Shown in pieces: positions 1-64,000 of a DNA stretch of 64,000 nt. Source of the DNA: Prevotella sp. (lineage in GTDB: Bacteria; Bacteroidota; Bacteroidia; Bacteroidales; Bacteroidaceae). Position numbers and translations under genes: made by a program. The notes under the pieces were generated by a model that was not told where the DNA came from, searched no databases, and saw only the letters and a list, made by a program, of their open reading frames with translations. Within the stretch, counting starts at the first letter, position 1; each line of letters begins with the position of its first letter. The DNA is taken from NCBI GenBank assembly GCA_022769285.1, contig JALEKD010000005.1, positions 62,001 through 126,000 of the forward strand, written 5' to 3'.

Positions 1-2
1 CC

Positions 3-422
3 CACGACAGGGCCGGATTCAGTCTGTTGGTGCGCCGGCTCTTCCTCTGGGGCGGTCTATCTGCGGTGTTGTTCACGTTGGTGTATATCCTTGGCGGAGG
101 CGCCTTGCTCAGACTGCTCACCTCCGATGCCCCGGTTGTGGCCGAGGCCCTTCGTTATCTGCCCTGGGCGGCCGTCATCCCCCTGGCAGGCGTGTCGGCC
201 TTTTTGCTTGACGGCCTGTTTATCGGTCTTACCGCCACCCGTGCCATGCTGTGGTCGTCTGTGCTGTCAGCCCTGCTGTTCTATGCCGTCTACCTGGTCT
301 TTACGCCCCTCATGGCCAACCATGCCTTGTGGATGGCCTTGATAGTCTATCTGTCCATGCGCGGCATCATCCAGGCCGTTATGCTTCGCCGCTCCTCGCC
401 CGTCTGGCGTAGGTTTGAGTAG
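3..422 (+). CDS. MATE family efflux transporter, C-terminal fragment (truncated by window start)
   Basis: Frame is open from base 3 (HDRAGFSLLVRR...); polytopic membrane C-terminus typical of MATE proteins; stop at 420-422. Confidence 0.7.
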   Translation, partial: HDRAGFSLLVRRLFLWGGLSAVLFTLVYILGGGALLRLLTSDAPVVAEALRYLPWAAVIPLAGVSAFLLDGLFIGLTATRAMLWSSVLSALLFYAVYLVFTPLMANHALWMALIVYLSMRGIIQAVMLRRSSPVWRRFE

Positions 423-513
423 GCTCCCCAGGCAGCATCTGGTAGCATGGTATCCCATAGATGGGCAATAGCCTCCCGTAAATAAGCAATGACAATCTGA
501 ATGTTTGATTCCT

Positions 514-601
514 GGCTCCATTCTAAGTCTGCGGACGTGCGTCCGAAACCTTAGAATATACATCCGAAACTTTAGAACGCACATTCTCTGTCTCAGCATC
601 C
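514..601 (+). repeat. Intergenic 21-bp tandem-unit element, copy 1
   Basis: Begins GGCTCC; units at 530-550, 551-571, 572-592 (TTAGAATATACATCCGAAACT type); matches three other copies in the window. Confidence 0.8.
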
Positions 602-680
602 ACGGGGCGAAGGTCGGCCGCGTTCGGCAGACCGATTTCCGGAAAAACAAGGCATACGAAAGAAACGATAAGGCACAAAA

Positions 681-711
681 AAAGCAAGGCATGGATGTCA
701 AGCCTTGCTTT
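681..711. terminator. Bidirectional intrinsic terminator
   Basis: AAAGCAAGGC-loop-GCCTTGCTTT between convergent MATE and rluA-like genes. Confidence 0.75.
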
Positions 712-712
712 A

Positions 713-1384
713 TTATTCGGGTGCGAGCGCTCGCCAGAGCGCATCGGATGGGGTAGGGGCCTTGATGGCTATTCGCTCTTTGGTCACAGGGTGTACAAAG
801 TCTATCTGCTTGGCCATAAGAGATATTCCGCCATCAGGGTTAGAGCGTGGCGCGCCATACTTCAGGTCTCCCCGGATGGGACAGCCCATGTGCGCCAACT
901 GGCAGCGTATCTGGTGGTGTCTGCCCGTCATCAGGTGTATCTCCAAGAGTGTGTACCGGTCGGTCTTGCCAATGATGCGGTAGCTCAGAAGGGCTCGCTT
1001 GGCCCCCGGCACATCATGGTCGTGTGCATAGCTCTTGTTCTGTTTCTCGTTGCGCACTATCCAGTTCTCCAAGGTACCCTCGGGCTGCACCGGTGTATTC
1101 TTGACGATGGCCCAGTAGGTCTTGTGTATGTCGCCGGTACGAAACAGGTCGTTCAGGCGGGTCAGGGCTTTCGACGTGCGGGCAAAGAGCACCAGGCCAC
1201 TTACCGGGCGATCCAGGCGGTGTACCACGCCGAGGAAAACGTTCCCCGGCTTGTGATACTTCACCTTGATATAGTCCTTCACCGTCTCTGCGAGCGGTTT
1301 GTCGCCGGTCTTGTCGCCCTGTACGATTTCTCCGCTACGCTTATTGACGATGATGATGTGGTTATCTTCGTAAACTACTTCCAT
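713..1384 (-). CDS. RluA family pseudouridine synthase
   Basis: HRLDRPVSGLVLFARTSKA catalytic motif, GRHHQIRCQLAHMGCPI. Confidence 0.93.
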   Translation of the reverse strand: MEVVYEDNHIIIVNKRSGEIVQGDKTGDKPLAETVKDYIKVKYHKPGNVFLGVVHRLDRPVSGLVLFARTSKALTRLNDLFRTGDIHKTYWAIVKNTPVQPEGTLENWIVRNEKQNKSYAHDHDVPGAKRALLSYRIIGKTDRYTLLEIHLMTGRHHQIRCQLAHMGCPIRGDLKYGAPRSNPDGGISLMAKQIDFVHPVTKERIAIKAPTPSDALWRALAPE

Positions 1385-2136
1385 TACATGTTCATTCCGC
1401 CGTCTACCTGGATTACCTGGCCGCTTACATACGATGACAGGTCAGATGCCAGATACAGTGCCGTATTGGCAATGTCGTCGGTAGTACCGCCACGACGCAG
1501 AGGAATCTTGTTAGTCCACTCCTTGCGGATGTCATCGGGCAGAGCCTGAGTCATGGCAGTATCTATGAAGCCCGGGGCGATGGCATTGGCGCGTATGCCC
1601 TTAGGGCCCATCTCCTGGGCGATACTCTTGGCCAGGGCTATCAGTCCTGCCTTAGAGGCAGCGTAATTGGCCTGACCGGCATTGCCGTGTACGCCTACTA
1701 CAGAGGCCATGTTGATGATAGAGCCCTTGCGCTGGCGCATCATCACGGGTACACAGGCGTGGATAAAGTTGAAGGCGCTCTTCAGGTTGACGGCTATCAC
1801 AGCGTCCCACTGCTGCTCGGTCATGCGGAGCATCAGTCCGTCCTTTGTAATGCCGGCATTGTTGACCAGAATGTCTACCGACCCAAATTCTTCCTTAACC
1901 TTGCCCACTACATCGGCTGTCTGTGCAAAGTCGGCAGCGTTGCTGGCATATCCTTTAGCCTTTACGCCCAGGGCAGCGATTTCGCGCTCTGTGGCCAGGC
2001 CGCCATGCTCTTCATCAATAAAGAGGTCTGTAAAAGCAATGTTTGCCCCCTCGGCGGCAAACTTCAGCGCGATAGCTTTTCCGATACCGCGTGCAGCACC
2101 AGTGATAAGTGCTGTTCTACCAGTTAATAATCCCAT
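1384..2136 (-). CDS. fabG: 3-oxoacyl-[acyl-carrier-protein] reductase
   Basis: SDR motifs TGAARGIG, NNAG, YAASK; start chosen at MGLLTGRTALITG (2136). Stop overlaps the start of the downstream gene (TAATG). Confidence 0.9.
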   Translation of the reverse strand: MGLLTGRTALITGAARGIGKAIALKFAAEGANIAFTDLFIDEEHGGLATEREIAALGVKAKGYASNAADFAQTADVVGKVKEEFGSVDILVNNAGITKDGLMLRMTEQQWDAVIAVNLKSAFNFIHACVPVMMRQRKGSIINMASVVGVHGNAGQANYAASKAGLIALAKSIAQEMGPKGIRANAIAPGFIDTAMTQALPDDIRKEWTNKIPLRRGGTTDDIANTALYLASDLSSYVSGQVIQVDGGMNM

Positions 2137-2194
2137 TTTCTTAAATATTAATTGTTTATGTATAGTATGGTCTTCTCTCAGTAGTGGGCATGAC

Positions 2195-2785
2195 CTATAT
2201 GCGGTTCTTGCCCAGGGCGCCATATACCACCTTGGCCACCAGCGGCTTGCTCGACTCTATATTGAGCCCATGGCCCAGTCGCCCGTAGATAAAGGGTACT
2301 TCCAGACCCTTGATACAGTAGTGGGTGATGTCGGCCACCAGTTCTACGTTGTCAATGTCGAACTCGCCATCGGCCTTGCCGTCCGAATATACCTTGCGGA
2401 ACAGCTCTATCTCGTACTCGTCGAAGTTCTTACGAACTTTCTCGACCATCCAGATGTTACGGAAAAACTCGGCACGCAAATTGCCATTGCGCACTACCGT
2501 TTCGCGGATCATGCTCAGGTGTGTATATATAAGCTCGATGATTTTCTCCTGCGGTGGAATTTTCATAGCAGCCACTTCGTCCAGTTTATCTGACAGCCGT
2601 TCAAGCTCAGACTCAATGACGGCTGAGTAAACGTCCTCCTTGCGGTTGAAGTAGGTGTAGAGTGTGCGGCGGCCCTTACCCGAGGCCACTGCAATATCAT
2701 TCATTGTAGTGTTGGCAATGCCCTTCTTGGCAAAAAGTTGCCTTGCTACATCTACCAACATCTGTCTGGTTTTGGATATAGACAT
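2195..2785 (-). CDS. TetR/AcrR family transcriptional regulator
   Basis: N-terminal HTH: ARQLFAKKGIANTTMNDIAVASGKGRRTLYTYFNRKEDVY. Confidence 0.92.
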   Translation of the reverse strand: MSISKTRQMLVDVARQLFAKKGIANTTMNDIAVASGKGRRTLYTYFNRKEDVYSAVIESELERLSDKLDEVAAMKIPPQEKIIELIYTHLSMIRETVVRNGNLRAEFFRNIWMVEKVRKNFDEYEIELFRKVYSDGKADGEFDIDNVELVADITHYCIKGLEVPFIYGRLGHGLNIESSKPLVAKVVYGALGKNRI

Positions 2786-2833
2786 AATAGCTCTAATTCT
2801 TGTATGCTCTTTGCACACGCATGTAATCATGCG

Positions 2834-2865
2834 CAAAGGTAAGGCTAATCAATTTAACGGCCAAA
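2834..2865 (-). promoter_or_regulatory. Bacteroidetes-type promoter for tetR-fabG-rluA
   Basis: On the minus strand TTTG-N20-TACCTTTG. Confidence 0.75.
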
Positions 2866-3172
2866 GAAAATGCTGGAAAAATGATGGCCTCTCCTGTAAT
2901 TAGGATGCTGGCAGCCCGCTGTTAGGGAGGCATCGCCATGGCGACCCCGATGCCACCTTACACCTTAATTAATACATACGCGCGTGCACGAGATGGATCG
3001 GGCGCTGTGCGGGGGGGGGAGGCCATAGGGCGCCGTGTCCCCTGGTGTCAGCAAAGGATGTAAAACTGACCGAAATGTGCATATATATGCACGAAACTTT
3101 AATTATGGGCAGAGAAGTGGGGATGATTAGTAACATTTTGTTTGTAAATGGCGTTATATTGCATTTTTTTGC

Positions 3173-3180
3173 TAACTTTG
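3173..3180 (+). promoter_or_regulatory. -7 box (TAACTTTG) of the putative acn promoter
   Basis: Matches TAnnTTTG; located 136 bp upstream of the acn start. Confidence 0.6.
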
Positions 3181-3217
3181 TAATATTCTTTTTAGAAATA
3201 ACGGAACACCTCGTTCT

Positions 3218-3310
3218 ATGGGTGTCAGCAACAGTCAGGGGCAGGGTCGTCGCAAGCGACTTGGAGGCCATGGTTGCTGCTGTATAAGTTATGGACAAAC
3301 TAATATTTAA
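3218..3310 (+). other. Putative 30-aa Cys-rich leader peptide ORF upstream of acn
   Basis: ATG...TAA encodes [30 protein letters not shown]; lies downstream of the -7 box and ends 5 nt before acn. Confidence 0.45.
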
Positions 3311-3315
3311 GCATC

Positions 3316-5583
3316 ATGATACAAGACTTGCAGATGATAGAAACGTTTTATGGCCAGTTTGCATCTACGGTAGCCACCGTACGTACCCAGCTGGCCACTC
3401 CCCTTACTTACGCTGAGAAGATACTCTACGCCCACCTGTACGACAGGGCAGCGCTGACCCGCTATACGCGTGGGGAAGACTACGCAGACTATCGGCCCGA
3501 CCGCGTGGCCATGCAGGATGCCACGGCGCAGATGGCGCTGTTGCAGTTTATGAATGCCGGAAAAGACCATGTGGCTGTGCCTGCCACCGTACACTGTGAC
3601 CATCTTATCAGGGCCGACCGCGGAGCCGCTCCCGACCTGGCCCAAGCCTGTCAGGAGAACAGCGAGGTGTACGCTTTTTTAGAGTCGGCCTCGCGCCGCT
3701 ACGGCATAGGCTTCTGGCGCCCCGGGGCAGGTATCATCCACCAGGTAGTGTTAGAGAACTACGCTTTTCCGGGGGGCATGATGGTGGGCACGGATAGCCA
3801 CACACCTAATGCAGGCGGCTTGGGCATGATGGCCATCGGTGTGGGCGGTGCTGATGCCGTCGATGTGCTTACCGGGCAGCCCTGGGAGCTCAAGGTGCCC
3901 CGTCTGATAGGCGTACACCTTACGGGTAAGCTCAGCGGATGGGCTGCGCCTAAAGACGTGATACTGTGCCTGCTCGGCATGCTTACCACCAAGGGCGGAA
4001 CCAATGCCATCTTAGAGTACTTTGGCCCCGGCGTGGGCACCCTGTCGGCCACCGGCCGCGCCACCATCTGCAATATGGGTGCTGAGTTGGGCGCCACCTG
4101 CAGCCTGTTCCCTGCCGACGAGCAGACAGAGGAATATCTGCGCCAGACAGGGCGTGGGGAGATAGCCGCCATGGTGGCCCAGAACCGCACCGCCCTCTGT
4201 GCCGATGCCGAGGTATACGCCGCACCCACCCAGTACTTTGACCAAGTCATAGAGTTGAACCTCTCGGAGATAGAGCCCTCACTCAACGGCCCGTTTACCC
4301 CCGACCTGGCCACCCCGCTTAGTCAGATGACCGCCGAAAAGGCTCAGGCCAATGGCTGGCCCGTCCGGGTAGAGGTGGCGCTGGTAGGCTCGTGTACCAA
4401 CTCGAGCTATGAAGACCTGAGCAGGGCCGCCTCAATAGCCCGGCAGGCCGCCCAGCTGGACCTGGAACCCCAGGCGCAGCTCATCGTATGTCCGGGTAGC
4501 GAGCAGATATGCCAGACGGCTGAGCGAGACGGGTTGCTCGATGACCTGCGCCGCATTGGCGCCGTCATTATGACCAATGCCTGCGGGCCCTGCATCGGGC
4601 AATGGCACAGGCATACCGATGATAATGAGCGAACCAATGCCATCGTGACCTCGTTTAACCGCAACTTCAGGCGGAGAGCCGATGGTAACCCCAATACCCA
4701 CGCCTTTATAGGGTCGCCCGATATAACCATGGCCATGGCCATCAGCGGCCGGCTCGACTTTAACCCGGCCACCGACACGCTGGTCAACCGTAAGGGCGAG
4801 ACCGTCAGGCTGGCCGAGCCCACGGGCGATGTGTTCCCCAGGGACGGCTTTGCCCCGGCCCCAGGTGGCCTAATACCCCCATCGGCCAGCGCAGCCGATG
4901 TTCAGGTGGTCATCCCCGACGGGTCTGAACGCTTGCAGCGCCTGGAGCCTTTCGAGCCATGTACCGAGACCCTGCTTACTGACATGCCGCTGCTCATCAA
5001 GGTGAGCGGTAAGTGTACCACGGACCACATAAGTCAGGCTGGTCGCTGGCTGCGCTTCCGCGGACATCTGGCTAACATCTCTGGCAATATGCTCATAGGC
5101 GCAGTCAACGCCTTTAACGGTCAGGCCAACGCCGTGATGGATCAGCTTACCGGCGCCTACGTGCCTGTACCCCAGGCAGCCAGCGACTACAAGCAGCATG
5201 GCCTCTACTCGGTGGTAGTGGCCGAGGACAACTATGGCGAGGGCTCCAGCCGAGAGCACGCTGCCATGGAGCCACGCTTCCTGCATGTACGTATGATACT
5301 GGCCAAGAGCTTTGCCCGTATCCACGAGACCAACCTGAAGAAGCAGGGCATGCTGGCGCTTACCTTTGCTGACAAGGCCGATTATAATAAGGTACGTGAG
5401 CGCGACAGGGTGAGCATATCGCTCGCCGATTTTGTTCCTGGCCGTCTGCTTACCGTCACTCTGATCCACGATGATGGCACTACCGACACCCTGCAGGCTC
5501 TCCATACGTACAACGAGGTACAGATTAAGTGGTTCTGGGCCGGTTCGGCGCTCAACTACTTAGGCAATAAGCACAATCACTGA
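3316..5583 (+). CDS. acn: Aconitate hydratase
   Basis: [25 protein letters not shown] cluster-ligand motifs; [14 protein letters not shown]. Confidence 0.95.
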
Positions 5584-5599
5584 TAAAAAACTACCCATT

Positions 5600-6787
5600 A
5601 TGGCTAAGATAACTAAGCAAGACGGTGTGCTGACCGTACCCGACATGGTTACCATACCTTATATAGAGGGCGATGGCGTGGGAGCCGAGATTACCCCCGT
5701 CATGCGCCGTGTAATAGACCAGGCTGTGGCTCGCGCCTATCAGGGCACGCGCCACATAGAGTGGCTGGAGGTACTGGCCGGTGGAAAAGCCCACGACCAG
5801 ACTGGCGAGTGGTTGCCCAAGACCACGCTCGATGCCTTTAACACCTACTTAGTGGGCATCAAGGGTCCCCTGATGACTCCCGTGGGTGGCGGCATGCGCA
5901 GTCTGAATGTGGTCCTGCGCCAACAGCTCGACCTCTATGTGTGCCAGCGCCCGGTACGGTGGTTCCGCGGGGTAGACTCGCCGGTAAAGCATCCGGAGAA
6001 GGTCGACATGTGTGTGTTCCGCGAGAACACCGAGGACATCTATGCCGGCATAGAGTGGGAGGCTGGTACCGCCGGTGCCCGCCGGGTGTACCGTTTCCTG
6101 CACGATGAGATGGGCGTAGACCGTGTGAGGTTCCCAGAGACCTCTGCCTTTGGCATCAAGCCCGTCTCGCGCGAAGGGTCAGAGCGCCTTATCCGTAGTG
6201 CCATCGACTACGCATTGGCCCATGGGCTCAAACACGTCACCCTGGTACACAAGGGTAACATTATGAAGTTTACTGAGGGTGGTTTCCGCAAGTGGGGCTA
6301 TGAGTTGGCCCAGCGCGAGTATGCCGATGCCCTGGCTAACGGTAGCCTGGTGATAGACGACTGCATCTGTGATGCTTTCTTGCAGAACGCGCTGCTCAAA
6401 CCACAGAACTACAGCGTGATAGCCACCATGAACCTGAACGGCGACTATATCTCGGATATGCTGGCAGCCCAGGTGGGCGGCATAGGTATATCGCCGGGAG
6501 CCAACATCAACTACCAGACCGGTCACGCCATATTTGAGGCTACCCACGGCATAGCTCCTGATATAGCCGGAACCAACGTGGTAAATCCCTGCTCCATCAT
6601 CCTGTCGGCCGTAATGATGCTCGACTATATGGGGTGGAGCGAGGCCGGTTCCCTGGTAACCCAGGCCATGGAGACGCTCTTCGGCCGCGGTGAGGCCACG
6701 GCCGACCTGGCCCGGTTTATGGCCCAGGGACAGGCATTGGGTACCGTCGAGTTTGGCCAGCATCTGATGGACGAGATAGGTAACTGA
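5600..6787 (+). CDS. icd: Isocitrate dehydrogenase (likely NADP-dependent)
   Basis: IPYIEGDGVGAEITPVMRRVID; FRENTEDIYAGIEW; HGIAPDIAGTNVVNP. Confidence 0.94.
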   Translation: MAKITKQDGVLTVPDMVTIPYIEGDGVGAEITPVMRRVIDQAVARAYQGTRHIEWLEVLAGGKAHDQTGEWLPKTTLDAFNTYLVGIKGPLMTPVGGGMRSLNVVLRQQLDLYVCQRPVRWFRGVDSPVKHPEKVDMCVFRENTEDIYAGIEWEAGTAGARRVYRFLHDEMGVDRVRFPETSAFGIKPVSREGSERLIRSAIDYALAHGLKHVTLVHKGNIMKFTEGGFRKWGYELAQREYADALANGSLVIDDCICDAFLQNALLKPQNYSVIATMNLNGDYISDMLAAQVGGIGISPGANINYQTGHAIFEATHGIAPDIAGTNVVNPCSIILSAVMMLDYMGWSEAGSLVTQAMETLFGRGEATADLARFMAQGQALGTVEFGQHLMDEIGN

Positions 6788-6816
6788 GTAACAACCGTAC
6801 AGCAAACCGTAACAAG

Positions 6817-8163
6817 ATGAAAAAGGAATATCTGATATACAAACTGAGTGACGAGGTAAAAAATGCCTGTAAGATACCCCTCGAATCGTTTCAGACCTAC
6901 GGCGTGAAGCGTGGTCTGCGTAACGAGAATGGGTCTGGAGTACTGGTGGGACTGACCAATATAGGTAACGTGGTGGGTTATGAGCGTGGTGCCGATGGCG
7001 TGCTTACGCCTACTGACGGCAAGCTCTTCTACCGGGGCTACGAACTGAATGACTTGGTGGAGCCCCTGTTGCAGGAACGCCGGTTCGGGTTTGAGGAAAC
7101 GGCCTATCTGCTGCTCTCGGGCAAGTTGCCCGACAAGGAGGAACTGTCGGCCTTTCAGAGTCTGCTCAACGAGAACATGCCGTTGGACCACCGTACCATC
7201 GTACACATCATAGATCTGGAGGGAACTGATATTATGAACATCCTGGCACGGTGCGTGCTGGAGATGTACACCTTTGACAGCAATCCAGATGACATCTCGC
7301 GCGACAACCTGATGCGCCAGTCGATAGAGCTGATAGCTAAGTTTCCCACTATCATAGCCTATGCCTATAATATCTACCGTCACTCGGTACAGGGGCGTAG
7401 CCTGCACATCCGCCATCCTAATGAGAACCTCTCTATCGCTGAGAATTTCCTCTATATGCTCAAGCACGACAACTATACTGAGCTCGACGCACGCATGCTC
7501 GACCTGTTGCTCATCATCCAGGCAGAGCATGGCGGAGGTAACAACTCGACCTTTACCGTGCGCGTAACCAGTTCGACCCGTACCGACACCTACTCGTCAA
7601 TAGCCGCGGGTATCGGCTCGCTCAAGGGGCCTCTGCATGGCGGTGCCAACATCAAGGTTATTAACATGTTCCACCATCTGAAGCAGCAGATTAAGGACTG
7701 GGGCGATACCGATGAAATAGACACTTATCTTACCCGCATGCTCAATAAGGAGGCTTATGACCAGACCGGACTTATCTATGGCCTGGGCCATGCCGTCTAT
7801 ACCCTGAGCGATCCCCGTGCTGTACAGTTGAAGAAGTTGGCAGGCGAACTGGCCAAGGAGAAGGGGCGTGAGGAGGAGTATCAGTTCCTGCGGCGCATAG
7901 AGCAGGAAGGGATAAAACTCATATCGGCACGGCGCAAGTCTAAGAAACCGGTGTGTGCCAACCTGGACTTTTACAGTGGCTTTATCTATGAGATGGTAGG
8001 GCTGCCCCAGGAAATCTTTACCCCCATATTCGCCATGGCGCGTATCGTGGGATGGACGGCTCACCGTATCGAAGAGTTGCACTACGAAGGCCGCCGCATT
8101 ATCCGTCCGGCCTACATGAACCTGTTAGAGAGCAAGGAGTATGTGCCCATCAGCGAGCGCTGA
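6817..8163 (+). CDS. gltA: Citrate synthase
   Basis: LHGGANIKVINM, GLGHAVYTLSDPRA, citrate synthase fold; follows acn-icd. Confidence 0.92.
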   Translation: MKKEYLIYKLSDEVKNACKIPLESFQTYGVKRGLRNENGSGVLVGLTNIGNVVGYERGADGVLTPTDGKLFYRGYELNDLVEPLLQERRFGFEETAYLLLSGKLPDKEELSAFQSLLNENMPLDHRTIVHIIDLEGTDIMNILARCVLEMYTFDSNPDDISRDNLMRQSIELIAKFPTIIAYAYNIYRHSVQGRSLHIRHPNENLSIAENFLYMLKHDNYTELDARMLDLLLIIQAEHGGGNNSTFTVRVTSSTRTDTYSSIAAGIGSLKGPLHGGANIKVINMFHHLKQQIKDWGDTDEIDTYLTRMLNKEAYDQTGLIYGLGHAVYTLSDPRAVQLKKLAGELAKEKGREEEYQFLRRIEQEGIKLISARRKSKKPVCANLDFYSGFIYEMVGLPQEIFTPIFAMARIVGWTAHRIEELHYEGRRIIRPAYMNLLESKEYVPISER

Positions 8164-8185
8164 CAACAGGAACCGTCATAAAGGC

Positions 8186-8217
8186 AAAGCCCCCGTACCG
8201 AGTGGTACGGGGGCTTT
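8186..8217. terminator. Bidirectional intrinsic terminator
   Basis: AAAGCCCCCGTACC-GAGT-GGTACGGGGGCTTT, perfect stem between convergent genes. Confidence 0.9.
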
Positions 8218-8252
8218 GTGTTGATAGGAAAGGGCCTGGCAGGGATACCCTG

Positions 8253-9401
8253 CTATGGTTTCTCGATGACCTGGAACTGGCCATTGCCCACTCCGGGCTG
8301 CATCACGACGGGGTAGAACTTGACGCAGACGGCCTTGTCGACCGTTATGTCCTGATGCGTGTCTTCTAACAGTCCGTTAGTCTTGTTGATACGGAATACC
8401 TGAATCTTGTTGTCGTCACGGCAGGCGCATAGCAGATAGTTGCCATTGGGCGTAATGCCGAAGTTGCGCGGGTGGAGACTCGTAGCCTGATAGCCCACGG
8501 GGCTGAGCATGCCCGTCTGGCGGTTGATGCTGAAGATGGCGATGCCATCGTTCTTCAGGCGGTTAGAGGCGTAGAGGTGGCGGCCATCGGGCGATATGTG
8601 GATGTCAGCGCTGCCATGCCCGCCCACCTTGTCGGCGGCAATGGTCTGTACCTTATGACTCTTGCCATAGCTCCAGCTGAACACGTTGATGCTGCCAGAT
8701 AGTTCGCTGATAACATAGAAGAACCGGCTGTCGGGACTGAACACGATGTGGCGGGGTCCGGCACCAGCTTCTACCGTTCCGGCTACCCCCTGGTACTTTA
8801 TCTCCTCCATGCCTGTTATCTCGTAGCGCAGGATGCGGTCGGCGCTGAAGTCGGTGGCCAGCACATAGCCGCCGTCGGGGGTAAAGGTGGTCATGTGTAT
8901 ATGGGCCTGCTGTTGATTGGGCATGAAGGTGCCACCAGTAGAACCCTTGAACTGCATCTTCATCTCACCTAAGGTGCCATCTAAGTTTACTGGGAACAGG
9001 CTCATAGACCCGCCGGTATAGTTGGCCGTAAGCAGAAAGTTGTCATTGGTCTCCACATAACAGGGGTCGGCTCCGTGGGTCTTCTGGGTGTTGAGCAGGC
9101 GCATGTGGCCCGTGGCGCTGTCAAAGGCGATGGCGTTGACAGCCGCCGTCTCATCATTGTTCTCGCTCACGGCATAGATAGTCTTGCCATCGGCTGCAAC
9201 CGTAACGTATGAGGGGTTGGCTATGGTTAACGTGTCTGTCGGTGCCCATTTGCCAGTGGTCTGGTTAAAGTTGAAGGTGTATATGCCCTTGCTGCTGCCA
9301 TTGGTGTAGGTGCCTACGATTAGCTTTATGTCATTCTGGGCCTGTGCTCCCATAACCGAGGCTCCTACGGCCATGGTCATAATGATACGCTTGATTCTCA
9401 T
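8253..9401 (-). CDS. Lactonase family protein (6-phosphogluconolactonase-like beta-propeller)
   Basis: KLIVGTYTNGSSKGIYTF; GPRHIVFSPDSRFFYVISELSGSINVF; signal peptide. Confidence 0.88.
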   Translation of the reverse strand: MRIKRIIMTMAVGASVMGAQAQNDIKLIVGTYTNGSSKGIYTFNFNQTTGKWAPTDTLTIANPSYVTVAADGKTIYAVSENNDETAAVNAIAFDSATGHMRLLNTQKTHGADPCYVETNDNFLLTANYTGGSMSLFPVNLDGTLGEMKMQFKGSTGGTFMPNQQQAHIHMTTFTPDGGYVLATDFSADRILRYEITGMEEIKYQGVAGTVEAGAGPRHIVFSPDSRFFYVISELSGSINVFSWSYGKSHKVQTIAADKVGGHGSADIHISPDGRHLYASNRLKNDGIAIFSINRQTGMLSPVGYQATSLHPRNFGITPNGNYLLCACRDDNKIQVFRINKTNGLLEDTHQDITVDKAVCVKFYPVVMQPGVGNGQFQVIEKP

Positions 9402-9446
9402 CTCTCTATTTGCTTGTATTAATAGTCCTTATTATATATATTGTGA

Positions 9447-10244
9447 TTACTCTTCTATCTCGGATATGGAACGCGCCATGTTGCCAAGCAGGTTGCTGAT
9501 GGTCTCAAGCGGTGCATAGGCCACATAGCGCATGCACCGGCGTAGGTTGCGGAACAGGGCACGCGAATTGGTCTTGACAAAAATGGGCTTGTTGTCGCTT
9601 ACCTGCCACTCCTCGTACTCTCTGTCGCCATGGTGAAGCGAGCGGTTGAGCAGTTGGCGGGCAGCCGGTTCTACGCGATGGACAAAGGGTAGTTCGTCTT
9701 GCTCAAAACCGAAGCCGGTCATTAGAATACATCCCTGGAGCTGGGCGATACGCTGCAGGTGCAGCCGACTGAGCCACTGGTCTAACTTGACAAAGTCGGC
9801 GCGGTCGCCCCGGGTGCGTAGGAAGACACCCAGACGGAGTAGCTGGCGGATAGATACATCGCTGTTGAGCATGGTGGTGATACACGCGATAATGATGTCT
9901 AACAGCTCGAGTGTATCGACCGATGTATCTATGGCGTGTAGCTCATCGTGACGTATCGCCTCTAACCTATGGTTAAGCAGCCGGTTGGCCAGTGACGGCC
10001 GGGTTGCGCCCGGGGCCGATGGGGTAGGGGGCGGGCTTATGTTGAACAGCTCGCGAGGTATCTCTAAGCCCGTATCGTACTGATGGCTGCGTAGGCCCTT
10101 GGTTACCGTATCTTCTACGTGGCGGTCTATGGCCATAGCCATAAGTCGCCGCCACTTGTAGGGCGACATGGGCTCTACGGCCACAAACTCGTTGAGGCCG
10201 CCAGACCGTATCAGACTGAAAAAGTTACGTTCGATAATATCCAT
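9447..10244 (-). CDS. Hypothetical protein
   Basis: Long ORF; start overlaps the stop of the upstream NhaC gene; no recognised domain. Confidence 0.7.
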   Translation of the reverse strand: MDIIERNFFSLIRSGGLNEFVAVEPMSPYKWRRLMAMAIDRHVEDTVTKGLRSHQYDTGLEIPRELFNISPPPTPSAPGATRPSLANRLLNHRLEAIRHDELHAIDTSVDTLELLDIIIACITTMLNSDVSIRQLLRLGVFLRTRGDRADFVKLDQWLSRLHLQRIAQLQGCILMTGFGFEQDELPFVHRVEPAARQLLNRSLHHGDREYEEWQVSDNKPIFVKTNSRALFRNLRRCMRYVAYAPLETISNLLGNMARSISEIEE

Positions 10245-11527
10245 CAGCTGTACTTTTTAGGTAGTCGTAGCAATATGGCCGCTAAAGCAGACAGCCCTAT
10301 GCCCATGGGGTAATACAGGTAAGGTATTATCTGTACCGGACTGAGGTGAGCAAGTCCCGCGGCCAGCAGCATCTGTACTCCATAAGGAATAAGGCCCTGA
10401 ACCACGCACGAGAACGTGTCCAGGATAGAGGCGGCCTTGCGGTTGTCTACACCGAAGCGGTTGCCAATCTCGTGGGCAATGCCTCCCACGGTAAGTATGG
10501 CTACCGTGTTGTTAGCCGTACATAGGTTGACCAGGCTTACTAAGGTAGCTATCGACAGTTCGGCTCCCCGCTTGGAGTGTACTCGGCTGGTGAGCCTACT
10601 GATGAGGTACTCTATGCCCCCCATCTCACTGATGAGTTCGAGCAAGCCCCCCGCCATCATGGCTATGATGACCAGTTCGCCCATGCCCGTAATGCCCTGA
10701 CCCATGGCAGTAAGCCACCCGTACAGGTCGTAGGTGCCCTCTGCTATGCCTATGATGCAGCACAGCAGGATGCCTATGGTGAGAACCGCCATGACGTTCA
10801 TGCCCATGATGGCTATGATGAGGACGGCTATGTAAGGGATAATCTTGACCATGTCTATAGTCGGGATGTGGGTAGGAGCCTGTATGCCCTGACCCAGGAT
10901 GGTATATACGATGAGTAGCACTACGGCGGCGGGTGCCACGATAAGCGAGTTGACTCTGAACTTGTCACTCATCTTACAGCCCTGCGTCTGGGTGGCCACC
11001 ACGGTGGTGTCGGATATAAAAGAGAGGTTGTCGCCAAAGTAGGAGCCACCCACTATCACTGCCACCATCAGCGCTATGTTGGAGCCCGTATCGTGGGCTA
11101 TGCCAGCGGCTATAGGCACCAGGGCCACCACCGTTCCCACACTGGTACCGATGGAGATAGAGATAAAGCAGGCCGCTACGAACAGGCCCGGAAGCAGTAG
11201 GCTGGGTGGCAGGGTGTGCAGGGTCAGGCCTACTGTGGCGTCTATGCTACCCATGGCCTTGGCTGATGCGGCAAAGGCCCCGGCTAATACGTATATCCAC
11301 AGCATCAGCAACAGCCGGTTGGAGCCGGCACCGCGGCTGAAGGTGTCTATGCGTCGCTGGAGAGGCTGGCCGCCCGAAATACAGATGGCATAGATGCTGG
11401 CTATCATAAAGGCCACCGTGATGGGCACCTTGTAGAAATCGCCCGCGATGACTGACAGCACTAAGTAGAATACGATAAATACGATAAGCGGTGACAGGGC
11501 AAGTAAGCCTTTCTTATTACTAATCAT
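10244..11527 (-). CDS. Na+/H+ antiporter NhaC family protein
   Basis: Polytopic; SIGTSVGTVVALVPIAAGIA, GGSYFGDNLSFISDTTVVATQTQGC. Confidence 0.88.
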   Translation of the reverse strand: MISNKKGLLALSPLIVFIVFYLVLSVIAGDFYKVPITVAFMIASIYAICISGGQPLQRRIDTFSRGAGSNRLLLMLWIYVLAGAFAASAKAMGSIDATVGLTLHTLPPSLLLPGLFVAACFISISIGTSVGTVVALVPIAAGIAHDTGSNIALMVAVIVGGSYFGDNLSFISDTTVVATQTQGCKMSDKFRVNSLIVAPAAVVLLIVYTILGQGIQAPTHIPTIDMVKIIPYIAVLIIAIMGMNVMAVLTIGILLCCIIGIAEGTYDLYGWLTAMGQGITGMGELVIIAMMAGGLLELISEMGGIEYLISRLTSRVHSKRGAELSIATLVSLVNLCTANNTVAILTVGGIAHEIGNRFGVDNRKAASILDTFSCVVQGLIPYGVQMLLAAGLAHLSPVQIIPYLYYPMGIGLSALAAILLRLPKKYS

Positions 11528-11586
11528 ATTGATGGACTGATAATGGGCGGCGGGCGGTGACTGTAAGCTGCCCGCTTCCCTATACA

Positions 11587-12657
11587 TTATTTATAAGTGC
11601 GTTGGTAGAAATCCATGTTCTCGCGGGTGATGAGCTCGATAGGCATGTAGTTGACGGGAGGCACATCCTTCTTGAGAACGATAGCGTTAAAGAGCGCTTC
11701 GAGGCAGAGGTACCCCTGCATGTAAGCATGCTGGGCGATGAGGAACGAGATAGTTCCCTCGCGCAGGCACATAGCATTCTTGTTGACCATATCGTAACCC
11801 ATAATCTGCGTGTTGGTACGGTGGGAGAGGAGGAGGTAGTCGCCGATGATGTGAGCCTTTGAGTTGAAGGTAATGCAGTGGTGTACATCAGGGTGCCGGT
11901 CGAAGAAACAGTCCAGCAGGTGTGTGTAGAGCTTGTCATCGTCGTGGATGTCGATAGGCATATCCAGCGTGCAGATATGGATATGGGGATAGCGTTTTTC
12001 CATATAACTGCGGAAGCCCACTTCGCGGTTCTCTTGCTGGCGGCTTATCACCTTGCCGTCCTTGACCAGGCGGGTTATGGCAATCTCTTTCTCGTTATGG
12101 GCTATCAGCATCAGTATCTTAGCGGCAAAGTAGCCACTACAGAACGAGTCCTGCCCGAAGAAAGCCAGTGGATTGAGTTCTGGGATGAACGAGTCGAGCA
12201 GTACGAAGGGTATGCCCAGACCGTGCAGGCGCTCGGTAAAGGCCCGGGTGGTCTTGATAGCCGCCGGGACGATGATGATACCGTCGGGCTTGGTGTTCAG
12301 GCAGTGGCGGCATTGCTGGACAAACGACTCGTTAGAGAACCGGTCGTAATAGATAATGTGGAGGTGCAGGTGGAAGTCGCGTCGGGCTTCGCAGGCTTTG
12401 ACACAGCCTTCGGCTATCTCCTCCCAGTAAGCCTCGGACTCGAACTGGGGCATCATAAGGATAAAGGTGTACTGCTTATTGCGGGCCAGCGCGCTGGCAT
12501 ACATGTTGGCGCGGTAGTCCATTTCCCTTAGGGCTTCCTCAACCTTCTCTCTGGCCGTCTGCGAAACGTTGGGCCGGCCGTGTAGCACCCTGTCTACGGT
12601 TCCGGCCGAAACCCCAGCCCGTGCAGCTATGTCTTTTATTCTTATCTTCTCTGCCAT
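11587..12657 (-). CDS. LacI family transcriptional regulator
   Basis: IRIKDIAARAGVSAGTVDRVLHGRPNVSQTAREKVEEAL plus periplasmic-binding-like domain. Confidence 0.93.
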   Translation of the reverse strand: MAEKIRIKDIAARAGVSAGTVDRVLHGRPNVSQTAREKVEEALREMDYRANMYASALARNKQYTFILMMPQFESEAYWEEIAEGCVKACEARRDFHLHLHIIYYDRFSNESFVQQCRHCLNTKPDGIIIVPAAIKTTRAFTERLHGLGIPFVLLDSFIPELNPLAFFGQDSFCSGYFAAKILMLIAHNEKEIAITRLVKDGKVISRQQENREVGFRSYMEKRYPHIHICTLDMPIDIHDDDKLYTHLLDCFFDRHPDVHHCITFNSKAHIIGDYLLLSHRTNTQIMGYDMVNKNAMCLREGTISFLIAQHAYMQGYLCLEALFNAIVLKKDVPPVNYMPIELITRENMDFYQRTYK

Positions 12658-12674
12658 TATCTTATAAATCGCTG

Positions 12675-12682
12675 CAAAAATA
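12675..12682 (-). promoter_or_regulatory. -7 box of the LacI-family regulator promoter
   Basis: Minus strand TATTTTTG (TAnnTTTG). Confidence 0.45.
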
Positions 12683-12778
12683 GTAATAATTAATTAATAG
12701 AGTGAAAGCACAGCCATAATTTTAAAGCCCGTTGTCATTTTTTTCTTGAATTTGTTTCCCCATTATAGAAATAATGAT

Positions 12779-12786
12779 TACTTTTG
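12779..12786 (+). promoter_or_regulatory. -7 box (TACTTTTG) of the kdgK-eda promoter
   Basis: TAnnTTTG match 42 bp upstream of the kdgK start, in the divergent intergenic region with lacI. Confidence 0.55.
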
Positions 12787-12828
12787 TTCATAAAAACAAG
12801 GTAATTAATCTATTTAAAGCATTAGAAA

Positions 12829-13854
12829 ATGGCAAAAATTGTAACAATGGGCGAGATAATGCTAAGACTCTCTTCTCCTGGACAGAAACGTTTTGTTCAG
12901 AGTGAGTACTTCGATGTGGTTTACGGTGGAGGAGAGGCCAACGTAGCGGTAAGCTGTGCCAACTATGGCCACGACGCTTACTTTGTTAGCAAGCTGCCCG
13001 CCCATGAGATTGGCCAGTGTGCACTCAATGCTCTGCGCAGATTTGGTGTACATTGTGACTATGTAGCCCGTGGTGGCAACCGTTTGGGTATTTACTATCT
13101 GGAGAGTGGCGCTTCGATGCGTCCGTCAAAGGTAATATATGACAGGGCCGGTAGTTCGATGGCTGAGGCTGATGCCGCAGACTTCGATTTCGACACCATA
13201 ATGAGCGATGCCGATTGGTTCCACTGGAGTGGTATCACCCCGGCCATCAGCGACAAGGCTGCTGAGCTTACCCGTCTGGCCTGTGAGGCTGCCAAGCGTC
13301 ACGGGGTAACCGTGAGCTGCGACCTGAACTTCCGTAAGAAGCTCTGGACATCCGAGAAGGCACAGAGCATTATGAAGCCGCTGATGAAGTATGTAGACGT
13401 GTGCATCGGAAACGAGGAGGATGCCAAGCTGTGCCTGGGCTTTGTGCCCGAGGCCAATGTGGAGAAAGGCGAGACCGCTGCCGAGGGTTATTATGGCATC
13501 TTCAAGGGTATGATGAAGGAGTTTGGCTTCAAGTATGTAGTAAGTACGCTGCGCGAGAGCCTCTCGGCTTCGCACAATGGATGGAAGGCGCTGAGCTATG
13601 ATGGCAAGGATTTCTACAAAAGTAAGCACTATGACATCCTGCCTATCATCGACCGTGTGGGCGGTGGCGACTCGTTCTCGGGTGGCCTCATCCATGGTCT
13701 TATTACTTATAATGGCGACCAGGCTAAGGCGCTTGAGTTTGCTGTAGCTGCCTCAGCGCTGAAGCATACTATCCCCGGCGACTTTAATATGGTAAGCAAG
13801 GAAGAGGTTGAGAACCTGGCCGGTGGCGACGCTTCTGGCCGTGTTCAGAGATAA
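12829..13854 (+). CDS. kdgK: 2-keto-3-deoxygluconate kinase (PfkB family sugar kinase)
   Basis: PfkB kinase motifs ([32 protein letters not shown]); adjacent to eda. Confidence 0.88.
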
Positions 13855-13865
13855 TATCATCAATT

Positions 13866-14537
13866 ATGGCAAGATTTAACAAAGTACAAGTCATACAGGC
13901 CATGCGCGCAACGGGCATGGTTCCTGTATTTTTCAATAGCGACATCGAGGTCTGCAAGCATGTCATCGGCGCTTGCTATACCGGTGGTGTACGCGTGTTT
14001 GAGTTCACGAACCGTGGCGACTTCGCCCATGAGGTTTTCGGAGAACTGAGTAAATGGGTGGCCACGGCTTGCCCCGAAATGATACTGGGTGCGGGAACTG
14101 TACTGGATGCTGCCACGGCAGCCCTGTACATGCAGTTGGGCGCCAACTTTATCGTGGGCCCCAACTTCAACCCCGAGATAGCAACCGTGTGTAACCGCCG
14201 ACTCGTACCGTACAGCCCTGGCTGCGGATCGGTAAGCGAGATAAGCAACGCGCAGGCTGCTGGCTGCGACGTGACCAAGGTGTTCCCCGCAGGTAATGTG
14301 GGTGGCCCCTCATTTGTCAAGAATGTGATGGCCCCGCTGCGCTGGAGCAACATCATGGTTACCGGTGCAGTAAGCCCCGAGGAAGAGAATCTCACCGCAT
14401 GGATTAAGAGCGGTGTGCTCTGCGTGGGCATGGGCAGCAAGCTCTTCCCCAAGGATGTAGTGGCTGCTGGCAACTGGCAGGCTATAACCGATAAGTGTGT
14501 AGAGGCTCTGGGCTATATCGCCAAAGCCCGCGGCTGA
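13866..14537 (+). CDS. eda: 2-dehydro-3-deoxyphosphogluconate (KDPG) aldolase
   Basis: [62 protein letters not shown]. Confidence 0.92.
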
Positions 14538-14581
14538 TAGACAGAAGAAATAAGTAACAGGCTATAAGATGACATGATACT

Positions 14582-17500
14582 ATGATGTGTAGTCATAAGT
14601 TTGGTGCTTATAGTCTGTGGTATTCTATTAACAAAGGCTTCACGATACTTGTTGCAGGTATCTGGAGCCTTTTTTGTGTTTGTGGGTGCCAGGATCATCA
14701 CGGTGAGGTCGACAGGTTGAACGAGTTGTCGTATGACTATCATTACCGCAACCTGGACTCCACCCGTGTCTATGCAGAGCGTGCCCTGCGTAAGGCTGAC
14801 AGCTACGATGCCGGCCGGGCCGAAGCCCTTAATAACCTGGCTTTTGTCAGCATGGCCCGTATGGACTACGACCGGGTTACTACACTCATCGGGCAGTTGA
14901 ATCATGTTACCGACAACCAGGTTGAGCTGCTCGTGGCCGATGTCCAGCTCATGCGTCTCTGCCAACGCGAGTCGCATAACAAGGACTTCTATACTTACCG
15001 TGAGCGAGCCATACGTCGCATGCGCCGCATTGACGAGGAGCGCGACCTGCTCAATGCCCATCAGCGCCGCCGTATGGCCTATGCTTACTCTGAATTCTAT
15101 ATCGTTGCTTCTGTCTATTTCTATTATGTGGGATTGGCCGACCAGTCGCGCGAAGAGTTGAGCCGTCTGGCCAATAGTGACTATCTGGAGCAGGATACTG
15201 TCCAACTGCTCAATTACCTTTACAATGTCGGTTCTGGCGGCATCATCCAGGCCCCTACTACGGCTCAGGTCTATCAGGAAGAGTTTGAGCAGCTTATCCG
15301 CTGTTACCTCCTGGCCTGCCAGCAGCATATCCCGTTCTTTGAGGCCCAGTCTATGCAGGGCCTGAGCGAGCATCTGCGTACAGCCTCCATGCGTCGCCGT
15401 CTGATAGCCGACAATCCCCCGGCCATAGACATACTCAATGTCGATGATATGCCTGACTCGCTCTTGGCCGGCAACTTGGCCCTGCGGGCCCTCCATATCT
15501 TCCAGCAGTATGGCGATGTCTATCAGATATCTGGCTCATATCGTACCTTAGCCGAGTGTTACTGGGAGTTGCACGATTACCGTTCCTCACTCATCTGTTT
15601 GCAGCAGATACTAACCGCTGACACTGTTATACAGCGCGCACCAGACCTTGTAGCCTCTATACGGGAGCAGCTGTCGTTGGCCTATTCGGCCATTGATGAT
15701 AAGCCGAACAGCGATTACAACCGAAATATCTACTTGGACATGCAGGAGCAAACCCGCCAGGACAGGCAGCTTGAGGCCAGAGCTGAGCAGTTGGGCAAGT
15801 CGTCCGAGCAGTTAAACATTATGATAGCGGCCATCATTTTCCTAATAGCCTTTGCCGTCACCCTGTTGGTGGTGCTCGACATCAAGCGGCGCCGTAATGA
15901 CCGCCGCATGTCGGTAGACCGACTGCTGGAACCTCTGCGCCAGTGGAAAACCCTCAATGAGCAGCATATTGCCAGCCAGGAGGAAGAACACGAGGAGATA
16001 GCAGAGCAGACACAATTGGCGCAGTTGCATTTGCAACAGAATAGGGAGCGCTATTTGGAGCAGCGGGCCAAGTTGGCCCTGGTTACCAGTATCACTCCAT
16101 TCATAGACCGTATCTTGCATGAAGTGCAGATGCTTAGGCGCGATGATGGAAGTACTGCGGGCAAGGCCGTGCGCCAAGAGCGTATCGCCTACATTACCGA
16201 GCTGACCGACAAGATTAACGACTACAACGCAGTACTGACTGACTGGATACGGCTGCGCCAAGGCGAGATTCACCTGCATATCGAGAGCTTCGCCTTGCAA
16301 GGCTTGTTTGACATAGTGGCCAAGGGCAAGATGGGATTTCGGTTGAAGGGACTTACCCTGATAGTTAAGCCCACGGATGCAGTGGTCAAGGCCGACAGGA
16401 CGCTTACCCTGTTTATGCTGAATACACTGGCCGATAACGCTCGGAAGTTCACCCCAAGTGGGGGAACGGTCACTATCGAGGCCGAGGGCTATGCCAGCTA
16501 TGTAGAGATAAGCATTAGCGATACGGGGATAGGCATGAGCGAGGAGCAGATGGCCCATATTTTTGACCATAAGCCCATCTCTGATACCCAGGACAATATA
16601 CAGGAAGGCAAAAGCCATGGCTTCGGATTGATGAACTGCAAGGGCATCATCGAGAAGTACAAGAAGATAAGCCAGGTCTTTGCCCCGTGTGCCATTGGGG
16701 CTGAGAGTCAGGGGAACGGAAGCCGCTTCTGGTTCCGCTTGCCCCGCGGCATCGTCCGCCTGCTCCTTGTGCTGCTTGCCGTGGGCTATGGCAACCAGAC
16801 CCATGCCGACAGCTGTCAGCAGAAGAGCCAGCGCTATGCTGACTCTACCTATTATTATAATATAGCAGGCCGGTACCATCGTACCCTGCAGATGGCCGAT
16901 AGCTGTGTGTACTATCTTAACCGCCATTATGTCGAATTGGTACACGGCCGTGGTAGCCACGATACGATGAGCCTCTACGATGCCCGTCATGTAGAGCCCG
17001 CCGAACTACGTTGGTTCCGCCGCGGTGTCAGAGCCGACTATGCGGTTATTCTGAACATGCGCAACGAGGTGGCTGTGGCTGCCTTGGCCCTCCATAAGTG
17101 GTCGCTGTATGGCTACAACAATAAGGCTTACACCCAGTTGTTCCGAGAGCGTAGTGCTGACACCACTTTGGGCAACTACGTGCGGGTCATGCAGAAATCG
17201 GAGACCAACAAGAATGTTGCCATAATCCTATTGGTGCTGCTGTTGATACTGCTTTTCCCCGCTTATTACTTCTTCTACTATCGTTATCGGCTCATGTACC
17301 GTTTTTGTCTGGAGCGTATTCAGCAGATTAACCAAGTGCTGCTTAGCGATAGTACTCCCCAGGACAAGCTACAGCACATCCACGACCTGTGGGATAGCCG
17401 TCGGCTGCTGTTCGACCATCGCTTTGATGTCCTGGAGTCGCTTGTCAGTCAGATAGGCAGCGCCCTGCGGCAGCAGATACGCTTTGACAAACAGCAACGT

Positions 17501-18127
17501 AATAGTATCGAACTTGAACGCGATGAGCTCAACCGCCGGCAGTACGAGAATGGTCGCCTGCATATCAGTAACAGCGTACTCGACAACTGTCTCTCTACTC
17601 TGAAGCACGAAACCATGTACTATCCGTCGCGTATCCGCCAGCTGGTCGATGCCCGCCCATTAGACCAGCAAGCCCTTGAGGAGGTGGTGGCTTACTATAA
17701 GGCGCTGTACAGCATACTCAGTGCCCAGGCCATGCGCCAGACCGAAGGTGCCATACGTATTGACCGCGCCATGTGGCTCTTGCTGATAGAGGTGCTCAAG
17801 AGCCATAATGGCGGAGCGGTTACCTGGACCGTACTGCGGCGCGATGCTCATTACATCATAGTCACGGTTCCGCTGCCCGGTCTCAGTCTGACCCCTGTGC
17901 AGTGTCGCCAGTTGTTTACTCCGGCCACGGTAGACGTACGCTTCCTGTTGTGCCGGCAAATCATACGCGAGTTGGGCGAGAACACCCACGCTCGCGCTTG
18001 CGGCATTGAGGCGGTACCGGCCGAGCAGGGCATCGTGGTCAACATGGTGGTTCCCGCGGATACCGCGTTCTTCACCGAAGTTCACCAGAACCCTCACGGG
18101 AAGGCAGGTAACAATCATGAAAATTAA
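14582..18127 (+). CDS. Large hybrid sensor histidine kinase-like protein (resembles DUF5112/DUF5113 proteins)
   Basis: N-terminal signal/repeat sensor, TM, HATPase motifs NTLADNARKFTPSGG and DTGIGMS, a second signal-like TM, a second sensor plus TM, then LKHETMYYPSRIRQL. Confidence 0.8.
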   Translation: MMCSHKFGAYSLWYSINKGFTILVAGIWSLFCVCGCQDHHGEVDRLNELSYDYHYRNLDSTRVYAERALRKADSYDAGRAEALNNLAFVSMARMDYDRVTTLIGQLNHVTDNQVELLVADVQLMRLCQRESHNKDFYTYRERAIRRMRRIDEERDLLNAHQRRRMAYAYSEFYIVASVYFYYVGLADQSREELSRLANSDYLEQDTVQLLNYLYNVGSGGIIQAPTTAQVYQEEFEQLIRCYLLACQQHIPFFEAQSMQGLSEHLRTASMRRRLIADNPPAIDILNVDDMPDSLLAGNLALRALHIFQQYGDVYQISGSYRTLAECYWELHDYRSSLICLQQILTADTVIQRAPDLVASIREQLSLAYSAIDDKPNSDYNRNIYLDMQEQTRQDRQLEARAEQLGKSSEQLNIMIAAIIFLIAFAVTLLVVLDIKRRRNDRRMSVDRLLEPLRQWKTLNEQHIASQEEEHEEIAEQTQLAQLHLQQNRERYLEQRAKLALVTSITPFIDRILHEVQMLRRDDGSTAGKAVRQERIAYITELTDKINDYNAVLTDWIRLRQGEIHLHIESFALQGLFDIVAKGKMGFRLKGLTLIVKPTDAVVKADRTLTLFMLNTLADNARKFTPSGGTVTIEAEGYASYVEISISDTGIGMSEEQMAHIFDHKPISDTQDNIQEGKSHGFGLMNCKGIIEKYKKISQVFAPCAIGAESQGNGSRFWFRLPRGIVRLLLVLLAVGYGNQTHADSCQQKSQRYADSTYYYNIAGRYHRTLQMADSCVYYLNRHYVELVHGRGSHDTMSLYDARHVEPAELRWFRRGVRADYAVILNMRNEVAVAALALHKWSLYGYNNKAYTQLFRERSADTTLGNYVRVMQKSETNKNVAIILLVLLLILLFPAYYFFYYRYRLMYRFCLERIQQINQVLLSDSTPQDKLQHIHDLWDSRRLLFDHRFDVLESLVSQIGSALRQQIRFDKQQRNSIELERDELNRRQYENGRLHISNSVLDNCLSTLKHETMYYPSRIRQLVDARPLDQQALEEVVAYYKALYSILSAQAMRQTEGAIRIDRAMWLLLIEVLKSHNGGAVTWTVLRRDAHYIIVTVPLPGLSLTPVQCRQLFTPATVDVRFLLCRQIIRELGENTHARACGIEAVPAEQGIVVNMVVPADTAFFTEVHQNPHGKAGNNHEN

Positions 18128-18140
18128 ACAAATAACAGAT

Positions 18141-18866
18141 ATGGAAAAATTCAAAGTAGTAATAGTAGAAGATGTACCCCTGGAGCTCAAGGGCACAGAG
18201 GGCATATTCCGAAATGAGATACCCGAGGCCGAGATTATCGGTACCGCCGACAACGAGCAGGCTTACTTTAAGTTGATGAAGCAGCAGCAGCCCGACCTTG
18301 TACTGCTCGACCTGGGCCTTGGCGGTTCCACCACCGTGGGTGTTGAGATATGCCGGTACACTAAGGAGAATTATCCGCAGGTTAAGGTGCTTATCTTTAC
18401 GGGCGAAATCCTCAACGAGAAACTTTGGGTCGACGTGCTCGATGCGGGTTGCGATGGCATTATCCTGAAGAGTGGCGAGCTGCTTACCCGTGGTGATGTG
18501 GCCAGTTGCATGAGCGGCAAGCGCATGGTCTTCAACCAGCCCATTCTGGAGAAGATAGTCGAGCGGTTTAAACAGAGTGTCGGCAGTTGCCTGATGCGTC
18601 AGGAGGCGCTGGTCGACTATGAGATAGATGAGTACGATGAGCGTTTCCTTCGCCATCTGGCCCTGGGCTACACTAAAGAACAGATTACCGCCCTGCGTGG
18701 TATGCCTTTCGGAGTCAAGAGCCTTGAGAAGCGGCAGAATGAGCTTGTCCAGAAACTTTTTCCACAGGGCAATGGTGGTATGAGCGTCAACGCCACCCGT
18801 CTGGTGGTGCGCGCGCTGGAACTTCGTATCCTTGACATCGACAACTTGCGTCCCGATGAAGAATAG
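18141..18866 (+). CDS. Response regulator, receiver plus C-terminal HTH-like domain
   Basis: FKVVIVEDVPLELKG, LVLLDLGLGG phospho-Asp, GIILKSGE Lys; directly follows the kinase. Confidence 0.85.
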   Translation: MEKFKVVIVEDVPLELKGTEGIFRNEIPEAEIIGTADNEQAYFKLMKQQQPDLVLLDLGLGGSTTVGVEICRYTKENYPQVKVLIFTGEILNEKLWVDVLDAGCDGIILKSGELLTRGDVASCMSGKRMVFNQPILEKIVERFKQSVGSCLMRQEALVDYEIDEYDERFLRHLALGYTKEQITALRGMPFGVKSLEKRQNELVQKLFPQGNGGMSVNATRLVVRALELRILDIDNLRPDEE

Positions 18867-19446
18867 TCTGCCCCGTATAGCCCTGGTGCTCTGCGTGCTG
18901 TGGGTAGTGCTGGTATTGCTGTCGTGGGTGCTTACTGCCGTGATGCCCAACATAGCTATGCGCTCCCTGCTCAGTGCCGAGGGCATACGCTGGTTCTTTG
19001 GCCACTTCACCCAGTCATTGGCCACGCCGCTATTGGTATGGTTAGTGCTGGGCCTCATAGCCTGTGGAACCCTGCGGGCCAGCGGCTTGCTTGCCCTGAG
19101 GCGCCCGTTAGGCTTCCGCGAACGTTTTGCCCTGCGGGTTGTGGCTGCCGAGGGAGCCGTCGTGGTGGTGATCATGCTCCTGCTTACCATGTTGCCCCAG
19201 GCCATATTGTTGAGTGCTACGGGGGGGCTGATGCACAGCAGCTTTGTACACAGCCTGGTACCAGTGGCGTGCTTTACCTTTACGGCCATGTCTGTTACCT
19301 ACGGGGTTACCGTGGGCCGGCTACACGGGCTGGCAGACATCTTTGGTGCTATGGTGTCGGGTTTTAACAAGGCCGGTGTTTTCTTTGTCTTCTACATCCT
19401 GATAGCCGGCTTTTACCGCTCGGTGGTCTTTGTCTTTATATTTTAG
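18856..19446 (+). CDS. Small polytopic membrane protein (weak resemblance to an AbgT-type transporter fragment)
   Basis: Four to five hydrophobic segments; start overlaps the response regulator stop by 11 nt. Confidence 0.55.
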   Translation: MKNSLPRIALVLCVLWVVLVLLSWVLTAVMPNIAMRSLLSAEGIRWFFGHFTQSLATPLLVWLVLGLIACGTLRASGLLALRRPLGFRERFALRVVAAEGAVVVVIMLLLTMLPQAILLSATGGLMHSSFVHSLVPVACFTFTAMSVTYGVTVGRLHGLADIFGAMVSGFNKAGVFFVFYILIAGFYRSVVFVFIF

Positions 19447-19522
19447 GCGATTTCTGATACAAATATAGGTTGTACAGACAAAAAATACAGCTTTAAAGAG
19501 GGATGAATTGGCCGTTTTTTGT

Positions 19523-19530
19523 TAATTTTG
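19523..19530 (+). promoter_or_regulatory. -7 box (TAATTTTG) for the 71-aa small protein gene
   Basis: TAnnTTTG match 29 bp upstream of ATG 19560. Confidence 0.5.
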
Positions 19531-19559
19531 CAAATAGAACGAAATAGAAAGCATAAGAT

Positions 19560-19775
19560 ATGAACGCACTTATTGGAATTTTAGCATTAGTAGTGCTGGC
19601 CCTCGTAGGTTGGGCTGTAGCAGAGTTTAAGAACAGATACTTCGGTTACACCGTTTCTGAGGAGGAGATAGAGGCCGCTCATCACGAGGCAGCCCACCGT
19701 AGTCCCGATGGTACCGAGATGAATATCAAGGACGTTATCAAGACCATCAGCACTAAGGGGTATAAGTCTGTCTGA
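19560..19775 (+). CDS. Small single-TM protein, 71 aa
   Basis: MNALIGILALVVLALVGWAVAEFKNRYFGYTVSEEEIEAAHHEAAHRSP...; own promoter box and downstream terminator. Confidence 0.7.
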   Translation: MNALIGILALVVLALVGWAVAEFKNRYFGYTVSEEEIEAAHHEAAHRSPDGTEMNIKDVIKTISTKGYKSV

Positions 19776-19809
19776 CCTCACGGTGTAGCTTGTTGTGGTT
19801 CCTAATAAG

Positions 19810-19848
19810 ATAGGGCAAGGTCGTACGATATGTACAGCCTTGCCCTAT
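19810..19848. terminator. Bidirectional intrinsic terminator
   Basis: ATAGGGCAAGG-loop-CCTTGCCCTAT followed by TTT. Confidence 0.85.
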
Positions 19849-19874
19849 TTGTGTATAGTGGCTTGCCTGCGTGT

Positions 19875-22025
19875 CTATTGGAAGTACTTGGCGTATAGTT
19901 GCTTGGATAGTGCCACTGCATCTTGCTTCTGCGGATACTCTATGGGCACTTGCAGTTCGCAGAACTTCTCCTCAAACTGATAACAGGTTTTGGCAAACTC
20001 GTCATCGCTGAAGTCCTTGCCCTGTTCACGGCAACTGATGGCCTGGTCTATGTACATGCTCCAGCGGGGCAGGTAGAAACTCTGCAGCAATCCGTCCCAT
20101 GGGCGGCCGGCATAGTCGTTGAGTCCCGATAGGTTGTTGTTCCACAGGGTCAGTATGCGGCGGGCGTTGCGCTCGTAGTAGTTCTTTTCCTCCGGGGTGC
20201 GTCCCCATCGGCGCGCATCGTCTATCCATCGTTTCAGGGAGAAGGTAGGATGGCAGGCAGTAAGGGCAGCCTCGTCTCTCAGTACTTCTTTCATCTCTTT
20301 GCCTATACTCCTCATCCCCTGGAGGTCGTACACATCATAGGCCACACGGAATTTACGCCAGAGTACGTAGAAGTGCTCCTCCAGACACTGACGGCCCACA
20401 TTGACAATGTCCATCTTAAAGCCATCACGGTCAGATTGCAGCTGCATGAGCCTGTGCCATATCTCGTTCTGCGCTTCGCGGGTAGGGGTACACTTGTCTC
20501 GTTTACCCATGCCCGGGCGCGACTCTACGAAAGTGTAGTTATAGGGTCGGGGCACATCGAGTACCTGTGTACAGTAGTCGTTGTACACCTTTCGGGCCGT
20601 GCTGTCTACGCGGCCCATACGCTGGTCGGCCAGCGAGTTGCGCCAGTCGGTGAGCGAGCCAGGGATGGCCCACGCCTTGTCGAACAGCATGCCAAAGGCA
20701 AACTGGTTTACGTCAAGGGCCTCCAGCGTGGCACCCACCCCCTTGAACCCAGGCCCAGCCTGAGCGTATGTGGTGTCTATATAGTGGTATATACGATCTG
20801 TGGGAGCCACCAGCCTGTTGCGCCCGCCGAAGTTGTTGAGGTAGCACCATACAAAGGGCTGTCCATAGAACGCCTCGGTGGTCTTCCACATCTGCACGTT
20901 CTCGCACCAGTAGTCCAGCATGATCAGCTTGTCCTGTGGCACACCCCTGAAGAGGGCTTTCAGCCGTTCGCCAGTCCATCCCGGCATGTACTTGTATGTC
21001 CAGCTCATCTGTAGCCATTTGGCCTGCTTGTCGGCAGTAGCCAATGACTCGTATATACTGCGCGACAGCATGCTCAGCGAGTCGCAGTTAAAGGTAGGCG
21101 GGTCTACTTCGTTGAACGGGTCGATGCAGTAGAGGTGGTCGGTGCCGTACATGCGGGTCTGTTCCTCAATGAAGGCCCGCTGTATCTTAGCATACATGGG
21201 GTCTGTGGCAAACAGGAAGTGACACCTGTAACGTTCGGGGTTGTTAAAGTGGCCCCAGTACGACACATCAGTGTACTTTAGTCCGGGTATTTTTTCTATT
21301 AGTTTGCCTGGTATGTGTCCGGCAAATCCCGAGAGGACTGGTGTCATGTTAAACTCGCGTTCGCGTGCCAGTATGCGTTTCTGCAGGGCCTGTTGCCGGT
21401 TCATCCAGTCCTTGGGCAGTGGGCCCATAAAACTGTCAAAGTTGCACATGCGGTGCCACCCCAGGTAAGCAGGGCCTGAGAAGAAACTGCGAATGTCCTC
21501 GTCGCTTAGTCCAAACTTCCGCCACACGTTATACCAGGTCGATTCCTGGCCAGTAAGCGCTAAAGGCATGTTCACACCGTTGAGGGCCATCCAGTCAATC
21601 ATGTGCTCCCACTCGCGCCAAGTCCACCAGGGCATGGAGTAACCGTAAGTGCAGTAGTTGAGGAAGAAACGCATGGGCAGCCGCGCCTTGACGGTTATCT
21701 TGCCACTTACGGCAGGCAGCGTGGTCGGTATCTCGATGGGGTCGTCCTTGTACCAGGATATGGCGGTGTGGCAGTAGTTCTTCAGATAGTAGTTCAGTGC
21801 CATGGCCATGCTGTTGGCGTTATTGGCGCTGATGACAATCTTTGTTCCGCTACTTTCCAGGGTAAAGGTGTCGTGGCTGTCGGCTGTCTTCCTGAATACG
21901 AAGTGCTGCGCCTGGGTACCCAGGATGCGCTTGGCCAGTCCCATTGCCACACTGGTGTCGTTGGCAGCCATTATGGGTAGGGCCATCACAATCATTAGGG
22001 CCATAGCCCATAATCTTTTTCTCAT
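19875..22025 (-). CDS. Alpha-N-acetylglucosaminidase (GH89)
   Basis: NYYLKNYCHTAISWYKDDP, PMRFFLNYCTYGYSMPWWTWREWEHMIDWMALNGVNMPLA, CIDPFNEVDPP; signal peptide; start set at MRKRLWAMAL. Confidence 0.92.
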   Translation of the reverse strand: MRKRLWAMALMIVMALPIMAANDTSVAMGLAKRILGTQAQHFVFRKTADSHDTFTLESSGTKIVISANNANSMAMALNYYLKNYCHTAISWYKDDPIEIPTTLPAVSGKITVKARLPMRFFLNYCTYGYSMPWWTWREWEHMIDWMALNGVNMPLALTGQESTWYNVWRKFGLSDEDIRSFFSGPAYLGWHRMCNFDSFMGPLPKDWMNRQQALQKRILAREREFNMTPVLSGFAGHIPGKLIEKIPGLKYTDVSYWGHFNNPERYRCHFLFATDPMYAKIQRAFIEEQTRMYGTDHLYCIDPFNEVDPPTFNCDSLSMLSRSIYESLATADKQAKWLQMSWTYKYMPGWTGERLKALFRGVPQDKLIMLDYWCENVQMWKTTEAFYGQPFVWCYLNNFGGRNRLVAPTDRIYHYIDTTYAQAGPGFKGVGATLEALDVNQFAFGMLFDKAWAIPGSLTDWRNSLADQRMGRVDSTARKVYNDYCTQVLDVPRPYNYTFVESRPGMGKRDKCTPTREAQNEIWHRLMQLQSDRDGFKMDIVNVGRQCLEEHFYVLWRKFRVAYDVYDLQGMRSIGKEMKEVLRDEAALTACHPTFSLKRWIDDARRWGRTPEEKNYYERNARRILTLWNNNLSGLNDYAGRPWDGLLQSFYLPRWSMYIDQAISCREQGKDFSDDEFAKTCYQFEEKFCELQVPIEYPQKQDAVALSKQLYAKYFQ

Positions 22026-22074
22026 GGTGTATTGTTTTAGGTGGATACTATAATCATCGGGGTAGGGGTGGGGG

Positions 22075-22779
22075 TTAGTCCTCAGCCTTGCCGGTGCCGT
22101 TCTTGCGTTCCAGCAGGTCAGGGCGCAGTCGCTTGGTGCGCTCATAACTCTGCTCTATCTCCCAGTCCTTAATCTTGGCTTCGTTGCCGCTTAGCAGGAT
22201 GTCGGGCACGCGCCATCCCTTGTACTCTGCCGGCCTCGTATAGATGGGCGCCGAGAGCATATCGTCCTGAAAACAGTCTGAGAGGGCACTCTGCTCATCG
22301 CCTATTACCCCTGGCACCACGCGTACCACGGCATCGGCTATGATGGCCGCGGCCAACTCGCCACCGGTAAGCACATAGTCGCCTACCGAGAGCTCGCGGG
22401 TAATGAGATGGTCGCGTACGCGCTGGTCTATACCCTTGTAATGGCCACACAGGATGATGAGGTTGCCCTTGAGCGAGAGGTCGTTGGCGATGTGCTGGTC
22501 GAACTGCTCACCATCGGGCGAGGTGAATATCACCTCATCGTAGTCGCGCTCAGCTTTCAGGGCCGATATGCAGCGGTCTATCGGTTCTATCTGCATTACC
22601 ATACCGGCAAAGCCGCCATAAGGGTAGTCGTCTATCCGGCGCCACTTGTCGTGGGTATAGTCGCGTAGATTGTGTAGATGTATCTCGGCCAGCCCCTTCT
22701 TCTGGGCACGGGCCAGTATGGACTCGTTGACAAATCCCTCCAGCATCTCTGGAAGCACGGTTATAATATCTATTCTCAT
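22075..22779 (-). CDS. trmD: tRNA (guanine-N1)-methyltransferase
   Basis: [57 protein letters not shown]. Confidence 0.95.
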
Positions 22780-22920
22780 TGCTATATTATATATAGGTAT
22801 AGTGGCTCCCCGGATGAGCCATGCACTGATGGCGGGGGTGCCCGGAAAGCCGATGGGTATAATTATAAACAAAATTAGAGTTTTTTTTCCGTTTTTCTCT
22901 ATACTCCCTTGATTTTTTAT

Positions 22921-22928
22921 TACCTTTG
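22921..22928 (+). promoter_or_regulatory. -7 box (TACCTTTG) for the DUF5020 gene
   Basis: TAnnTTTG match 20 bp upstream of ATG 22949. Confidence 0.55.
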
Positions 22929-22948
22929 TCCTTATTTTAACAACCATT

Positions 22949-23698
22949 ATGAAAAAGAGACTATTTATCTTTGCCGCTGCCCTGCTGGCGGCTACTACTG
23001 GATTTGCCCAGAATGTGCAACTGCATTACGACCTTGGTCACAATCTGTATGACGACTTGTCGGAGCGTCAGAGCGTTACCACTACTATAGAGATGTTCAA
23101 GGGTGACAAGTGGGGCAATACCTACTTCTTTACAGACCTGGACTATCGTAGCGATGGTGTTATGGGTGCTTATTGGGAAATAAGCCGCGAGTTTAACATC
23201 AGCAAGAATAAGCAGTGGGCTGCCCACATAGAGTACGATGGTGGCGTGAGCACGGGCCGTGCCCAGAATAGTTATTATGGCAACCGTTTCCAGCAGGCCG
23301 TGCTGCTCGGTGGCGCCTGGAACTGGCATAACGCCAACTTCTCGCGTACCTTCTCGCTGCAGGCCATGTACAAGTATTACTTTAAGAACGCCACGACCGA
23401 TGCCCGCCCCTTCAATGGCTTTCAGCTCACGGCCGTGTGGGGCCTGTCGTTTGCCAAGGGCCTGTGTACGTTCAGTGGTTTCAGCGATCTGTGGTACGAT
23501 TCCCATGTTAATGGCAACCTTATCTTCATGAGCGAGCCTCAGTTCTGGTTCAACCTGAACACCATCAAGGGCTGGGACGGCATTAACCTGAGCTTGGGTA
23601 GCGAGGTAGAGCTGTCTAACAACTTCGTGTGGAACAACCGTGGTCAGAACAACAAGTTCTACGCCATACCCACTGTGGCAGCTAAGTGGACATTCTGA
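22949..23698 (+). CDS. DUF5020 family outer-membrane-like protein
   Basis: Signal peptide; alternating aromatic strands ending ...VAAKWTF, beta-barrel-like. Confidence 0.8.
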
Positions 23699-23729
23699 CA
23701 GGGGGGCTTACGGTTAACATAAACAGAGG

Positions 23730-23764
23730 CGGCAGAGGTAGTAATACCCCTGCCGTCTCTGCCG
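23730..23764. terminator. Hairpin between convergent genes, probable terminator
   Basis: CGGCAGAG-loop-CTCTGCCG. Confidence 0.55.
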
Positions 23765-23782
23765 TTAATACGGATAGATGGG

Positions 23783-25768
23783 TCAGATGGTCTTCGGGCT
23801 GTCGCCGTACCGGTCTATAAAGTCGTTCTCGCTCAGTATAGGGATGTTCAGTTCGTGAGCTTTCTTGTTTTTGGACGAAGCAGAGGTCACGTCGTTGTTG
23901 ATAAGAAAACTGGTAGAACGGCTTACACTGCCCACCACCTTGCCGCCTTGGCTCTCGATGTACTTCTTCAGTTCGTTGCGGTTCTTGTAGTGGTGTACAT
24001 CGCCCGTTACGACGAAGGTGAGGCCCGCACACTTGGTGCCGGCCACCTCGGTGGGAGCCTGCTGTACCTGTAGCTCGGCCATCAGTGTAGTGAGCGCTGT
24101 GTGGTTGGCCGCGTCATGAAACCACCTGACGATGGCGGCCGACTTCTCGGGTCCTATGCCGCCAATGTGGGCAAAATGCTCCAGGTCTGCGGTCTGCGTG
24201 GCCTCGTCTATGAGCGTGGCCAGTGGGTAGGCCCCCATGAGGCGCTTACACACATCGGCCCCGCAGAGGGGGATGGTCAGCGCGTAGAGCAGACGGGTGG
24301 CGTCTACCTGCCGGGCCCGCTCTATGCTGCGCAGGAGGTTGCTTACCGACTTGCGGCCAAACCCCTCCATCATGGACAGTTCAATGGCGTGGTCGCCCAG
24401 GTGAAACAGGTCGGCATACTGGCTCACCCAGCCCAGGTTGATAAACTTGGCCAGCGTCTGCTCGCTCATGCCCTCGATATTGACACCCGCCTTGGACACA
24501 AAGCGGGCAAACTTGCGTAGCTGCTTGGCCGGGCAGTGGCTGTTGGTACAGTGTAGGGTACGGGTGCCGCTCTCGCTCTCGGTAACGGTGGTGGGGGCCC
24601 CACACACAGGGCACTCGGTGGGTATGGCAAGCTGTCCCACGGGCTGTATGACGCGTATAACCTTAGGGATGATTTTGTTGGCCTTGATAACAGACAGCGT
24701 GGTGCCTGGGCCGCCTATGCCCAGGCGCTGGCACTCACTGATGTTGCAGAGCGAGGCCCGCCTTACGGTGGTGCCCTCTAACTCTACGGGAGCAAAGACG
24801 GCCACCGGCGATATGGTCGAGGCCGCACACGACCACTCGATGTGATCCAGCTGAGTGTCGGCACTCTCGTCCTGCCACTTGAAGGCAAATCCGGCGCGGG
24901 TGGCGTGATGGCCTGTAACAGAGCCTGTCTGGGCGTAAGCCGTGTCGTCGAAGGTGATAACCAGGCCGTCTACAGGAAATGGGTTGGCCTGCGAGGTAAC
25001 CTTGGCCGTCCACTTGTCTATCTCTTCGTCTATATTGTCCAGTGTGGGGTGGGCTATCAGCTCGTGCTCTACGGTGCTGAACCCTAAGTCGGTAAGCCAG
25101 GCCATGCGCTCGCCCCACGATACGATGCTCTCGGGGGTATATACCAGCGTAAAGGGTATCCACTGGATATGGCGGCGGCGCACCTCGTTGACATCCTTGA
25201 GCGTGAGCGAACCCGAGGCCAAGTTGCGCGGGTTGGCGTACTCCTCATCGCTCTCCATGTTAAACAGCTCAAAGTCCTGGTAAGCTATGACGGCCTCGCC
25301 GCGTATCACTGTGTGGCCCTTGTAGGCTATCTGGTGCGGAATACCCGTGATGGCATCGGCCAGATGGGTAATGTTGGTACCCGTGTGTCCATTGCCACGG
25401 GTCACTACCTTGGTGAGAGTTCCCCCGTCATAAGTTACCACCAAGGTGAGCCCGTCCAGTTTCCACGAAATCCAGATGGGCCGTCCCTCGGCCCACCGTA
25501 CCAGTTCTGCGGGCTCCTTGGTCTTGGCCAAGGACAGGGCCGGAAACTCGTGAGCCTCTTTCTGGCCGGCTATATTGTCTTCGGAAACCTTGTTGGTAGG
25601 CGAGTCGGGATAGGTGATGCCCGTCTTCTGTTCCAACTGCTTCAGCTGGTCAAACAGGGCATCCCATTCGTAGTCGGTCATCAGTTCGCCACGCCCGTTG
25701 TAGTAAGCGTCCGAAGCCTGGTTGAGCCTGGCTATCAGCTCCTGCATGGTTTTTAGGTCGTTGTACAT
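23783..25768 (-). CDS. ligA: NAD-dependent DNA ligase
   Basis: WKLDGLTLVVTYDGG adenylation motif, zinc finger CPVCGAPTTV...CTNSHCPAK, C-terminal BRCT. Confidence 0.95.
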   Translation of the reverse strand: MYNDLKTMQELIARLNQASDAYYNGRGELMTDYEWDALFDQLKQLEQKTGITYPDSPTNKVSEDNIAGQKEAHEFPALSLAKTKEPAELVRWAEGRPIWISWKLDGLTLVVTYDGGTLTKVVTRGNGHTGTNITHLADAITGIPHQIAYKGHTVIRGEAVIAYQDFELFNMESDEEYANPRNLASGSLTLKDVNEVRRRHIQWIPFTLVYTPESIVSWGERMAWLTDLGFSTVEHELIAHPTLDNIDEEIDKWTAKVTSQANPFPVDGLVITFDDTAYAQTGSVTGHHATRAGFAFKWQDESADTQLDHIEWSCAASTISPVAVFAPVELEGTTVRRASLCNISECQRLGIGGPGTTLSVIKANKIIPKVIRVIQPVGQLAIPTECPVCGAPTTVTESESGTRTLHCTNSHCPAKQLRKFARFVSKAGVNIEGMSEQTLAKFINLGWVSQYADLFHLGDHAIELSMMEGFGRKSVSNLLRSIERARQVDATRLLYALTIPLCGADVCKRLMGAYPLATLIDEATQTADLEHFAHIGGIGPEKSAAIVRWFHDAANHTALTTLMAELQVQQAPTEVAGTKCAGLTFVVTGDVHHYKNRNELKKYIESQGGKVVGSVSRSTSFLINNDVTSASSKNKKAHELNIPILSENDFIDRYGDSPKTI

Positions 25769-25800
25769 AATCGGTAAGTATGTATGGTGGATGTATAGGG

Positions 25801-26466
25801 TTAGCGGAACAGCGTGTAGCTGGCATTGTGGCCCTGGCAGTAGGTGTTAACCAGGCGGATGATTTCCTCGGCATTGGCCCGCACGCGCTCCTCGTTGCCA
25901 TCGTACCCGTTGATGATTACGGTAAGATGGGTGGTGCCCATGTCTATCTTGGTGCGCTCGTTGTCCGAGGTGGGGGTGCCTACGCCGCCCTGCGCGTCGC
26001 GGTACACGGGCAGACCCTCGATATTGATAGGACCGCGGCCAATGCCCTCGTAGGGCTCACCGGCACGGCCAACGCCCAGAATGAGCGTGCCGCCGACAAA
26101 CTTGCCCGTGTCAAAACCGCCAATGCTGTAACCGTACTTGATACTGGCCAGGTTAATCAGGTCTACCAAGGTATTAATCTGGTAGAGGCTCTTGCCCTGG
26201 AGCATGCGGCGGATGAGGGCTTCGGAGGCAGGGCGATAGCGCGACGGATCCTTGCCACAGGCACGGTACACACGGCGGGTGGCGGCTATGCCGGGCTGAT
26301 CCTTCAGTGTCTCGGTGGTAAGGGTAGCCCTGAAGGCATTGCCCAGCTGGTTAATCTCTTTCCACAGTCCCTCAGAGTAGGCTGTGTTTATCACCTGGGC
26401 ATCTACGCAGGCCCCCACGAAGTCGGGGCACACGCTCTCTATCTCTTCTGATACGATAACTTTCAT
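25801..26466 (-). CDS. Free-standing B3/B4 (PheT-like) domain protein
   Basis: GIAATRRVYRACGKDPSRYRPASEALIRRMLQGKSLYQINTLVDLINLASIKYGYSIGGFD. Confidence 0.85.
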   Translation of the reverse strand: MKVIVSEEIESVCPDFVGACVDAQVINTAYSEGLWKEINQLGNAFRATLTTETLKDQPGIAATRRVYRACGKDPSRYRPASEALIRRMLQGKSLYQINTLVDLINLASIKYGYSIGGFDTGKFVGGTLILGVGRAGEPYEGIGRGPINIEGLPVYRDAQGGVGTPTSDNERTKIDMGTTHLTVIINGYDGNEERVRANAEEIIRLVNTYCQGHNASYTLFR

Positions 26467-26695
26467 CTTGCTATACTTGTTGCAAATGATTTCTGATTGC
26501 GAAATTACGAAAAAAACGTCTATTGGCTTCATAAAATCAGGATAAAATACGGACCGGGCCCCTAAAGGCCATTGTGGTGCCTGTCGGGATGGTCTTTGCG
26601 GGGCTATCGGTGGCTAAGAGGGGCAGCGGGGTGGCCAAAGCGTTTTTTTTGTTCACTTTTTCGGTGGTACAGACCACAATCCGACAATTTTTGTT

Positions 26696-26703
26696 TATTT
26701 TTG
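26696..26703 (+). promoter_or_regulatory. -7 box (TATTTTTG) upstream of coaW
   Basis: TAnnTTTG match followed by GGCTGA...TCAGCC hairpin. Confidence 0.45.
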
Positions 26704-26802
26704 TAGGCTGAAAGTCTTATCAGCCAACAGCCGCCAGGGCCATGGCCTGCGCTGAGGGGGGTGGGGCGTATATACATTAATATATATAAGAGCATACACA
26801 AG

Positions 26803-27636
26803 ATGGTTATAGGAATAGACGTGGGCATAAGCACCACCAAGATAGTGGGCATTGATGCCCAGGGACAAGTGGTGTCGCCCATACGTATCAAGGCGACCGA
26901 CCCAGTGACCTCGCTCTACGGGGCGTTCGGCAAATATCTGTACGACAATAAGATTAGCCTGACAGATGTAGAACAGGTGATGATAACAGGTGTGGGCGCG
27001 GCCTACATAGACTCTCCGGTCTACGGGCTGCCCACGGCCAAGGCCGAGGAGTTTCTCTCTGACGGACTGGGAGCCAGTTACGAGACGGGGCTGGACCGTA
27101 TGATAGTAGTGTCGATGGGCACTGGTACCTCGCTGGTACAGTGTATAGGCGACGACATACGTCATGTGGGTGGCATAGGCGTGGGCGGTGGTACGCTGAT
27201 GGGCCTTTCGCGAATAATGCTGAAGACCGAGGACGTACACACCATCACGGAGTTGGCCCTGCAGGGCGACCTGGCCAATATAGACGTGCAGATAGGTGAC
27301 ATAAGTCCCAACCCGCTGCCTGGACTGCCTAAGAACGCTACGGCCAGCCTGTTTGGCAACGCCAAGAGCAACGCCTCGCGCGAGGACATAGCCCTTGGTA
27401 TCATAACCACTGTACTGCAGACCATAGGGTCGAGTACCATCCTCTCATCGCTGGGCAGTGGTATCAAGGAGTATGTGTTGATAGGCAACCTGACCCTCTT
27501 GCCCCAGTGCCGCGAGGTGTTTCCGGCCATGGAGAAGATATATGGCGTACGGTTTATCATACCTGAGTACAGCGAGTTCTGTACGGCCATAGGCGCAGCC
27601 CTGAGCTACAGCCGTGGCAAGAAGGCCAAGGCGTAA
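26803..27636 (+). CDS. coaW: Type II pantothenate kinase
   Basis: MVIGIDVGISTTKIVGID, VSMGTGTSLVQCIGDDIRHVGGIGVGGGTLMGLSR. Confidence 0.88.
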   Translation: MVIGIDVGISTTKIVGIDAQGQVVSPIRIKATDPVTSLYGAFGKYLYDNKISLTDVEQVMITGVGAAYIDSPVYGLPTAKAEEFLSDGLGASYETGLDRMIVVSMGTGTSLVQCIGDDIRHVGGIGVGGGTLMGLSRIMLKTEDVHTITELALQGDLANIDVQIGDISPNPLPGLPKNATASLFGNAKSNASREDIALGIITTVLQTIGSSTILSSLGSGIKEYVLIGNLTLLPQCREVFPAMEKIYGVRFIIPEYSEFCTAIGAALSYSRGKKAKA

Positions 27637-27710
27637 GTCGACTGCGGATACCGGGAGCGCAACGGCCCCGGTGAGTAAAGTAGAGATAACTGGTTAAATC
27701 AATAATAACA

Positions 27711-28622
27711 ATGAAAAAGAATTTTTTGATGGTCCTGTTCCTGATGATGGCCTTGGTGGTCTCGGCACAGGATTTGGTGGTATGTAGTTACAACATCCGT
27801 AATGTTAACCGTGGCGACGACAAGAACGGCAACGGCTGGAAGACACGTTATGAGTATCTGTGTCAGCAGATAGAGTTTGAAGACCCAGGCCTCTTTGGCT
27901 GCCAGGAGGTTAAGAAGGAACAGCTGGACGATATGATAGCTCGTATGCCCGAATACGCTTACGTGGGCGTGGGCCGCGACGATGGTAAAGAGGGTGGCGA
28001 GTACTCGCCAGTATTCTATAAGAAGGACCGCTACGTGCTGTTGGAAAGCGGCACGTTCTGGTTGGCCGAAGACCCCACCAAGCCTGTACTGGGCTGGGAC
28101 GCTGCCTGCAAGCGCGTGTGTTCCTGGGGCCACTTCCGCGACAAGAAGACTAAGCACACCTTCTATTTCTTTAACACCCACATGGACCACATTGGCGTTA
28201 CGGCTCGCCGAGAGGGTGCCAAGCTCATTGTAAGCAAGATGCGCGAGCTTATGAAGAAGAACGACCCCGTTATACTTACCGGCGACTTCAACGTAGACCA
28301 GACCAGCGAGCCTTATCAGATGTTCACCAACTCTGGCTTCCTCACGGACTGCTATGTAGCTGCCCGCTACCGTTTTGCCACTAATGGTACGTTCAACGAC
28401 TTTAACCCGCTTAATTGTTCAAGTAGTCGTATAGACCATATATTTGTGAGCAAGAGTTTCAAAGTGGACCGCTACGCCATCCTGACTAACGGCTACTGGG
28501 ACGGTGTCAGCATGGACGCTGCCAAACCATCTGCCAACGCTCCTCTGGACGTGGTGCTTAAAGAGGGTGTACGCCGCAACCCGTCGGATCACTATCCCGT
28601 GGTGGCCAAGCTGAACTTCTAA
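27711..28622 (+). CDS. Endonuclease/exonuclease/phosphatase family protein, secreted
   Basis: Signal peptide; FFNTHMDHIG, ILTGDFNVDQ, SRIDHIFVS, SDHYPVVA. Confidence 0.9.
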   Translation: MKKNFLMVLFLMMALVVSAQDLVVCSYNIRNVNRGDDKNGNGWKTRYEYLCQQIEFEDPGLFGCQEVKKEQLDDMIARMPEYAYVGVGRDDGKEGGEYSPVFYKKDRYVLLESGTFWLAEDPTKPVLGWDAACKRVCSWGHFRDKKTKHTFYFFNTHMDHIGVTARREGAKLIVSKMRELMKKNDPVILTGDFNVDQTSEPYQMFTNSGFLTDCYVAARYRFATNGTFNDFNPLNCSSSRIDHIFVSKSFKVDRYAILTNGYWDGVSMDAAKPSANAPLDVVLKEGVRRNPSDHYPVVAKLNF

Positions 28623-28645
28623 ACTATAGGAAGATATCATAAAAG

Positions 28646-28677
28646 AAAGGGAGATGCTCATACGGGCATCTCCCTTT
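28646..28677. terminator. Bidirectional intrinsic terminator
   Basis: AAAGGGAGATGC-loop-GCATCTCCCTTT, 12-bp perfect stem. Confidence 0.9.
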
Positions 28678-28725
28678 GTCATTATGATGGGTTGGGGCGC
28701 TGGGGGACAGGCCCTGCAGGCCGAC

Positions 28726-30183
28726 TTAGCTCAGCAGACCGCTCTTGCCTACAAAGAAGAGTAGGGCGTAGCCCAGCACCATACTGATAATACCCATGGT
28801 GAGGCCGGCCTTGAGCATGTCGTTCTGCTTGATGAGGCCGGTAGAGTAGGCTATGGCGTTAGGTGGTGTAGAGATGGGCAGGCACATGGCACTTGAGGCG
28901 GCCAGGGCTATGCCGATGATGATAGTAGAGGTACCACCGATGGAGCCGAGCTTGTCGCCCATGCCCGTACATACCACGGCTAAGATGGGCACCAGTAGGG
29001 CTGTGGTAGCGGTGTTGCTGATAAAGTTACTGAGGAAGTAGCAGATGATGCCGGAGATAAGCAGGATGGCTATAGGCGAGAACCTACCGAAGGGGATGCT
29101 CTCTATGGCGCGGTCGGCCAGTCCGGTGCCGTTCATGCCCAGTCCGAGCGCGAAACCACCGGCTATCATCCAGATAACGCTCCAGTCTATTTTCTGTAAG
29201 TCCTTGCCGGTAATGATACCGGTAAGGGCGAATATGCCCATAGGTATGATGGCCACGGTATTGGCATCGACACCGGTGACGCGGTCAAAAAGCCACATCA
29301 GAATGGTGACAACAAAGGTGATACATACCACCCACATGCGCCAACCATGGGCCACATGACCCTCAATCTTCAGTTCTATGGTTTTCTGAGTAAAGGGGAA
29401 GAACCAAAGGATGAGCCGCCAGCTGATAAGGAGAATGATGATGACCAGGGGGAACATGAGGGCCATCCACTGGCCGAAACTTATGTTCTGGCCCAGCTGC
29501 TCGTTGAGTGCCTGGATGGCTATGGCGTTGGGCGGGGTACCTATGGGCGTGGCCATACCACCGATGTTGGCTGCGATGGGTATGCACATGGTGAGGGCGA
29601 TACGTCCCTTGCCATTGGCGGGCAGGGCGGCAAACACAGGAGTAAGGAAGGTAAGCATCATGGCTGCTGTGGCCGTGTTAGACACAAACATGGAGAACAC
29701 GCCGGTGATGAGCAGGAAGCCCAGGAGCACATTCTTGCTCTTATGGCCAAAGGGGCGGATGAGGTTCTTGGCCAGCAGTACATCGAGGCCCGACTTGGTG
29801 GCGGCGATGGCTAAGATGAAACCGCCCAAGAAGAGCATGATGACGGGGTTGGCAAAGGTGGCCATGATGTCCTTGGCCTTGAGCAGCTCGCCAAAGGCTG
29901 CGCCCTCGCCCCGGAAGCAGGCTATGGAGTTGTCGGACAGCGTGAGGCACATCACCGATATAATGGCCAGCGAGGTAGCCCAGGCGGGAATGGCCTCGAG
30001 TAGCCACGACAGGGTGGCAAAGGCGAAGATGGCGATAACACGTTGCTGGATGACGGTAAGTCCGTCGATGCCGAACGCCGAGGTAGGCAGGTTCCAGATA
30101 ATGGCGGTAACTACAATGATGGCCAGTAGCTGCCACACTTTCTTCATCTCAATCTGGTTGGAGAGTGAATTTTCTTCTGTCAT
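28726..30183 (-). CDS. DASS (SLC13) family sodium/anion symporter
   Basis: NIGGMATPIGTPPNAIA, SNFISNTATTALLVPI, polytopic. Confidence 0.9.
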   Translation of the reverse strand: MTEENSLSNQIEMKKVWQLLAIIVVTAIIWNLPTSAFGIDGLTVIQQRVIAIFAFATLSWLLEAIPAWATSLAIISVMCLTLSDNSIACFRGEGAAFGELLKAKDIMATFANPVIMLFLGGFILAIAATKSGLDVLLAKNLIRPFGHKSKNVLLGFLLITGVFSMFVSNTATAAMMLTFLTPVFAALPANGKGRIALTMCIPIAANIGGMATPIGTPPNAIAIQALNEQLGQNISFGQWMALMFPLVIIILLISWRLILWFFPFTQKTIELKIEGHVAHGWRMWVVCITFVVTILMWLFDRVTGVDANTVAIIPMGIFALTGIITGKDLQKIDWSVIWMIAGGFALGLGMNGTGLADRAIESIPFGRFSPIAILLISGIICYFLSNFISNTATTALLVPILAVVCTGMGDKLGSIGGTSTIIIGIALAASSAMCLPISTPPNAIAYSTGLIKQNDMLKAGLTMGIISMVLGYALLFFVGKSGLLS

Positions 30184-30240
30184 AATTGTAATGTTTTTAG
30201 TTAGTATTCTGGTTGGTTATTATATCCGAGGGGCTGCTAA

Positions 30241-30333
30241 GGCTCTCTGAATGGTCGGTAGGTGTATCCTAAGGTGTAGGATGTATCTCCGAAGACTTAG
30301 AATGTACGTCCAAAAGTCTGGGATGGTGGCCGC
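30241..30333 (+). repeat. Intergenic 21-bp tandem-unit element, copy 2 (degenerate)
   Basis: Begins GGCTCT; units at 30256-30276, 30277-30297 (TAGGATGTATCTCCGAAGACT) and 30298-30318 (TAGAATGTACGTCCAAAAGTC). Confidence 0.75.
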
Positions 30334-30542
30334 GGCGGTCTTTCTGTCTTCTGATGGTTAACGTGGGTAAGCCCCAGAGCCTGTAGGCTGGATTAGTGGC
30401 TGGTAAGCCGGGTCTGTTCAGCAGTGGGGTAGGGGCTGGTGACACGCAATAGGGTAATGCTGGTGGTTTAAGGAACTAACGCCAGGTACAGCCCAGGTTA
30501 AGGTGGGTACGGCACCTGGCGTTAGGGTCATGATGAAATGGT

Positions 30543-32162
30543 CTATTGGATATTGGGCTCTTCGAGGTGCAGCCCTTTCTTCTTGTCAACCACCTTGAGC
30601 ACCAGTCCTATAAGCAGGGCAGCTACTCCTAAGCCGGCCAGCATGACCAGCGGAGCGGTGTAGTTGAGCTGGGTGGCATCGGTTACGCCCTCGTTGGTCA
30701 TGGTAAGTACCTTGCCGATGAGCAGGGGGAAGAGCCAGAGGCCGATGTTCTGTATCCAGAATATCAGGGCGTAGGCCGAACCGATAATCTTAGCATCAAC
30801 GAGCTTGGGCACGCTGGGCCAGAGCGAGGCGGGAACCAGCGAGAACGAGGCACCGAGAATAAGGATAGTGACGTAGGCCACGATGACACCTCCTACCTGG
30901 TTGCCCTTGAACTCGGGCAGGATGAAGGCAAACGTGAGGTGGCAGGCGATGAGCAGCAGCGATCCCAGGACAAGCATGCTGGCTGCCTTGCCCTTGTGGT
31001 CAACGTAGTTGCCCAGTATGGGAGTGATACCTACGGCCAGCAGGGGGAAAACGGCAAAGATGGACTCAGCCGACTGGCGCATGTAGCCCATGTAGCAGTA
31101 GGTTATGAGAGCCACGATGGACACGGTGAGCATGGCGTACTTGAGCTGCTTGTTCTTCATAAAGTTGAACATGAAGGCAGTGGCGGCCACAACCAGCATG
31201 ATGGCATACTGGGCGATGGTAACCGAGGTGGAGGCCCAGAAAGAGTCTGCGGGAACCTCGGTAAAGGTGAGGTTGCACTGGAGCATGTTCACGGCATACT
31301 TCTGGAAGGGGAATATGGCCGAGTAGTAAAGCACGCAGAGCAGAGAGACCAGCCAGAAACCGCTGCTGGTAAGTATTTGTCCTAAATCGCTTATCTTGAA
31401 AGGGTCGTCTTTTTCCTCGGCTTCGCCTGTCTGCTCGTCCAGCTTCTTATCCATAAAGAAGTAGACTATCAGCATGATGAGGGCGATACAGAGGAGTACT
31501 AGGCCGAAGGCCACTGAGCGCGACACGCTGACCACGCCGCCCAACTTGGCAAAGAAGGGCGAGAAAATCATACAGGTGGCTACACCCAGACGGGCCAGGG
31601 CCATCTCGGAACCCATGGCTAAGGCCATCTCGCGGCCCTTAAACCACTTGACGATACCGCGCGATACGGTAATGCCTCCCATCTCGGCTCCGCAGCCGAA
31701 GAGCATGAAGCCACAGGCTGCGAGCTTGGCTGAAGCAGGCATGCCCTCATAGAAAGGAGACACGCCGAGCTGCTCGAAGACGGGGATATGGTTGAGGTTA
31801 TTGGTAAACCAGACTTCTAGGCTGCTGTCAATGAAGGCATCGCTGATGGCATACCACTTGATGATGGCGCCGATGAGCATGACGGCTCCCGACAGGAGGG
31901 CTGTGAAGCGTACCCCCATCTTGTCCAGGATAATGCCGGCAAAGATGAGGAAGAATACGAATACATTGAGGAATGTCTCGGAACCCTGCATGGTGCCAAA
32001 GGCATCGGAGTCCCATCCGCGCTGTGTCTGCATGAGGTCCTTGATGGGCGATAGAATGTCCATGAAGATATAGGCGCAGAACATGGCCAAGGCCAGCAGC
32101 AGCAAGGCTGTCCAGCGGAGTGCCGCTGAGTCGCGTAAGGTTTTTTGAACTGATTGATTCAT
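30543..32162 (-). CDS. MFS transporter
   Basis: 12-TM-like; FAGIILDKMGVRFTALLSG; GASFSLVPASLWPSVPKLV. Confidence 0.88.
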   Translation of the reverse strand: MNQSVQKTLRDSAALRWTALLLLALAMFCAYIFMDILSPIKDLMQTQRGWDSDAFGTMQGSETFLNVFVFFLIFAGIILDKMGVRFTALLSGAVMLIGAIIKWYAISDAFIDSSLEVWFTNNLNHIPVFEQLGVSPFYEGMPASAKLAACGFMLFGCGAEMGGITVSRGIVKWFKGREMALAMGSEMALARLGVATCMIFSPFFAKLGGVVSVSRSVAFGLVLLCIALIMLIVYFFMDKKLDEQTGEAEEKDDPFKISDLGQILTSSGFWLVSLLCVLYYSAIFPFQKYAVNMLQCNLTFTEVPADSFWASTSVTIAQYAIMLVVAATAFMFNFMKNKQLKYAMLTVSIVALITYCYMGYMRQSAESIFAVFPLLAVGITPILGNYVDHKGKAASMLVLGSLLLIACHLTFAFILPEFKGNQVGGVIVAYVTILILGASFSLVPASLWPSVPKLVDAKIIGSAYALIFWIQNIGLWLFPLLIGKVLTMTNEGVTDATQLNYTAPLVMLAGLGVAALLIGLVLKVVDKKKGLHLEEPNIQ

Positions 32163-32183
32163 AGTTTATGTTTATTGTATTTC

Positions 32184-34337
32184 TTATTTTTTGAGCCAGC
32201 GGTCGAGCCACGAGAAGAATGTGCGCTGCCAGAGGATGCCGTTCTGGGGCTTGAGCACCCAGTGGTTCTCGTCGGGGTACAGCAGCAACTCGGCAGGGAC
32301 GCCTTTCATGCGCGCGGCATTAAAGGCACCAAAGCCCTGGTTGGCATTGATACGGTAGTCTTTCTCGCCGTGGATGCAGAGGATGGGGGTGTCCCAGTTG
32401 TCGACAGCTCGGTGGGGACTATTGGCGTAGGTGCGGCGGGCGCGGCCGGTCTGGTCTTTGTTCCAGTAAGCGTCATCGTATTCCCAGTTAGAGAACCATG
32501 CCTCCTCGGTATCGGTGTACATAGACTCCAGGTTGAAGGCTCCGTCGTGGGCAATGAAACATTTGAAGCGTTTGTTGTGGTGACCGGCCAGATAGTAGAC
32601 CGAGAAACCGCCGAAACTGGCACCCACGGCTCCGAGCCTATCCTTGTCCACGTAGGGCAAGTTGTTGGCTGCGTCATCAATGGCGCTTAGATAGTCGTTC
32701 ATACACTGGCCCGTCCAGTCGCCACTGACGGCCTCGTTCCACTCGCTGCCGAAGCCGGGGAGGCCGCGGCGGTTGGGGGCGATGATGACATACCCGTGGG
32801 CAGCCATAATCTGCATGTTCCATCGGTAACTCCAGAACTGGGAGACAGGACTCTGTGGACCACCCTCGCAGAAGAGCAGGGTGGGGTACTTCTTGGTGGC
32901 GTCAAAGTGGGGTGGCAGGATAATCCATACCAGCATGTCCTTGTTATCGGTGGTCTTCACCCAGCGGGGCTCTACCTTTCCGATGGCCAACTGGTCGAAT
33001 ATGTGCTTATTCTCATCGGTTATCTGGGTAACCTCGGCTTTCTTCTTCGGCGTGATAACGAAGATGTCGTCGGGGTGGCTCATGGAGTGGCGGGTAGCCA
33101 ACAGCTGTTTGCCGCGGCCCATGAGCTGTACGCTGCTGTAGTCGTACTGACCGGTGGTGACCTGGTGTACCTGACCCGTCAGTGTGGTCTGGTAGATGTG
33201 GGTACAGCCATGCCATACGGCTAAGAAGTAGAGTGACTTGCTGTCGCTATTCCAGCAAAACTCGTCGACGTTGGTATCCAATGTCTCGGTTACATATTCT
33301 TTCTTGCCCGTAGACAAATTGTACACCAGCAGTCGGTTGCGGTCGCTCTCGTAGCCGTTGCGGGCCATGCTGAGCCATGCTATGCGGGTACCGTCGGGCG
33401 AGAAAGAGGGATTAGTGTCGTAACCCACATTGAGGTCGCCCTGCTGGTGGTTTACGGGCTGGTCCTTCATAGTCTTGGTGGGGTCGATGGCCGGCTCCTT
33501 GTAACCCTCAGGTTTGCAGAGGTTACGGGTGGTCTTGCTCTCGGTATCGTAGAGGTAGATGTCGGCATCGGTAGAGATGGCGTACTGCAGACCAGTGCGC
33601 TTGCGGCTCGAATAGGCTATCTGCTTGGAGTTGGGACTCCAGGCTATCTGCTCGATGCCGCCAAAGGGAGCCGTGGGGCACTCGTAGGGCTCGCCAGCCA
33701 TAATGTCGGTACCGTTGTCTATCTGGCTGTCGCTGACCTGGGCCACGAAGGGATGGGCTATGCTCTCTACATAGTGATCCCAGTGGCGGTAGTTCATGTC
33801 GGTAATGAGACGGCCGGTGGCCTTGGGCAGGTCGGCAGGGTTCTGCTTGATGGTGCCGTGGTATGGTAGCGACTTGATGAGGATTACCTGCTTGCCGTCG
33901 GGGGCGAACTTAAATCCCTCGATGTCTATGTCTGAGTGGGTAAGCTGTTGTTTGTTGCTGCCGTCAGGGTTCATCTTCCAGAGCTGACCGTCGCAGAGGT
34001 AGGCTATCTTGCGCCCACCTTCTATCCAGGCTGCATCGGTCTCGCTCTTGGCGCTGTGGGTCAGGGCGCGCTTGTTGCTGCCGTCGCTGTTCATACAGAA
34101 GAGCATCTGGTGACCCTTATTCTCCTTAATGCTGTAGTAGCCCACCTGGTAAACTATCTGCTTGCCATCGGGCGAAGCCTGTGTCCCGCCGATGCGGCCC
34201 ATGGCCCAGAGAGCCTCGGGGGTCATGGAATCTGAGGCGAGCTTGATGTCGTTCTTACCTATCATGGTCTGTGCGTTTGCAAAATTGCCGCCCATACTAA
34301 GGGCGGCAACTATGGCGATAGTCGTGGCTATATTCAT
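32184..34337 (-). CDS. S9 family peptidase (dipeptidyl peptidase-like), secreted
   Basis: Signal peptide; WD-like propeller; catalytic GASFGGFSVYYLAG; C-terminal HGEKDYR and DENHWV. Confidence 0.93.
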   Translation of the reverse strand: MNIATTIAIVAALSMGGNFANAQTMIGKNDIKLASDSMTPEALWAMGRIGGTQASPDGKQIVYQVGYYSIKENKGHQMLFCMNSDGSNKRALTHSAKSETDAAWIEGGRKIAYLCDGQLWKMNPDGSNKQQLTHSDIDIEGFKFAPDGKQVILIKSLPYHGTIKQNPADLPKATGRLITDMNYRHWDHYVESIAHPFVAQVSDSQIDNGTDIMAGEPYECPTAPFGGIEQIAWSPNSKQIAYSSRKRTGLQYAISTDADIYLYDTESKTTRNLCKPEGYKEPAIDPTKTMKDQPVNHQQGDLNVGYDTNPSFSPDGTRIAWLSMARNGYESDRNRLLVYNLSTGKKEYVTETLDTNVDEFCWNSDSKSLYFLAVWHGCTHIYQTTLTGQVHQVTTGQYDYSSVQLMGRGKQLLATRHSMSHPDDIFVITPKKKAEVTQITDENKHIFDQLAIGKVEPRWVKTTDNKDMLVWIILPPHFDATKKYPTLLFCEGGPQSPVSQFWSYRWNMQIMAAHGYVIIAPNRRGLPGFGSEWNEAVSGDWTGQCMNDYLSAIDDAANNLPYVDKDRLGAVGASFGGFSVYYLAGHHNKRFKCFIAHDGAFNLESMYTDTEEAWFSNWEYDDAYWNKDQTGRARRTYANSPHRAVDNWDTPILCIHGEKDYRINANQGFGAFNAARMKGVPAELLLYPDENHWVLKPQNGILWQRTFFSWLDRWLKK

Positions 34338-36235
34338 TATAGTTTGTGTCTTTTACGTTCCAGTTCTTCGCGCTGCTTCTGCAGTTGTGCCTGCTGCTCC
34401 TGCATGGCCTGCAAGCGGGCGGCCAGACCTTTCATCTTCTGAGGATTATTCTGGTTCTCCTTGTAGCGGGCCTCAAGGATAGCGAGCAGTTTCTCGTCAT
34501 TGGTAGTCTTACGAAGCGTCCACATGATGGCAGCCGAGAAGAACAGGCTGATAAAGTAGTAGAAATTCAGTCCAGCGGAGTAGTCGTTGAAGATAAAGAA
34601 GAACATGAGCGGCATGAGGAACATCATCCACTGCATCATCTTCATCTGTTCGGCTTGCTGTCCTACCATCTGGTCGCGCTGTTGGCGCATGGTCATCCAC
34701 GAATAGAGCAAGTTGGCCACGCAGAAGAGGATACAGGTGAGCGACAGGTGGTCGCCTATCAGCGGCAGGTTATGGCTCCACTCGATAATGGGGTCGTAGG
34801 TCGAGAGGTCGTGCATCCACAGGAAGCTCTGACCACGCAACTGAATGGCATTGGGTACAAAGTTGAACATGGCAATCCAGATGGGCATCTGAATGAGCAT
34901 GGGCAGACATCCCGAGAGGGGACTTACACCGTACTTAGCGTACTCGGCCATCATGGCCTGCTGCTTCTGCATCTGGTCTTCGGGCTTGTCGTACTTGGCA
35001 GTGGCTGCGTCGAGCTTCGGTTTGAGCACGCGCATTTTGGCGCTGCTCATATAGCTCTTCTTGACCATCGGGAAAGTGATAACCTTGAGTAGCAGGGTGA
35101 TAAGGATAAGCACTACACCCATGGGGAACAGGCGCGAGAGCCAGTCGAATACGTATATGGTAAACCAACGGTTGATAATGCGGAACAGAGGCCATCCCAG
35201 GTAAACCAGTCGCTGAAGTTCCAGATCCTTGTGGAACGTGCTCTCTTTCTCAACGCTCTGCAGAAGACGAAAATCGTTAGGGCCGTAGTAGAAATCGAAC
35301 TCAGAGGGCTGCTTGCCATTGGGGTCGAAGAATGTTTTCATCTTGGCCTGGTAGTTCTTCAGGTATCCCGAGCCTTTCTCCTGCGGTATTGAGGTCATCA
35401 GCGCATTAGATTGGAAGTCGTTGCGGGCTATCATGACGGCAGAGAAGAACTGATTCTTGAAAGCAACCCAGTCTATCTTGTCCTCGACAGGGTCGTCAAT
35501 CTTTTCTGAGGTCTCACTCAGGTAGTCGGTGCCACCATCAGTTTTGTGGTAGGTAAGTGTGGCGTAGCGGTTCTCAAAGGTAAAACCGCGCTCCTGCTGG
35601 CGACACTTCTCCTGCCAGTTGACGTCCATCGTATTGGTGTTAGGGGCGAAGAGACCACCCATGCCTTGAACAGAGAACTGCATGTGGAGCATGTAGTCGC
35701 TACCCAGGCGGTAGCTTAGGACAATGCTCTTGTCCTGGCCAGCCCAAGCCGTGAAGACAACGGTAGAGTCAGTAACCTGCGAAGGCTCGAAGTACAAGTC
35801 CTGAGTAGAGATGTTGGCTTCCTTGGCTGCTAAGGTGTAGTTGAGACTCTGGTCCTTTTGGTCAAAGAGCACTACGCCCTGGCGCTCGTTGATATTATCC
35901 TTATAATTCTTGATAAAGGCTTTCTCAACAGTGGCACCCTTGCTGTTAAGGGTGAGCTCTATCTGGCTGTTCTTGAGCACTATATGCTGCGGAACGCCTT
36001 GCAGTGCCTTATGGAAAAGGGCGGTAGTGTCCTCGATGGTCTGCTGGATGACCTTGGCTTTCTGGGCCTGTATGGCAGCAGCCTTGGCCTTGTCCATCTG
36101 CTTCTTGGCAGCTTCCTGCTTGGCCACCTGTTCCTGCTGAGCCTTGACCTCTTCGGCAGAAGGCTGGCTCCACCAGGTGAAGCCTATGAATACGATGGCA
36201 ATCAGTATTAATCCGGTTATGGTGTTCTTGTCCAT
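34337..36235 (-). CDS. yidC: Membrane protein insertase YidC
   Basis: MDKNTITGLILIAIVFIGFTWW; SPLSGCLPMLIQMPIWIAMFNFV; KVITFPMVKKSYMSSAKMRVLKP. Confidence 0.95.
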   Translation of the reverse strand: MDKNTITGLILIAIVFIGFTWWSQPSAEEVKAQQEQVAKQEAAKKQMDKAKAAAIQAQKAKVIQQTIEDTTALFHKALQGVPQHIVLKNSQIELTLNSKGATVEKAFIKNYKDNINERQGVVLFDQKDQSLNYTLAAKEANISTQDLYFEPSQVTDSTVVFTAWAGQDKSIVLSYRLGSDYMLHMQFSVQGMGGLFAPNTNTMDVNWQEKCRQQERGFTFENRYATLTYHKTDGGTDYLSETSEKIDDPVEDKIDWVAFKNQFFSAVMIARNDFQSNALMTSIPQEKGSGYLKNYQAKMKTFFDPNGKQPSEFDFYYGPNDFRLLQSVEKESTFHKDLELQRLVYLGWPLFRIINRWFTIYVFDWLSRLFPMGVVLILITLLLKVITFPMVKKSYMSSAKMRVLKPKLDAATAKYDKPEDQMQKQQAMMAEYAKYGVSPLSGCLPMLIQMPIWIAMFNFVPNAIQLRGQSFLWMHDLSTYDPIIEWSHNLPLIGDHLSLTCILFCVANLLYSWMTMRQQRDQMVGQQAEQMKMMQWMMFLMPLMFFFIFNDYSAGLNFYYFISLFFSAAIMWTLRKTTNDEKLLAILEARYKENQNNPQKMKGLAARLQAMQEQQAQLQKQREELERKRHKL

Positions 36236-36238
36236 TGC

Positions 36239-37843
36239 TTATTTCTTGTTCATTATGGCGTGTTTCACGAAGTCTACGAAGAGCGGGTGCGATTTCAGTA
36301 CCGTACTCTGATACTCGGGGTGATACTGTGTACCTATATACCATTTCAGACTGGGTATTTCAACGACTTCAACGAGGTCGCTCTCTGGGTTGCGGCCTAC
36401 GCACATCATGCCGGCACGCTCAAACTGAGTGAGGTAAGCGTTGTTGAACTCGTAGCGATGGCGATGGCGCTCGCGGATGTTCTCTTTCTTATAGATGTCG
36501 AAAGTGCGGGAACCCTGGCGTAGTACGCACTCGTACTGGCCGAGACGCATAGTGCCACCCATGTTAGTGATGTTCTTCTGCTCTTCCATGATGTCTATCA
36601 CGTTGTGGTCAGTCTTCTCATCCATCTCACGGCTGTTGGCATCGGCATAGCCCAGAACGTTACGGGCGAACTCAATAACCATCATCTGCATACCTAAGCA
36701 GATACCAAAGGTAGGGATGTCGTGGGTGCGAGTGTAATGGGCCGCAATGAGCTTGCCCTCGATACCGCGCTGACCAAATCCAGGACATATCATAATACCA
36801 TCCTGTCCTTTGAGCAGTTCAGCTACGTTCTCCTCGGTTATCTTTTCTGAGTTGATATAGTTGATAATAACCTTATGGTCGTTGTAAGTGCCGGCCTGCG
36901 ACAGGCTCTCGCGGATACTCTTGTAAGCATCCTGTAAGTCGTACTTGCCAACAAGACCGATATTGACCGTTTCGGTGGCTTTCTTGCGGCGCTCCAAGAA
37001 CTGGCGCCATGGTCCCAGGGCGGGCTTCTCGCCTATTGGCTCTTCTACTTTACGAAGGATGGCAGTGTCGAGACCCTGATCCTGCATGTAAACAGGTACT
37101 TCGTAGATACATGACAGGTCTTCGCTCTGGATTACGCAGTCGAAGTCAACGTTGCAGAAAGCGGCTACCTTCTTGCGAACCTGGTCAGAAAGATATTTCT
37201 CGGTTCGCAGAATTAGAATGTCGGGCTGTATACCCACACTCTGCAGCTCCTTAACGCTATGTTGTGTTGGCTTGGTTTTCAGTTCGCCTGCTGCCTTCAG
37301 GTAGGGTACATATGTAAGATGTACGTTGACCGCCTGCTTGCCCAGTTCCCACTTCATCTGTCGGATGGCTTCCATGAACGGCGCACTCTCTATGTCGCCG
37401 ATGGTGCCGCCTATCTCGGTGATGACAAAGTCGTAGTGATAACGTTGCCCCAGCATCTTGATATTGCGCTTGATTTCATCTGTAATATGGGGAACCACCT
37501 GAATGGTCTTGCCCAGATAGTCGCCGCGGCGCTCTTTATCTATTACGCTCTTGTAGATGCGTCCGGTAGTCATAGAGTTGGCCTTGGTGGTCTGTATGCC
37601 CGTAAAACGCTCATAATGTCCTAAGTCCAAATCGGTCTCCATGCCGTCGGCAGTGACGTAACATTCGCCATGCTCATAAGGATTAAGGGTACCGGGGTCG
37701 ATGTTGATGTAGGGGTCAAACTTCTGGATGGTGATGTTGTAGCCTCTTGCTTGAAGAAGCTTACCAATAGACGATGAAATAATTCCTTTACCAAGTGAAG
37801 AAACTACACCGCCTGTCACAAAAATATACTTTGTTTCTGCCAC
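36239..37843 (-). CDS. pyrG: CTP synthase
   Basis: KYIFVTGGVVSSLGKGIISSSIGKLLQARG; GTLNPYEHGECYVTADGMETDLDLGHYERF; glutaminase FGICLGMQ. Confidence 0.97.
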   Translation of the reverse strand: MAETKYIFVTGGVVSSLGKGIISSSIGKLLQARGYNITIQKFDPYINIDPGTLNPYEHGECYVTADGMETDLDLGHYERFTGIQTTKANSMTTGRIYKSVIDKERRGDYLGKTIQVVPHITDEIKRNIKMLGQRYHYDFVITEIGGTIGDIESAPFMEAIRQMKWELGKQAVNVHLTYVPYLKAAGELKTKPTQHSVKELQSVGIQPDILILRTEKYLSDQVRKKVAAFCNVDFDCVIQSEDLSCIYEVPVYMQDQGLDTAILRKVEEPIGEKPALGPWRQFLERRKKATETVNIGLVGKYDLQDAYKSIRESLSQAGTYNDHKVIINYINSEKITEENVAELLKGQDGIMICPGFGQRGIEGKLIAAHYTRTHDIPTFGICLGMQMMVIEFARNVLGYADANSREMDEKTDHNVIDIMEEQKNITNMGGTMRLGQYECVLRQGSRTFDIYKKENIRERHRHRYEFNNAYLTQFERAGMMCVGRNPESDLVEVVEIPSLKWYIGTQYHPEYQSTVLKSHPLFVDFVKHAIMNKK

Positions 37844-37874
37844 GACTGTGTAAATTAATTATACGTTCAAGATG

Positions 37875-37906
37875 CAAAATTACAATAATAAAATGAACTC
37901 TGCAAA
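37875..37906 (-). promoter_or_regulatory. Bacteroidetes-type promoter for pyrG-yidC operon
   Basis: Minus strand TTTG-N20-TAATTTTG. Confidence 0.75.
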
Positions 37907-38044
37907 GAAAAAACTACCTTTTTATCGCAGCCTTAATGGCTTTGGTGGATAAAAGGGAAGTGGCTCTGGGGCTGGTACTTGATATGGAAATGGGACGGCT
38001 GATGGTTTGCTTGGCCGGGGAGATGAAAAAACTTCGTGTTTTTC

Positions 38045-38075
38045 TTTGTCCTATTGGCTGTTTCTACTACCTTTG
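38045..38075 (+). promoter_or_regulatory. Bacteroidetes-type promoter for the DUF3078 gene
   Basis: TTTG-N19-TACCTTTG. Confidence 0.75.
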
Positions 38076-38105
38076 TACCGGTAAAATGTATATATAAATT
38101 AAGGT

Positions 38106-39407
38106 ATGAGGATAAAATCATTGACAGTCTTACTGGCTGGACTTATGGGCGGAACCCTGATGGGCATAGCCCAGCCCCGTGCGCATGTAGGGCATCGGTT
38201 GTCGCACACCACGAAGGACATCGTAACTCAATATATGGACTCGCTCACTCAATTCAAGGCTCATCAGGACTCTATGGATATTATTGGGTTTGCCCCCGCG
38301 ATGACGGTATCTGCCTCGAAGCCTTTGGGCATAGAATATAATACGCTGTTTATGCCGGCGACATTCTATAAGGGGGTGCCCCACCGTTTCTTTGACCTGA
38401 ATAGTACTACTACCGAACTTGATGAGGCTTTGTTAGACCTGTATCTGTATCGTCCTGACTTAGTGGTGAGTACCGAGAGCCAGCTTGGTAAGGCTGGGGA
38501 TATACGCCAGCCCGTTACGGTCAATGTAAACCATGCTCCGGAGATTGTGGAGAAGGTGGCACCGAAGCCAGAGGATGCCACGGTGACTCCTATGGACTTA
38601 GTGGTACTGAAGCCCAACTTCTGGAATTATTCGGGCGATTACTATCTTCAGTTTCTGCAGAACTGTATCTCGTCTAACTGGTACAAGGGTGGCGAGAGCA
38701 ACTACTCAATGGTAGGGTCGCTCACGCTCAAAGCTAATTATAATAACAAGCAAAAAGTACGCTGGGACAACAAGTTGGAGGTTAAGTTGGGCTTCCAGAC
38801 CTCGCGTCAGGACACGCTCCATAGTCTGAAGGTAAGCGAGAATTTGCTGCGATTAACCAGTAAGTTGGGATTGCAGGCCACCAAGCGCTGGTATTATACC
38901 GTGCAGATGGTGACGTACACTCAGTTTATGCGCCAGTGGAAAAGTAATTCTAATACGATTACTACCGATTTCCTAGGCCCGCTCAATGTCAACGTATCTA
39001 TCGGTATGGACTATAATGCCAACTGGTTCAAAAACCGTCTGAAGGGCTCGATACACTTGGCCCCATTGGCATATAACTTCCTGTATGTCAATCGTGTAGA
39101 GCTGGCCGGTCGTTACGGTATCGATAAGGGTAAGCGCCAGTTGCATAACTTCGGTTCGCAGTTTACGATCGATATGAACTGGAAGTTCTCTGACAATATA
39201 AGTTGGAAAACTCGCCTCTATGGCTATACTACCTATGAGCGCACCGAGTTGGAATGGGAGAATACCTTTGCTTTCCGCTTCAACAAGTGGATTTCGAGTA
39301 ACATTTTTGTGTACCCACGCTTTGACGATGCTCGCACACGCGACGACCATCATGGATACTTCCAGTACAAGGAGTATGCCTCGTTAGGGCTTTCCTATTC
39401 ATTCTAA
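38106..39407 (+). CDS. DUF3078 domain-containing protein
   Basis: FWNYSGDYYLQFLQNCISSNWYKGGESNYSMVGSLTLKANYNNKQKVRWDNKLEVKLGFQT; signal peptide and barrel-like C-terminus. Confidence 0.88.
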   Translation: MRIKSLTVLLAGLMGGTLMGIAQPRAHVGHRLSHTTKDIVTQYMDSLTQFKAHQDSMDIIGFAPAMTVSASKPLGIEYNTLFMPATFYKGVPHRFFDLNSTTTELDEALLDLYLYRPDLVVSTESQLGKAGDIRQPVTVNVNHAPEIVEKVAPKPEDATVTPMDLVVLKPNFWNYSGDYYLQFLQNCISSNWYKGGESNYSMVGSLTLKANYNNKQKVRWDNKLEVKLGFQTSRQDTLHSLKVSENLLRLTSKLGLQATKRWYYTVQMVTYTQFMRQWKSNSNTITTDFLGPLNVNVSIGMDYNANWFKNRLKGSIHLAPLAYNFLYVNRVELAGRYGIDKGKRQLHNFGSQFTIDMNWKFSDNISWKTRLYGYTTYERTELEWENTFAFRFNKWISSNIFVYPRFDDARTRDDHHGYFQYKEYASLGLSYSF

Positions 39408-39569
39408 CTGCCAGGCCTGAGGAGGTAGGCCTCTGCCAGTCTCTTAGAGTCACCCTTCTTACCGGGTTTACGAAAGGGCGGATAGCGGGTGTGGACAGTT
39501 AGCTTATTATTATAAAGATGGATAGGGGGAGCCGTTCCCAGCTAATCATTTACAATCTTAGGAAGACAA

Positions 39570-39611
39570 AAACGCTCCTATAACCCTGCGAGGGATATAG
39601 GAGCGTTTATT
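39570..39611. terminator. Bidirectional intrinsic terminator
   Basis: AACGCTCCTATA-loop-TATAGGAGCGTTT between convergent genes. Confidence 0.88.
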
Positions 39612-39656
39612 ATGAGTCTATACAGGGTGGCCAAAGACCTGGCTCACCGCTGGTTG

Positions 39657-40670
39657 TTACTTCTTGTTCAGAGCGAGGTCGATAGCTACGGCGATAGCTA
39701 CGGTTGCACCTACCATAGGGTTGTTACCCATACCCAGATAGCCCATCATCTCTACGTGAGCAGGAACTGAAGAAGAACCTGCGAACTGAGCGTCAGAGTG
39801 CATACGGCCCATGGTGTCGGTCATACCATAAGAAGCAGGACCTGCGGCCATGTTATCGGGATGCAGGGTACGGCCCGTACCGCCACCAGAAGCTACAGAG
39901 AAGTAAGGTTTGCCTGCTGCCAGACGCTCCTTCTTATAGGTTCCGGCTACAGGGTGCTGGAAACGGGTAGGATTGGTAGAGTTACCAGTGATAGACACGT
40001 CAACATTCTCGCGCCAGAGGATAGCTACACCCTCGCGTACATCATCGGCACCATAGCACTTAACCTTGGCACGGGGACCGTCGCTGTAAGCTATCTCGCG
40101 AACCACGTTAACCTCACCGGTGTAGTAGTCAAACTTGGTCTGTACATAGGTGAAGCCATTGATACGGCTGATAATCTGTGCAGCGTCCTTGCCCAGGCCG
40201 TTGAGGATAACGCGCAGAGGCTTGCGGCGAACCTTGTTGGCCATCTCAGCAATCTTGATGGCACCCTCAGCGGCAGCGAATGACTCGTGGCCGGCCAGGA
40301 AGGCGAAGCACTCAGTCTCCTCGCGCAGCAGACGGGCGGCCAGGTTGCCATGGCCAAGACCTACCTTACGGTCATCGGCTACCGAACCGGGAATACAGAA
40401 ACTCTGCAGACCGATACCGATGGCCTCGGCAGCATCAGCAGCTGTCTTTACGCCCTTCTTGATGGCGATGGCTGCTCCACAAACATATGCCCACTTGGCA
40501 TTTTCGAAGCAGATGCGCTGGGTGTCCTCACACATCTGGTAAGGATCGACACCGGCTGCCTCGCATATCTCGTTAGCTTCCTCTACGCTCTTGATTCCGT
40601 TGGCGTTGAGGGCTGCCAGTACCTGCTTCTCGCGGCGCTCCTGGCTCTCATAATTTACTTTTCTAATCAT
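39657..40670 (-). CDS. GGGtGRT protein
   Basis: FSVASGGGTGRTLHPDNMAAGPASYGMTDTMGRMHSDAQFAGSSSVPAHVEMMGYLGMGNNPMVGATVA; family named after this motif. Confidence 0.88.
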   Translation of the reverse strand: MIRKVNYESQERREKQVLAALNANGIKSVEEANEICEAAGVDPYQMCEDTQRICFENAKWAYVCGAAIAIKKGVKTAADAAEAIGIGLQSFCIPGSVADDRKVGLGHGNLAARLLREETECFAFLAGHESFAAAEGAIKIAEMANKVRRKPLRVILNGLGKDAAQIISRINGFTYVQTKFDYYTGEVNVVREIAYSDGPRAKVKCYGADDVREGVAILWRENVDVSITGNSTNPTRFQHPVAGTYKKERLAAGKPYFSVASGGGTGRTLHPDNMAAGPASYGMTDTMGRMHSDAQFAGSSSVPAHVEMMGYLGMGNNPMVGATVAIAVAIDLALNKK

Positions 40671-40689
40671 AGCTGTGTCTCCTCCTTAC

Positions 40690-41391
40690 TTATTCTTTAC
40701 GTGGATCTATAGATTTAACAACGCCCTGTTCTGCGGTGGTACGACCGTAGCGGCCGGTGAACTTCTTCACAGCCTCATTGGCGTCCATACCAGCCTTGAT
40801 GGCCTCCATCATCTTGCCGAGGTGTACGTACTCGTAACCGCAAACCTGGCTGTCCTTGTCAAGGAACATGCGAGTGATGTAGCCCTCTGTAAGTTCCAGG
40901 TAGCGAGTACCCTTGGCTACGGTACCATAAAGAGTACCTGTCTGCGAACGCAGACCCTTGCCCAGATCCTCAAGACCAGCACCGATAACGAGACCTCCCT
41001 CAGAGAAGGCGCTCTGACTGCGGCCGTAAACAATCTGCAGGAAGAGTTCGCGCATGGCTGTATTGATAGCGTCGCACACGAGGTCTGTGTTCAGAGCCTC
41101 CAGGATGGTCTTACCGGGCAGTATCTCTGACGCCATAGCAGCTGAATGGGTCATACCGGTACAGCCGATGGTCTCGACGAGACACTCCTGAATTATGCCC
41201 TCCTTGATGTTGAGCGAGAGCTTGCAGGCTCCCTGCTGGGGGGCACACCATCCCACACCGTGGGTATAACCTGAGATGTCCTTGATCTCCTTGGCTTGAA
41301 TCCATTTTCCCTCTTCGGGGATTGGAGCTGGTCCGTGGTTGGGACCCTTGGCGACAACGCACATGTTGTCTACTTCCTTAGAATAAATCAT
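40690..41391 (-). CDS. NifU-like iron-sulfur cluster assembly scaffold protein
   Basis: GWCAPQQGACKLSLNIKEGIIQECLVETIGCTGMTHSAAMASEILPGKTILEAL; NifU-type cysteines; start set at MIYSKEVDNMCVVAKGPNHG. Confidence 0.82.
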   Translation of the reverse strand: MIYSKEVDNMCVVAKGPNHGPAPIPEEGKWIQAKEIKDISGYTHGVGWCAPQQGACKLSLNIKEGIIQECLVETIGCTGMTHSAAMASEILPGKTILEALNTDLVCDAINTAMRELFLQIVYGRSQSAFSEGGLVIGAGLEDLGKGLRSQTGTLYGTVAKGTRYLELTEGYITRMFLDKDSQVCGYEYVHLGKMMEAIKAGMDANEAVKKFTGRYGRTTAEQGVVKSIDPRKE

Positions 41392-41425
41392 ATCGTTAAA
41401 AACTAATACAGTAAAAATGTCCTTA

Positions 41426-41464
41426 CATATCTTGACGGCTTCACCGTTAACGGGCGATATGCCC
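41426..41464 (-). promoter_or_regulatory. Candidate structured leader (two hairpins plus loop complementarity) of the scaffold/GGGtGRT operon
   Basis: Minus strand GGGC-ATATC-GCCC, ACGG-TGAAG-CCGT, then GATAT complementary to the first loop. Confidence 0.4.
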
Positions 41465-41478
41465 AGCTTTTCATTGCG

Positions 41479-41486
41479 CAAAGTTA
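41479..41486 (-). promoter_or_regulatory. -7 box (TAACTTTG) for the scaffold/GGGtGRT operon
   Basis: Minus strand TAnnTTTG match. Confidence 0.5.
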
Positions 41487-41741
41487 TAAAAATCTCAGTA
41501 AACTACCTAATAATGATGATGCTTTTTTGTGTCGCTCTAAAGTTTTTTAACCCCCTCATCATCTTTTCTGGCTATTTTGCCATTCTTACTTGACAATTAC
41601 CTGCGGCTCGCTCACAGACAGCCATTATCGCTGTAACTATGAGGGCCGTCGGGCAGCTTTTCGCGCAGGCAGATGGCAGTGTGCCTATATATTATAAAAT
41701 AGGTGCAAATGGTGTTGGGAATGATGGACGATGGCTATTAA

Positions 41742-41785
41742 TTGTAATACGATTGTAATGTGGTCTTAATAGGTTCGTAATATGG
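41742..41785 (+). promoter_or_regulatory. Four 11-bp direct repeats (PHO-box-like) upstream of the phosphate transporter
   Basis: TTGTAAT-ACGA, TTGTAAT-GTGG, TCTTAAT-AGGT, TCGTAAT-ATGG in register. Confidence 0.65.
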
Positions 41786-41791
41786 GGGAGC

Positions 41792-41799
41792 TACCTTTG
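41792..41799 (+). promoter_or_regulatory. -7 box (TACCTTTG) for the PiT gene
   Basis: TAnnTTTG match 7 bp after the direct repeats; no TTTG at the -33 position. Confidence 0.6.
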
Positions 41800-41836
41800 C
41801 CCACAGTTAAAAATAAGGATTAATACGAACTGAATT

Positions 41837-44101
41837 ATGAGTGCTATTTATCTGCTTATCGTCGTGTTCCTGCTCTGCCTGGCCGTCTTCGACCTCTATG
41901 TGGGCGTGAGCAACGACGCAGTAAACTTCCTCCAGTCGGCTGTGGGTGCCCGGGTGGCCACGTTTCGCACCATTTTGCTGGTGGCGTCCCTGGGAGTCAT
42001 TATCGGAGCTGTCATGTCATCAGGCATGATGGATGTGGCCCGCCACGGCATCATGCTACCTACCCACTATGCCATGAGCGAGGTGATGGTGGTCTTTCTG
42101 GCCGTAATGGTTACCGATGTCATTGTGCTGAACGTCTTCAACTCGCTGGGCATGCCCACCTCTACCACCGTGTCGCTGGTGTTCGAGCTCTTAGGCGGTG
42201 CCTTTGTGCTGTCGCTTATCAAGATGGCGGCCGACCACCAGCTGGTCATCAACGACCTGCTCAATACCGACAAGGCGCTCAGCGTTATCCTGGCCATCTT
42301 TGTATCGGTGGCCATAGCCTTTGTCTTCGGTGTTGTGGTACAGTGGCTTACACGTATAGTGTTCACCTTTAAGTATAGCCGGGGCGGCTTGGTGGCTGTG
42401 GCACTCTTCGGTGGCGTGGCCTTTACCATCCTGTCTTATTTCATATTTCTCAAGGGACTGGGGGCTTCGCCCTATATACCTGCCGATGCCCGTGTGTGGA
42501 TAGACGGGCACATGCCCCTGCTGATGGGCCTTACCATGGTGGTGTCCACGGTGCTGATGGGCGTGCTCCACGGGTTGCATGTCAATGTGTTCCGCATCGT
42601 GGTACTGATGGGAACATTTGCCCTGGCCATGGCCTTTGCCGGTAATGACCTGGTCAACTTCATCGGTGTGCCCCTGGCAGGCTTAGATAGCTTCATGGAC
42701 TACTATAACCACGGCCTGGCCCAGGGCATAGCGCCCACGCACTACATGATGAAGTCGCTCATGGAGCCGGCCACCACACCGCCCCTCTTCCTGCTCATAG
42801 CCGGTCTGATTATGATAGTGGCCATGGCCACGTCCAAGAAGGCGCAGCGCGTGATACAGACCTCGGTAGACTTGTCGCGCCAGGACGAGGGCGAGGAGAT
42901 GTTCGGGTCGTCTCGGGCTGCCCGCGCCATAGTACGTACCGTGCAGACGGTGGCCGACAGCGTGGGTAGCGTTACTCAGCGCATACCCCTGATACAGCGT
43001 ATGAGCCAGTGGATAAACAGCCGGTTTGCCCCGGTCGACGTGGCCGATGGCGACAGGGCTGCTTTTGATGTGGTGCGTGCCGCCGTCAACCTGGTGCTGG
43101 CCTCTATGCTCATCACCATAGGTACCAACTATAAGCTGCCGCTCTCTACTACCTACGTTACCTTCATGGTGGCCATGGGTAGCTCGCTGGCCGACCGGGC
43201 CTGGAGCCGCGAGAGTGCCGTGTTCCGCATTACGGGTGTGCTGTCGGTCATCGGCGGATGGTTTATCACAGCTGGTGTAGCTTTCATGGCCTGTGCCTTA
43301 GTGTGTGTGGCCATGTATTACGGCGGACTGGCCGTGCAGCTGCTGTTCATCTGCCTGGTGATTTACATCCTGTTCTGCTCGGGTCACGACAAGGACAAGG
43401 GCGCTAAGGACAACGAGGGACGCGACCTGTATAGGCTGATGATGCGGGCCCACGAGCCTGAGATAGTGTGGGATTTGCTGAAGAAGTATGTGCGCCAGAC
43501 GCAGAGCGCCATGACGCAGATAGCGCTGAATGAGTACAATCAGTTGTTAGACGGATTTGAGAACAACCGGCCGGCCCCTTTGCGGCGTGTACAGCGCCAT
43601 CTGCGCGAGGCCAAGGATCGGGTGCGCTGCGTGCGCAAGCAGCAGTTGTTGGCCCTGCGCCGCATACCGGTCGAGGTGGCCATGGAGCGCAACACTTGGT
43701 TCCACGTGGGCATCAATGCCAGTCAGCAGTACATCTACTGCCTGCGGCGCATGCTTGAGCCGGTCAAGGAGCATGTAGATAACAACTTCACACCGTTCCC
43801 CCAGTATCTCCGCGACGAGTATCAGCCCATCAAGTTTAAAATTGTAGAGCTGATGCGCGACACCGAGACTCAGATTTCGAGCGGCCGCTTTGACCGTTAC
43901 CGCGACACGCTGGCTGCGGCTGACAAGCTCAAGGACGAGTTGTCTGTTTACCGTCACCGCCAGATTGACCGTTTACAAGGCATTAGCGACAACGGCGCCC
44001 TCCAGGTGGCCCTGCTCTATCTGAACGTGCTCCAGGAGAGCCAGCAGCTGCTCAGCAACATGCGCCACCAGCTGCGCGCGGCCAAAAAGTTCATGGAGTA
44101 A
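41837..44101 (+). CDS. PiT family inorganic phosphate transporter with C-terminal helical extension
   Basis: GVSNDAVNFLQSAVGARVATFRTILL, FNSLGMPTSTTVSLVFELLGGAF; second half NYKLPLSTTYVTFMVAMGSSLADRAW; ~230-aa charged helical C-terminus. Confidence 0.9.
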   Translation: MSAIYLLIVVFLLCLAVFDLYVGVSNDAVNFLQSAVGARVATFRTILLVASLGVIIGAVMSSGMMDVARHGIMLPTHYAMSEVMVVFLAVMVTDVIVLNVFNSLGMPTSTTVSLVFELLGGAFVLSLIKMAADHQLVINDLLNTDKALSVILAIFVSVAIAFVFGVVVQWLTRIVFTFKYSRGGLVAVALFGGVAFTILSYFIFLKGLGASPYIPADARVWIDGHMPLLMGLTMVVSTVLMGVLHGLHVNVFRIVVLMGTFALAMAFAGNDLVNFIGVPLAGLDSFMDYYNHGLAQGIAPTHYMMKSLMEPATTPPLFLLIAGLIMIVAMATSKKAQRVIQTSVDLSRQDEGEEMFGSSRAARAIVRTVQTVADSVGSVTQRIPLIQRMSQWINSRFAPVDVADGDRAAFDVVRAAVNLVLASMLITIGTNYKLPLSTTYVTFMVAMGSSLADRAWSRESAVFRITGVLSVIGGWFITAGVAFMACALVCVAMYYGGLAVQLLFICLVIYILFCSGHDKDKGAKDNEGRDLYRLMMRAHEPEIVWDLLKKYVRQTQSAMTQIALNEYNQLLDGFENNRPAPLRRVQRHLREAKDRVRCVRKQQLLALRRIPVEVAMERNTWFHVGINASQQYIYCLRRMLEPVKEHVDNNFTPFPQYLRDEYQPIKFKIVELMRDTETQISSGRFDRYRDTLAAADKLKDELSVYRHRQIDRLQGISDNGALQVALLYLNVLQESQQLLSNMRHQLRAAKKFME

Positions 44102-44145
44102 ACAGCCCATCATAGTTAACGTTATTATAGGTAATCGATACCATG

Positions 44146-44185
44146 GGGTACCCGGCTTCCGTGCGCGAAGTGGGGTGCCCTTTTT
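44146..44185 (+). terminator. Intrinsic terminator after the PiT gene
   Basis: GGGTACCC..CTTC-loop-GAAG..GGGTGCCC followed by TTTTT. Confidence 0.8.
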
Positions 44186-44287
44186 CTTGGCCCATGGCCG
44201 ATGGGGGATAGGCAGGATGGCTCCGCTCGTCTTGTGGTCATCGCCCCCGTCCTGGTGACTTCTCCCAACTACCCCTCCGTCCTTCTC

Positions 44288-44379
44288 GGCTCCGTCCGAA
44301 GACTTAGAGTGTATATCCGGAAGTTGGCGATGCACATCCTGGGGCACAGAATGTACATCCCAATTCTTCGGACGGATCC
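44288..44379 (+). repeat. Intergenic 21-bp tandem-unit element with terminal inverted repeats, copy 3
   Basis: GGCTCCGTCCGAAGACTTAGA at left; AATTCTTCGGACGGATCC at right; units at 44305, 44326, 44347. Confidence 0.88.
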
Positions 44380-44562
44380 CGTGGGGGCGAGCGGGAGGGT
44401 GTGGGGTGGTCGGGCGCGTGGCGCATAGCTTATCAGGGTTTGGCAGGGTACCCTGTGCCCATTTTGCCATCTCCATAGGCCATCTATGGGGCCTTGTCCT
44501 ACTTGCCATCAGGGTGGCGGGTTAGGCCCTGAGAGTAAAAATTGCCCTGCGTGGGGCGATTT

Positions 44563-44576
44563 TATGATTAATCATA
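44563..44576. promoter_or_regulatory. 14-bp perfect palindrome upstream of the DUF4230 pair
   Basis: TATGATTAATCATA, ending 23 bp before the TACCTTTG box. Confidence 0.45.
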
Positions 44577-44599
44577 GTGTGTATTTGCCCAACTTGCAC

Positions 44600-44607
44600 T
44601 ACCTTTG
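44600..44607 (+). promoter_or_regulatory. -7 box (TACCTTTG) for the DUF4230 pair
   Basis: TAnnTTTG match. Confidence 0.55.
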
Positions 44608-44690
44608 TACCATGCTGACGGCGTTGGGACGGCCCTTTGTGGCCATAGCCCGTGCGTGAGCGGCAGCTAACAACACTAATGATATAACCG

Positions 44691-45374
44691 ATGAAGACAA
44701 CGGCATACCTTCTGGCCCTATGGGTACTGACGGCCTTGTGCGGGTGCCACGGCGCTAAGACCGACGACACCGCGGCGCAGCCCGTAGACACGGTTCCCAT
44801 GATGGTGATGCAGATACAGCAGTGCTCGCGCCTCTATACGGCCGAGTACAAGGTGCGAAAGATAGTGATGCACAACGATGAACGGGCTCTCCGTGGCCGT
44901 CTGATGGGGCGCGACTTCAGTCTGACGCTTCCGGGCGGCACCCGCGCCGTAGCCATCCCCATTGACGCCACGGTCAAGGCGTATATAGACTTCTCGCAGT
45001 TCTCGGCAGCTAATGTGAGCCGGCATGGGCGGCGGGTAGAGATAACCCTGCCCGACCCCGAGGTGGTACTTACCTCGACCCGGATAGACCACGATGCCGT
45101 GCGGCAGCATGTTCCCCTGCTGCGTAGCCGCTTTACCGATGCCGAGCTTACCGCGCTGGAACGCCAGGGCCGTCAGGCCATCGTGAAGAGCATCCCCGAC
45201 TTAGGCATCGTGACCACGGCGCGCGAGAACGCCGCCTCGCTGCTCATTCCCATCATTGAGCAGATGGGGTTCAACCGCGACGACATCACCATTACCTTCC
45301 GCAAGGATTTCGGGCCGGCCACTATCCTCAAACAACTCACTCAAATTCATTCAGACCATGTTACAGCACAATAG
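44691..45374 (+). CDS. DUF4230 domain-containing lipoprotein
   Basis: Lipobox-like ALCGC; QCSRLYTAEYKVRKIVMHNDE...; FSQFSAANVSRHGRRVEITLPDPEVVLTSTRIDHD. Confidence 0.78.
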   Translation: MKTTAYLLALWVLTALCGCHGAKTDDTAAQPVDTVPMMVMQIQQCSRLYTAEYKVRKIVMHNDERALRGRLMGRDFSLTLPGGTRAVAIPIDATVKAYIDFSQFSAANVSRHGRRVEITLPDPEVVLTSTRIDHDAVRQHVPLLRSRFTDAELTALERQGRQAIVKSIPDLGIVTTARENAASLLIPIIEQMGFNRDDITITFRKDFGPATILKQLTQIHSDHVTAQ

Positions 45375-46005
45375 AAAGCGCCCCTCTGACCTGGGCCGTC
45401 TGCTGCGGCTCATCCCCGTCAATGCCTGGATAGCTGCCTTTACCGTCGCTATCGTAGCGGTGGCTGTCGTGGTACTTGTCATGTGGGTGCGCCGTGGCAA
45501 CGAGGTGAGCACCGCCCGCGTAGCGCATACCACCATTACGCCCATGCAGGTGCGCTCCATAGAGCGGATAGGCCAGTGGGAGTTCTTGGCGGTGAGCGAT
45601 GAGGAGATAGTAGACACGGTGAGCCGCGGGTTCTTTGGCGACAGCGAGTTAATACGTATTTATTATGGCACGCTTCGCTTGGGCATCGATTTGACCCACG
45701 CTCGCCCCGGATGGATAACCATGGACGGCGACACGCTGCGGGCGGTGCTTCCGCCGATAACCCTGCTCTCGCCCGACTTCATCGACGAGGCTCGCACACG
45801 TACCTTCTATGAGGATGGTAAGTGGACACCAGCCGACCGCAAGCAGCTCTATCTACGGGCGCAGCGGGCCATGAGCCGTAGGGTGATGAGCCGCGAGAAC
45901 ATAGAGAGTGCCCGCCGCACGGCTCTGGCTCAGGTAGACAAGCTGCTGCGGGGCATGGGCTTTGACAAGATAAGCATACGGTTTGAGGAGGGGGCGGCCC
46001 GATAG
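45358..46005 (+). CDS. DUF4230 domain-containing membrane-anchored protein
   Basis: N-terminal TM; RIYYGTLRLGIDLTHARPGWITMDGDTLRAVLPPITLLSPDFIDEARTRTFYEDGKW; overlaps the preceding gene. Confidence 0.75.
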   Translation: MLQHNRKRPSDLGRLLRLIPVNAWIAAFTVAIVAVAVVVLVMWVRRGNEVSTARVAHTTITPMQVRSIERIGQWEFLAVSDEEIVDTVSRGFFGDSELIRIYYGTLRLGIDLTHARPGWITMDGDTLRAVLPPITLLSPDFIDEARTRTFYEDGKWTPADRKQLYLRAQRAMSRRVMSRENIESARRTALAQVDKLLRGMGFDKISIRFEEGAAR

Positions 46006-46042
46006 GCCGCGGCCCCCATCTTCTTACTGGCAGATACGACAA

Positions 46043-46068
46043 AGGCTCCCTTGGGTGTAAGGGAGCCT
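46043..46068. terminator. Bidirectional hairpin terminator
   Basis: AGGCTCCCTT-GGGTGT-AAGGGAGCCT with outer AGATAC/GTATCT. Confidence 0.75.
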
Positions 46069-46096
46069 TCGCTGTATCTCTCGGCAGGCACAGGGG

Positions 46097-46732
46097 TCAG
46101 ATGTAGTATTCGGCGCTGTCTACCAGGCCAGCCCTGAAGGCGTAGCGTGTAGCCTCGTGTACATTGTTAACGCCCAACTTGCGGAAGATGTTCTTGCGGT
46201 GGGTGTTTACCGTGTGGAAACTGGAGCACCGCTTCTCGGCTATCTCGCGCGTGGTGAGTCCCAGGGCTATGTCCTTCAGTATCTCGGTCTCTGTCCGGGT
46301 CAGTTTTACATCCTCGGTCTTTTCGGCTACAGGTGCTAACAGCATCTCGGTGGTGCGCCGGCAGATGAAGCGCTGTCCCTGGGCCACCAGTTGTAGCGCC
46401 TCGCGTATCTCTGACAGCGGCGACTCCTTGAGGAGCACGCTGAACTGATGGTTACTGGCGGCCACTATCTTGACAAAGTCTATGCTGAGGTCTTCGCTGA
46501 ACAGAATCCACGATGACAAGGGGAACCGCTGACCGAGAATGAGCAGCTCGTCGGCATCATTGATATCAAAGAGGGTATAGTCCAGTATCACGGTAGCCGT
46601 AGGGGTGGCTTTGAGCCCCTCTATCACCTCGGCCTTGTCCTCAGTTACCTTAAATGGGTAGCCAGCCTGGGTACATAGGTACATCAGGCCGGCCTGGGTA
46701 ATTCCCTGTTTGTCTGCAAGCAGTATTTCCAT
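46097..46732 (-). CDS. LuxR/NarL-family response regulator
   Basis: TATVILDYTLFD receiver; C-terminal LTRTETEILKDIALGLTTREIAEKRCSSFHTVNTHRKNIFRKLGV. Confidence 0.92.
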   Translation of the reverse strand: MEILLADKQGITQAGLMYLCTQAGYPFKVTEDKAEVIEGLKATPTATVILDYTLFDINDADELLILGQRFPLSSWILFSEDLSIDFVKIVAASNHQFSVLLKESPLSEIREALQLVAQGQRFICRRTTEMLLAPVAEKTEDVKLTRTETEILKDIALGLTTREIAEKRCSSFHTVNTHRKNIFRKLGVNNVHEATRYAFRAGLVDSAEYYI

Positions 46733-46802
46733 TTGTTTGGGTGCTATTAAGGTTGTTTTCTGTGTATGTGGAGCCATGGGGCCAAGGGCCCCGATGGCTC
46801 TG

Positions 46803-49379
46803 TCAGAACGACATGGCGAAAGTAAATCGTACGCCGTTCTTCTTGACGTCACGGTTGTTGAGGTAATTCAGGCGGTGAACGAAGTCTACCCCGAAGAACT
46901 TGAATATATTGTGTACGCCAGCCACTATCTCCATGTAGGGAGTCTTCTTGTCCATGATATAGCTGTCGCGTGGCATCTCAAAGAGCATCGGGTCGCCTTG
47001 GTTCTGGGCCAGGGTGGGATTGTTCTTATCCGTGAGTGTTCCAAACATGCCCTTGAAGGCTACGTATTCACGCCATTTGAGCCGCTTAATGAGTGGTATG
47101 CGGTTCAGTAGCTTGCCGTTAAGATCCCAGCAGATAGCCCAGTAGGCATAGCGGTCGCTGATAAACTCCATATTGCGCATCATGGAGAATGTATTCTCAA
47201 GCTCGAAGAACGATACGTTTACCGGTGGCATAATCAGCAGTGGGAACGGGGCCTTGCTCCACTGGGCTCCGCCCTTCAGGTGGTTATCTATATAGCCCCA
47301 GCTGCCCAGCCAGAAACGCTTGTAGATGCCTACCGTGGTGAGGTTGAGCTTATATTGGCCACCGAGGAAGTTCTTCAGACCGGTGGTATGGCTTACGGTA
47401 AACTCGGGAGCGTCCAGGTTAACCGGCCAGCGCTGTTGCTTGGTGTTAATGTAGGTCTGTCCCGGGCAGTACTTGATGCCTACGGTCAGCTCGGTGGTCC
47501 GTATCTTGTTCACCATGCTTCCGTTGTCTACATGTCTAAAGTATAGGTCGCCCGCAGGTTCATTGCTTTCAGCCTTGATTTCCGTGTTGAATCTCAAGCC
47601 CCAGTCTGTCTCGTAGTTGAAGGCCAGCCGCTGTCTATTGTAGAAGTACATCTGCTCAACCTTTTGCACGCGGAACGCCATGAACATGTTGTCCTTGTTG
47701 TGGATAAGGTATTTGTCAGCCGGAGACATCACGTCGCGCGCCGACTCGAATATGATGTTTCTCTGAGGGAACTCGAACGGCACATTTTTCTTCTTGTTCA
47801 GTGCGTAGGTTATCTCTGAGCCGTAATAGTGGTTCCCGGTCTTGGTGCCGTAGGCATAGTAGCCGTTCCAGAACAGGTGCTTGTTCAGGTTGGCCGTCGT
47901 ACGGCCGCTAACGCGTAACCGCAGTCCGTCAACGAAGTTACTTGACACCACCGTGTTTACCGGGCCAAAGTCAAACTTGCTTCCGTTCTTCTTGCTGCTG
48001 GTCTCTACATAGTTCTCTAAGAACGCCTTGATGCCAAAGAGTATCCACTTGTAGTTCCTGGACTGCTCCATGCGGTGGATGAAGGCATCCATCGACGACT
48101 CGCCCTTAGTTAGCTCCACCGCGCGGTACTGCTCCCAGAAGGCGTCGTCTCTTATCATCGCGTCGGCTTCATGCCGCGACTTGGCCTTACCCTTGAACAG
48201 CTTGCGGGGCAGCTCGTCAAAGGCATAGTTGCTCAGCCGGGTGTTGCGGATACACACGCACTTGGTAGCCTTGGATATGATGCTCAGTTCGGCTATCATG
48301 TCGTCGGTAGTGAGTACCCACTCGCCATCGGGGAGCTTGGTGTACTCTTGTACTATCTTCAGGTCGTCTATGAAGTTGACATCGCTGCGCTTGGGGATGG
48401 TCAGGTTGCATTTCTTGACATGCAGCGACGAGTCGGCCAGTACATACAGCTCGCCCCTGAAGCCAAAGTCTTGCTGATTGTTCGGCAGAAACTGCAGGTG
48501 ATAGCACAAATCACGGTCTACATAGACCGTATCTTCGATGTAATAACGGTAGAAGGAAATGGCTGTCTCACCGATAGGCGATGGGAAGGGGTACTGCAAC
48601 AGGCGGACGTGGTCATCGTATATGTCTACATCGGTAAACACCTCCTTGAGCATGGTGTTGAGAATATCGCCAGTTTGCAGCACATTGTTAATTCCGTCAC
48701 TGCGCTGGCCCTTGATGATGGTCTTCTCTGTGCGAGGGCTCTTACGGTATATCTGTTGGGTCACGGTTTCGTCAACCGATATGGGCAGCATGCGCTTTTG
48801 GGTAAACGGATTGGTCTCGACAAAGTCTACCAGCCATGGCGACCGCTTGAAGAGACCCTGCTCCAGGTCTTTGTCGCTGAGGTCGTTAAGGCCAAAGGTG
48901 ATTTTCTGGTACTTGTTGTACTGGAAGTAGTCGTGGTTCTCCAGCTTGGTACGTTTCTTGGCGGCAATGACGCGCCGCATAAGCTCCACGGCAGGATTGT
49001 CCTTGCGGCGGTAGCGTGCGCGGCGGGCCTTGATGGTTACCTCATTGATACTGCGGGTCGCGCTCTTCAGCTTGATTACTATGTGGGTGGTATTGGGGGT
49101 GATGGCTACTGTGGCAGGAGTATAGCCCACCGAACTGATGGTCAGTGTCCATCCGTTGTGGCGCTCTATACTGAACTTGCCGTCACCGTCGCTCGACACG
49201 GCCATGTGCTCTCCTTTATAGGATGCGCTGGCATAGGGAATGGGCCCCCCGTCGTCGGCATCTATTACCTCACCGGTAATGTTCTGGGCCGATAGGGTGG
49301 TGAAGACAAATAAAAATAATAACAAGGGTATAACCCTTAGAGCAGAAGATATGATAGCTCTCTGTCTGATGTCATCCAT
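46803..49379 (-). CDS. DUF5686 and carboxypeptidase-regulatory-like domain protein (outer membrane)
   Basis: NITGEVIDADDGGPIPYASASYKG N-terminal plug-like domain; YNKYQKITFGLNDL; barrel C-terminus ending VRFTFAMSF. Confidence 0.9.
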   Translation of the reverse strand: MDDIRQRAIISSALRVIPLLLFLFVFTTLSAQNITGEVIDADDGGPIPYASASYKGEHMAVSSDGDGKFSIERHNGWTLTISSVGYTPATVAITPNTTHIVIKLKSATRSINEVTIKARRARYRRKDNPAVELMRRVIAAKKRTKLENHDYFQYNKYQKITFGLNDLSDKDLEQGLFKRSPWLVDFVETNPFTQKRMLPISVDETVTQQIYRKSPRTEKTIIKGQRSDGINNVLQTGDILNTMLKEVFTDVDIYDDHVRLLQYPFPSPIGETAISFYRYYIEDTVYVDRDLCYHLQFLPNNQQDFGFRGELYVLADSSLHVKKCNLTIPKRSDVNFIDDLKIVQEYTKLPDGEWVLTTDDMIAELSIISKATKCVCIRNTRLSNYAFDELPRKLFKGKAKSRHEADAMIRDDAFWEQYRAVELTKGESSMDAFIHRMEQSRNYKWILFGIKAFLENYVETSSKKNGSKFDFGPVNTVVSSNFVDGLRLRVSGRTTANLNKHLFWNGYYAYGTKTGNHYYGSEITYALNKKKNVPFEFPQRNIIFESARDVMSPADKYLIHNKDNMFMAFRVQKVEQMYFYNRQRLAFNYETDWGLRFNTEIKAESNEPAGDLYFRHVDNGSMVNKIRTTELTVGIKYCPGQTYINTKQQRWPVNLDAPEFTVSHTTGLKNFLGGQYKLNLTTVGIYKRFWLGSWGYIDNHLKGGAQWSKAPFPLLIMPPVNVSFFELENTFSMMRNMEFISDRYAYWAICWDLNGKLLNRIPLIKRLKWREYVAFKGMFGTLTDKNNPTLAQNQGDPMLFEMPRDSYIMDKKTPYMEIVAGVHNIFKFFGVDFVHRLNYLNNRDVKKNGVRFTFAMSF

Positions 49380-49497
49380 TTCGTCAAGAATAATCTTTTG
49401 GATTGCAAAGTTACTTAATAAGTTGCGAGGAGAGAAAACTTTTTTACCTTTTTATGTTTTTTTCAGTCGTTTGAGCCACTCTTCAGAGAAAAATCAC

Positions 49498-49505
49498 TAC
49501 TTTTG
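49498..49505 (+). promoter_or_regulatory. -7 box (TACTTTTG) just upstream of pgpA
   Basis: TAnnTTTG match only 5 bp before ATG 49511. Confidence 0.5.
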
Positions 49506-49510
49506 CACCC

Positions 49511-49981
49511 ATGAAGGCACGATTACCGTTTTTTGCCACCATGATAGGTAGTGGGTTTGGCAGTGGCTTTTGGCCCTGGGGGCCTGGCACGGCCGGGGCT
49601 TTACTGGCTACAGTTGTATGGATAGTTTTGGGACTGTGGCTCCCTGCCACTGCGCTGATGTGGGCTACCCTGGGCCTGTGCGTGGCGTTCACCATAGCCG
49701 GAACATGGGCCACGGCACGTCTGCAGTCTTACTGGGGCGACGACCCCAGCCGCGTGGTGGTTGACGAGATGGTGGGCGTGTGGGTGCCGTTGGTGGTGTG
49801 TCCTCACGGCAGCATCGCCTATGCCGCCGCAGCCTTTTTGCTGTTTCGCTTCTTCGACATTCTGAAGCCCATGGGCATCCGGGCGCTCGACCGGCGGGTG
49901 GGGGCGTTCTGGGTGATGGCCGATGACCTGTTAGCCGGCATCTACTCGCTGATAGCTATTATTATAATAAGGTGTATCTGA
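49511..49981 (+). CDS. Phosphatidylglycerophosphatase A family protein
   Basis: GSGFGSGFWPWGPGTAGALLA, DDPSRVVVDEMVGVWVPL, FFDILKPMGIRALD. Confidence 0.92.
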   Translation: MKARLPFFATMIGSGFGSGFWPWGPGTAGALLATVVWIVLGLWLPATALMWATLGLCVAFTIAGTWATARLQSYWGDDPSRVVVDEMVGVWVPLVVCPHGSIAYAAAAFLLFRFFDILKPMGIRALDRRVGAFWVMADDLLAGIYSLIAIIIIRCI

Positions 49982-49982
49982 G

Positions 49983-50390
49983 ATGGCTGGCCTGCGACAC
50001 TCAATCCTGACATTCTGCAAGGCCGAGACCTCGGCTATGGTAGCTTCGGTGGCCGACTTCGGGCTGACCGTCCTGCTGACCGAGGTGGTGGGTGTGTGGT
50101 ATGCCTATGCTACCCTGATGGGCGCGGTTACCGGGGCTGTCATCAACTGCTGCGTTAACTACCGGTGGGTATTCTCGGCTGCCGGGCTCAGCAAGTGTGG
50201 CGTGGCCCTGCGTTACCTGGCTGTCTGGATAGGCAGCATAGCGCTCAACACCACGGGCACCTACCTGCTCACCGAACTCACGGGCATCAACTATATCATC
50301 TCCAAGATTGTGGTGGCCTGTCTGGTGGCCACACTCTGGAATTACCAGATGCAGCGTGTCTATGTTTTTCAGTCTAAGAGACGTAATTGA
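49983..50390 (+). CDS. GtrA family protein
   Basis: Four TMs; FCKAETSAMVASVADFGLTVLLTEVV, NCCVNYRWVF, WNYQMQRVYVF. Confidence 0.85.
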   Translation: MAGLRHSILTFCKAETSAMVASVADFGLTVLLTEVVGVWYAYATLMGAVTGAVINCCVNYRWVFSAAGLSKCGVALRYLAVWIGSIALNTTGTYLLTELTGINYIISKIVVACLVATLWNYQMQRVYVFQSKRRN

Positions 50391-50398
50391 TACAAGAT

Positions 50399-51055
50399 AT
50401 GAACTACAGAGATTTTTTACAGAAACTTATTTATGTGGTTATCAACCCAATTATTAAGGCCATGATAGCCATAGGTATTACCCCTAATGTGGTTACCACC
50501 ATAGGGTTTGTGGGCAACCTGGTGGCCACGGGCCTGTTCATAGCCGGAGGTATAGCCCTGCAGGAGGGCGATGCTGCGGGTGGCATGGCGCTCATCGGGT
50601 GGGGTGGTTTCACCATTCTCTTTGCCGGGTTGTTTGACATGATGGATGGGCGGTTGGCTCGCATGGGCAACATGTCCTCTACCTTTGGCGCCCTGTGGGA
50701 CTCTACGCTCGACAGGTACAGCGAGATGGTCTCGCTGTTCGGCATTTCGGTCGTATTCCTTAACGCGGGCTGGTTCTGGACAGGCATTGTTACCTACGCA
50801 GCTATCCTGGGTTCGGTCATGGTGAGCTATGTGCGCGCCCGTGCCGAGGGCTTGGATATTGAGTGCAAGGTGGGCTTGCTGCAGCGTCCCGAGCGCGTGG
50901 TCATCACCGCTGTGGTGGCTATGGTGACTGGCTGTACGGGCAACCTGTGGTGGTTGGCTGGCGGTATGGCCGTCATAGCCCTGTTGGCCAATATGACGGC
51001 TTTCTGGCGGGTAGCCCATTGTTACCACGAGTTGGCTAAGCACGACAAGAAGTAA
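50399..51055 (+). CDS. CDP-alcohol phosphatidyltransferase family protein
   Basis: FDMMDGRLARMGNMSSTFGALWDSTLDRYSEM matches DG..AR..G..D..D signature. Confidence 0.92.
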   Translation: MNYRDFLQKLIYVVINPIIKAMIAIGITPNVVTTIGFVGNLVATGLFIAGGIALQEGDAAGGMALIGWGGFTILFAGLFDMMDGRLARMGNMSSTFGALWDSTLDRYSEMVSLFGISVVFLNAGWFWTGIVTYAAILGSVMVSYVRARAEGLDIECKVGLLQRPERVVITAVVAMVTGCTGNLWWLAGGMAVIALLANMTAFWRVAHCYHELAKHDKK

Positions 51056-51071
51056 CCCTGCTATCCTTACC

Positions 51072-51926
51072 GTGATGTTCAGTATATACATTATTATATT
51101 ATATATAGTACTGATAGCCGTCCGCCCAACGCGTAAGGTGGCCTTGGCCCTGCTGCCGTGGGCCATCTTTGCCTGCTCGTACGACTGGATGCGGCTATAT
51201 CCCAACTATAAGGTCAACCCGATAGACGTGGCAGGCCTGTATGGGGCTGAGAAACATCTTTTTGGTATCACCCTGGCCAGTGGGACGGTGCTTACGCCTA
51301 ATGAATACTTCGCCTTGCACCACTGTGGCGTGGCCGACATCATGGCCGGCTTCTTCTACCTGTGCTGGGTGCCTGTTCCGTTAGGCTTTGCGCTCTATCT
51401 GTACTTCAGCCGGCAGTACCGCGCCTACCTGCGGTTCTCGATGGCTTTCCTGCTGGTCAATCTGTTAGGCTTTTGTGGCTACTATATACACCCTGCAGCC
51501 CCACCATGGTATGCCATGGAGTATGGCTTTACGCCAGTGCTCCACACGCCGGGCAACGTGGCTGGCCTGGGGCGCTTCGATGCCCTTATGGGCATACCCG
51601 TGTTCCACGCCCTGTATGGTAAGAACGCCAATGTCTTTGCCGCGGTACCTTCGCTCCATGCCGCCTATATGCTTATAGCCACGGCATACGCTGCCATGAG
51701 CAGGCAGCACCGTGGGGTGGTGATAGTCTTTGCCCTGATATGTGCCGGTATCTGGTGGACGGCCGTATATACGGCTCACCACTATATCATTGATGTGCTC
51801 TTAGGTATCATGACGGCCTTGGTGGGTATGGTGCTGTTAGAGAACGTGCTGCGACATACGGCGGTGGGTCGACGGTTCTTAGATAGCTACGTCAGACTGA
51901 TAGCGCGGTGTTCCGTTGCCGCCTAA
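51072..51926 (+). CDS. PAP2-family / inositol phosphorylceramide synthase-like membrane protein
   Basis: YIHPAAPPWY, AAVPSLHAAYMLIA, TAHHYIIDVLLG (PAP2/AUR1-type motifs). Confidence 0.85.
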   Translation: MMFSIYIIILYIVLIAVRPTRKVALALLPWAIFACSYDWMRLYPNYKVNPIDVAGLYGAEKHLFGITLASGTVLTPNEYFALHHCGVADIMAGFFYLCWVPVPLGFALYLYFSRQYRAYLRFSMAFLLVNLLGFCGYYIHPAAPPWYAMEYGFTPVLHTPGNVAGLGRFDALMGIPVFHALYGKNANVFAAVPSLHAAYMLIATAYAAMSRQHRGVVIVFALICAGIWWTAVYTAHHYIIDVLLGIMTALVGMVLLENVLRHTAVGRRFLDSYVRLIARCSVAA

Positions 51927-51933
51927 ACGATAA

Positions 51934-51966
51934 CAGCACCTATGCCCATTGCGGGTACAGGTGCTG
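51934..51966. terminator. Intrinsic terminator after the lipid cluster
   Basis: CAGCACCT-loop-AGGTGCTG between convergent genes. Confidence 0.8.
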
Positions 51967-51989
51967 CTGTGTTTAGAGAGATAGTATGT

Positions 51990-52769
51990 TTATTTGATAA
52001 AGTTCAGATTATGGGCATGGATGTCGCCCGAGCCCTTGCAACTCTTGTTCAGATGTCTGAGTGTGCCGCTGAGGCTGATGTCGCCCGAGCCGAAGACTTT
52101 GCAGTTGACGGTGCCGCACTGGTTGAGATGGAGGGCTATGTCGCCCGAACCGTAAACTTCGGCATTGGTCGTGGTCACTTTTTCTTCATTGATTTCTATG
52201 TCGCCCGACCCGCGTATAGAAATAAGCGACTTGGCACAGCACAGCTTGTCAACCTCTACATCGCCCGACCCGCGCACATCCAGTGTGAAGTTGTCGCAAA
52301 TGACGTTTCTCAGATCTATGTCGCCCGAACCTACCAGGGTTACCGCCAGGTTGTCGCTGTCTATCTTCCTGGGGGCCTTGAAGTCGCCGCTGCCCTGTAG
52401 GCGTATCTGGGTGAGGTCTGGCGAGGTTACATACACTTTCACATCATCGTCCGAGGAACCGAACTTGAAGCCAAACGTACCCCCTCGGGCACTGGTCTTG
52501 ATGACCAGGGTGCCTTGTTCTACCGTGGTCAGGATGTTGTCTACATCGCTGGCCTTTCCTACCACCTTGACGCTTGTCGTGTTGCCCTGGGTGTAGATGA
52601 CATCGTTGCTGCCTATCAGCGCTATCTTGGTAAAGTTACTCACCCGGCGTACCGAGGTCTTGTTTTGTTGTATGGAAGTGGGATCGGGGTCATTGCTTGC
52701 CATCGCGGTGTTCTTGGTCGAAGCACATGCCATTAGCGTGAGTGCTGTCAGAATAATCAGTTGTTTCAT
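51990..52769 (-). CDS. DUF2807 / GIN-domain protein with repeated GSGD(I/V/F) turns
   Basis: RLQGSGDFK, LVGSGDIDL, VRGSGDVEV, IRGSGDIEI, VYGSGDIAL, VFGSGDISL, CKGSGDIHA; lipobox-like start. Confidence 0.88.
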   Translation of the reverse strand: MKQLIILTALTLMACASTKNTAMASNDPDPTSIQQNKTSVRRVSNFTKIALIGSNDVIYTQGNTTSVKVVGKASDVDNILTTVEQGTLVIKTSARGGTFGFKFGSSDDDVKVYVTSPDLTQIRLQGSGDFKAPRKIDSDNLAVTLVGSGDIDLRNVICDNFTLDVRGSGDVEVDKLCCAKSLISIRGSGDIEINEEKVTTTNAEVYGSGDIALHLNQCGTVNCKVFGSGDISLSGTLRHLNKSCKGSGDIHAHNLNFIK

Positions 52770-52904
52770 AATGGTACTTTGTTTCTGTTGTTATTTGTCT
52801 GTTAGACGACGTGGGTCGGCCAAAAGTTGCAAACGGCTCACTTTTTTCGATATTTTTTTCGTTGGTGGCCCTAAAAGTCCCTCTTCCGCGTTATTGATAA
52901 TAAA

Positions 52905-52934
52905 AAAGGTGGCACCCCTGCGAGCGCCACCTTT
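52905..52934 (-). terminator. Intrinsic terminator after pepD-like gene
   Basis: AAAGGTGGC-loop-GCCACCTTT with T-tract on the minus strand. Confidence 0.8.
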
Positions 52935-52953
52935 ACTATGATTAATCCGATTG

Positions 52954-54408
52954 TTATTCGGGTATGTTCTTGAGTATCTCCAACAAGTGGTCCCATACCA
53001 TCTGTACGGTAGGAATGAGCAACCGCTCGTCGGGCGTGTGTACATAGCGCAGTGTAGGCCCGAAGCTCACCATGTCGAGTTCCGGATAGCGCTCTGAGAA
53101 CAGGCCACACTCCAGTCCGGCGTGGATGCCTAACACTTTGGGATCCTTGCCAAACAGCTTGCGATAGGCTGCCACGGTTATATCTACCAACTTGCTGTTG
53201 GGGTTCATCTTCCAGGCGGGATAGCCGTCGGTCGTCATAACCTTGGCGCCAGCCAGACGATAGGCCGCAGCCACGGTGTTGCACATATTGTCCAGGTTGC
53301 TCATCACATTGGAACGCTGCGACGACAATACCTCTACCTGGGTGTCTGTGGTCTTTACGGCGGCTACATTGCTCGATGTCTCTACCAGCCAGTCCAGTGC
53401 CTCGTCCTGGCACATGGCAAATACGCCATTGTCTACAGCCTGCAGGGCCAGCACGATGTTGATGCCTACCTGAGCGGGGATAACCTGGGTGGCCTCGGTG
53501 CTTGCCAGGCTGAACTTCATCGTGGTGTCAGTAACATGATACTCATCCTCTACCTGGGCCACGAATACGTTGAAGTCGGCCTTGATGGTTTCCTTGTCGG
53601 CAGCGGGTATGGCGAATACCACCTTGCCGTCGCGGGGGATGGCATTGTGCAGCTTGCCACTGTTAAATGAGGCTATGCGCAGGTCAGTCTTGGCCTGTAC
53701 GTTGTAGAGGAACCGCGCGAGCAGCTTGATGGCATTGGCGCGCTTCTTGTTGATATCGTCGCCAGAGTGGCCGCCCACCAGGCCTTTGACCGAAGCCTCC
53801 ATGAAGAAGTAGCCAGCAGGTGCCTCTTCGCGCACGAAGTCGAATGTGGCTACCGTGCTACGTCCGCCGGCGCAGCTTACGAACAGCTGTCCCTCATCCT
53901 CTGAGTCCAGGTTGATAAGGTACTGCCCGGTCATAAAGCCCGACTTCATGCCTATGGCGCCGGTAAGCTGTGTCTCCTCATCGCGGGTAAATACGCACTC
54001 GATGGGGCCATGTTCTATATCATCGCTGTCCAGCAGGGCCAGTTCTATGGCACAGCCTATGCCATCGTCGGCTCCCAGCGTGGTACCCTTGGCCCGCAGC
54101 CACTCACCGTCTACGTAGGTCTGTATGGCGTCCTTGTGGAAGTCAAAGTCTACATCTACCAGTTTGTCGCAGACCATGTCCATGTGGCTCTGCAGTATCA
54201 CCGTCTTGCGGTTCTCGTATCCGGGAGTAGCCGGCTTGCGTATCAGCACATTGCCAGTGGCATCTACCTGAGTATCCAGCCCATGCTCCTTGCCAAAGTT
54301 GGTCAGATACTCACTCATGAGCTCCTCGTGCTTCGAGGGGCGGGGGATTTGATTGATTTTAGCAAACTGCTCGAACACGCGAGCGGGTTTTAGTTCTACA
54401 TTACTCAT
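52954..54408 (-). CDS. pepD: Aminoacyl-histidine dipeptidase (M20C)
   Basis: LQSHMDMVCDK, TTLGADDGIGCAIELALL, FTRDEETQLTGA, HAGLECGLFSERYPELDMVSFGPT. Confidence 0.92.
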   Translation of the reverse strand: MSNVELKPARVFEQFAKINQIPRPSKHEELMSEYLTNFGKEHGLDTQVDATGNVLIRKPATPGYENRKTVILQSHMDMVCDKLVDVDFDFHKDAIQTYVDGEWLRAKGTTLGADDGIGCAIELALLDSDDIEHGPIECVFTRDEETQLTGAIGMKSGFMTGQYLINLDSEDEGQLFVSCAGGRSTVATFDFVREEAPAGYFFMEASVKGLVGGHSGDDINKKRANAIKLLARFLYNVQAKTDLRIASFNSGKLHNAIPRDGKVVFAIPAADKETIKADFNVFVAQVEDEYHVTDTTMKFSLASTEATQVIPAQVGINIVLALQAVDNGVFAMCQDEALDWLVETSSNVAAVKTTDTQVEVLSSQRSNVMSNLDNMCNTVAAAYRLAGAKVMTTDGYPAWKMNPNSKLVDITVAAYRKLFGKDPKVLGIHAGLECGLFSERYPELDMVSFGPTLRYVHTPDERLLIPTVQMVWDHLLEILKNIPE

Positions 54409-54424
54409 TTTTATGATATTTTAT

Positions 54425-54455
54425 TTTGTCTTTTAATCTAAAAACGCTACCTTTG
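54425..54455 (+). promoter_or_regulatory. Bacteroidetes-type promoter
   Basis: TTTG-N19-TACCTTTG upstream of the small-protein gene. Confidence 0.75.
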
Positions 54456-54497
54456 TCCACAGAATGGTGTCAAAGAGATACTGCAAAATTAAGGAAA

Positions 54498-54692
54498 ATG
54501 ATAGAAACTCTACTCATAACCGTGTTAATAATTGCTATTGCAGTGGCATTATTATCCGTTAAGTTGATTTTTCGCCGCAACGGCTCGTTTTCCTCGCAGC
54601 ACATACACGACAGCAAGGCCATGCGCGACCGGGGCATTCACTGCGTGATAGACCAGGATCGCGAGGCGCGTCGCCGGGGTGGTGCTTGGTAG
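54498..54692 (+). CDS. Small single-TM conserved protein, 64 aa
   Basis: MIETLLITVLIIAIAVALLSVKLIFRRNGSFSSQHIHDSKAMRDRGIHCVIDQDREARRRGGAW; start consistent with promoter position. Confidence 0.7.
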   Translation: MIETLLITVLIIAIAVALLSVKLIFRRNGSFSSQHIHDSKAMRDRGIHCVIDQDREARRRGGAW

Positions 54693-54741
54693 CAGGGAGT
54701 ACACCTTATTATATATAGAGACAATAAACACAAAAGGATAT

Positions 54742-55356
54742 ATGAAGAAAAATCTGATGAAAACCATGGCGGCAGTGGCAATGCTGTCGCTTACGATGAC
54801 TGCTTGTAACAAGAGTAATCCGCAGCAAGACGAGAAACAGCCTACAGCTGCCCCTGGCAGCTTGAAGATAGCCTATGTAGAGGTAGACTCTATCATGTCG
54901 CAGTACAAGTTCTGCAAGGACTACTCCATGATACTTCAGAAGAAGGGACAGAATATCCAGAACACCCTGATGGCCAAGCAGCAGCAGTTGCAGGCCGCCA
55001 CGGCCAACTTCCAGCAGAAGCTGCAGCAGAACGCCTACACCCGCGAGCAGGCCGAAGGCATCCAGGCTGGTCTGCAGAAGCAGGGTGCCGACCTTGATGC
55101 ACTCAACCGCCGTCTTACCAACGAGTTTCAGGTAGAGACTGATAAGTATAACAAGGCCCTGCGCGACTCTATCCAGCATTTTTTGGTGGCTTATAATAAG
55201 GACAAGAAGTACAGCCTGATACTGAGCAAGGCTGGCGACAACCTGCTGTATGCCGACAAGGCTTACGACATTACCAGCGAGGTAATAGCAGGTCTGAACA
55301 AGGCTTACAAGTCTACAGCCGCTACTAAGGCTGCCACCGACGAGGAGAAAAAGTAA
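54742..55356 (+). CDS. OmpH/Skp family periplasmic chaperone-like lipoprotein
   Basis: SLTMTACNKS lipobox; LKIAYVEVDSIMSQYKFCKDYS; long coiled coil. Confidence 0.85.
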   Translation: MKKNLMKTMAAVAMLSLTMTACNKSNPQQDEKQPTAAPGSLKIAYVEVDSIMSQYKFCKDYSMILQKKGQNIQNTLMAKQQQLQAATANFQQKLQQNAYTREQAEGIQAGLQKQGADLDALNRRLTNEFQVETDKYNKALRDSIQHFLVAYNKDKKYSLILSKAGDNLLYADKAYDITSEVIAGLNKAYKSTAATKAATDEEKK

Positions 55357-55399
55357 AACGATAAGGCCGTAGCCACAGGCGATGGCCGCCCAGTTATAA

Positions 55400-55452
55400 C
55401 GGAGTACGCAGAGCGAGTCGCCATGGGCGCCGGCTTTGGTACTCCGCTTTTT
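55400..55452 (+). terminator. Intrinsic terminator
   Basis: CGGAGTAC-loop-GTACTCCG followed by CTTTTTT. Confidence 0.8.
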
Positions 55453-55467
55453 TATATCATTCTGTCT

Positions 55468-56115
55468 ATGACACGTAAGGAACGCTATGAGCGCATACTC
55501 GCTTACTTTGCCGCCAATCAGCCCATGGTGACCACCGAGCTGCAGTTTGGCTCGGCCTTTCAGTTACTGGTGGCCACTCTGCTGAGTGCCCAGTGTACCG
55601 ACAAGCGTATTAACCAGGTTACCCCGGCCCTCTTTGCCCGTTACCCGTCGGCCCGCGAGATGGCCGCCGCCGAGCCCGAGGAGGTGCTGGCGTACATCAG
55701 TTCGGTAAGTTACCCCAATGCCAAGGCCGCCCATCTGGTGGCGATGGCCCGGAAATTGATGAGCGACTTCGGAGGCGATGTGCCGTCGGACAGGGCCCTG
55801 CTGATGACGCTGCCCGGTGTGGGCCGCAAGACAGCCAATGTCATCCAGGCCGTATGGTTCGGCAAGCCCACCTTAGCGGTAGACACCCATGTGTTCCGGG
55901 TAAGCCACCGGCTGGGACTGGTAAGCCGCACGGCCACCACGCCCCTCAAGGTAGAGCAGGAACTCATGCGCCACATTCCCACCGACCAGGTGCCCGACGC
56001 CCACCACTGGTTGCTGCTACACGGCCGGTATATCTGTAAGAGCGCCCGCCCTCTGTGCGATGAGTGCCCGTTCGACAGTTTCTGCCCCAAGCTCTTGGAG
56101 CAGTCTAAACTATAA
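55468..56115 (+). CDS. nth: Endonuclease III
   Basis: LLSAQCTDKRINQVTPALF, LPGVGRKTANVI, VDTHVFRVSHRLGL, C-X6-C-X2-C-X5-C FeS motif. Confidence 0.95.
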   Translation: MTRKERYERILAYFAANQPMVTTELQFGSAFQLLVATLLSAQCTDKRINQVTPALFARYPSAREMAAAEPEEVLAYISSVSYPNAKAAHLVAMARKLMSDFGGDVPSDRALLMTLPGVGRKTANVIQAVWFGKPTLAVDTHVFRVSHRLGLVSRTATTPLKVEQELMRHIPTDQVPDAHHWLLLHGRYICKSARPLCDECPFDSFCPKLLEQSKL

Positions 56116-56129
56116 ATCACGTAAACACA

Positions 56130-56840
56130 ATGGATGCAAAGAGAATTGTAAGTTTCCTCACCCGAGTGGCGCAGAACAACAACCGCCCCTGGTTTCAGGA
56201 ACATAAGGCCGAGTTTGAAGCCTGCAAGGCCGACTTCGAGGCAGGCATTACCCAGCTGATAGCCACGCTGGCCACCATGGACCCCGAGGTGGCCCACCTC
56301 ACCGTGCGCGACTGCTGTTACCGTTTCTACCGCGATACGCGGTTCAGTGCCGACAAGTCGCCTTACAAGCGCCACTTCGGTGCTTACATCTGTGCCCACG
56401 GCCGCAAGGCCCTGCGCGGGGGCTACTATGTACACCTGCAGCCCGGCCACTCCTTTATAGCCGTGGGGTCGTACTGGCTGCCCACCCATATACTTACCTC
56501 GTGTCGCAACGAGATAATGGGCAACATAGACCAGTGGCGCCGGGCGGTAGAGGCAGGCGAGTTTGTCAAATTTTTCGGCTATCCGGGCAACGGTGTTATG
56601 ACCGATGACGAGCTGTCGGCCAAGGGTTTTGGCATCGCGATGCTCAAGACGGCCCCCAAGGGCTTTCCCCGCGACTACGAGTATATCGACTATTTGCGTA
56701 TGAAGGACTATTGCTGCTGGATGCGGGTGCCCGATACGCTGTTTGACGCTCCCGACTGGCAGAGGCAGCTGCTCCGCTACTTCCGCGTGGCGAAACCCAT
56801 GATGGACTTTATCAATGCCGTGGTAGACGACTACGAGTAG
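56130..56840 (+). CDS. DUF2461 family protein
   Basis: FLTRVAQNNNRPWFQEHKAEFEACKADFEAGI; DTRFSADKSPYKRHFGAYI; GGYYVHLQPGHSFIAVGSYWLP. Confidence 0.9.
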   Translation: MDAKRIVSFLTRVAQNNNRPWFQEHKAEFEACKADFEAGITQLIATLATMDPEVAHLTVRDCCYRFYRDTRFSADKSPYKRHFGAYICAHGRKALRGGYYVHLQPGHSFIAVGSYWLPTHILTSCRNEIMGNIDQWRRAVEAGEFVKFFGYPGNGVMTDDELSAKGFGIAMLKTAPKGFPRDYEYIDYLRMKDYCCWMRVPDTLFDAPDWQRQLLRYFRVAKPMMDFINAVVDDYE

Positions 56841-56859
56841 CCGCCCGGCAGCCGCCCGT

Positions 56860-56951
56860 GGCTCCGTCTGAAGACATAGAATGTATGTCCTAAGTTCAGA
56901 AATATACATCCAAGCGTTTAGTATGTACAGTCTAAGTCTTCGGACGGAGCC
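56860..56951 (+). repeat. Intergenic 21-bp tandem-unit element with terminal inverted repeats, copy 4
   Basis: GGCTCCGTCTGAAGACATAGA (left) vs reverse complement of TCTAAGTCTTCGGACGGAGCC (right), 19/21; units at 56877, 56898, 56919. Confidence 0.9.
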
Positions 56952-56976
56952 GTGGAAGGCTGAGTAAGTTGTTGGG

Positions 56977-57009
56977 GCCATCGCGCACACGGCGATGGCT
57001 CTCTTTTTT
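56977..57009 (+). terminator. Intrinsic terminator
   Basis: GCCATCGC-GCACACG-GCGATGGC followed by TCTCTTTTTT. Confidence 0.85.
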
Positions 57010-57244
57010 CCCTTGTTCATCCACCTCCTGTCTCCCCACGAAAAACTCTCTGCTCGTAATGACGGCTCCCAGACTCGTAGAGGTGACTTCTAAGTGGCCA
57101 GGAGCCGTCATGAGCACCACAGAGACGGCTCTGGATACCTGGTGGGGCATGGCCCCATGGTGGGCTATCCACTTGCAATCTGTAAGTTGCCATAGAAAAA
57201 TGGAAAAAACTGTGATTTTTAGTTTTGTGTATTCGATTTTTTGC

Positions 57245-57252
57245 TAAATTTG
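57245..57252 (+). promoter_or_regulatory. -7 box (TAAATTTG) of the ald promoter
   Basis: TAnnTTTG match; TTTG 17 bp upstream. Confidence 0.5.
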
Positions 57253-57432
57253 CACATGTTAGGTTACGGTTTGGCCCTTTGAGTTCGCTCGCGGCCGTCG
57301 GCCCTCCTGACGCAGCCCCAGACAGATGGCTATACGGCCACAGACGACCCATCACCGCCATGGCTGCCATCATCCTGGCCTTAGACACGAAGCATCTTAT
57401 TATCTATTAAACATTTAAAAATCATTACCATT

Positions 57433-58542
57433 ATGAAAATCGGAATCCCAAAGGAAATTAAGAACAATGAGAACCGGGTGGGTATGACCCCCGATGGCGT
57501 GGCCGAACTGGTAAAGCATGGGCACGAGGTGTATGTACAGCATACGGCTGGCGAGGGCAGCGGGTTTGCCGACGCGGCTTATGAGCAGGTGGGCGCCACC
57601 ATACTGCCTACCATCGAGGAGGTGTACCAGGTGGCCGAGATGATTATCAAGGTCAAGGAGCCTATCGCCCCAGAGTATTCGCTGGTGCGCAAGGGTCAGT
57701 TGCTCTTTACTTATTTCCATCTGGCCTGCGACAAACCGCTGACCGACGCCATGCTGAAGAGAGGCGCGGTATGCCTGGCGTACGAGACGGTGCAGACGGC
57801 CGATAACCGCTTGCCTCTGCTGGTGCCTATGAGCGAGGTGGCCGGACGCATGGCTGCGCTCAATGGGGCTTACTATCTGCAGAAGACCAAGGGCGGCAAG
57901 GGCAAACTGATAGGTGGCGTGCCCGGAGTGAAGCCGGCCAAGGTGCTGGTACTGGGTGGCGGCATCGTGGGCGAGGCTGCCGCACGTATGGCGGCCGGCA
58001 TGGGTGCCGATGTGTACGTTACCGACATCAACCTGGCCCGCCTGCGCCAGCTCGATGCCGAACTGCCTCCCACGGTACACACGCTGTACTCGACGGAACA
58101 CAATATACGCAAGGAGCTACACGATGTAGACATCGTGATAGGCTCTGTCCTGGTGCCGGGCGACAAGACACCTCATCTCATTACCCGGGCCATGCTCAGC
58201 GAGATGGAGCCGGGTACGGTGCTGGTAGATGTGGCCATAGACCAGGGCGGCTGCTTTGAGACGTCGCACGCCACTACGCACAGCGACCCTGTCTATGTGG
58301 TAGACGGCATCGTTCATTATGCCGTGGCCAACATTCCGGGTGCCGTGCCCAACACTTCGACGGCTGCGCTTACCAATGCCACGCTGAAGTATGCCCTGGC
58401 TTTGGCCGACAAGGGCTGGAAGCGTGCCTGCAAGGAGGATAATGCACTATATAAAGGCTTGAATGTGGTAGAAGGCAAGGTTACCTACAAGGCAGTAGCC
58501 GATGTGTGGGGACTGGATTACTCGGCTGCAGTGGTAGACTGA
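57433..58542 (+). CDS. ald: Alanine dehydrogenase
   Basis: MKIGIPKEIKNNENRVGMTPDGVAELVKHGHEV; VLVLGGGIVGEAAARMAAGMGADVYVTDIN. Confidence 0.95.
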   Translation: MKIGIPKEIKNNENRVGMTPDGVAELVKHGHEVYVQHTAGEGSGFADAAYEQVGATILPTIEEVYQVAEMIIKVKEPIAPEYSLVRKGQLLFTYFHLACDKPLTDAMLKRGAVCLAYETVQTADNRLPLLVPMSEVAGRMAALNGAYYLQKTKGGKGKLIGGVPGVKPAKVLVLGGGIVGEAAARMAAGMGADVYVTDINLARLRQLDAELPPTVHTLYSTEHNIRKELHDVDIVIGSVLVPGDKTPHLITRAMLSEMEPGTVLVDVAIDQGGCFETSHATTHSDPVYVVDGIVHYAVANIPGAVPNTSTAALTNATLKYALALADKGWKRACKEDNALYKGLNVVEGKVTYKAVADVWGLDYSAAVVD

Positions 58543-59708
58543 GTGTGAGTGGCCTTCCACCACGCTGTTAACGATTTCCGGCCCGCTACGTACGTATTGG
58601 TAGTTGGGTCGGAAATTGTTATTCCTGAGAATGTATTAATGTCTACCGTGGATAAGCCCCCGTTAACCTGCGACAGGTTGGTGTATATCTTGGGCGTGTG
58701 TACATGGTAAGGTACCAGTCGGGCGACCATTGCGTCAAACTGGCTGACATCAGCTGCGTCGCACAAGTGGCTGATGTAGCTGCCCATGTCAAAGAATATG
58801 GTCTGCCCCATACCGTCGAGCTTCTGTAAGCGGTTCTCCTGCGTGGGGTCAAAGGTGTAACGCGCGTTAAAGGTGCGCATCAGCTGGGCCATGGCCTCTG
58901 TCTGCTGGCAGTCTATGACCGACAGGGTGCCGTAGGGGTAGGTGCCATGACTATAGTAGCTGTAGAAACCGTTGACGATGGCCTCGTAGTTGGGCGTGGT
59001 GGCACACAGATAGGGCCAGATGGTCCGGTAGGGCAGACCGGCAGCCATAATCTCGCTGGTCGACGCGATGAGGTAGTGGGTTACGTCCTTCAGGTCGTAG
59101 GCCACCTCGATGCCAGCCATATAGCAGTCGTCGAAGGCTATAAACTGCATCGGCATGGCCGCGCGGGTAATGCCGTCGGCCAGGTCGGCCAGGTCGGCCT
59201 GGAAGCGGGCCTCCGTTCCGCCAAAAGCGCGGGTCTTGTAGTAGCCGGTAAGGCCCCGGGGCAACCAGCCGGTACCGTGGCAGCCTATAATCATGGCATA
59301 GGTATCGGCCTCTGCATGCGTGCGCACGTCGCCCAGTATGCCGGCTATGCCCGCAGCAGTCATGGCGTCGTAGTCGGCATAGTGTTTCAGCGTGTCGCGG
59401 GTGCAGGCTTTGCCCGTGTACCTTATCTCTATCAGCGCGGCCCTCGTGGGCGACTGCGCGATGTACACTAACAGCCGGGTACGGCCCAGGCCATGCTGTC
59501 CGGCAATGGCTGTCTCCATATCCTGTATATTGGTACTGAAGTAAGTGTACAGGTTGTGCGTATAGGGCTTCTCGGCCCCCGAGGACCAGGGCATAAAAAC
59601 AAAAAGCGTTTTCTCGGTTGACCGTGTGGGTTCAGACCCGTTGCTGCTGCAACTCACGACGACTAACGTGAGTACGGTCAGCACACAGTAACCGAGAAAA
59701 CGCTTCAT
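58518..59708 (-). CDS. Clostripain-family (C11) cysteine peptidase lipoprotein
   Basis: Lipobox VVSCSS; catalytic-like IIGCHGTGW and AFDDCYMAGIEVAYDL. Confidence 0.87.
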   Translation of the reverse strand: MKRFLGYCVLTVLTLVVVSCSSNGSEPTRSTEKTLFVFMPWSSGAEKPYTHNLYTYFSTNIQDMETAIAGQHGLGRTRLLVYIAQSPTRAALIEIRYTGKACTRDTLKHYADYDAMTAAGIAGILGDVRTHAEADTYAMIIGCHGTGWLPRGLTGYYKTRAFGGTEARFQADLADLADGITRAAMPMQFIAFDDCYMAGIEVAYDLKDVTHYLIASTSEIMAAGLPYRTIWPYLCATTPNYEAIVNGFYSYYSHGTYPYGTLSVIDCQQTEAMAQLMRTFNARYTFDPTQENRLQKLDGMGQTIFFDMGSYISHLCDAADVSQFDAMVARLVPYHVHTPKIYTNLSQVNGGLSTVDINTFSGITISDPTTNTYVAGRKSLTAWWKATHTQSTTAAE

Positions 59709-59720
59709 AGTGATGGTTTT

Positions 59721-62426
59721 TTATTTCTTTCTGAGTTCGGCTATCGACTCTTGAAGGGCTGCTATCTTTTCTACAGAGTCGCTTTCCTTCTTGCGCTCCA
59801 ACGCTACGACAGCCTCGGGGGCATGGGCAACAAACTTCTCGTTAGATAGTTTCTTGCGGACACCTGCCAAGAAGCCTTCCAGGTGCTTGAGCTGAGCCTC
59901 GGCCTTGGCTATCTCGGCCTCTACGTCTATGAGGTCGCCTAAGGGTACGGCATACTCGTGGGTGCCTATCATAAAGGCGCTGGCGCTGGCATCCTTCTCG
60001 CTCACCACCTCGATACTGCTTAGGTTGGCCATCTTGGTAATCACGGCGTTGAAGTCGGTATAAACGTTGTCACCCACGGCTTGCAAGGTCAGGGCCTCCT
60101 TGGGGGCAATGTTCTTCTGGCTGCGCACCATGCGCACACCGCTGACTATCTGCTTGACCTCCTCCATCTGGCTGATAAGCGCGAGCTCGGCCTCGGTGGG
60201 TGCCTCCATCTTCAGGGCATCGCGCATGATGCTCTCGCCCGGCTTGCGGTCGTATATGTGCTGCCACAGCTCTTCGGTAATAAACGGCATGAAGGGGTGC
60301 AGCATCTTCAGCAGTGTCTCGAAGAAGCGCAGGGTAGCGTCGTAGGTCTGCTGGTCTATGGGCTGTGCCTCGCCGTTCACGTAAGCAGGCTTTACCATCT
60401 CCAGGTACCAGCTCGAGAACTCGTCCCAGAACAGGCGGTACACGGCCATCAGTGCTTCAGATATGCGGTACTTGCGGAAGAGGTCGTCAACCTCCTCATT
60501 GGTCTGCTTGAGCTTAGCTTCAAACCACTCGGTGGCTATGCGGCTGGCCTCGGGCTGCTCACCGGCGGCCACGTTCCAGCCCTTAACCAGGCGGAAAGCA
60601 TTCCATATCTTGTTGTTGAAGTTGCGGCCCTGCTCGCAGAGACTTTCATCGAACAGAATGTCGTTACCTGCTGGTGCTGAGAGCATCATGCCCATGCGCA
60701 CACCGTCGGCGCCAAACTTCTCGATAAGTTCGATGGGGTCGGGAGAGTTGCCCAGACTCTTGGACATTTTCCGGCCGAGCTTGTCGCGTACAATGCCGGT
60801 GAAGTAGACGTTCTTGAAAGGTATCTTGCCCATGTACTCCTCGCCCGCCATAATCATTCGGGCCACCCAGAAGAAGATGATGTCCGGGGCAGTAACCAGG
60901 TCAGACGTGGGGTAGTAGTATTTTATCTCCTCGTTACCTGGGGTGTTGATGCCATCGAACAATGAGATGGGCCAAAGCCATGAGGAGAACCATGTATCCA
61001 GTGCATCGTCGTCCTGGCGCAGGTCGCTGGCCTGCAGGTTGGCGTTGCCGCTCTGCTTGCGGGCCAGTTCCAGGGCCTCCTCGGGGGTCTCGGCTACCAC
61101 ATACTGCTCTTCGCCATAATAATAGGCCGGTATGCGGTGGCCCCACCACAGCTGGCGCGATATGCACCAGTCCTGTATGTTCTCTAACCAGTTCTTGTAG
61201 GTAGCCTTGTACTTCGCCGGGTAGAATTTCATCTCACCATTAAGTACGGGGGGGAGTGCTATGTCGGCGAAATGCTGCATGCGGAGGAACCACTGGAGTG
61301 AGAGGCGCGGCTCAATGGCTGTGTCAGGATTGCGCTCGGAGTAACCCACCTTGTTGTTGTAGTCTTCGATACGCTCCATGAGGTCGGCAGCCTGCAGATC
61401 CTTAGCTATCTGACGACGGCAGTCAAAGCGGTCCATGCCGACATAGAGGGGCGATGCGTCAGAGATGGTGGCATCGGCATTGAATATATCAATAGTCTCC
61501 AGATTGTGGGTCTTGCCGAGCATGTAGTCATTGGTGTCGTGGGCTGGGGTAACCTTCAGACAGCCCGTACCAAACTCGATGTCTACATAGCGGTCTTCTA
61601 TAACGGGAATGGCACGTCCCACGAGTGGCACGATGACCTTCTTGCCTTTCAGCCACTGGTTCTTGGGGTCTTTGGGGTTGATACACATAGCCGTATCGCC
61701 CATGATGGTTTCAGGACGGGTAGTAGCTACCACGGCGTAGTACCCTTTGTCGTCCTTGTGGATGACATTGCCCTCACCGGCGTTTTCTACGTCCGAGCAG
61801 TCGCACTCAGGGGCTATATAATATTTAAGGTGGTAGAGCTTGGACTGCTCATCCTTATACACCACTTCCTCATTGCTCAGCGCTGTCTGAGCCTTGGGAT
61901 CCCAGTTGACCATGCGCAGTCCGCGGTAGATAAGTCCCTTGTTGTATAAGTCCACGAATACCTTGATAACGCTTTTCGAGCGCTTCTCATCCATGGTGAA
62001 GGCTGTACGATCCCAGTCACATGAGGCACCCAGGCGGCGCAGCTGCTTGAGGATGATGCCTCCGTGCTCGTTAGTCCAGTCCCAGGCGTGTTTCAAGAAC
62101 TCCTCGCGGGTCAGGTCGTGCTTCTTGATGCCCTGGGCAGCAAGCCGCTTGACCACTTTGGCCTCAGTGGCTATCGAGGCGTGGTCAGTACCGGGCACCC
62201 AGCAGGCATTCTTGCCCTCCATGCGGGCTCGGCGTACCAGGATGTCCTGTATGGTGTTGTTGAGCATGTGTCCCATGTGCAACACGCCGGTCACGTTAGG
62301 TGGGGGAATAACGATGGTGTATGGTTCTCTACCGTCTGGTTTGCTATTGAACAGCTTATTGTCAAGCCAGTACTGATACCATTTTGACTCCACTTCTCTT
62401 GGGTCGTACTTACTTGCTAATTCCAT
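59721..62426 (-). CDS. valS: Valine--tRNA ligase
   Basis: [16 protein letters not shown] (HIGH-like) and [12 protein letters not shown] (KMSKS); editing domain. Confidence 0.97.
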
Positions 62427-62465
62427 ATTTATTGATATCTATAAATTCTTTATTAAAAAACATTG

Positions 62466-62473
62466 CAAAGTTA
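62466..62473 (-). promoter_or_regulatory. -7 box for valS
   Basis: Minus strand TAACTTTG. Confidence 0.5.
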
Positions 62474-62496
62474 CTGATTTTTTGTGTAAATTTACT

Positions 62497-62504
62497 TACT
62501 TTTG
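62497..62504 (+). promoter_or_regulatory. -7 box for mazG
   Basis: TACTTTTG 20 bp upstream of ATG 62525. Confidence 0.5.
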
Positions 62505-62524
62505 CAAAGAAATTATTGAGTACA

Positions 62525-63346
62525 ATGAATAGCAGAGAGAGTGTCATAGAAGCATTTGGGCGCCTATTGGATGTTCAGAAGAGGCTTTGCAAGGAATGTC
62601 CGTGGGACAGGAAGCAGACATTTGAGAGCTTGCGGCCCAATACGATAGAAGAGGTGTTTGAACTGGCCGACGCCCTGGCCAAAAAGGATATGCACAACAT
62701 TATGAAGGAACTGGGCGATGTGATGGAGCACGTCTTGTTCTATGCCATATTGGGCGCTGAGGCCGGCGAGTTTGACATGGCCGACGTATGTACTCAAGAG
62801 GCGCGCAAGCTGATGTTCCGCCATCCTTTTATCGACTGGACGGGATGGCCCGATGACCCTAAGGCCGATGTCGTGGATGCTCCGGCTGACAGCGAAGCCG
62901 TAGAGCAGACCTGGGAGCAGATTAAGCAGAAAGAGAAAGACGGCAACAGGACAGTCCTCTCGGGTGTGCCCGACGCTCTTCCATCTCTTATCAAGGCTTA
63001 TCGCATCCAGGACAAAGCCCGTAATGTGGGTTTCGACTGGCAGCGCCGTGAGGACGTGTGGGATAAGGTGCGCGAGGAGATGGCTGAACTCGAGGTAGAG
63101 TTAGCTAAGGGCGATGGCCCCAACTCTGAGAAAGAACTGGGCGATTTCTTGTTCAGCGTGATTAACGCAGCACGTCTTTATCATCTTAATCCAGACAACG
63201 CGCTGGAGCAGACCAATCAGAAATTTATCCATCGGTTTAACTATGTGGAGCGCAAGGCAAAGGAGAGAGGTAAGGAGTTAAAGGATATGACACTTGGAGA
63301 GATGGATGCGCTCTGGGACGAGGCTAAGCAACTTGAGAAGAGATAA
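62525..63346 (+). CDS. mazG: Nucleoside triphosphate pyrophosphohydrolase
   Basis: CPWDRKQTFESLRPNTIEEVFELADAL; EELGD-like KELGDFLFSVINAARL. Confidence 0.94.
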   Translation: MNSRESVIEAFGRLLDVQKRLCKECPWDRKQTFESLRPNTIEEVFELADALAKKDMHNIMKELGDVMEHVLFYAILGAEAGEFDMADVCTQEARKLMFRHPFIDWTGWPDDPKADVVDAPADSEAVEQTWEQIKQKEKDGNRTVLSGVPDALPSLIKAYRIQDKARNVGFDWQRREDVWDKVREEMAELEVELAKGDGPNSEKELGDFLFSVINAARLYHLNPDNALEQTNQKFIHRFNYVERKAKERGKELKDMTLGEMDALWDEAKQLEKR

Positions 63347-63433
63347 GATACTATATATATAATAAGGTGTAGACCCCTGCGGGTCATGGATAGAAGATTC
63401 GTGGATGTTACAGATATTAAGGAGAATATAACT

Positions 63434-64000
63434 ATGCGAAAATCAGTAGTTTTGGCCATGTTGGCTTTAGTCTTGGTAACCATGGCGGGTTGCCATGGCA
63501 ATAAGACGGGCGACGGTGCCCAGCTGGCAGACAGCACAGAGGCCACCGTGCAGCCAGATACCACCGTCTATGGCGTCTGCGGAACAGGAACGTCTATGCA
63601 CACGTTAGAGTTGATAACCGATGAGGGCGACACGTTGACCTACCTGGTTGACGTAGACTCCGAGGATGAAGTGGTGAAGGGCGGCATGTTAGCTGGCGAC
63701 CGCATGGCTGTTGTGGGAGCCAAGGACGGCAACGGCGAGTTGGTGGCCACCCAGGTGGTGAACCTCACCACGCTTTTAGGTAGATGGACCAGTATAGACA
63801 AGAACTTCGAGATACAGGAGGGTGGGGTCGTAGAGTCGAGCGTAAAGGCCGAGACACATCCCTGGACATCCTGGAAGATATACAATGGCAACCTGTTGCT
63901 CAACCGCGATACCTTCAACGTGGTTCAGTTGGGTGCCGACAGTCTTTATCTGGAGAACGGCGAGGGCATCTACGTCTTCAAGCGTCAGCAGGCTACCCCC
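63434..64000 (+). CDS. Lipocalin-like lipoprotein, truncated by window end
   Basis: Manual translation: MRKSVVLAMLALVLVTMAGCHGNKTGDGAQ...WTSIDKNFEIQEGGVVESS...; open to base 64000. Confidence 0.65.
   Translation, partial: MRKSVVLAMLALVLVTMAGCHGNKTGDGAQLADSTEATVQPDTTVYGVCGTGTSMHTLELITDEGDTLTYLVDVDSEDEVVKGGMLAGDRMAVVGAKDGNGELVATQVVNLTTLLGRWTSIDKNFEIQEGGVVESSVKAETHPWTSWKIYNGNLLLNRDTFNVVQLGADSLYLENGEGIYVFKRQQATP

Follow-up and report, generated by a model that had tools for sequence, protein, structure and literature searches.

A 92-bp array of four dyads in the window

Within the analysed DNA stretch of 64,000 nucleotides (the window), an intergenic element is located at positions 44288..44379. 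It lies in a co-directional gap, 186 bp past the stop of CDS 41837-44101 and 311 bp ahead of CDS 44691, and inspection of the sequence confirmed it to be present as set out in a preliminary description of this DNA. The exact length of the element is 92 bp, composed of octamers that alternate with 13-mers (8+13+8+13+8+13+8+13+8). The 13-mers (CCGAAGNCTTAGG in the source genome) are four imperfect dyads spaced at 21 bp, which corresponds to two helical turns, the linkers are likewise dyads (RAYGTRCRTY), and the entire 92 bp are palindromic. As both 13-mers and linkers are dyads, a dyad occurs every 10.5 bp, alternately of the 13-mer and of the linker kind. The features of this array and of the three related ones in the window are as follows.

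44288..44379, no strand assigned: 92-bp four-dyad array in a co-directional gap, the copy named in the preliminary description
44288..44295, plus strand: left terminal octamer GGCTCCGT, a modified half-site, recognised by its sequence and column pattern
44296..44308, no strand assigned: dyad 1, 13-mer CCGAAGACTTAGA
44309..44316, no strand assigned: linker octamer GTGTATAT
44317..44329, no strand assigned: dyad 2, 13-mer
44330..44337, no strand assigned: central octamer ATGCACAT, midpoint of the entire palindrome
44338..44350, no strand assigned: dyad 3, 13-mer
44351..44358, no strand assigned: linker octamer ATGTACAT
44359..44371, no strand assigned: dyad 4, 13-mer CCCAATTCTTCGG
44372..44379, minus strand: right terminal octamer ACGGATCC, an inverted copy of the left end
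56860..56951, no strand assigned: second intact 92-bp array, 19 bp past the stop of CDS 56166-56840
514..605, no strand assigned: diverged array in a convergent gap, with a profile match at 514-598
30239..30330, no strand assigned: degenerate array, with a profile match at about 30265-30325

Because four 13-bp dyads are joined by 8-bp linkers, the element can be read as a direct repeat and equally as a palindrome, and it is due to this symmetric layout that the preliminary description reported 21-bp units as well as terminal inverted repeats. Both are real; however, they constitute one structure and not two. The related copies which had been announced at 514, 30241 and 56860 do exist, with the match at about 30265-30325 being degenerate and the one at 514-598 slightly decayed at one end. 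When copies were aligned, no indels were encountered in the well-preserved ones, all of which measure 92 bp.

Copy number and placement in the source genome

The source genome is a draft of 2.32 Mb in 52 contigs with a completeness of 84.6%. Allowing at most 3 mismatches, the motif TAGAATGTACATCCGAAG matched 5 times in the window, where 0.02 were expected, and 22 times in the genome, versus 0 for the reversed control. A sequence-only profile constructed from 25 copies detected about 42 loci in the genome, with E-values down to 5e-22 and nearly all of them on both strands, and combining the scan with gene calls led to a total of 41 copies. Clearly, the suspected genome-wide dispersed family exists and is not confined to the window. 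All 41 copies lie entirely outside called genes, and the coding fraction of the window is about 88%.

Twenty copies are located in co-directional, 10 in convergent and 9 in divergent gaps, and the gap type of 2 could not be determined. Divergent gaps are depleted (9/39, compared to a length-weighted expectation of 0.40-0.48; p 0.002-0.03), and a start codon is found at a distance of up to 80 bp in only 2 of 38 copies, versus 24% expected; these placement p-values are approximate because the expectation was derived from sampled stretches. Convergent gaps are somewhat enriched among the dispersed copies and, on average, stop codons are nearer to the copies than start codons. A position beside the 3' end of a CDS, reported for the four copies of the window, therefore holds for these four but not for the genome as a whole.

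Conservation pattern of the array

Conservation along the array is uneven. At many columns the purine/pyrimidine identity is 97-100% fixed, and a weak 21-bp purine/pyrimidine rhythm reaches about 70 bp beyond the array on either side. Among 34 copies, dependence between positions was confined to the dyad centre (offsets 1 and 3) and the linker centre. This dyadic, purine/pyrimidine-strict constraint resembles that seen at protein-binding sites.

Any palindrome can fold, and the shorter average distance to stop codons would also suit a structured RNA or a bidirectional terminator formed in transcripts. Covariation of the arms, which the preliminary description had proposed to check, was absent at the variable stem offsets 4-9 across the 34 copies, with GT and AC mismatches being equally frequent, and in the arrays of Prevotella isolate P5-92 the half-sites of one dyad often mismatch each other. 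Nine of 39 copies reside in divergent gaps, and in the window stretch 40000-60000 no credible Rfam match was obtained. A role as RNA or transcript-end structure, one of the four options initially offered for the element, is therefore very improbable.

Arrays in other genomes

The profile derived from the source genome matched 27 of 150 congeneric genomes, about 15 of them strongly, so that a scan of other Bacteroidales, as had been suggested, did reveal arrays. Among the matches listed in a GTDB-wide pattern scan were the Prevotella isolates P5-92 and P2-180 as well as other Bacteroidales, and many of the listed matches outside the Bacteroidales resemble plain tandem repeats. Forty arrays from about 25 species could be aligned over 92 columns without any gap, with A/T at constant 21-bp intervals. 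The sequence type of the array differs between species. In the closed genome G069, which harbors six arrays, no ori or ter pattern and no clear domain clustering was observed.

When P5-92 and P2-180 were compared, 3 of about 13 sampled arrays occupied the same gene gap, and in one of these shared gaps the array of P2-180 is exactly one 21-bp unit longer than that of P5-92 (L387 versus L386), a difference in unit number of the kind that the preliminary description had thought worth looking for. The low number of positions common to two related isolates would be expected if the element were a MITE or a REPIN-like selfish repeat that spreads between genes and relies on mobilisation in trans, and the dispersed, intergenic and palindromic character of the arrays, their conserved termini and their species-specific sequence types also fit such a repeat. 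However, target-site duplications of 3-8 bp in the array flanks occurred at the level of the mispaired-flank null, and pairwise comparison of the source-genome copies revealed no near-identical recent ones, the most similar pair being 77% identical. Also, conservation is non-uniform and purine/pyrimidine-strict, no transposase recurs beside the arrays, and the gene that is linked to them encodes an HU-family protein (see below). We therefore consider a mobile repeat, the MITE of the preliminary description included, to be rather improbable.

An HU-HIG protein is associated with the arrays

When array-adjacent genes were compared across species, one family stood out, encoding a protein of about 212 amino acids beside the array in four species; in this count, loci L107 and L243 are both from P2-180. 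The HU/IHF superfamily includes the HU-HIG clade (Pfam PF18291; Burroughs et al., 2017, as cited in PMC5906684). Scores of the partner protein against the HU-HIG profile were 50.2 and 68.7 bits, above the curated cut-off of 26.2, and its own profile resembles IHF-beta/HU at residues about 30-84. Residues 134-207 gave a weak profile match to MarR/winged-helix chains and the C-terminus is probably a winged helix; structure prediction from 3 sequences was of low confidence (mean pLDDT of 43).

Of the 150 congeneric genomes, 35 have the partner gene, and none of the 15 with strong arrays lacks it (p=2e-11, without correction for kinship). When a universal profile was applied, at least 5 matches were obtained in 21 genomes, of which 20 encode the partner (p=1.7e-14, a value that is not independent of gene linkage because arrays beside the partner gene in these genomes went into part of the profile); the one without it, G096, has a completeness of 74%. 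Among eight protein-negative controls, seven genomes lacked any match and one had a single weak match. A dozen genomes displayed a few weak profile matches and no partner at E<=1e-20. The similarity between arrays tracks that between proteins (Mantel p<0.001), a signal which is ambiguous because shared descent could produce the same correlation. In a partial Mantel analysis for the winged helix (p=0.06), array specificity was not attributable to the winged helix over the HU part.

Gyrase wrapping or cleavage sites might show a 21-bp (2 x 10.5) rhythm reaching past the core and an intergenic siting nearer to 3' ends, in which case the association with an HU-like protein would be secondary. However, gyrase is universal, yet the arrays are almost confined to genomes with the HU-HIG partner, and their sequence is species-specific and highly constrained, which makes such topoisomerase sites a most improbable explanation.

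An origin from phage or plasmid was considered and rejected: viral contigs provided only remote HU-HIG matches, there was one remote phage match, and the 'plasmid' records resemble draft contigs of three strains.

A single array was noted in G142 (81% complete), at about 2051-2142 of L396, where it is flanked by a putative alaS and by a topoisomerase-IV-subunit-A-like gene; a search of this genome at E<=1e-20 did not detect the partner protein.

Arrays upstream of the partner gene

Upstream regions were evaluated with a model-free de novo score that looks for four equally spaced dyads. All 30 upstream regions of partner genes were flagged, 24 of them with scores of at least 40, compared to 4 of 60 control genes, none of which reached 40. 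The gene-linked array of the source genome itself is among the weaker copies (32.7 versus a shuffle maximum of 29.0), and the profile of the dispersed copies matches it with an E-value of 3e-10. For the G110 gene, the best-scoring repeat is a different one of 23 bp and the 21-bp array is situated further upstream. Where these genomes encode further HU-HIG paralogues, most of those are without an upstream array. Among distant relatives outside the genus, upstream arrays with a period of 21 or 22 bp are often present, and they were also encountered at genes in records of Phocaeicola massiliensis, Parabacteroides distasonis and Bacteroides finegoldii, the HU-HIG-winged-helix protein of the last being WP_022275387.1.

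The Bacteroidales -7 box TAnnTTTG occurs at -45 to -8 before the array in 16 of 23 gene-linked cases, mostly at -18 (+-2), and the gene-linked array usually begins about 10 bp past this box. At the edges of dispersed arrays the box is rare (2/82 and 5/38). Gene-linked and dispersed arrays are of the same sequence type in G066, G069, G102, G015, G154 and G103; in G120 and G146, part of the dispersed copies differ in sequence type from the array at the gene.

The promoter position of the gene-linked copy, together with an apparently high sequence specificity, would be compatible with an ordinary transcriptional regulon, in which the protein binds operators upstream of its targets and the dispersed copies are such operators. 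Against this speak the depletion of dispersed copies from divergent gaps, their rarity near start codons (80 bp or less) and beside a -7 box, and the fact that, except for the HU-HIG gene, no gene family clearly recurs among the neighbours compared. We consider such a regulon unlikely.

Among the four options of the preliminary description, it is the protein-binding array that is supported by the lack of covariation, the purine/pyrimidine constraint, the co-occurrence with HU-HIG and the promoter-linked array.

Some arrays of other period were observed in addition. At least 17 dispersed loci of G120 (L126-L142) have a 22-bp period, 16 of them with exactly four GTCCGAAG[GC]CTTCGGAC palindromes; they often terminate in A6/T6, and no HU-HIG gene inspected in G120 has an array of this kind upstream. 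Also, G355 (L403, L414, L421, L425) and G179 (L405, L415, L422) contain several distant HU-HIG-type paralogues, each with a different upstream 22-bp tandem array, an arrangement that suggests paralogue-specific arrays.

Comparison with known systems

Enterobacterial REP/BIME elements are dispersed intergenic palindromes that are bound by nucleoid proteins and consist of single short hairpin units with which a REP transposase (RAYT) is associated. The arrays described here resemble them in being dispersed intergenic palindromes. Unlike REP/BIME, they comprise four dyads that recur every 21 bp, and their species-specific sequence is tied to a dedicated HU-type gene. The genes that recur beside arrays across species are not RAYT. 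Considering array architecture and adjacent genes, the REP/BIME option of the preliminary description finds no support. The Lrp/AsnC octamer is a multimer that wraps DNA and binds a series of palindromic sites spaced by whole helical turns; the array is similar in its phased palindromes, but the partner here belongs to the HU family and not to Lrp.

In Porphyromonas gingivalis, BrickBuilt is a MITE/minisatellite with about 20 copies and a 23-nt unit, AGAYCATARTATCCTCTCRTRTG, in which the unit number varies from 1 to 22.8, a long leader and a tail are present, the ends are of the IS5 type (GAGACC) and target-site duplications were reported for some copies (PMC4596501). Like the 92-bp array, it is found in Bacteroidales, is intergenic and has short tandem units of similar length and inverted ends. 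In contrast, the 92-bp array has an unrelated unit and a fixed length, and neither target-site duplications nor IS-like ends were recognised. An identity with BrickBuilt was thus rejected, as the 92-bp array has neither the AGAYCATARTATCCTCTCRTRTG unit nor GAGACC ends. BrickBuilt_14 is listed beside the PF00216 HU-type DNA-binding protein PGN_0872 (PMC4596501, Table 1), so that one may ask whether BrickBuilt repeats are part of a comparable system.

With regard to a dedicated protein and its sites, a comparison is provided by MatP/matS and MaoP/maoS of E. coli. The maoS site adjoins the maoP gene. In these systems a dedicated DNA-binding protein acts together with specific chromosomal sites, and matS, of 13 bp, is repeated 23 times (PMC3330122, PMC5023128). 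The proteins are, however, unrelated to the partner, and single short sites are used there, as compared to the 92-bp four-dyad arrays here, whose tie to the partner is a statistical one. With respect to HU-HIG, the partner exceeds the curated cut-off, and a DNA element is absent from the Pfam description.

Proposed function of the arrays

The architecture of the element, the co-occurrence of array and gene and the upstream placement are established, as is the match of sequence types in most of the genomes compared. From these sequence data we consider it quite likely that each element is the cognate binding array for one sequence-specific protein of the HU family (HU-HIG, PF18291, with a probable winged helix). 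Every dyad would be occupied by protein dimers on a single helix face, as 21 bp equal two turns, and several dimers might then come together, bending or wrapping a DNA length of about 90 bp or more. The gene-linked array would be an operator at the transcription start and thereby allow autoregulation.

The 5-40 dispersed copies may serve as anchoring or wrapping sites that shape the nucleoid, a role we propose only tentatively. It is suggested because the dispersed copies avoid promoters and divergent gaps and show partial conservation of position, and in function MatP/matS or MaoP/maoS would then be a closer parallel than a classical regulon. A yet more speculative, though conceivable, extension is that Bacteroidales possess a hitherto unrecognised and rapidly diversifying chromatin system in which sequence-specific HU-winged-helix proteins sit on 92-bp arrays in a nucleosome-like manner, regulate themselves by way of the array at their own start site and organise the chromosome by means of the dispersed arrays.

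HU proteins are usually regarded as weakly specific DNA benders, and, to our knowledge, little has been established about nucleoid structuring in Bacteroidales. Judged from sequence comparisons, the Bacteroidales-wide pairing of protein and DNA has strong statistical support and appears to be undescribed: the literature searched contained no description of the array, of the pairing or of a cognate site for HU-HIG, and Burroughs et al. (2017), outside that search, may hold predictions. Here, an HU-type protein appears to have gained a long and strictly phased cognate site, of which one genome has dozens and whose sequence changes from species to species. This would supply a computed target for a Pfam family that has been characterised mostly by sequence analysis and would account for a dispersed repeat family, and the pairing can be tested in the cultured gut commensals Bacteroides finegoldii and Parabacteroides distasonis.
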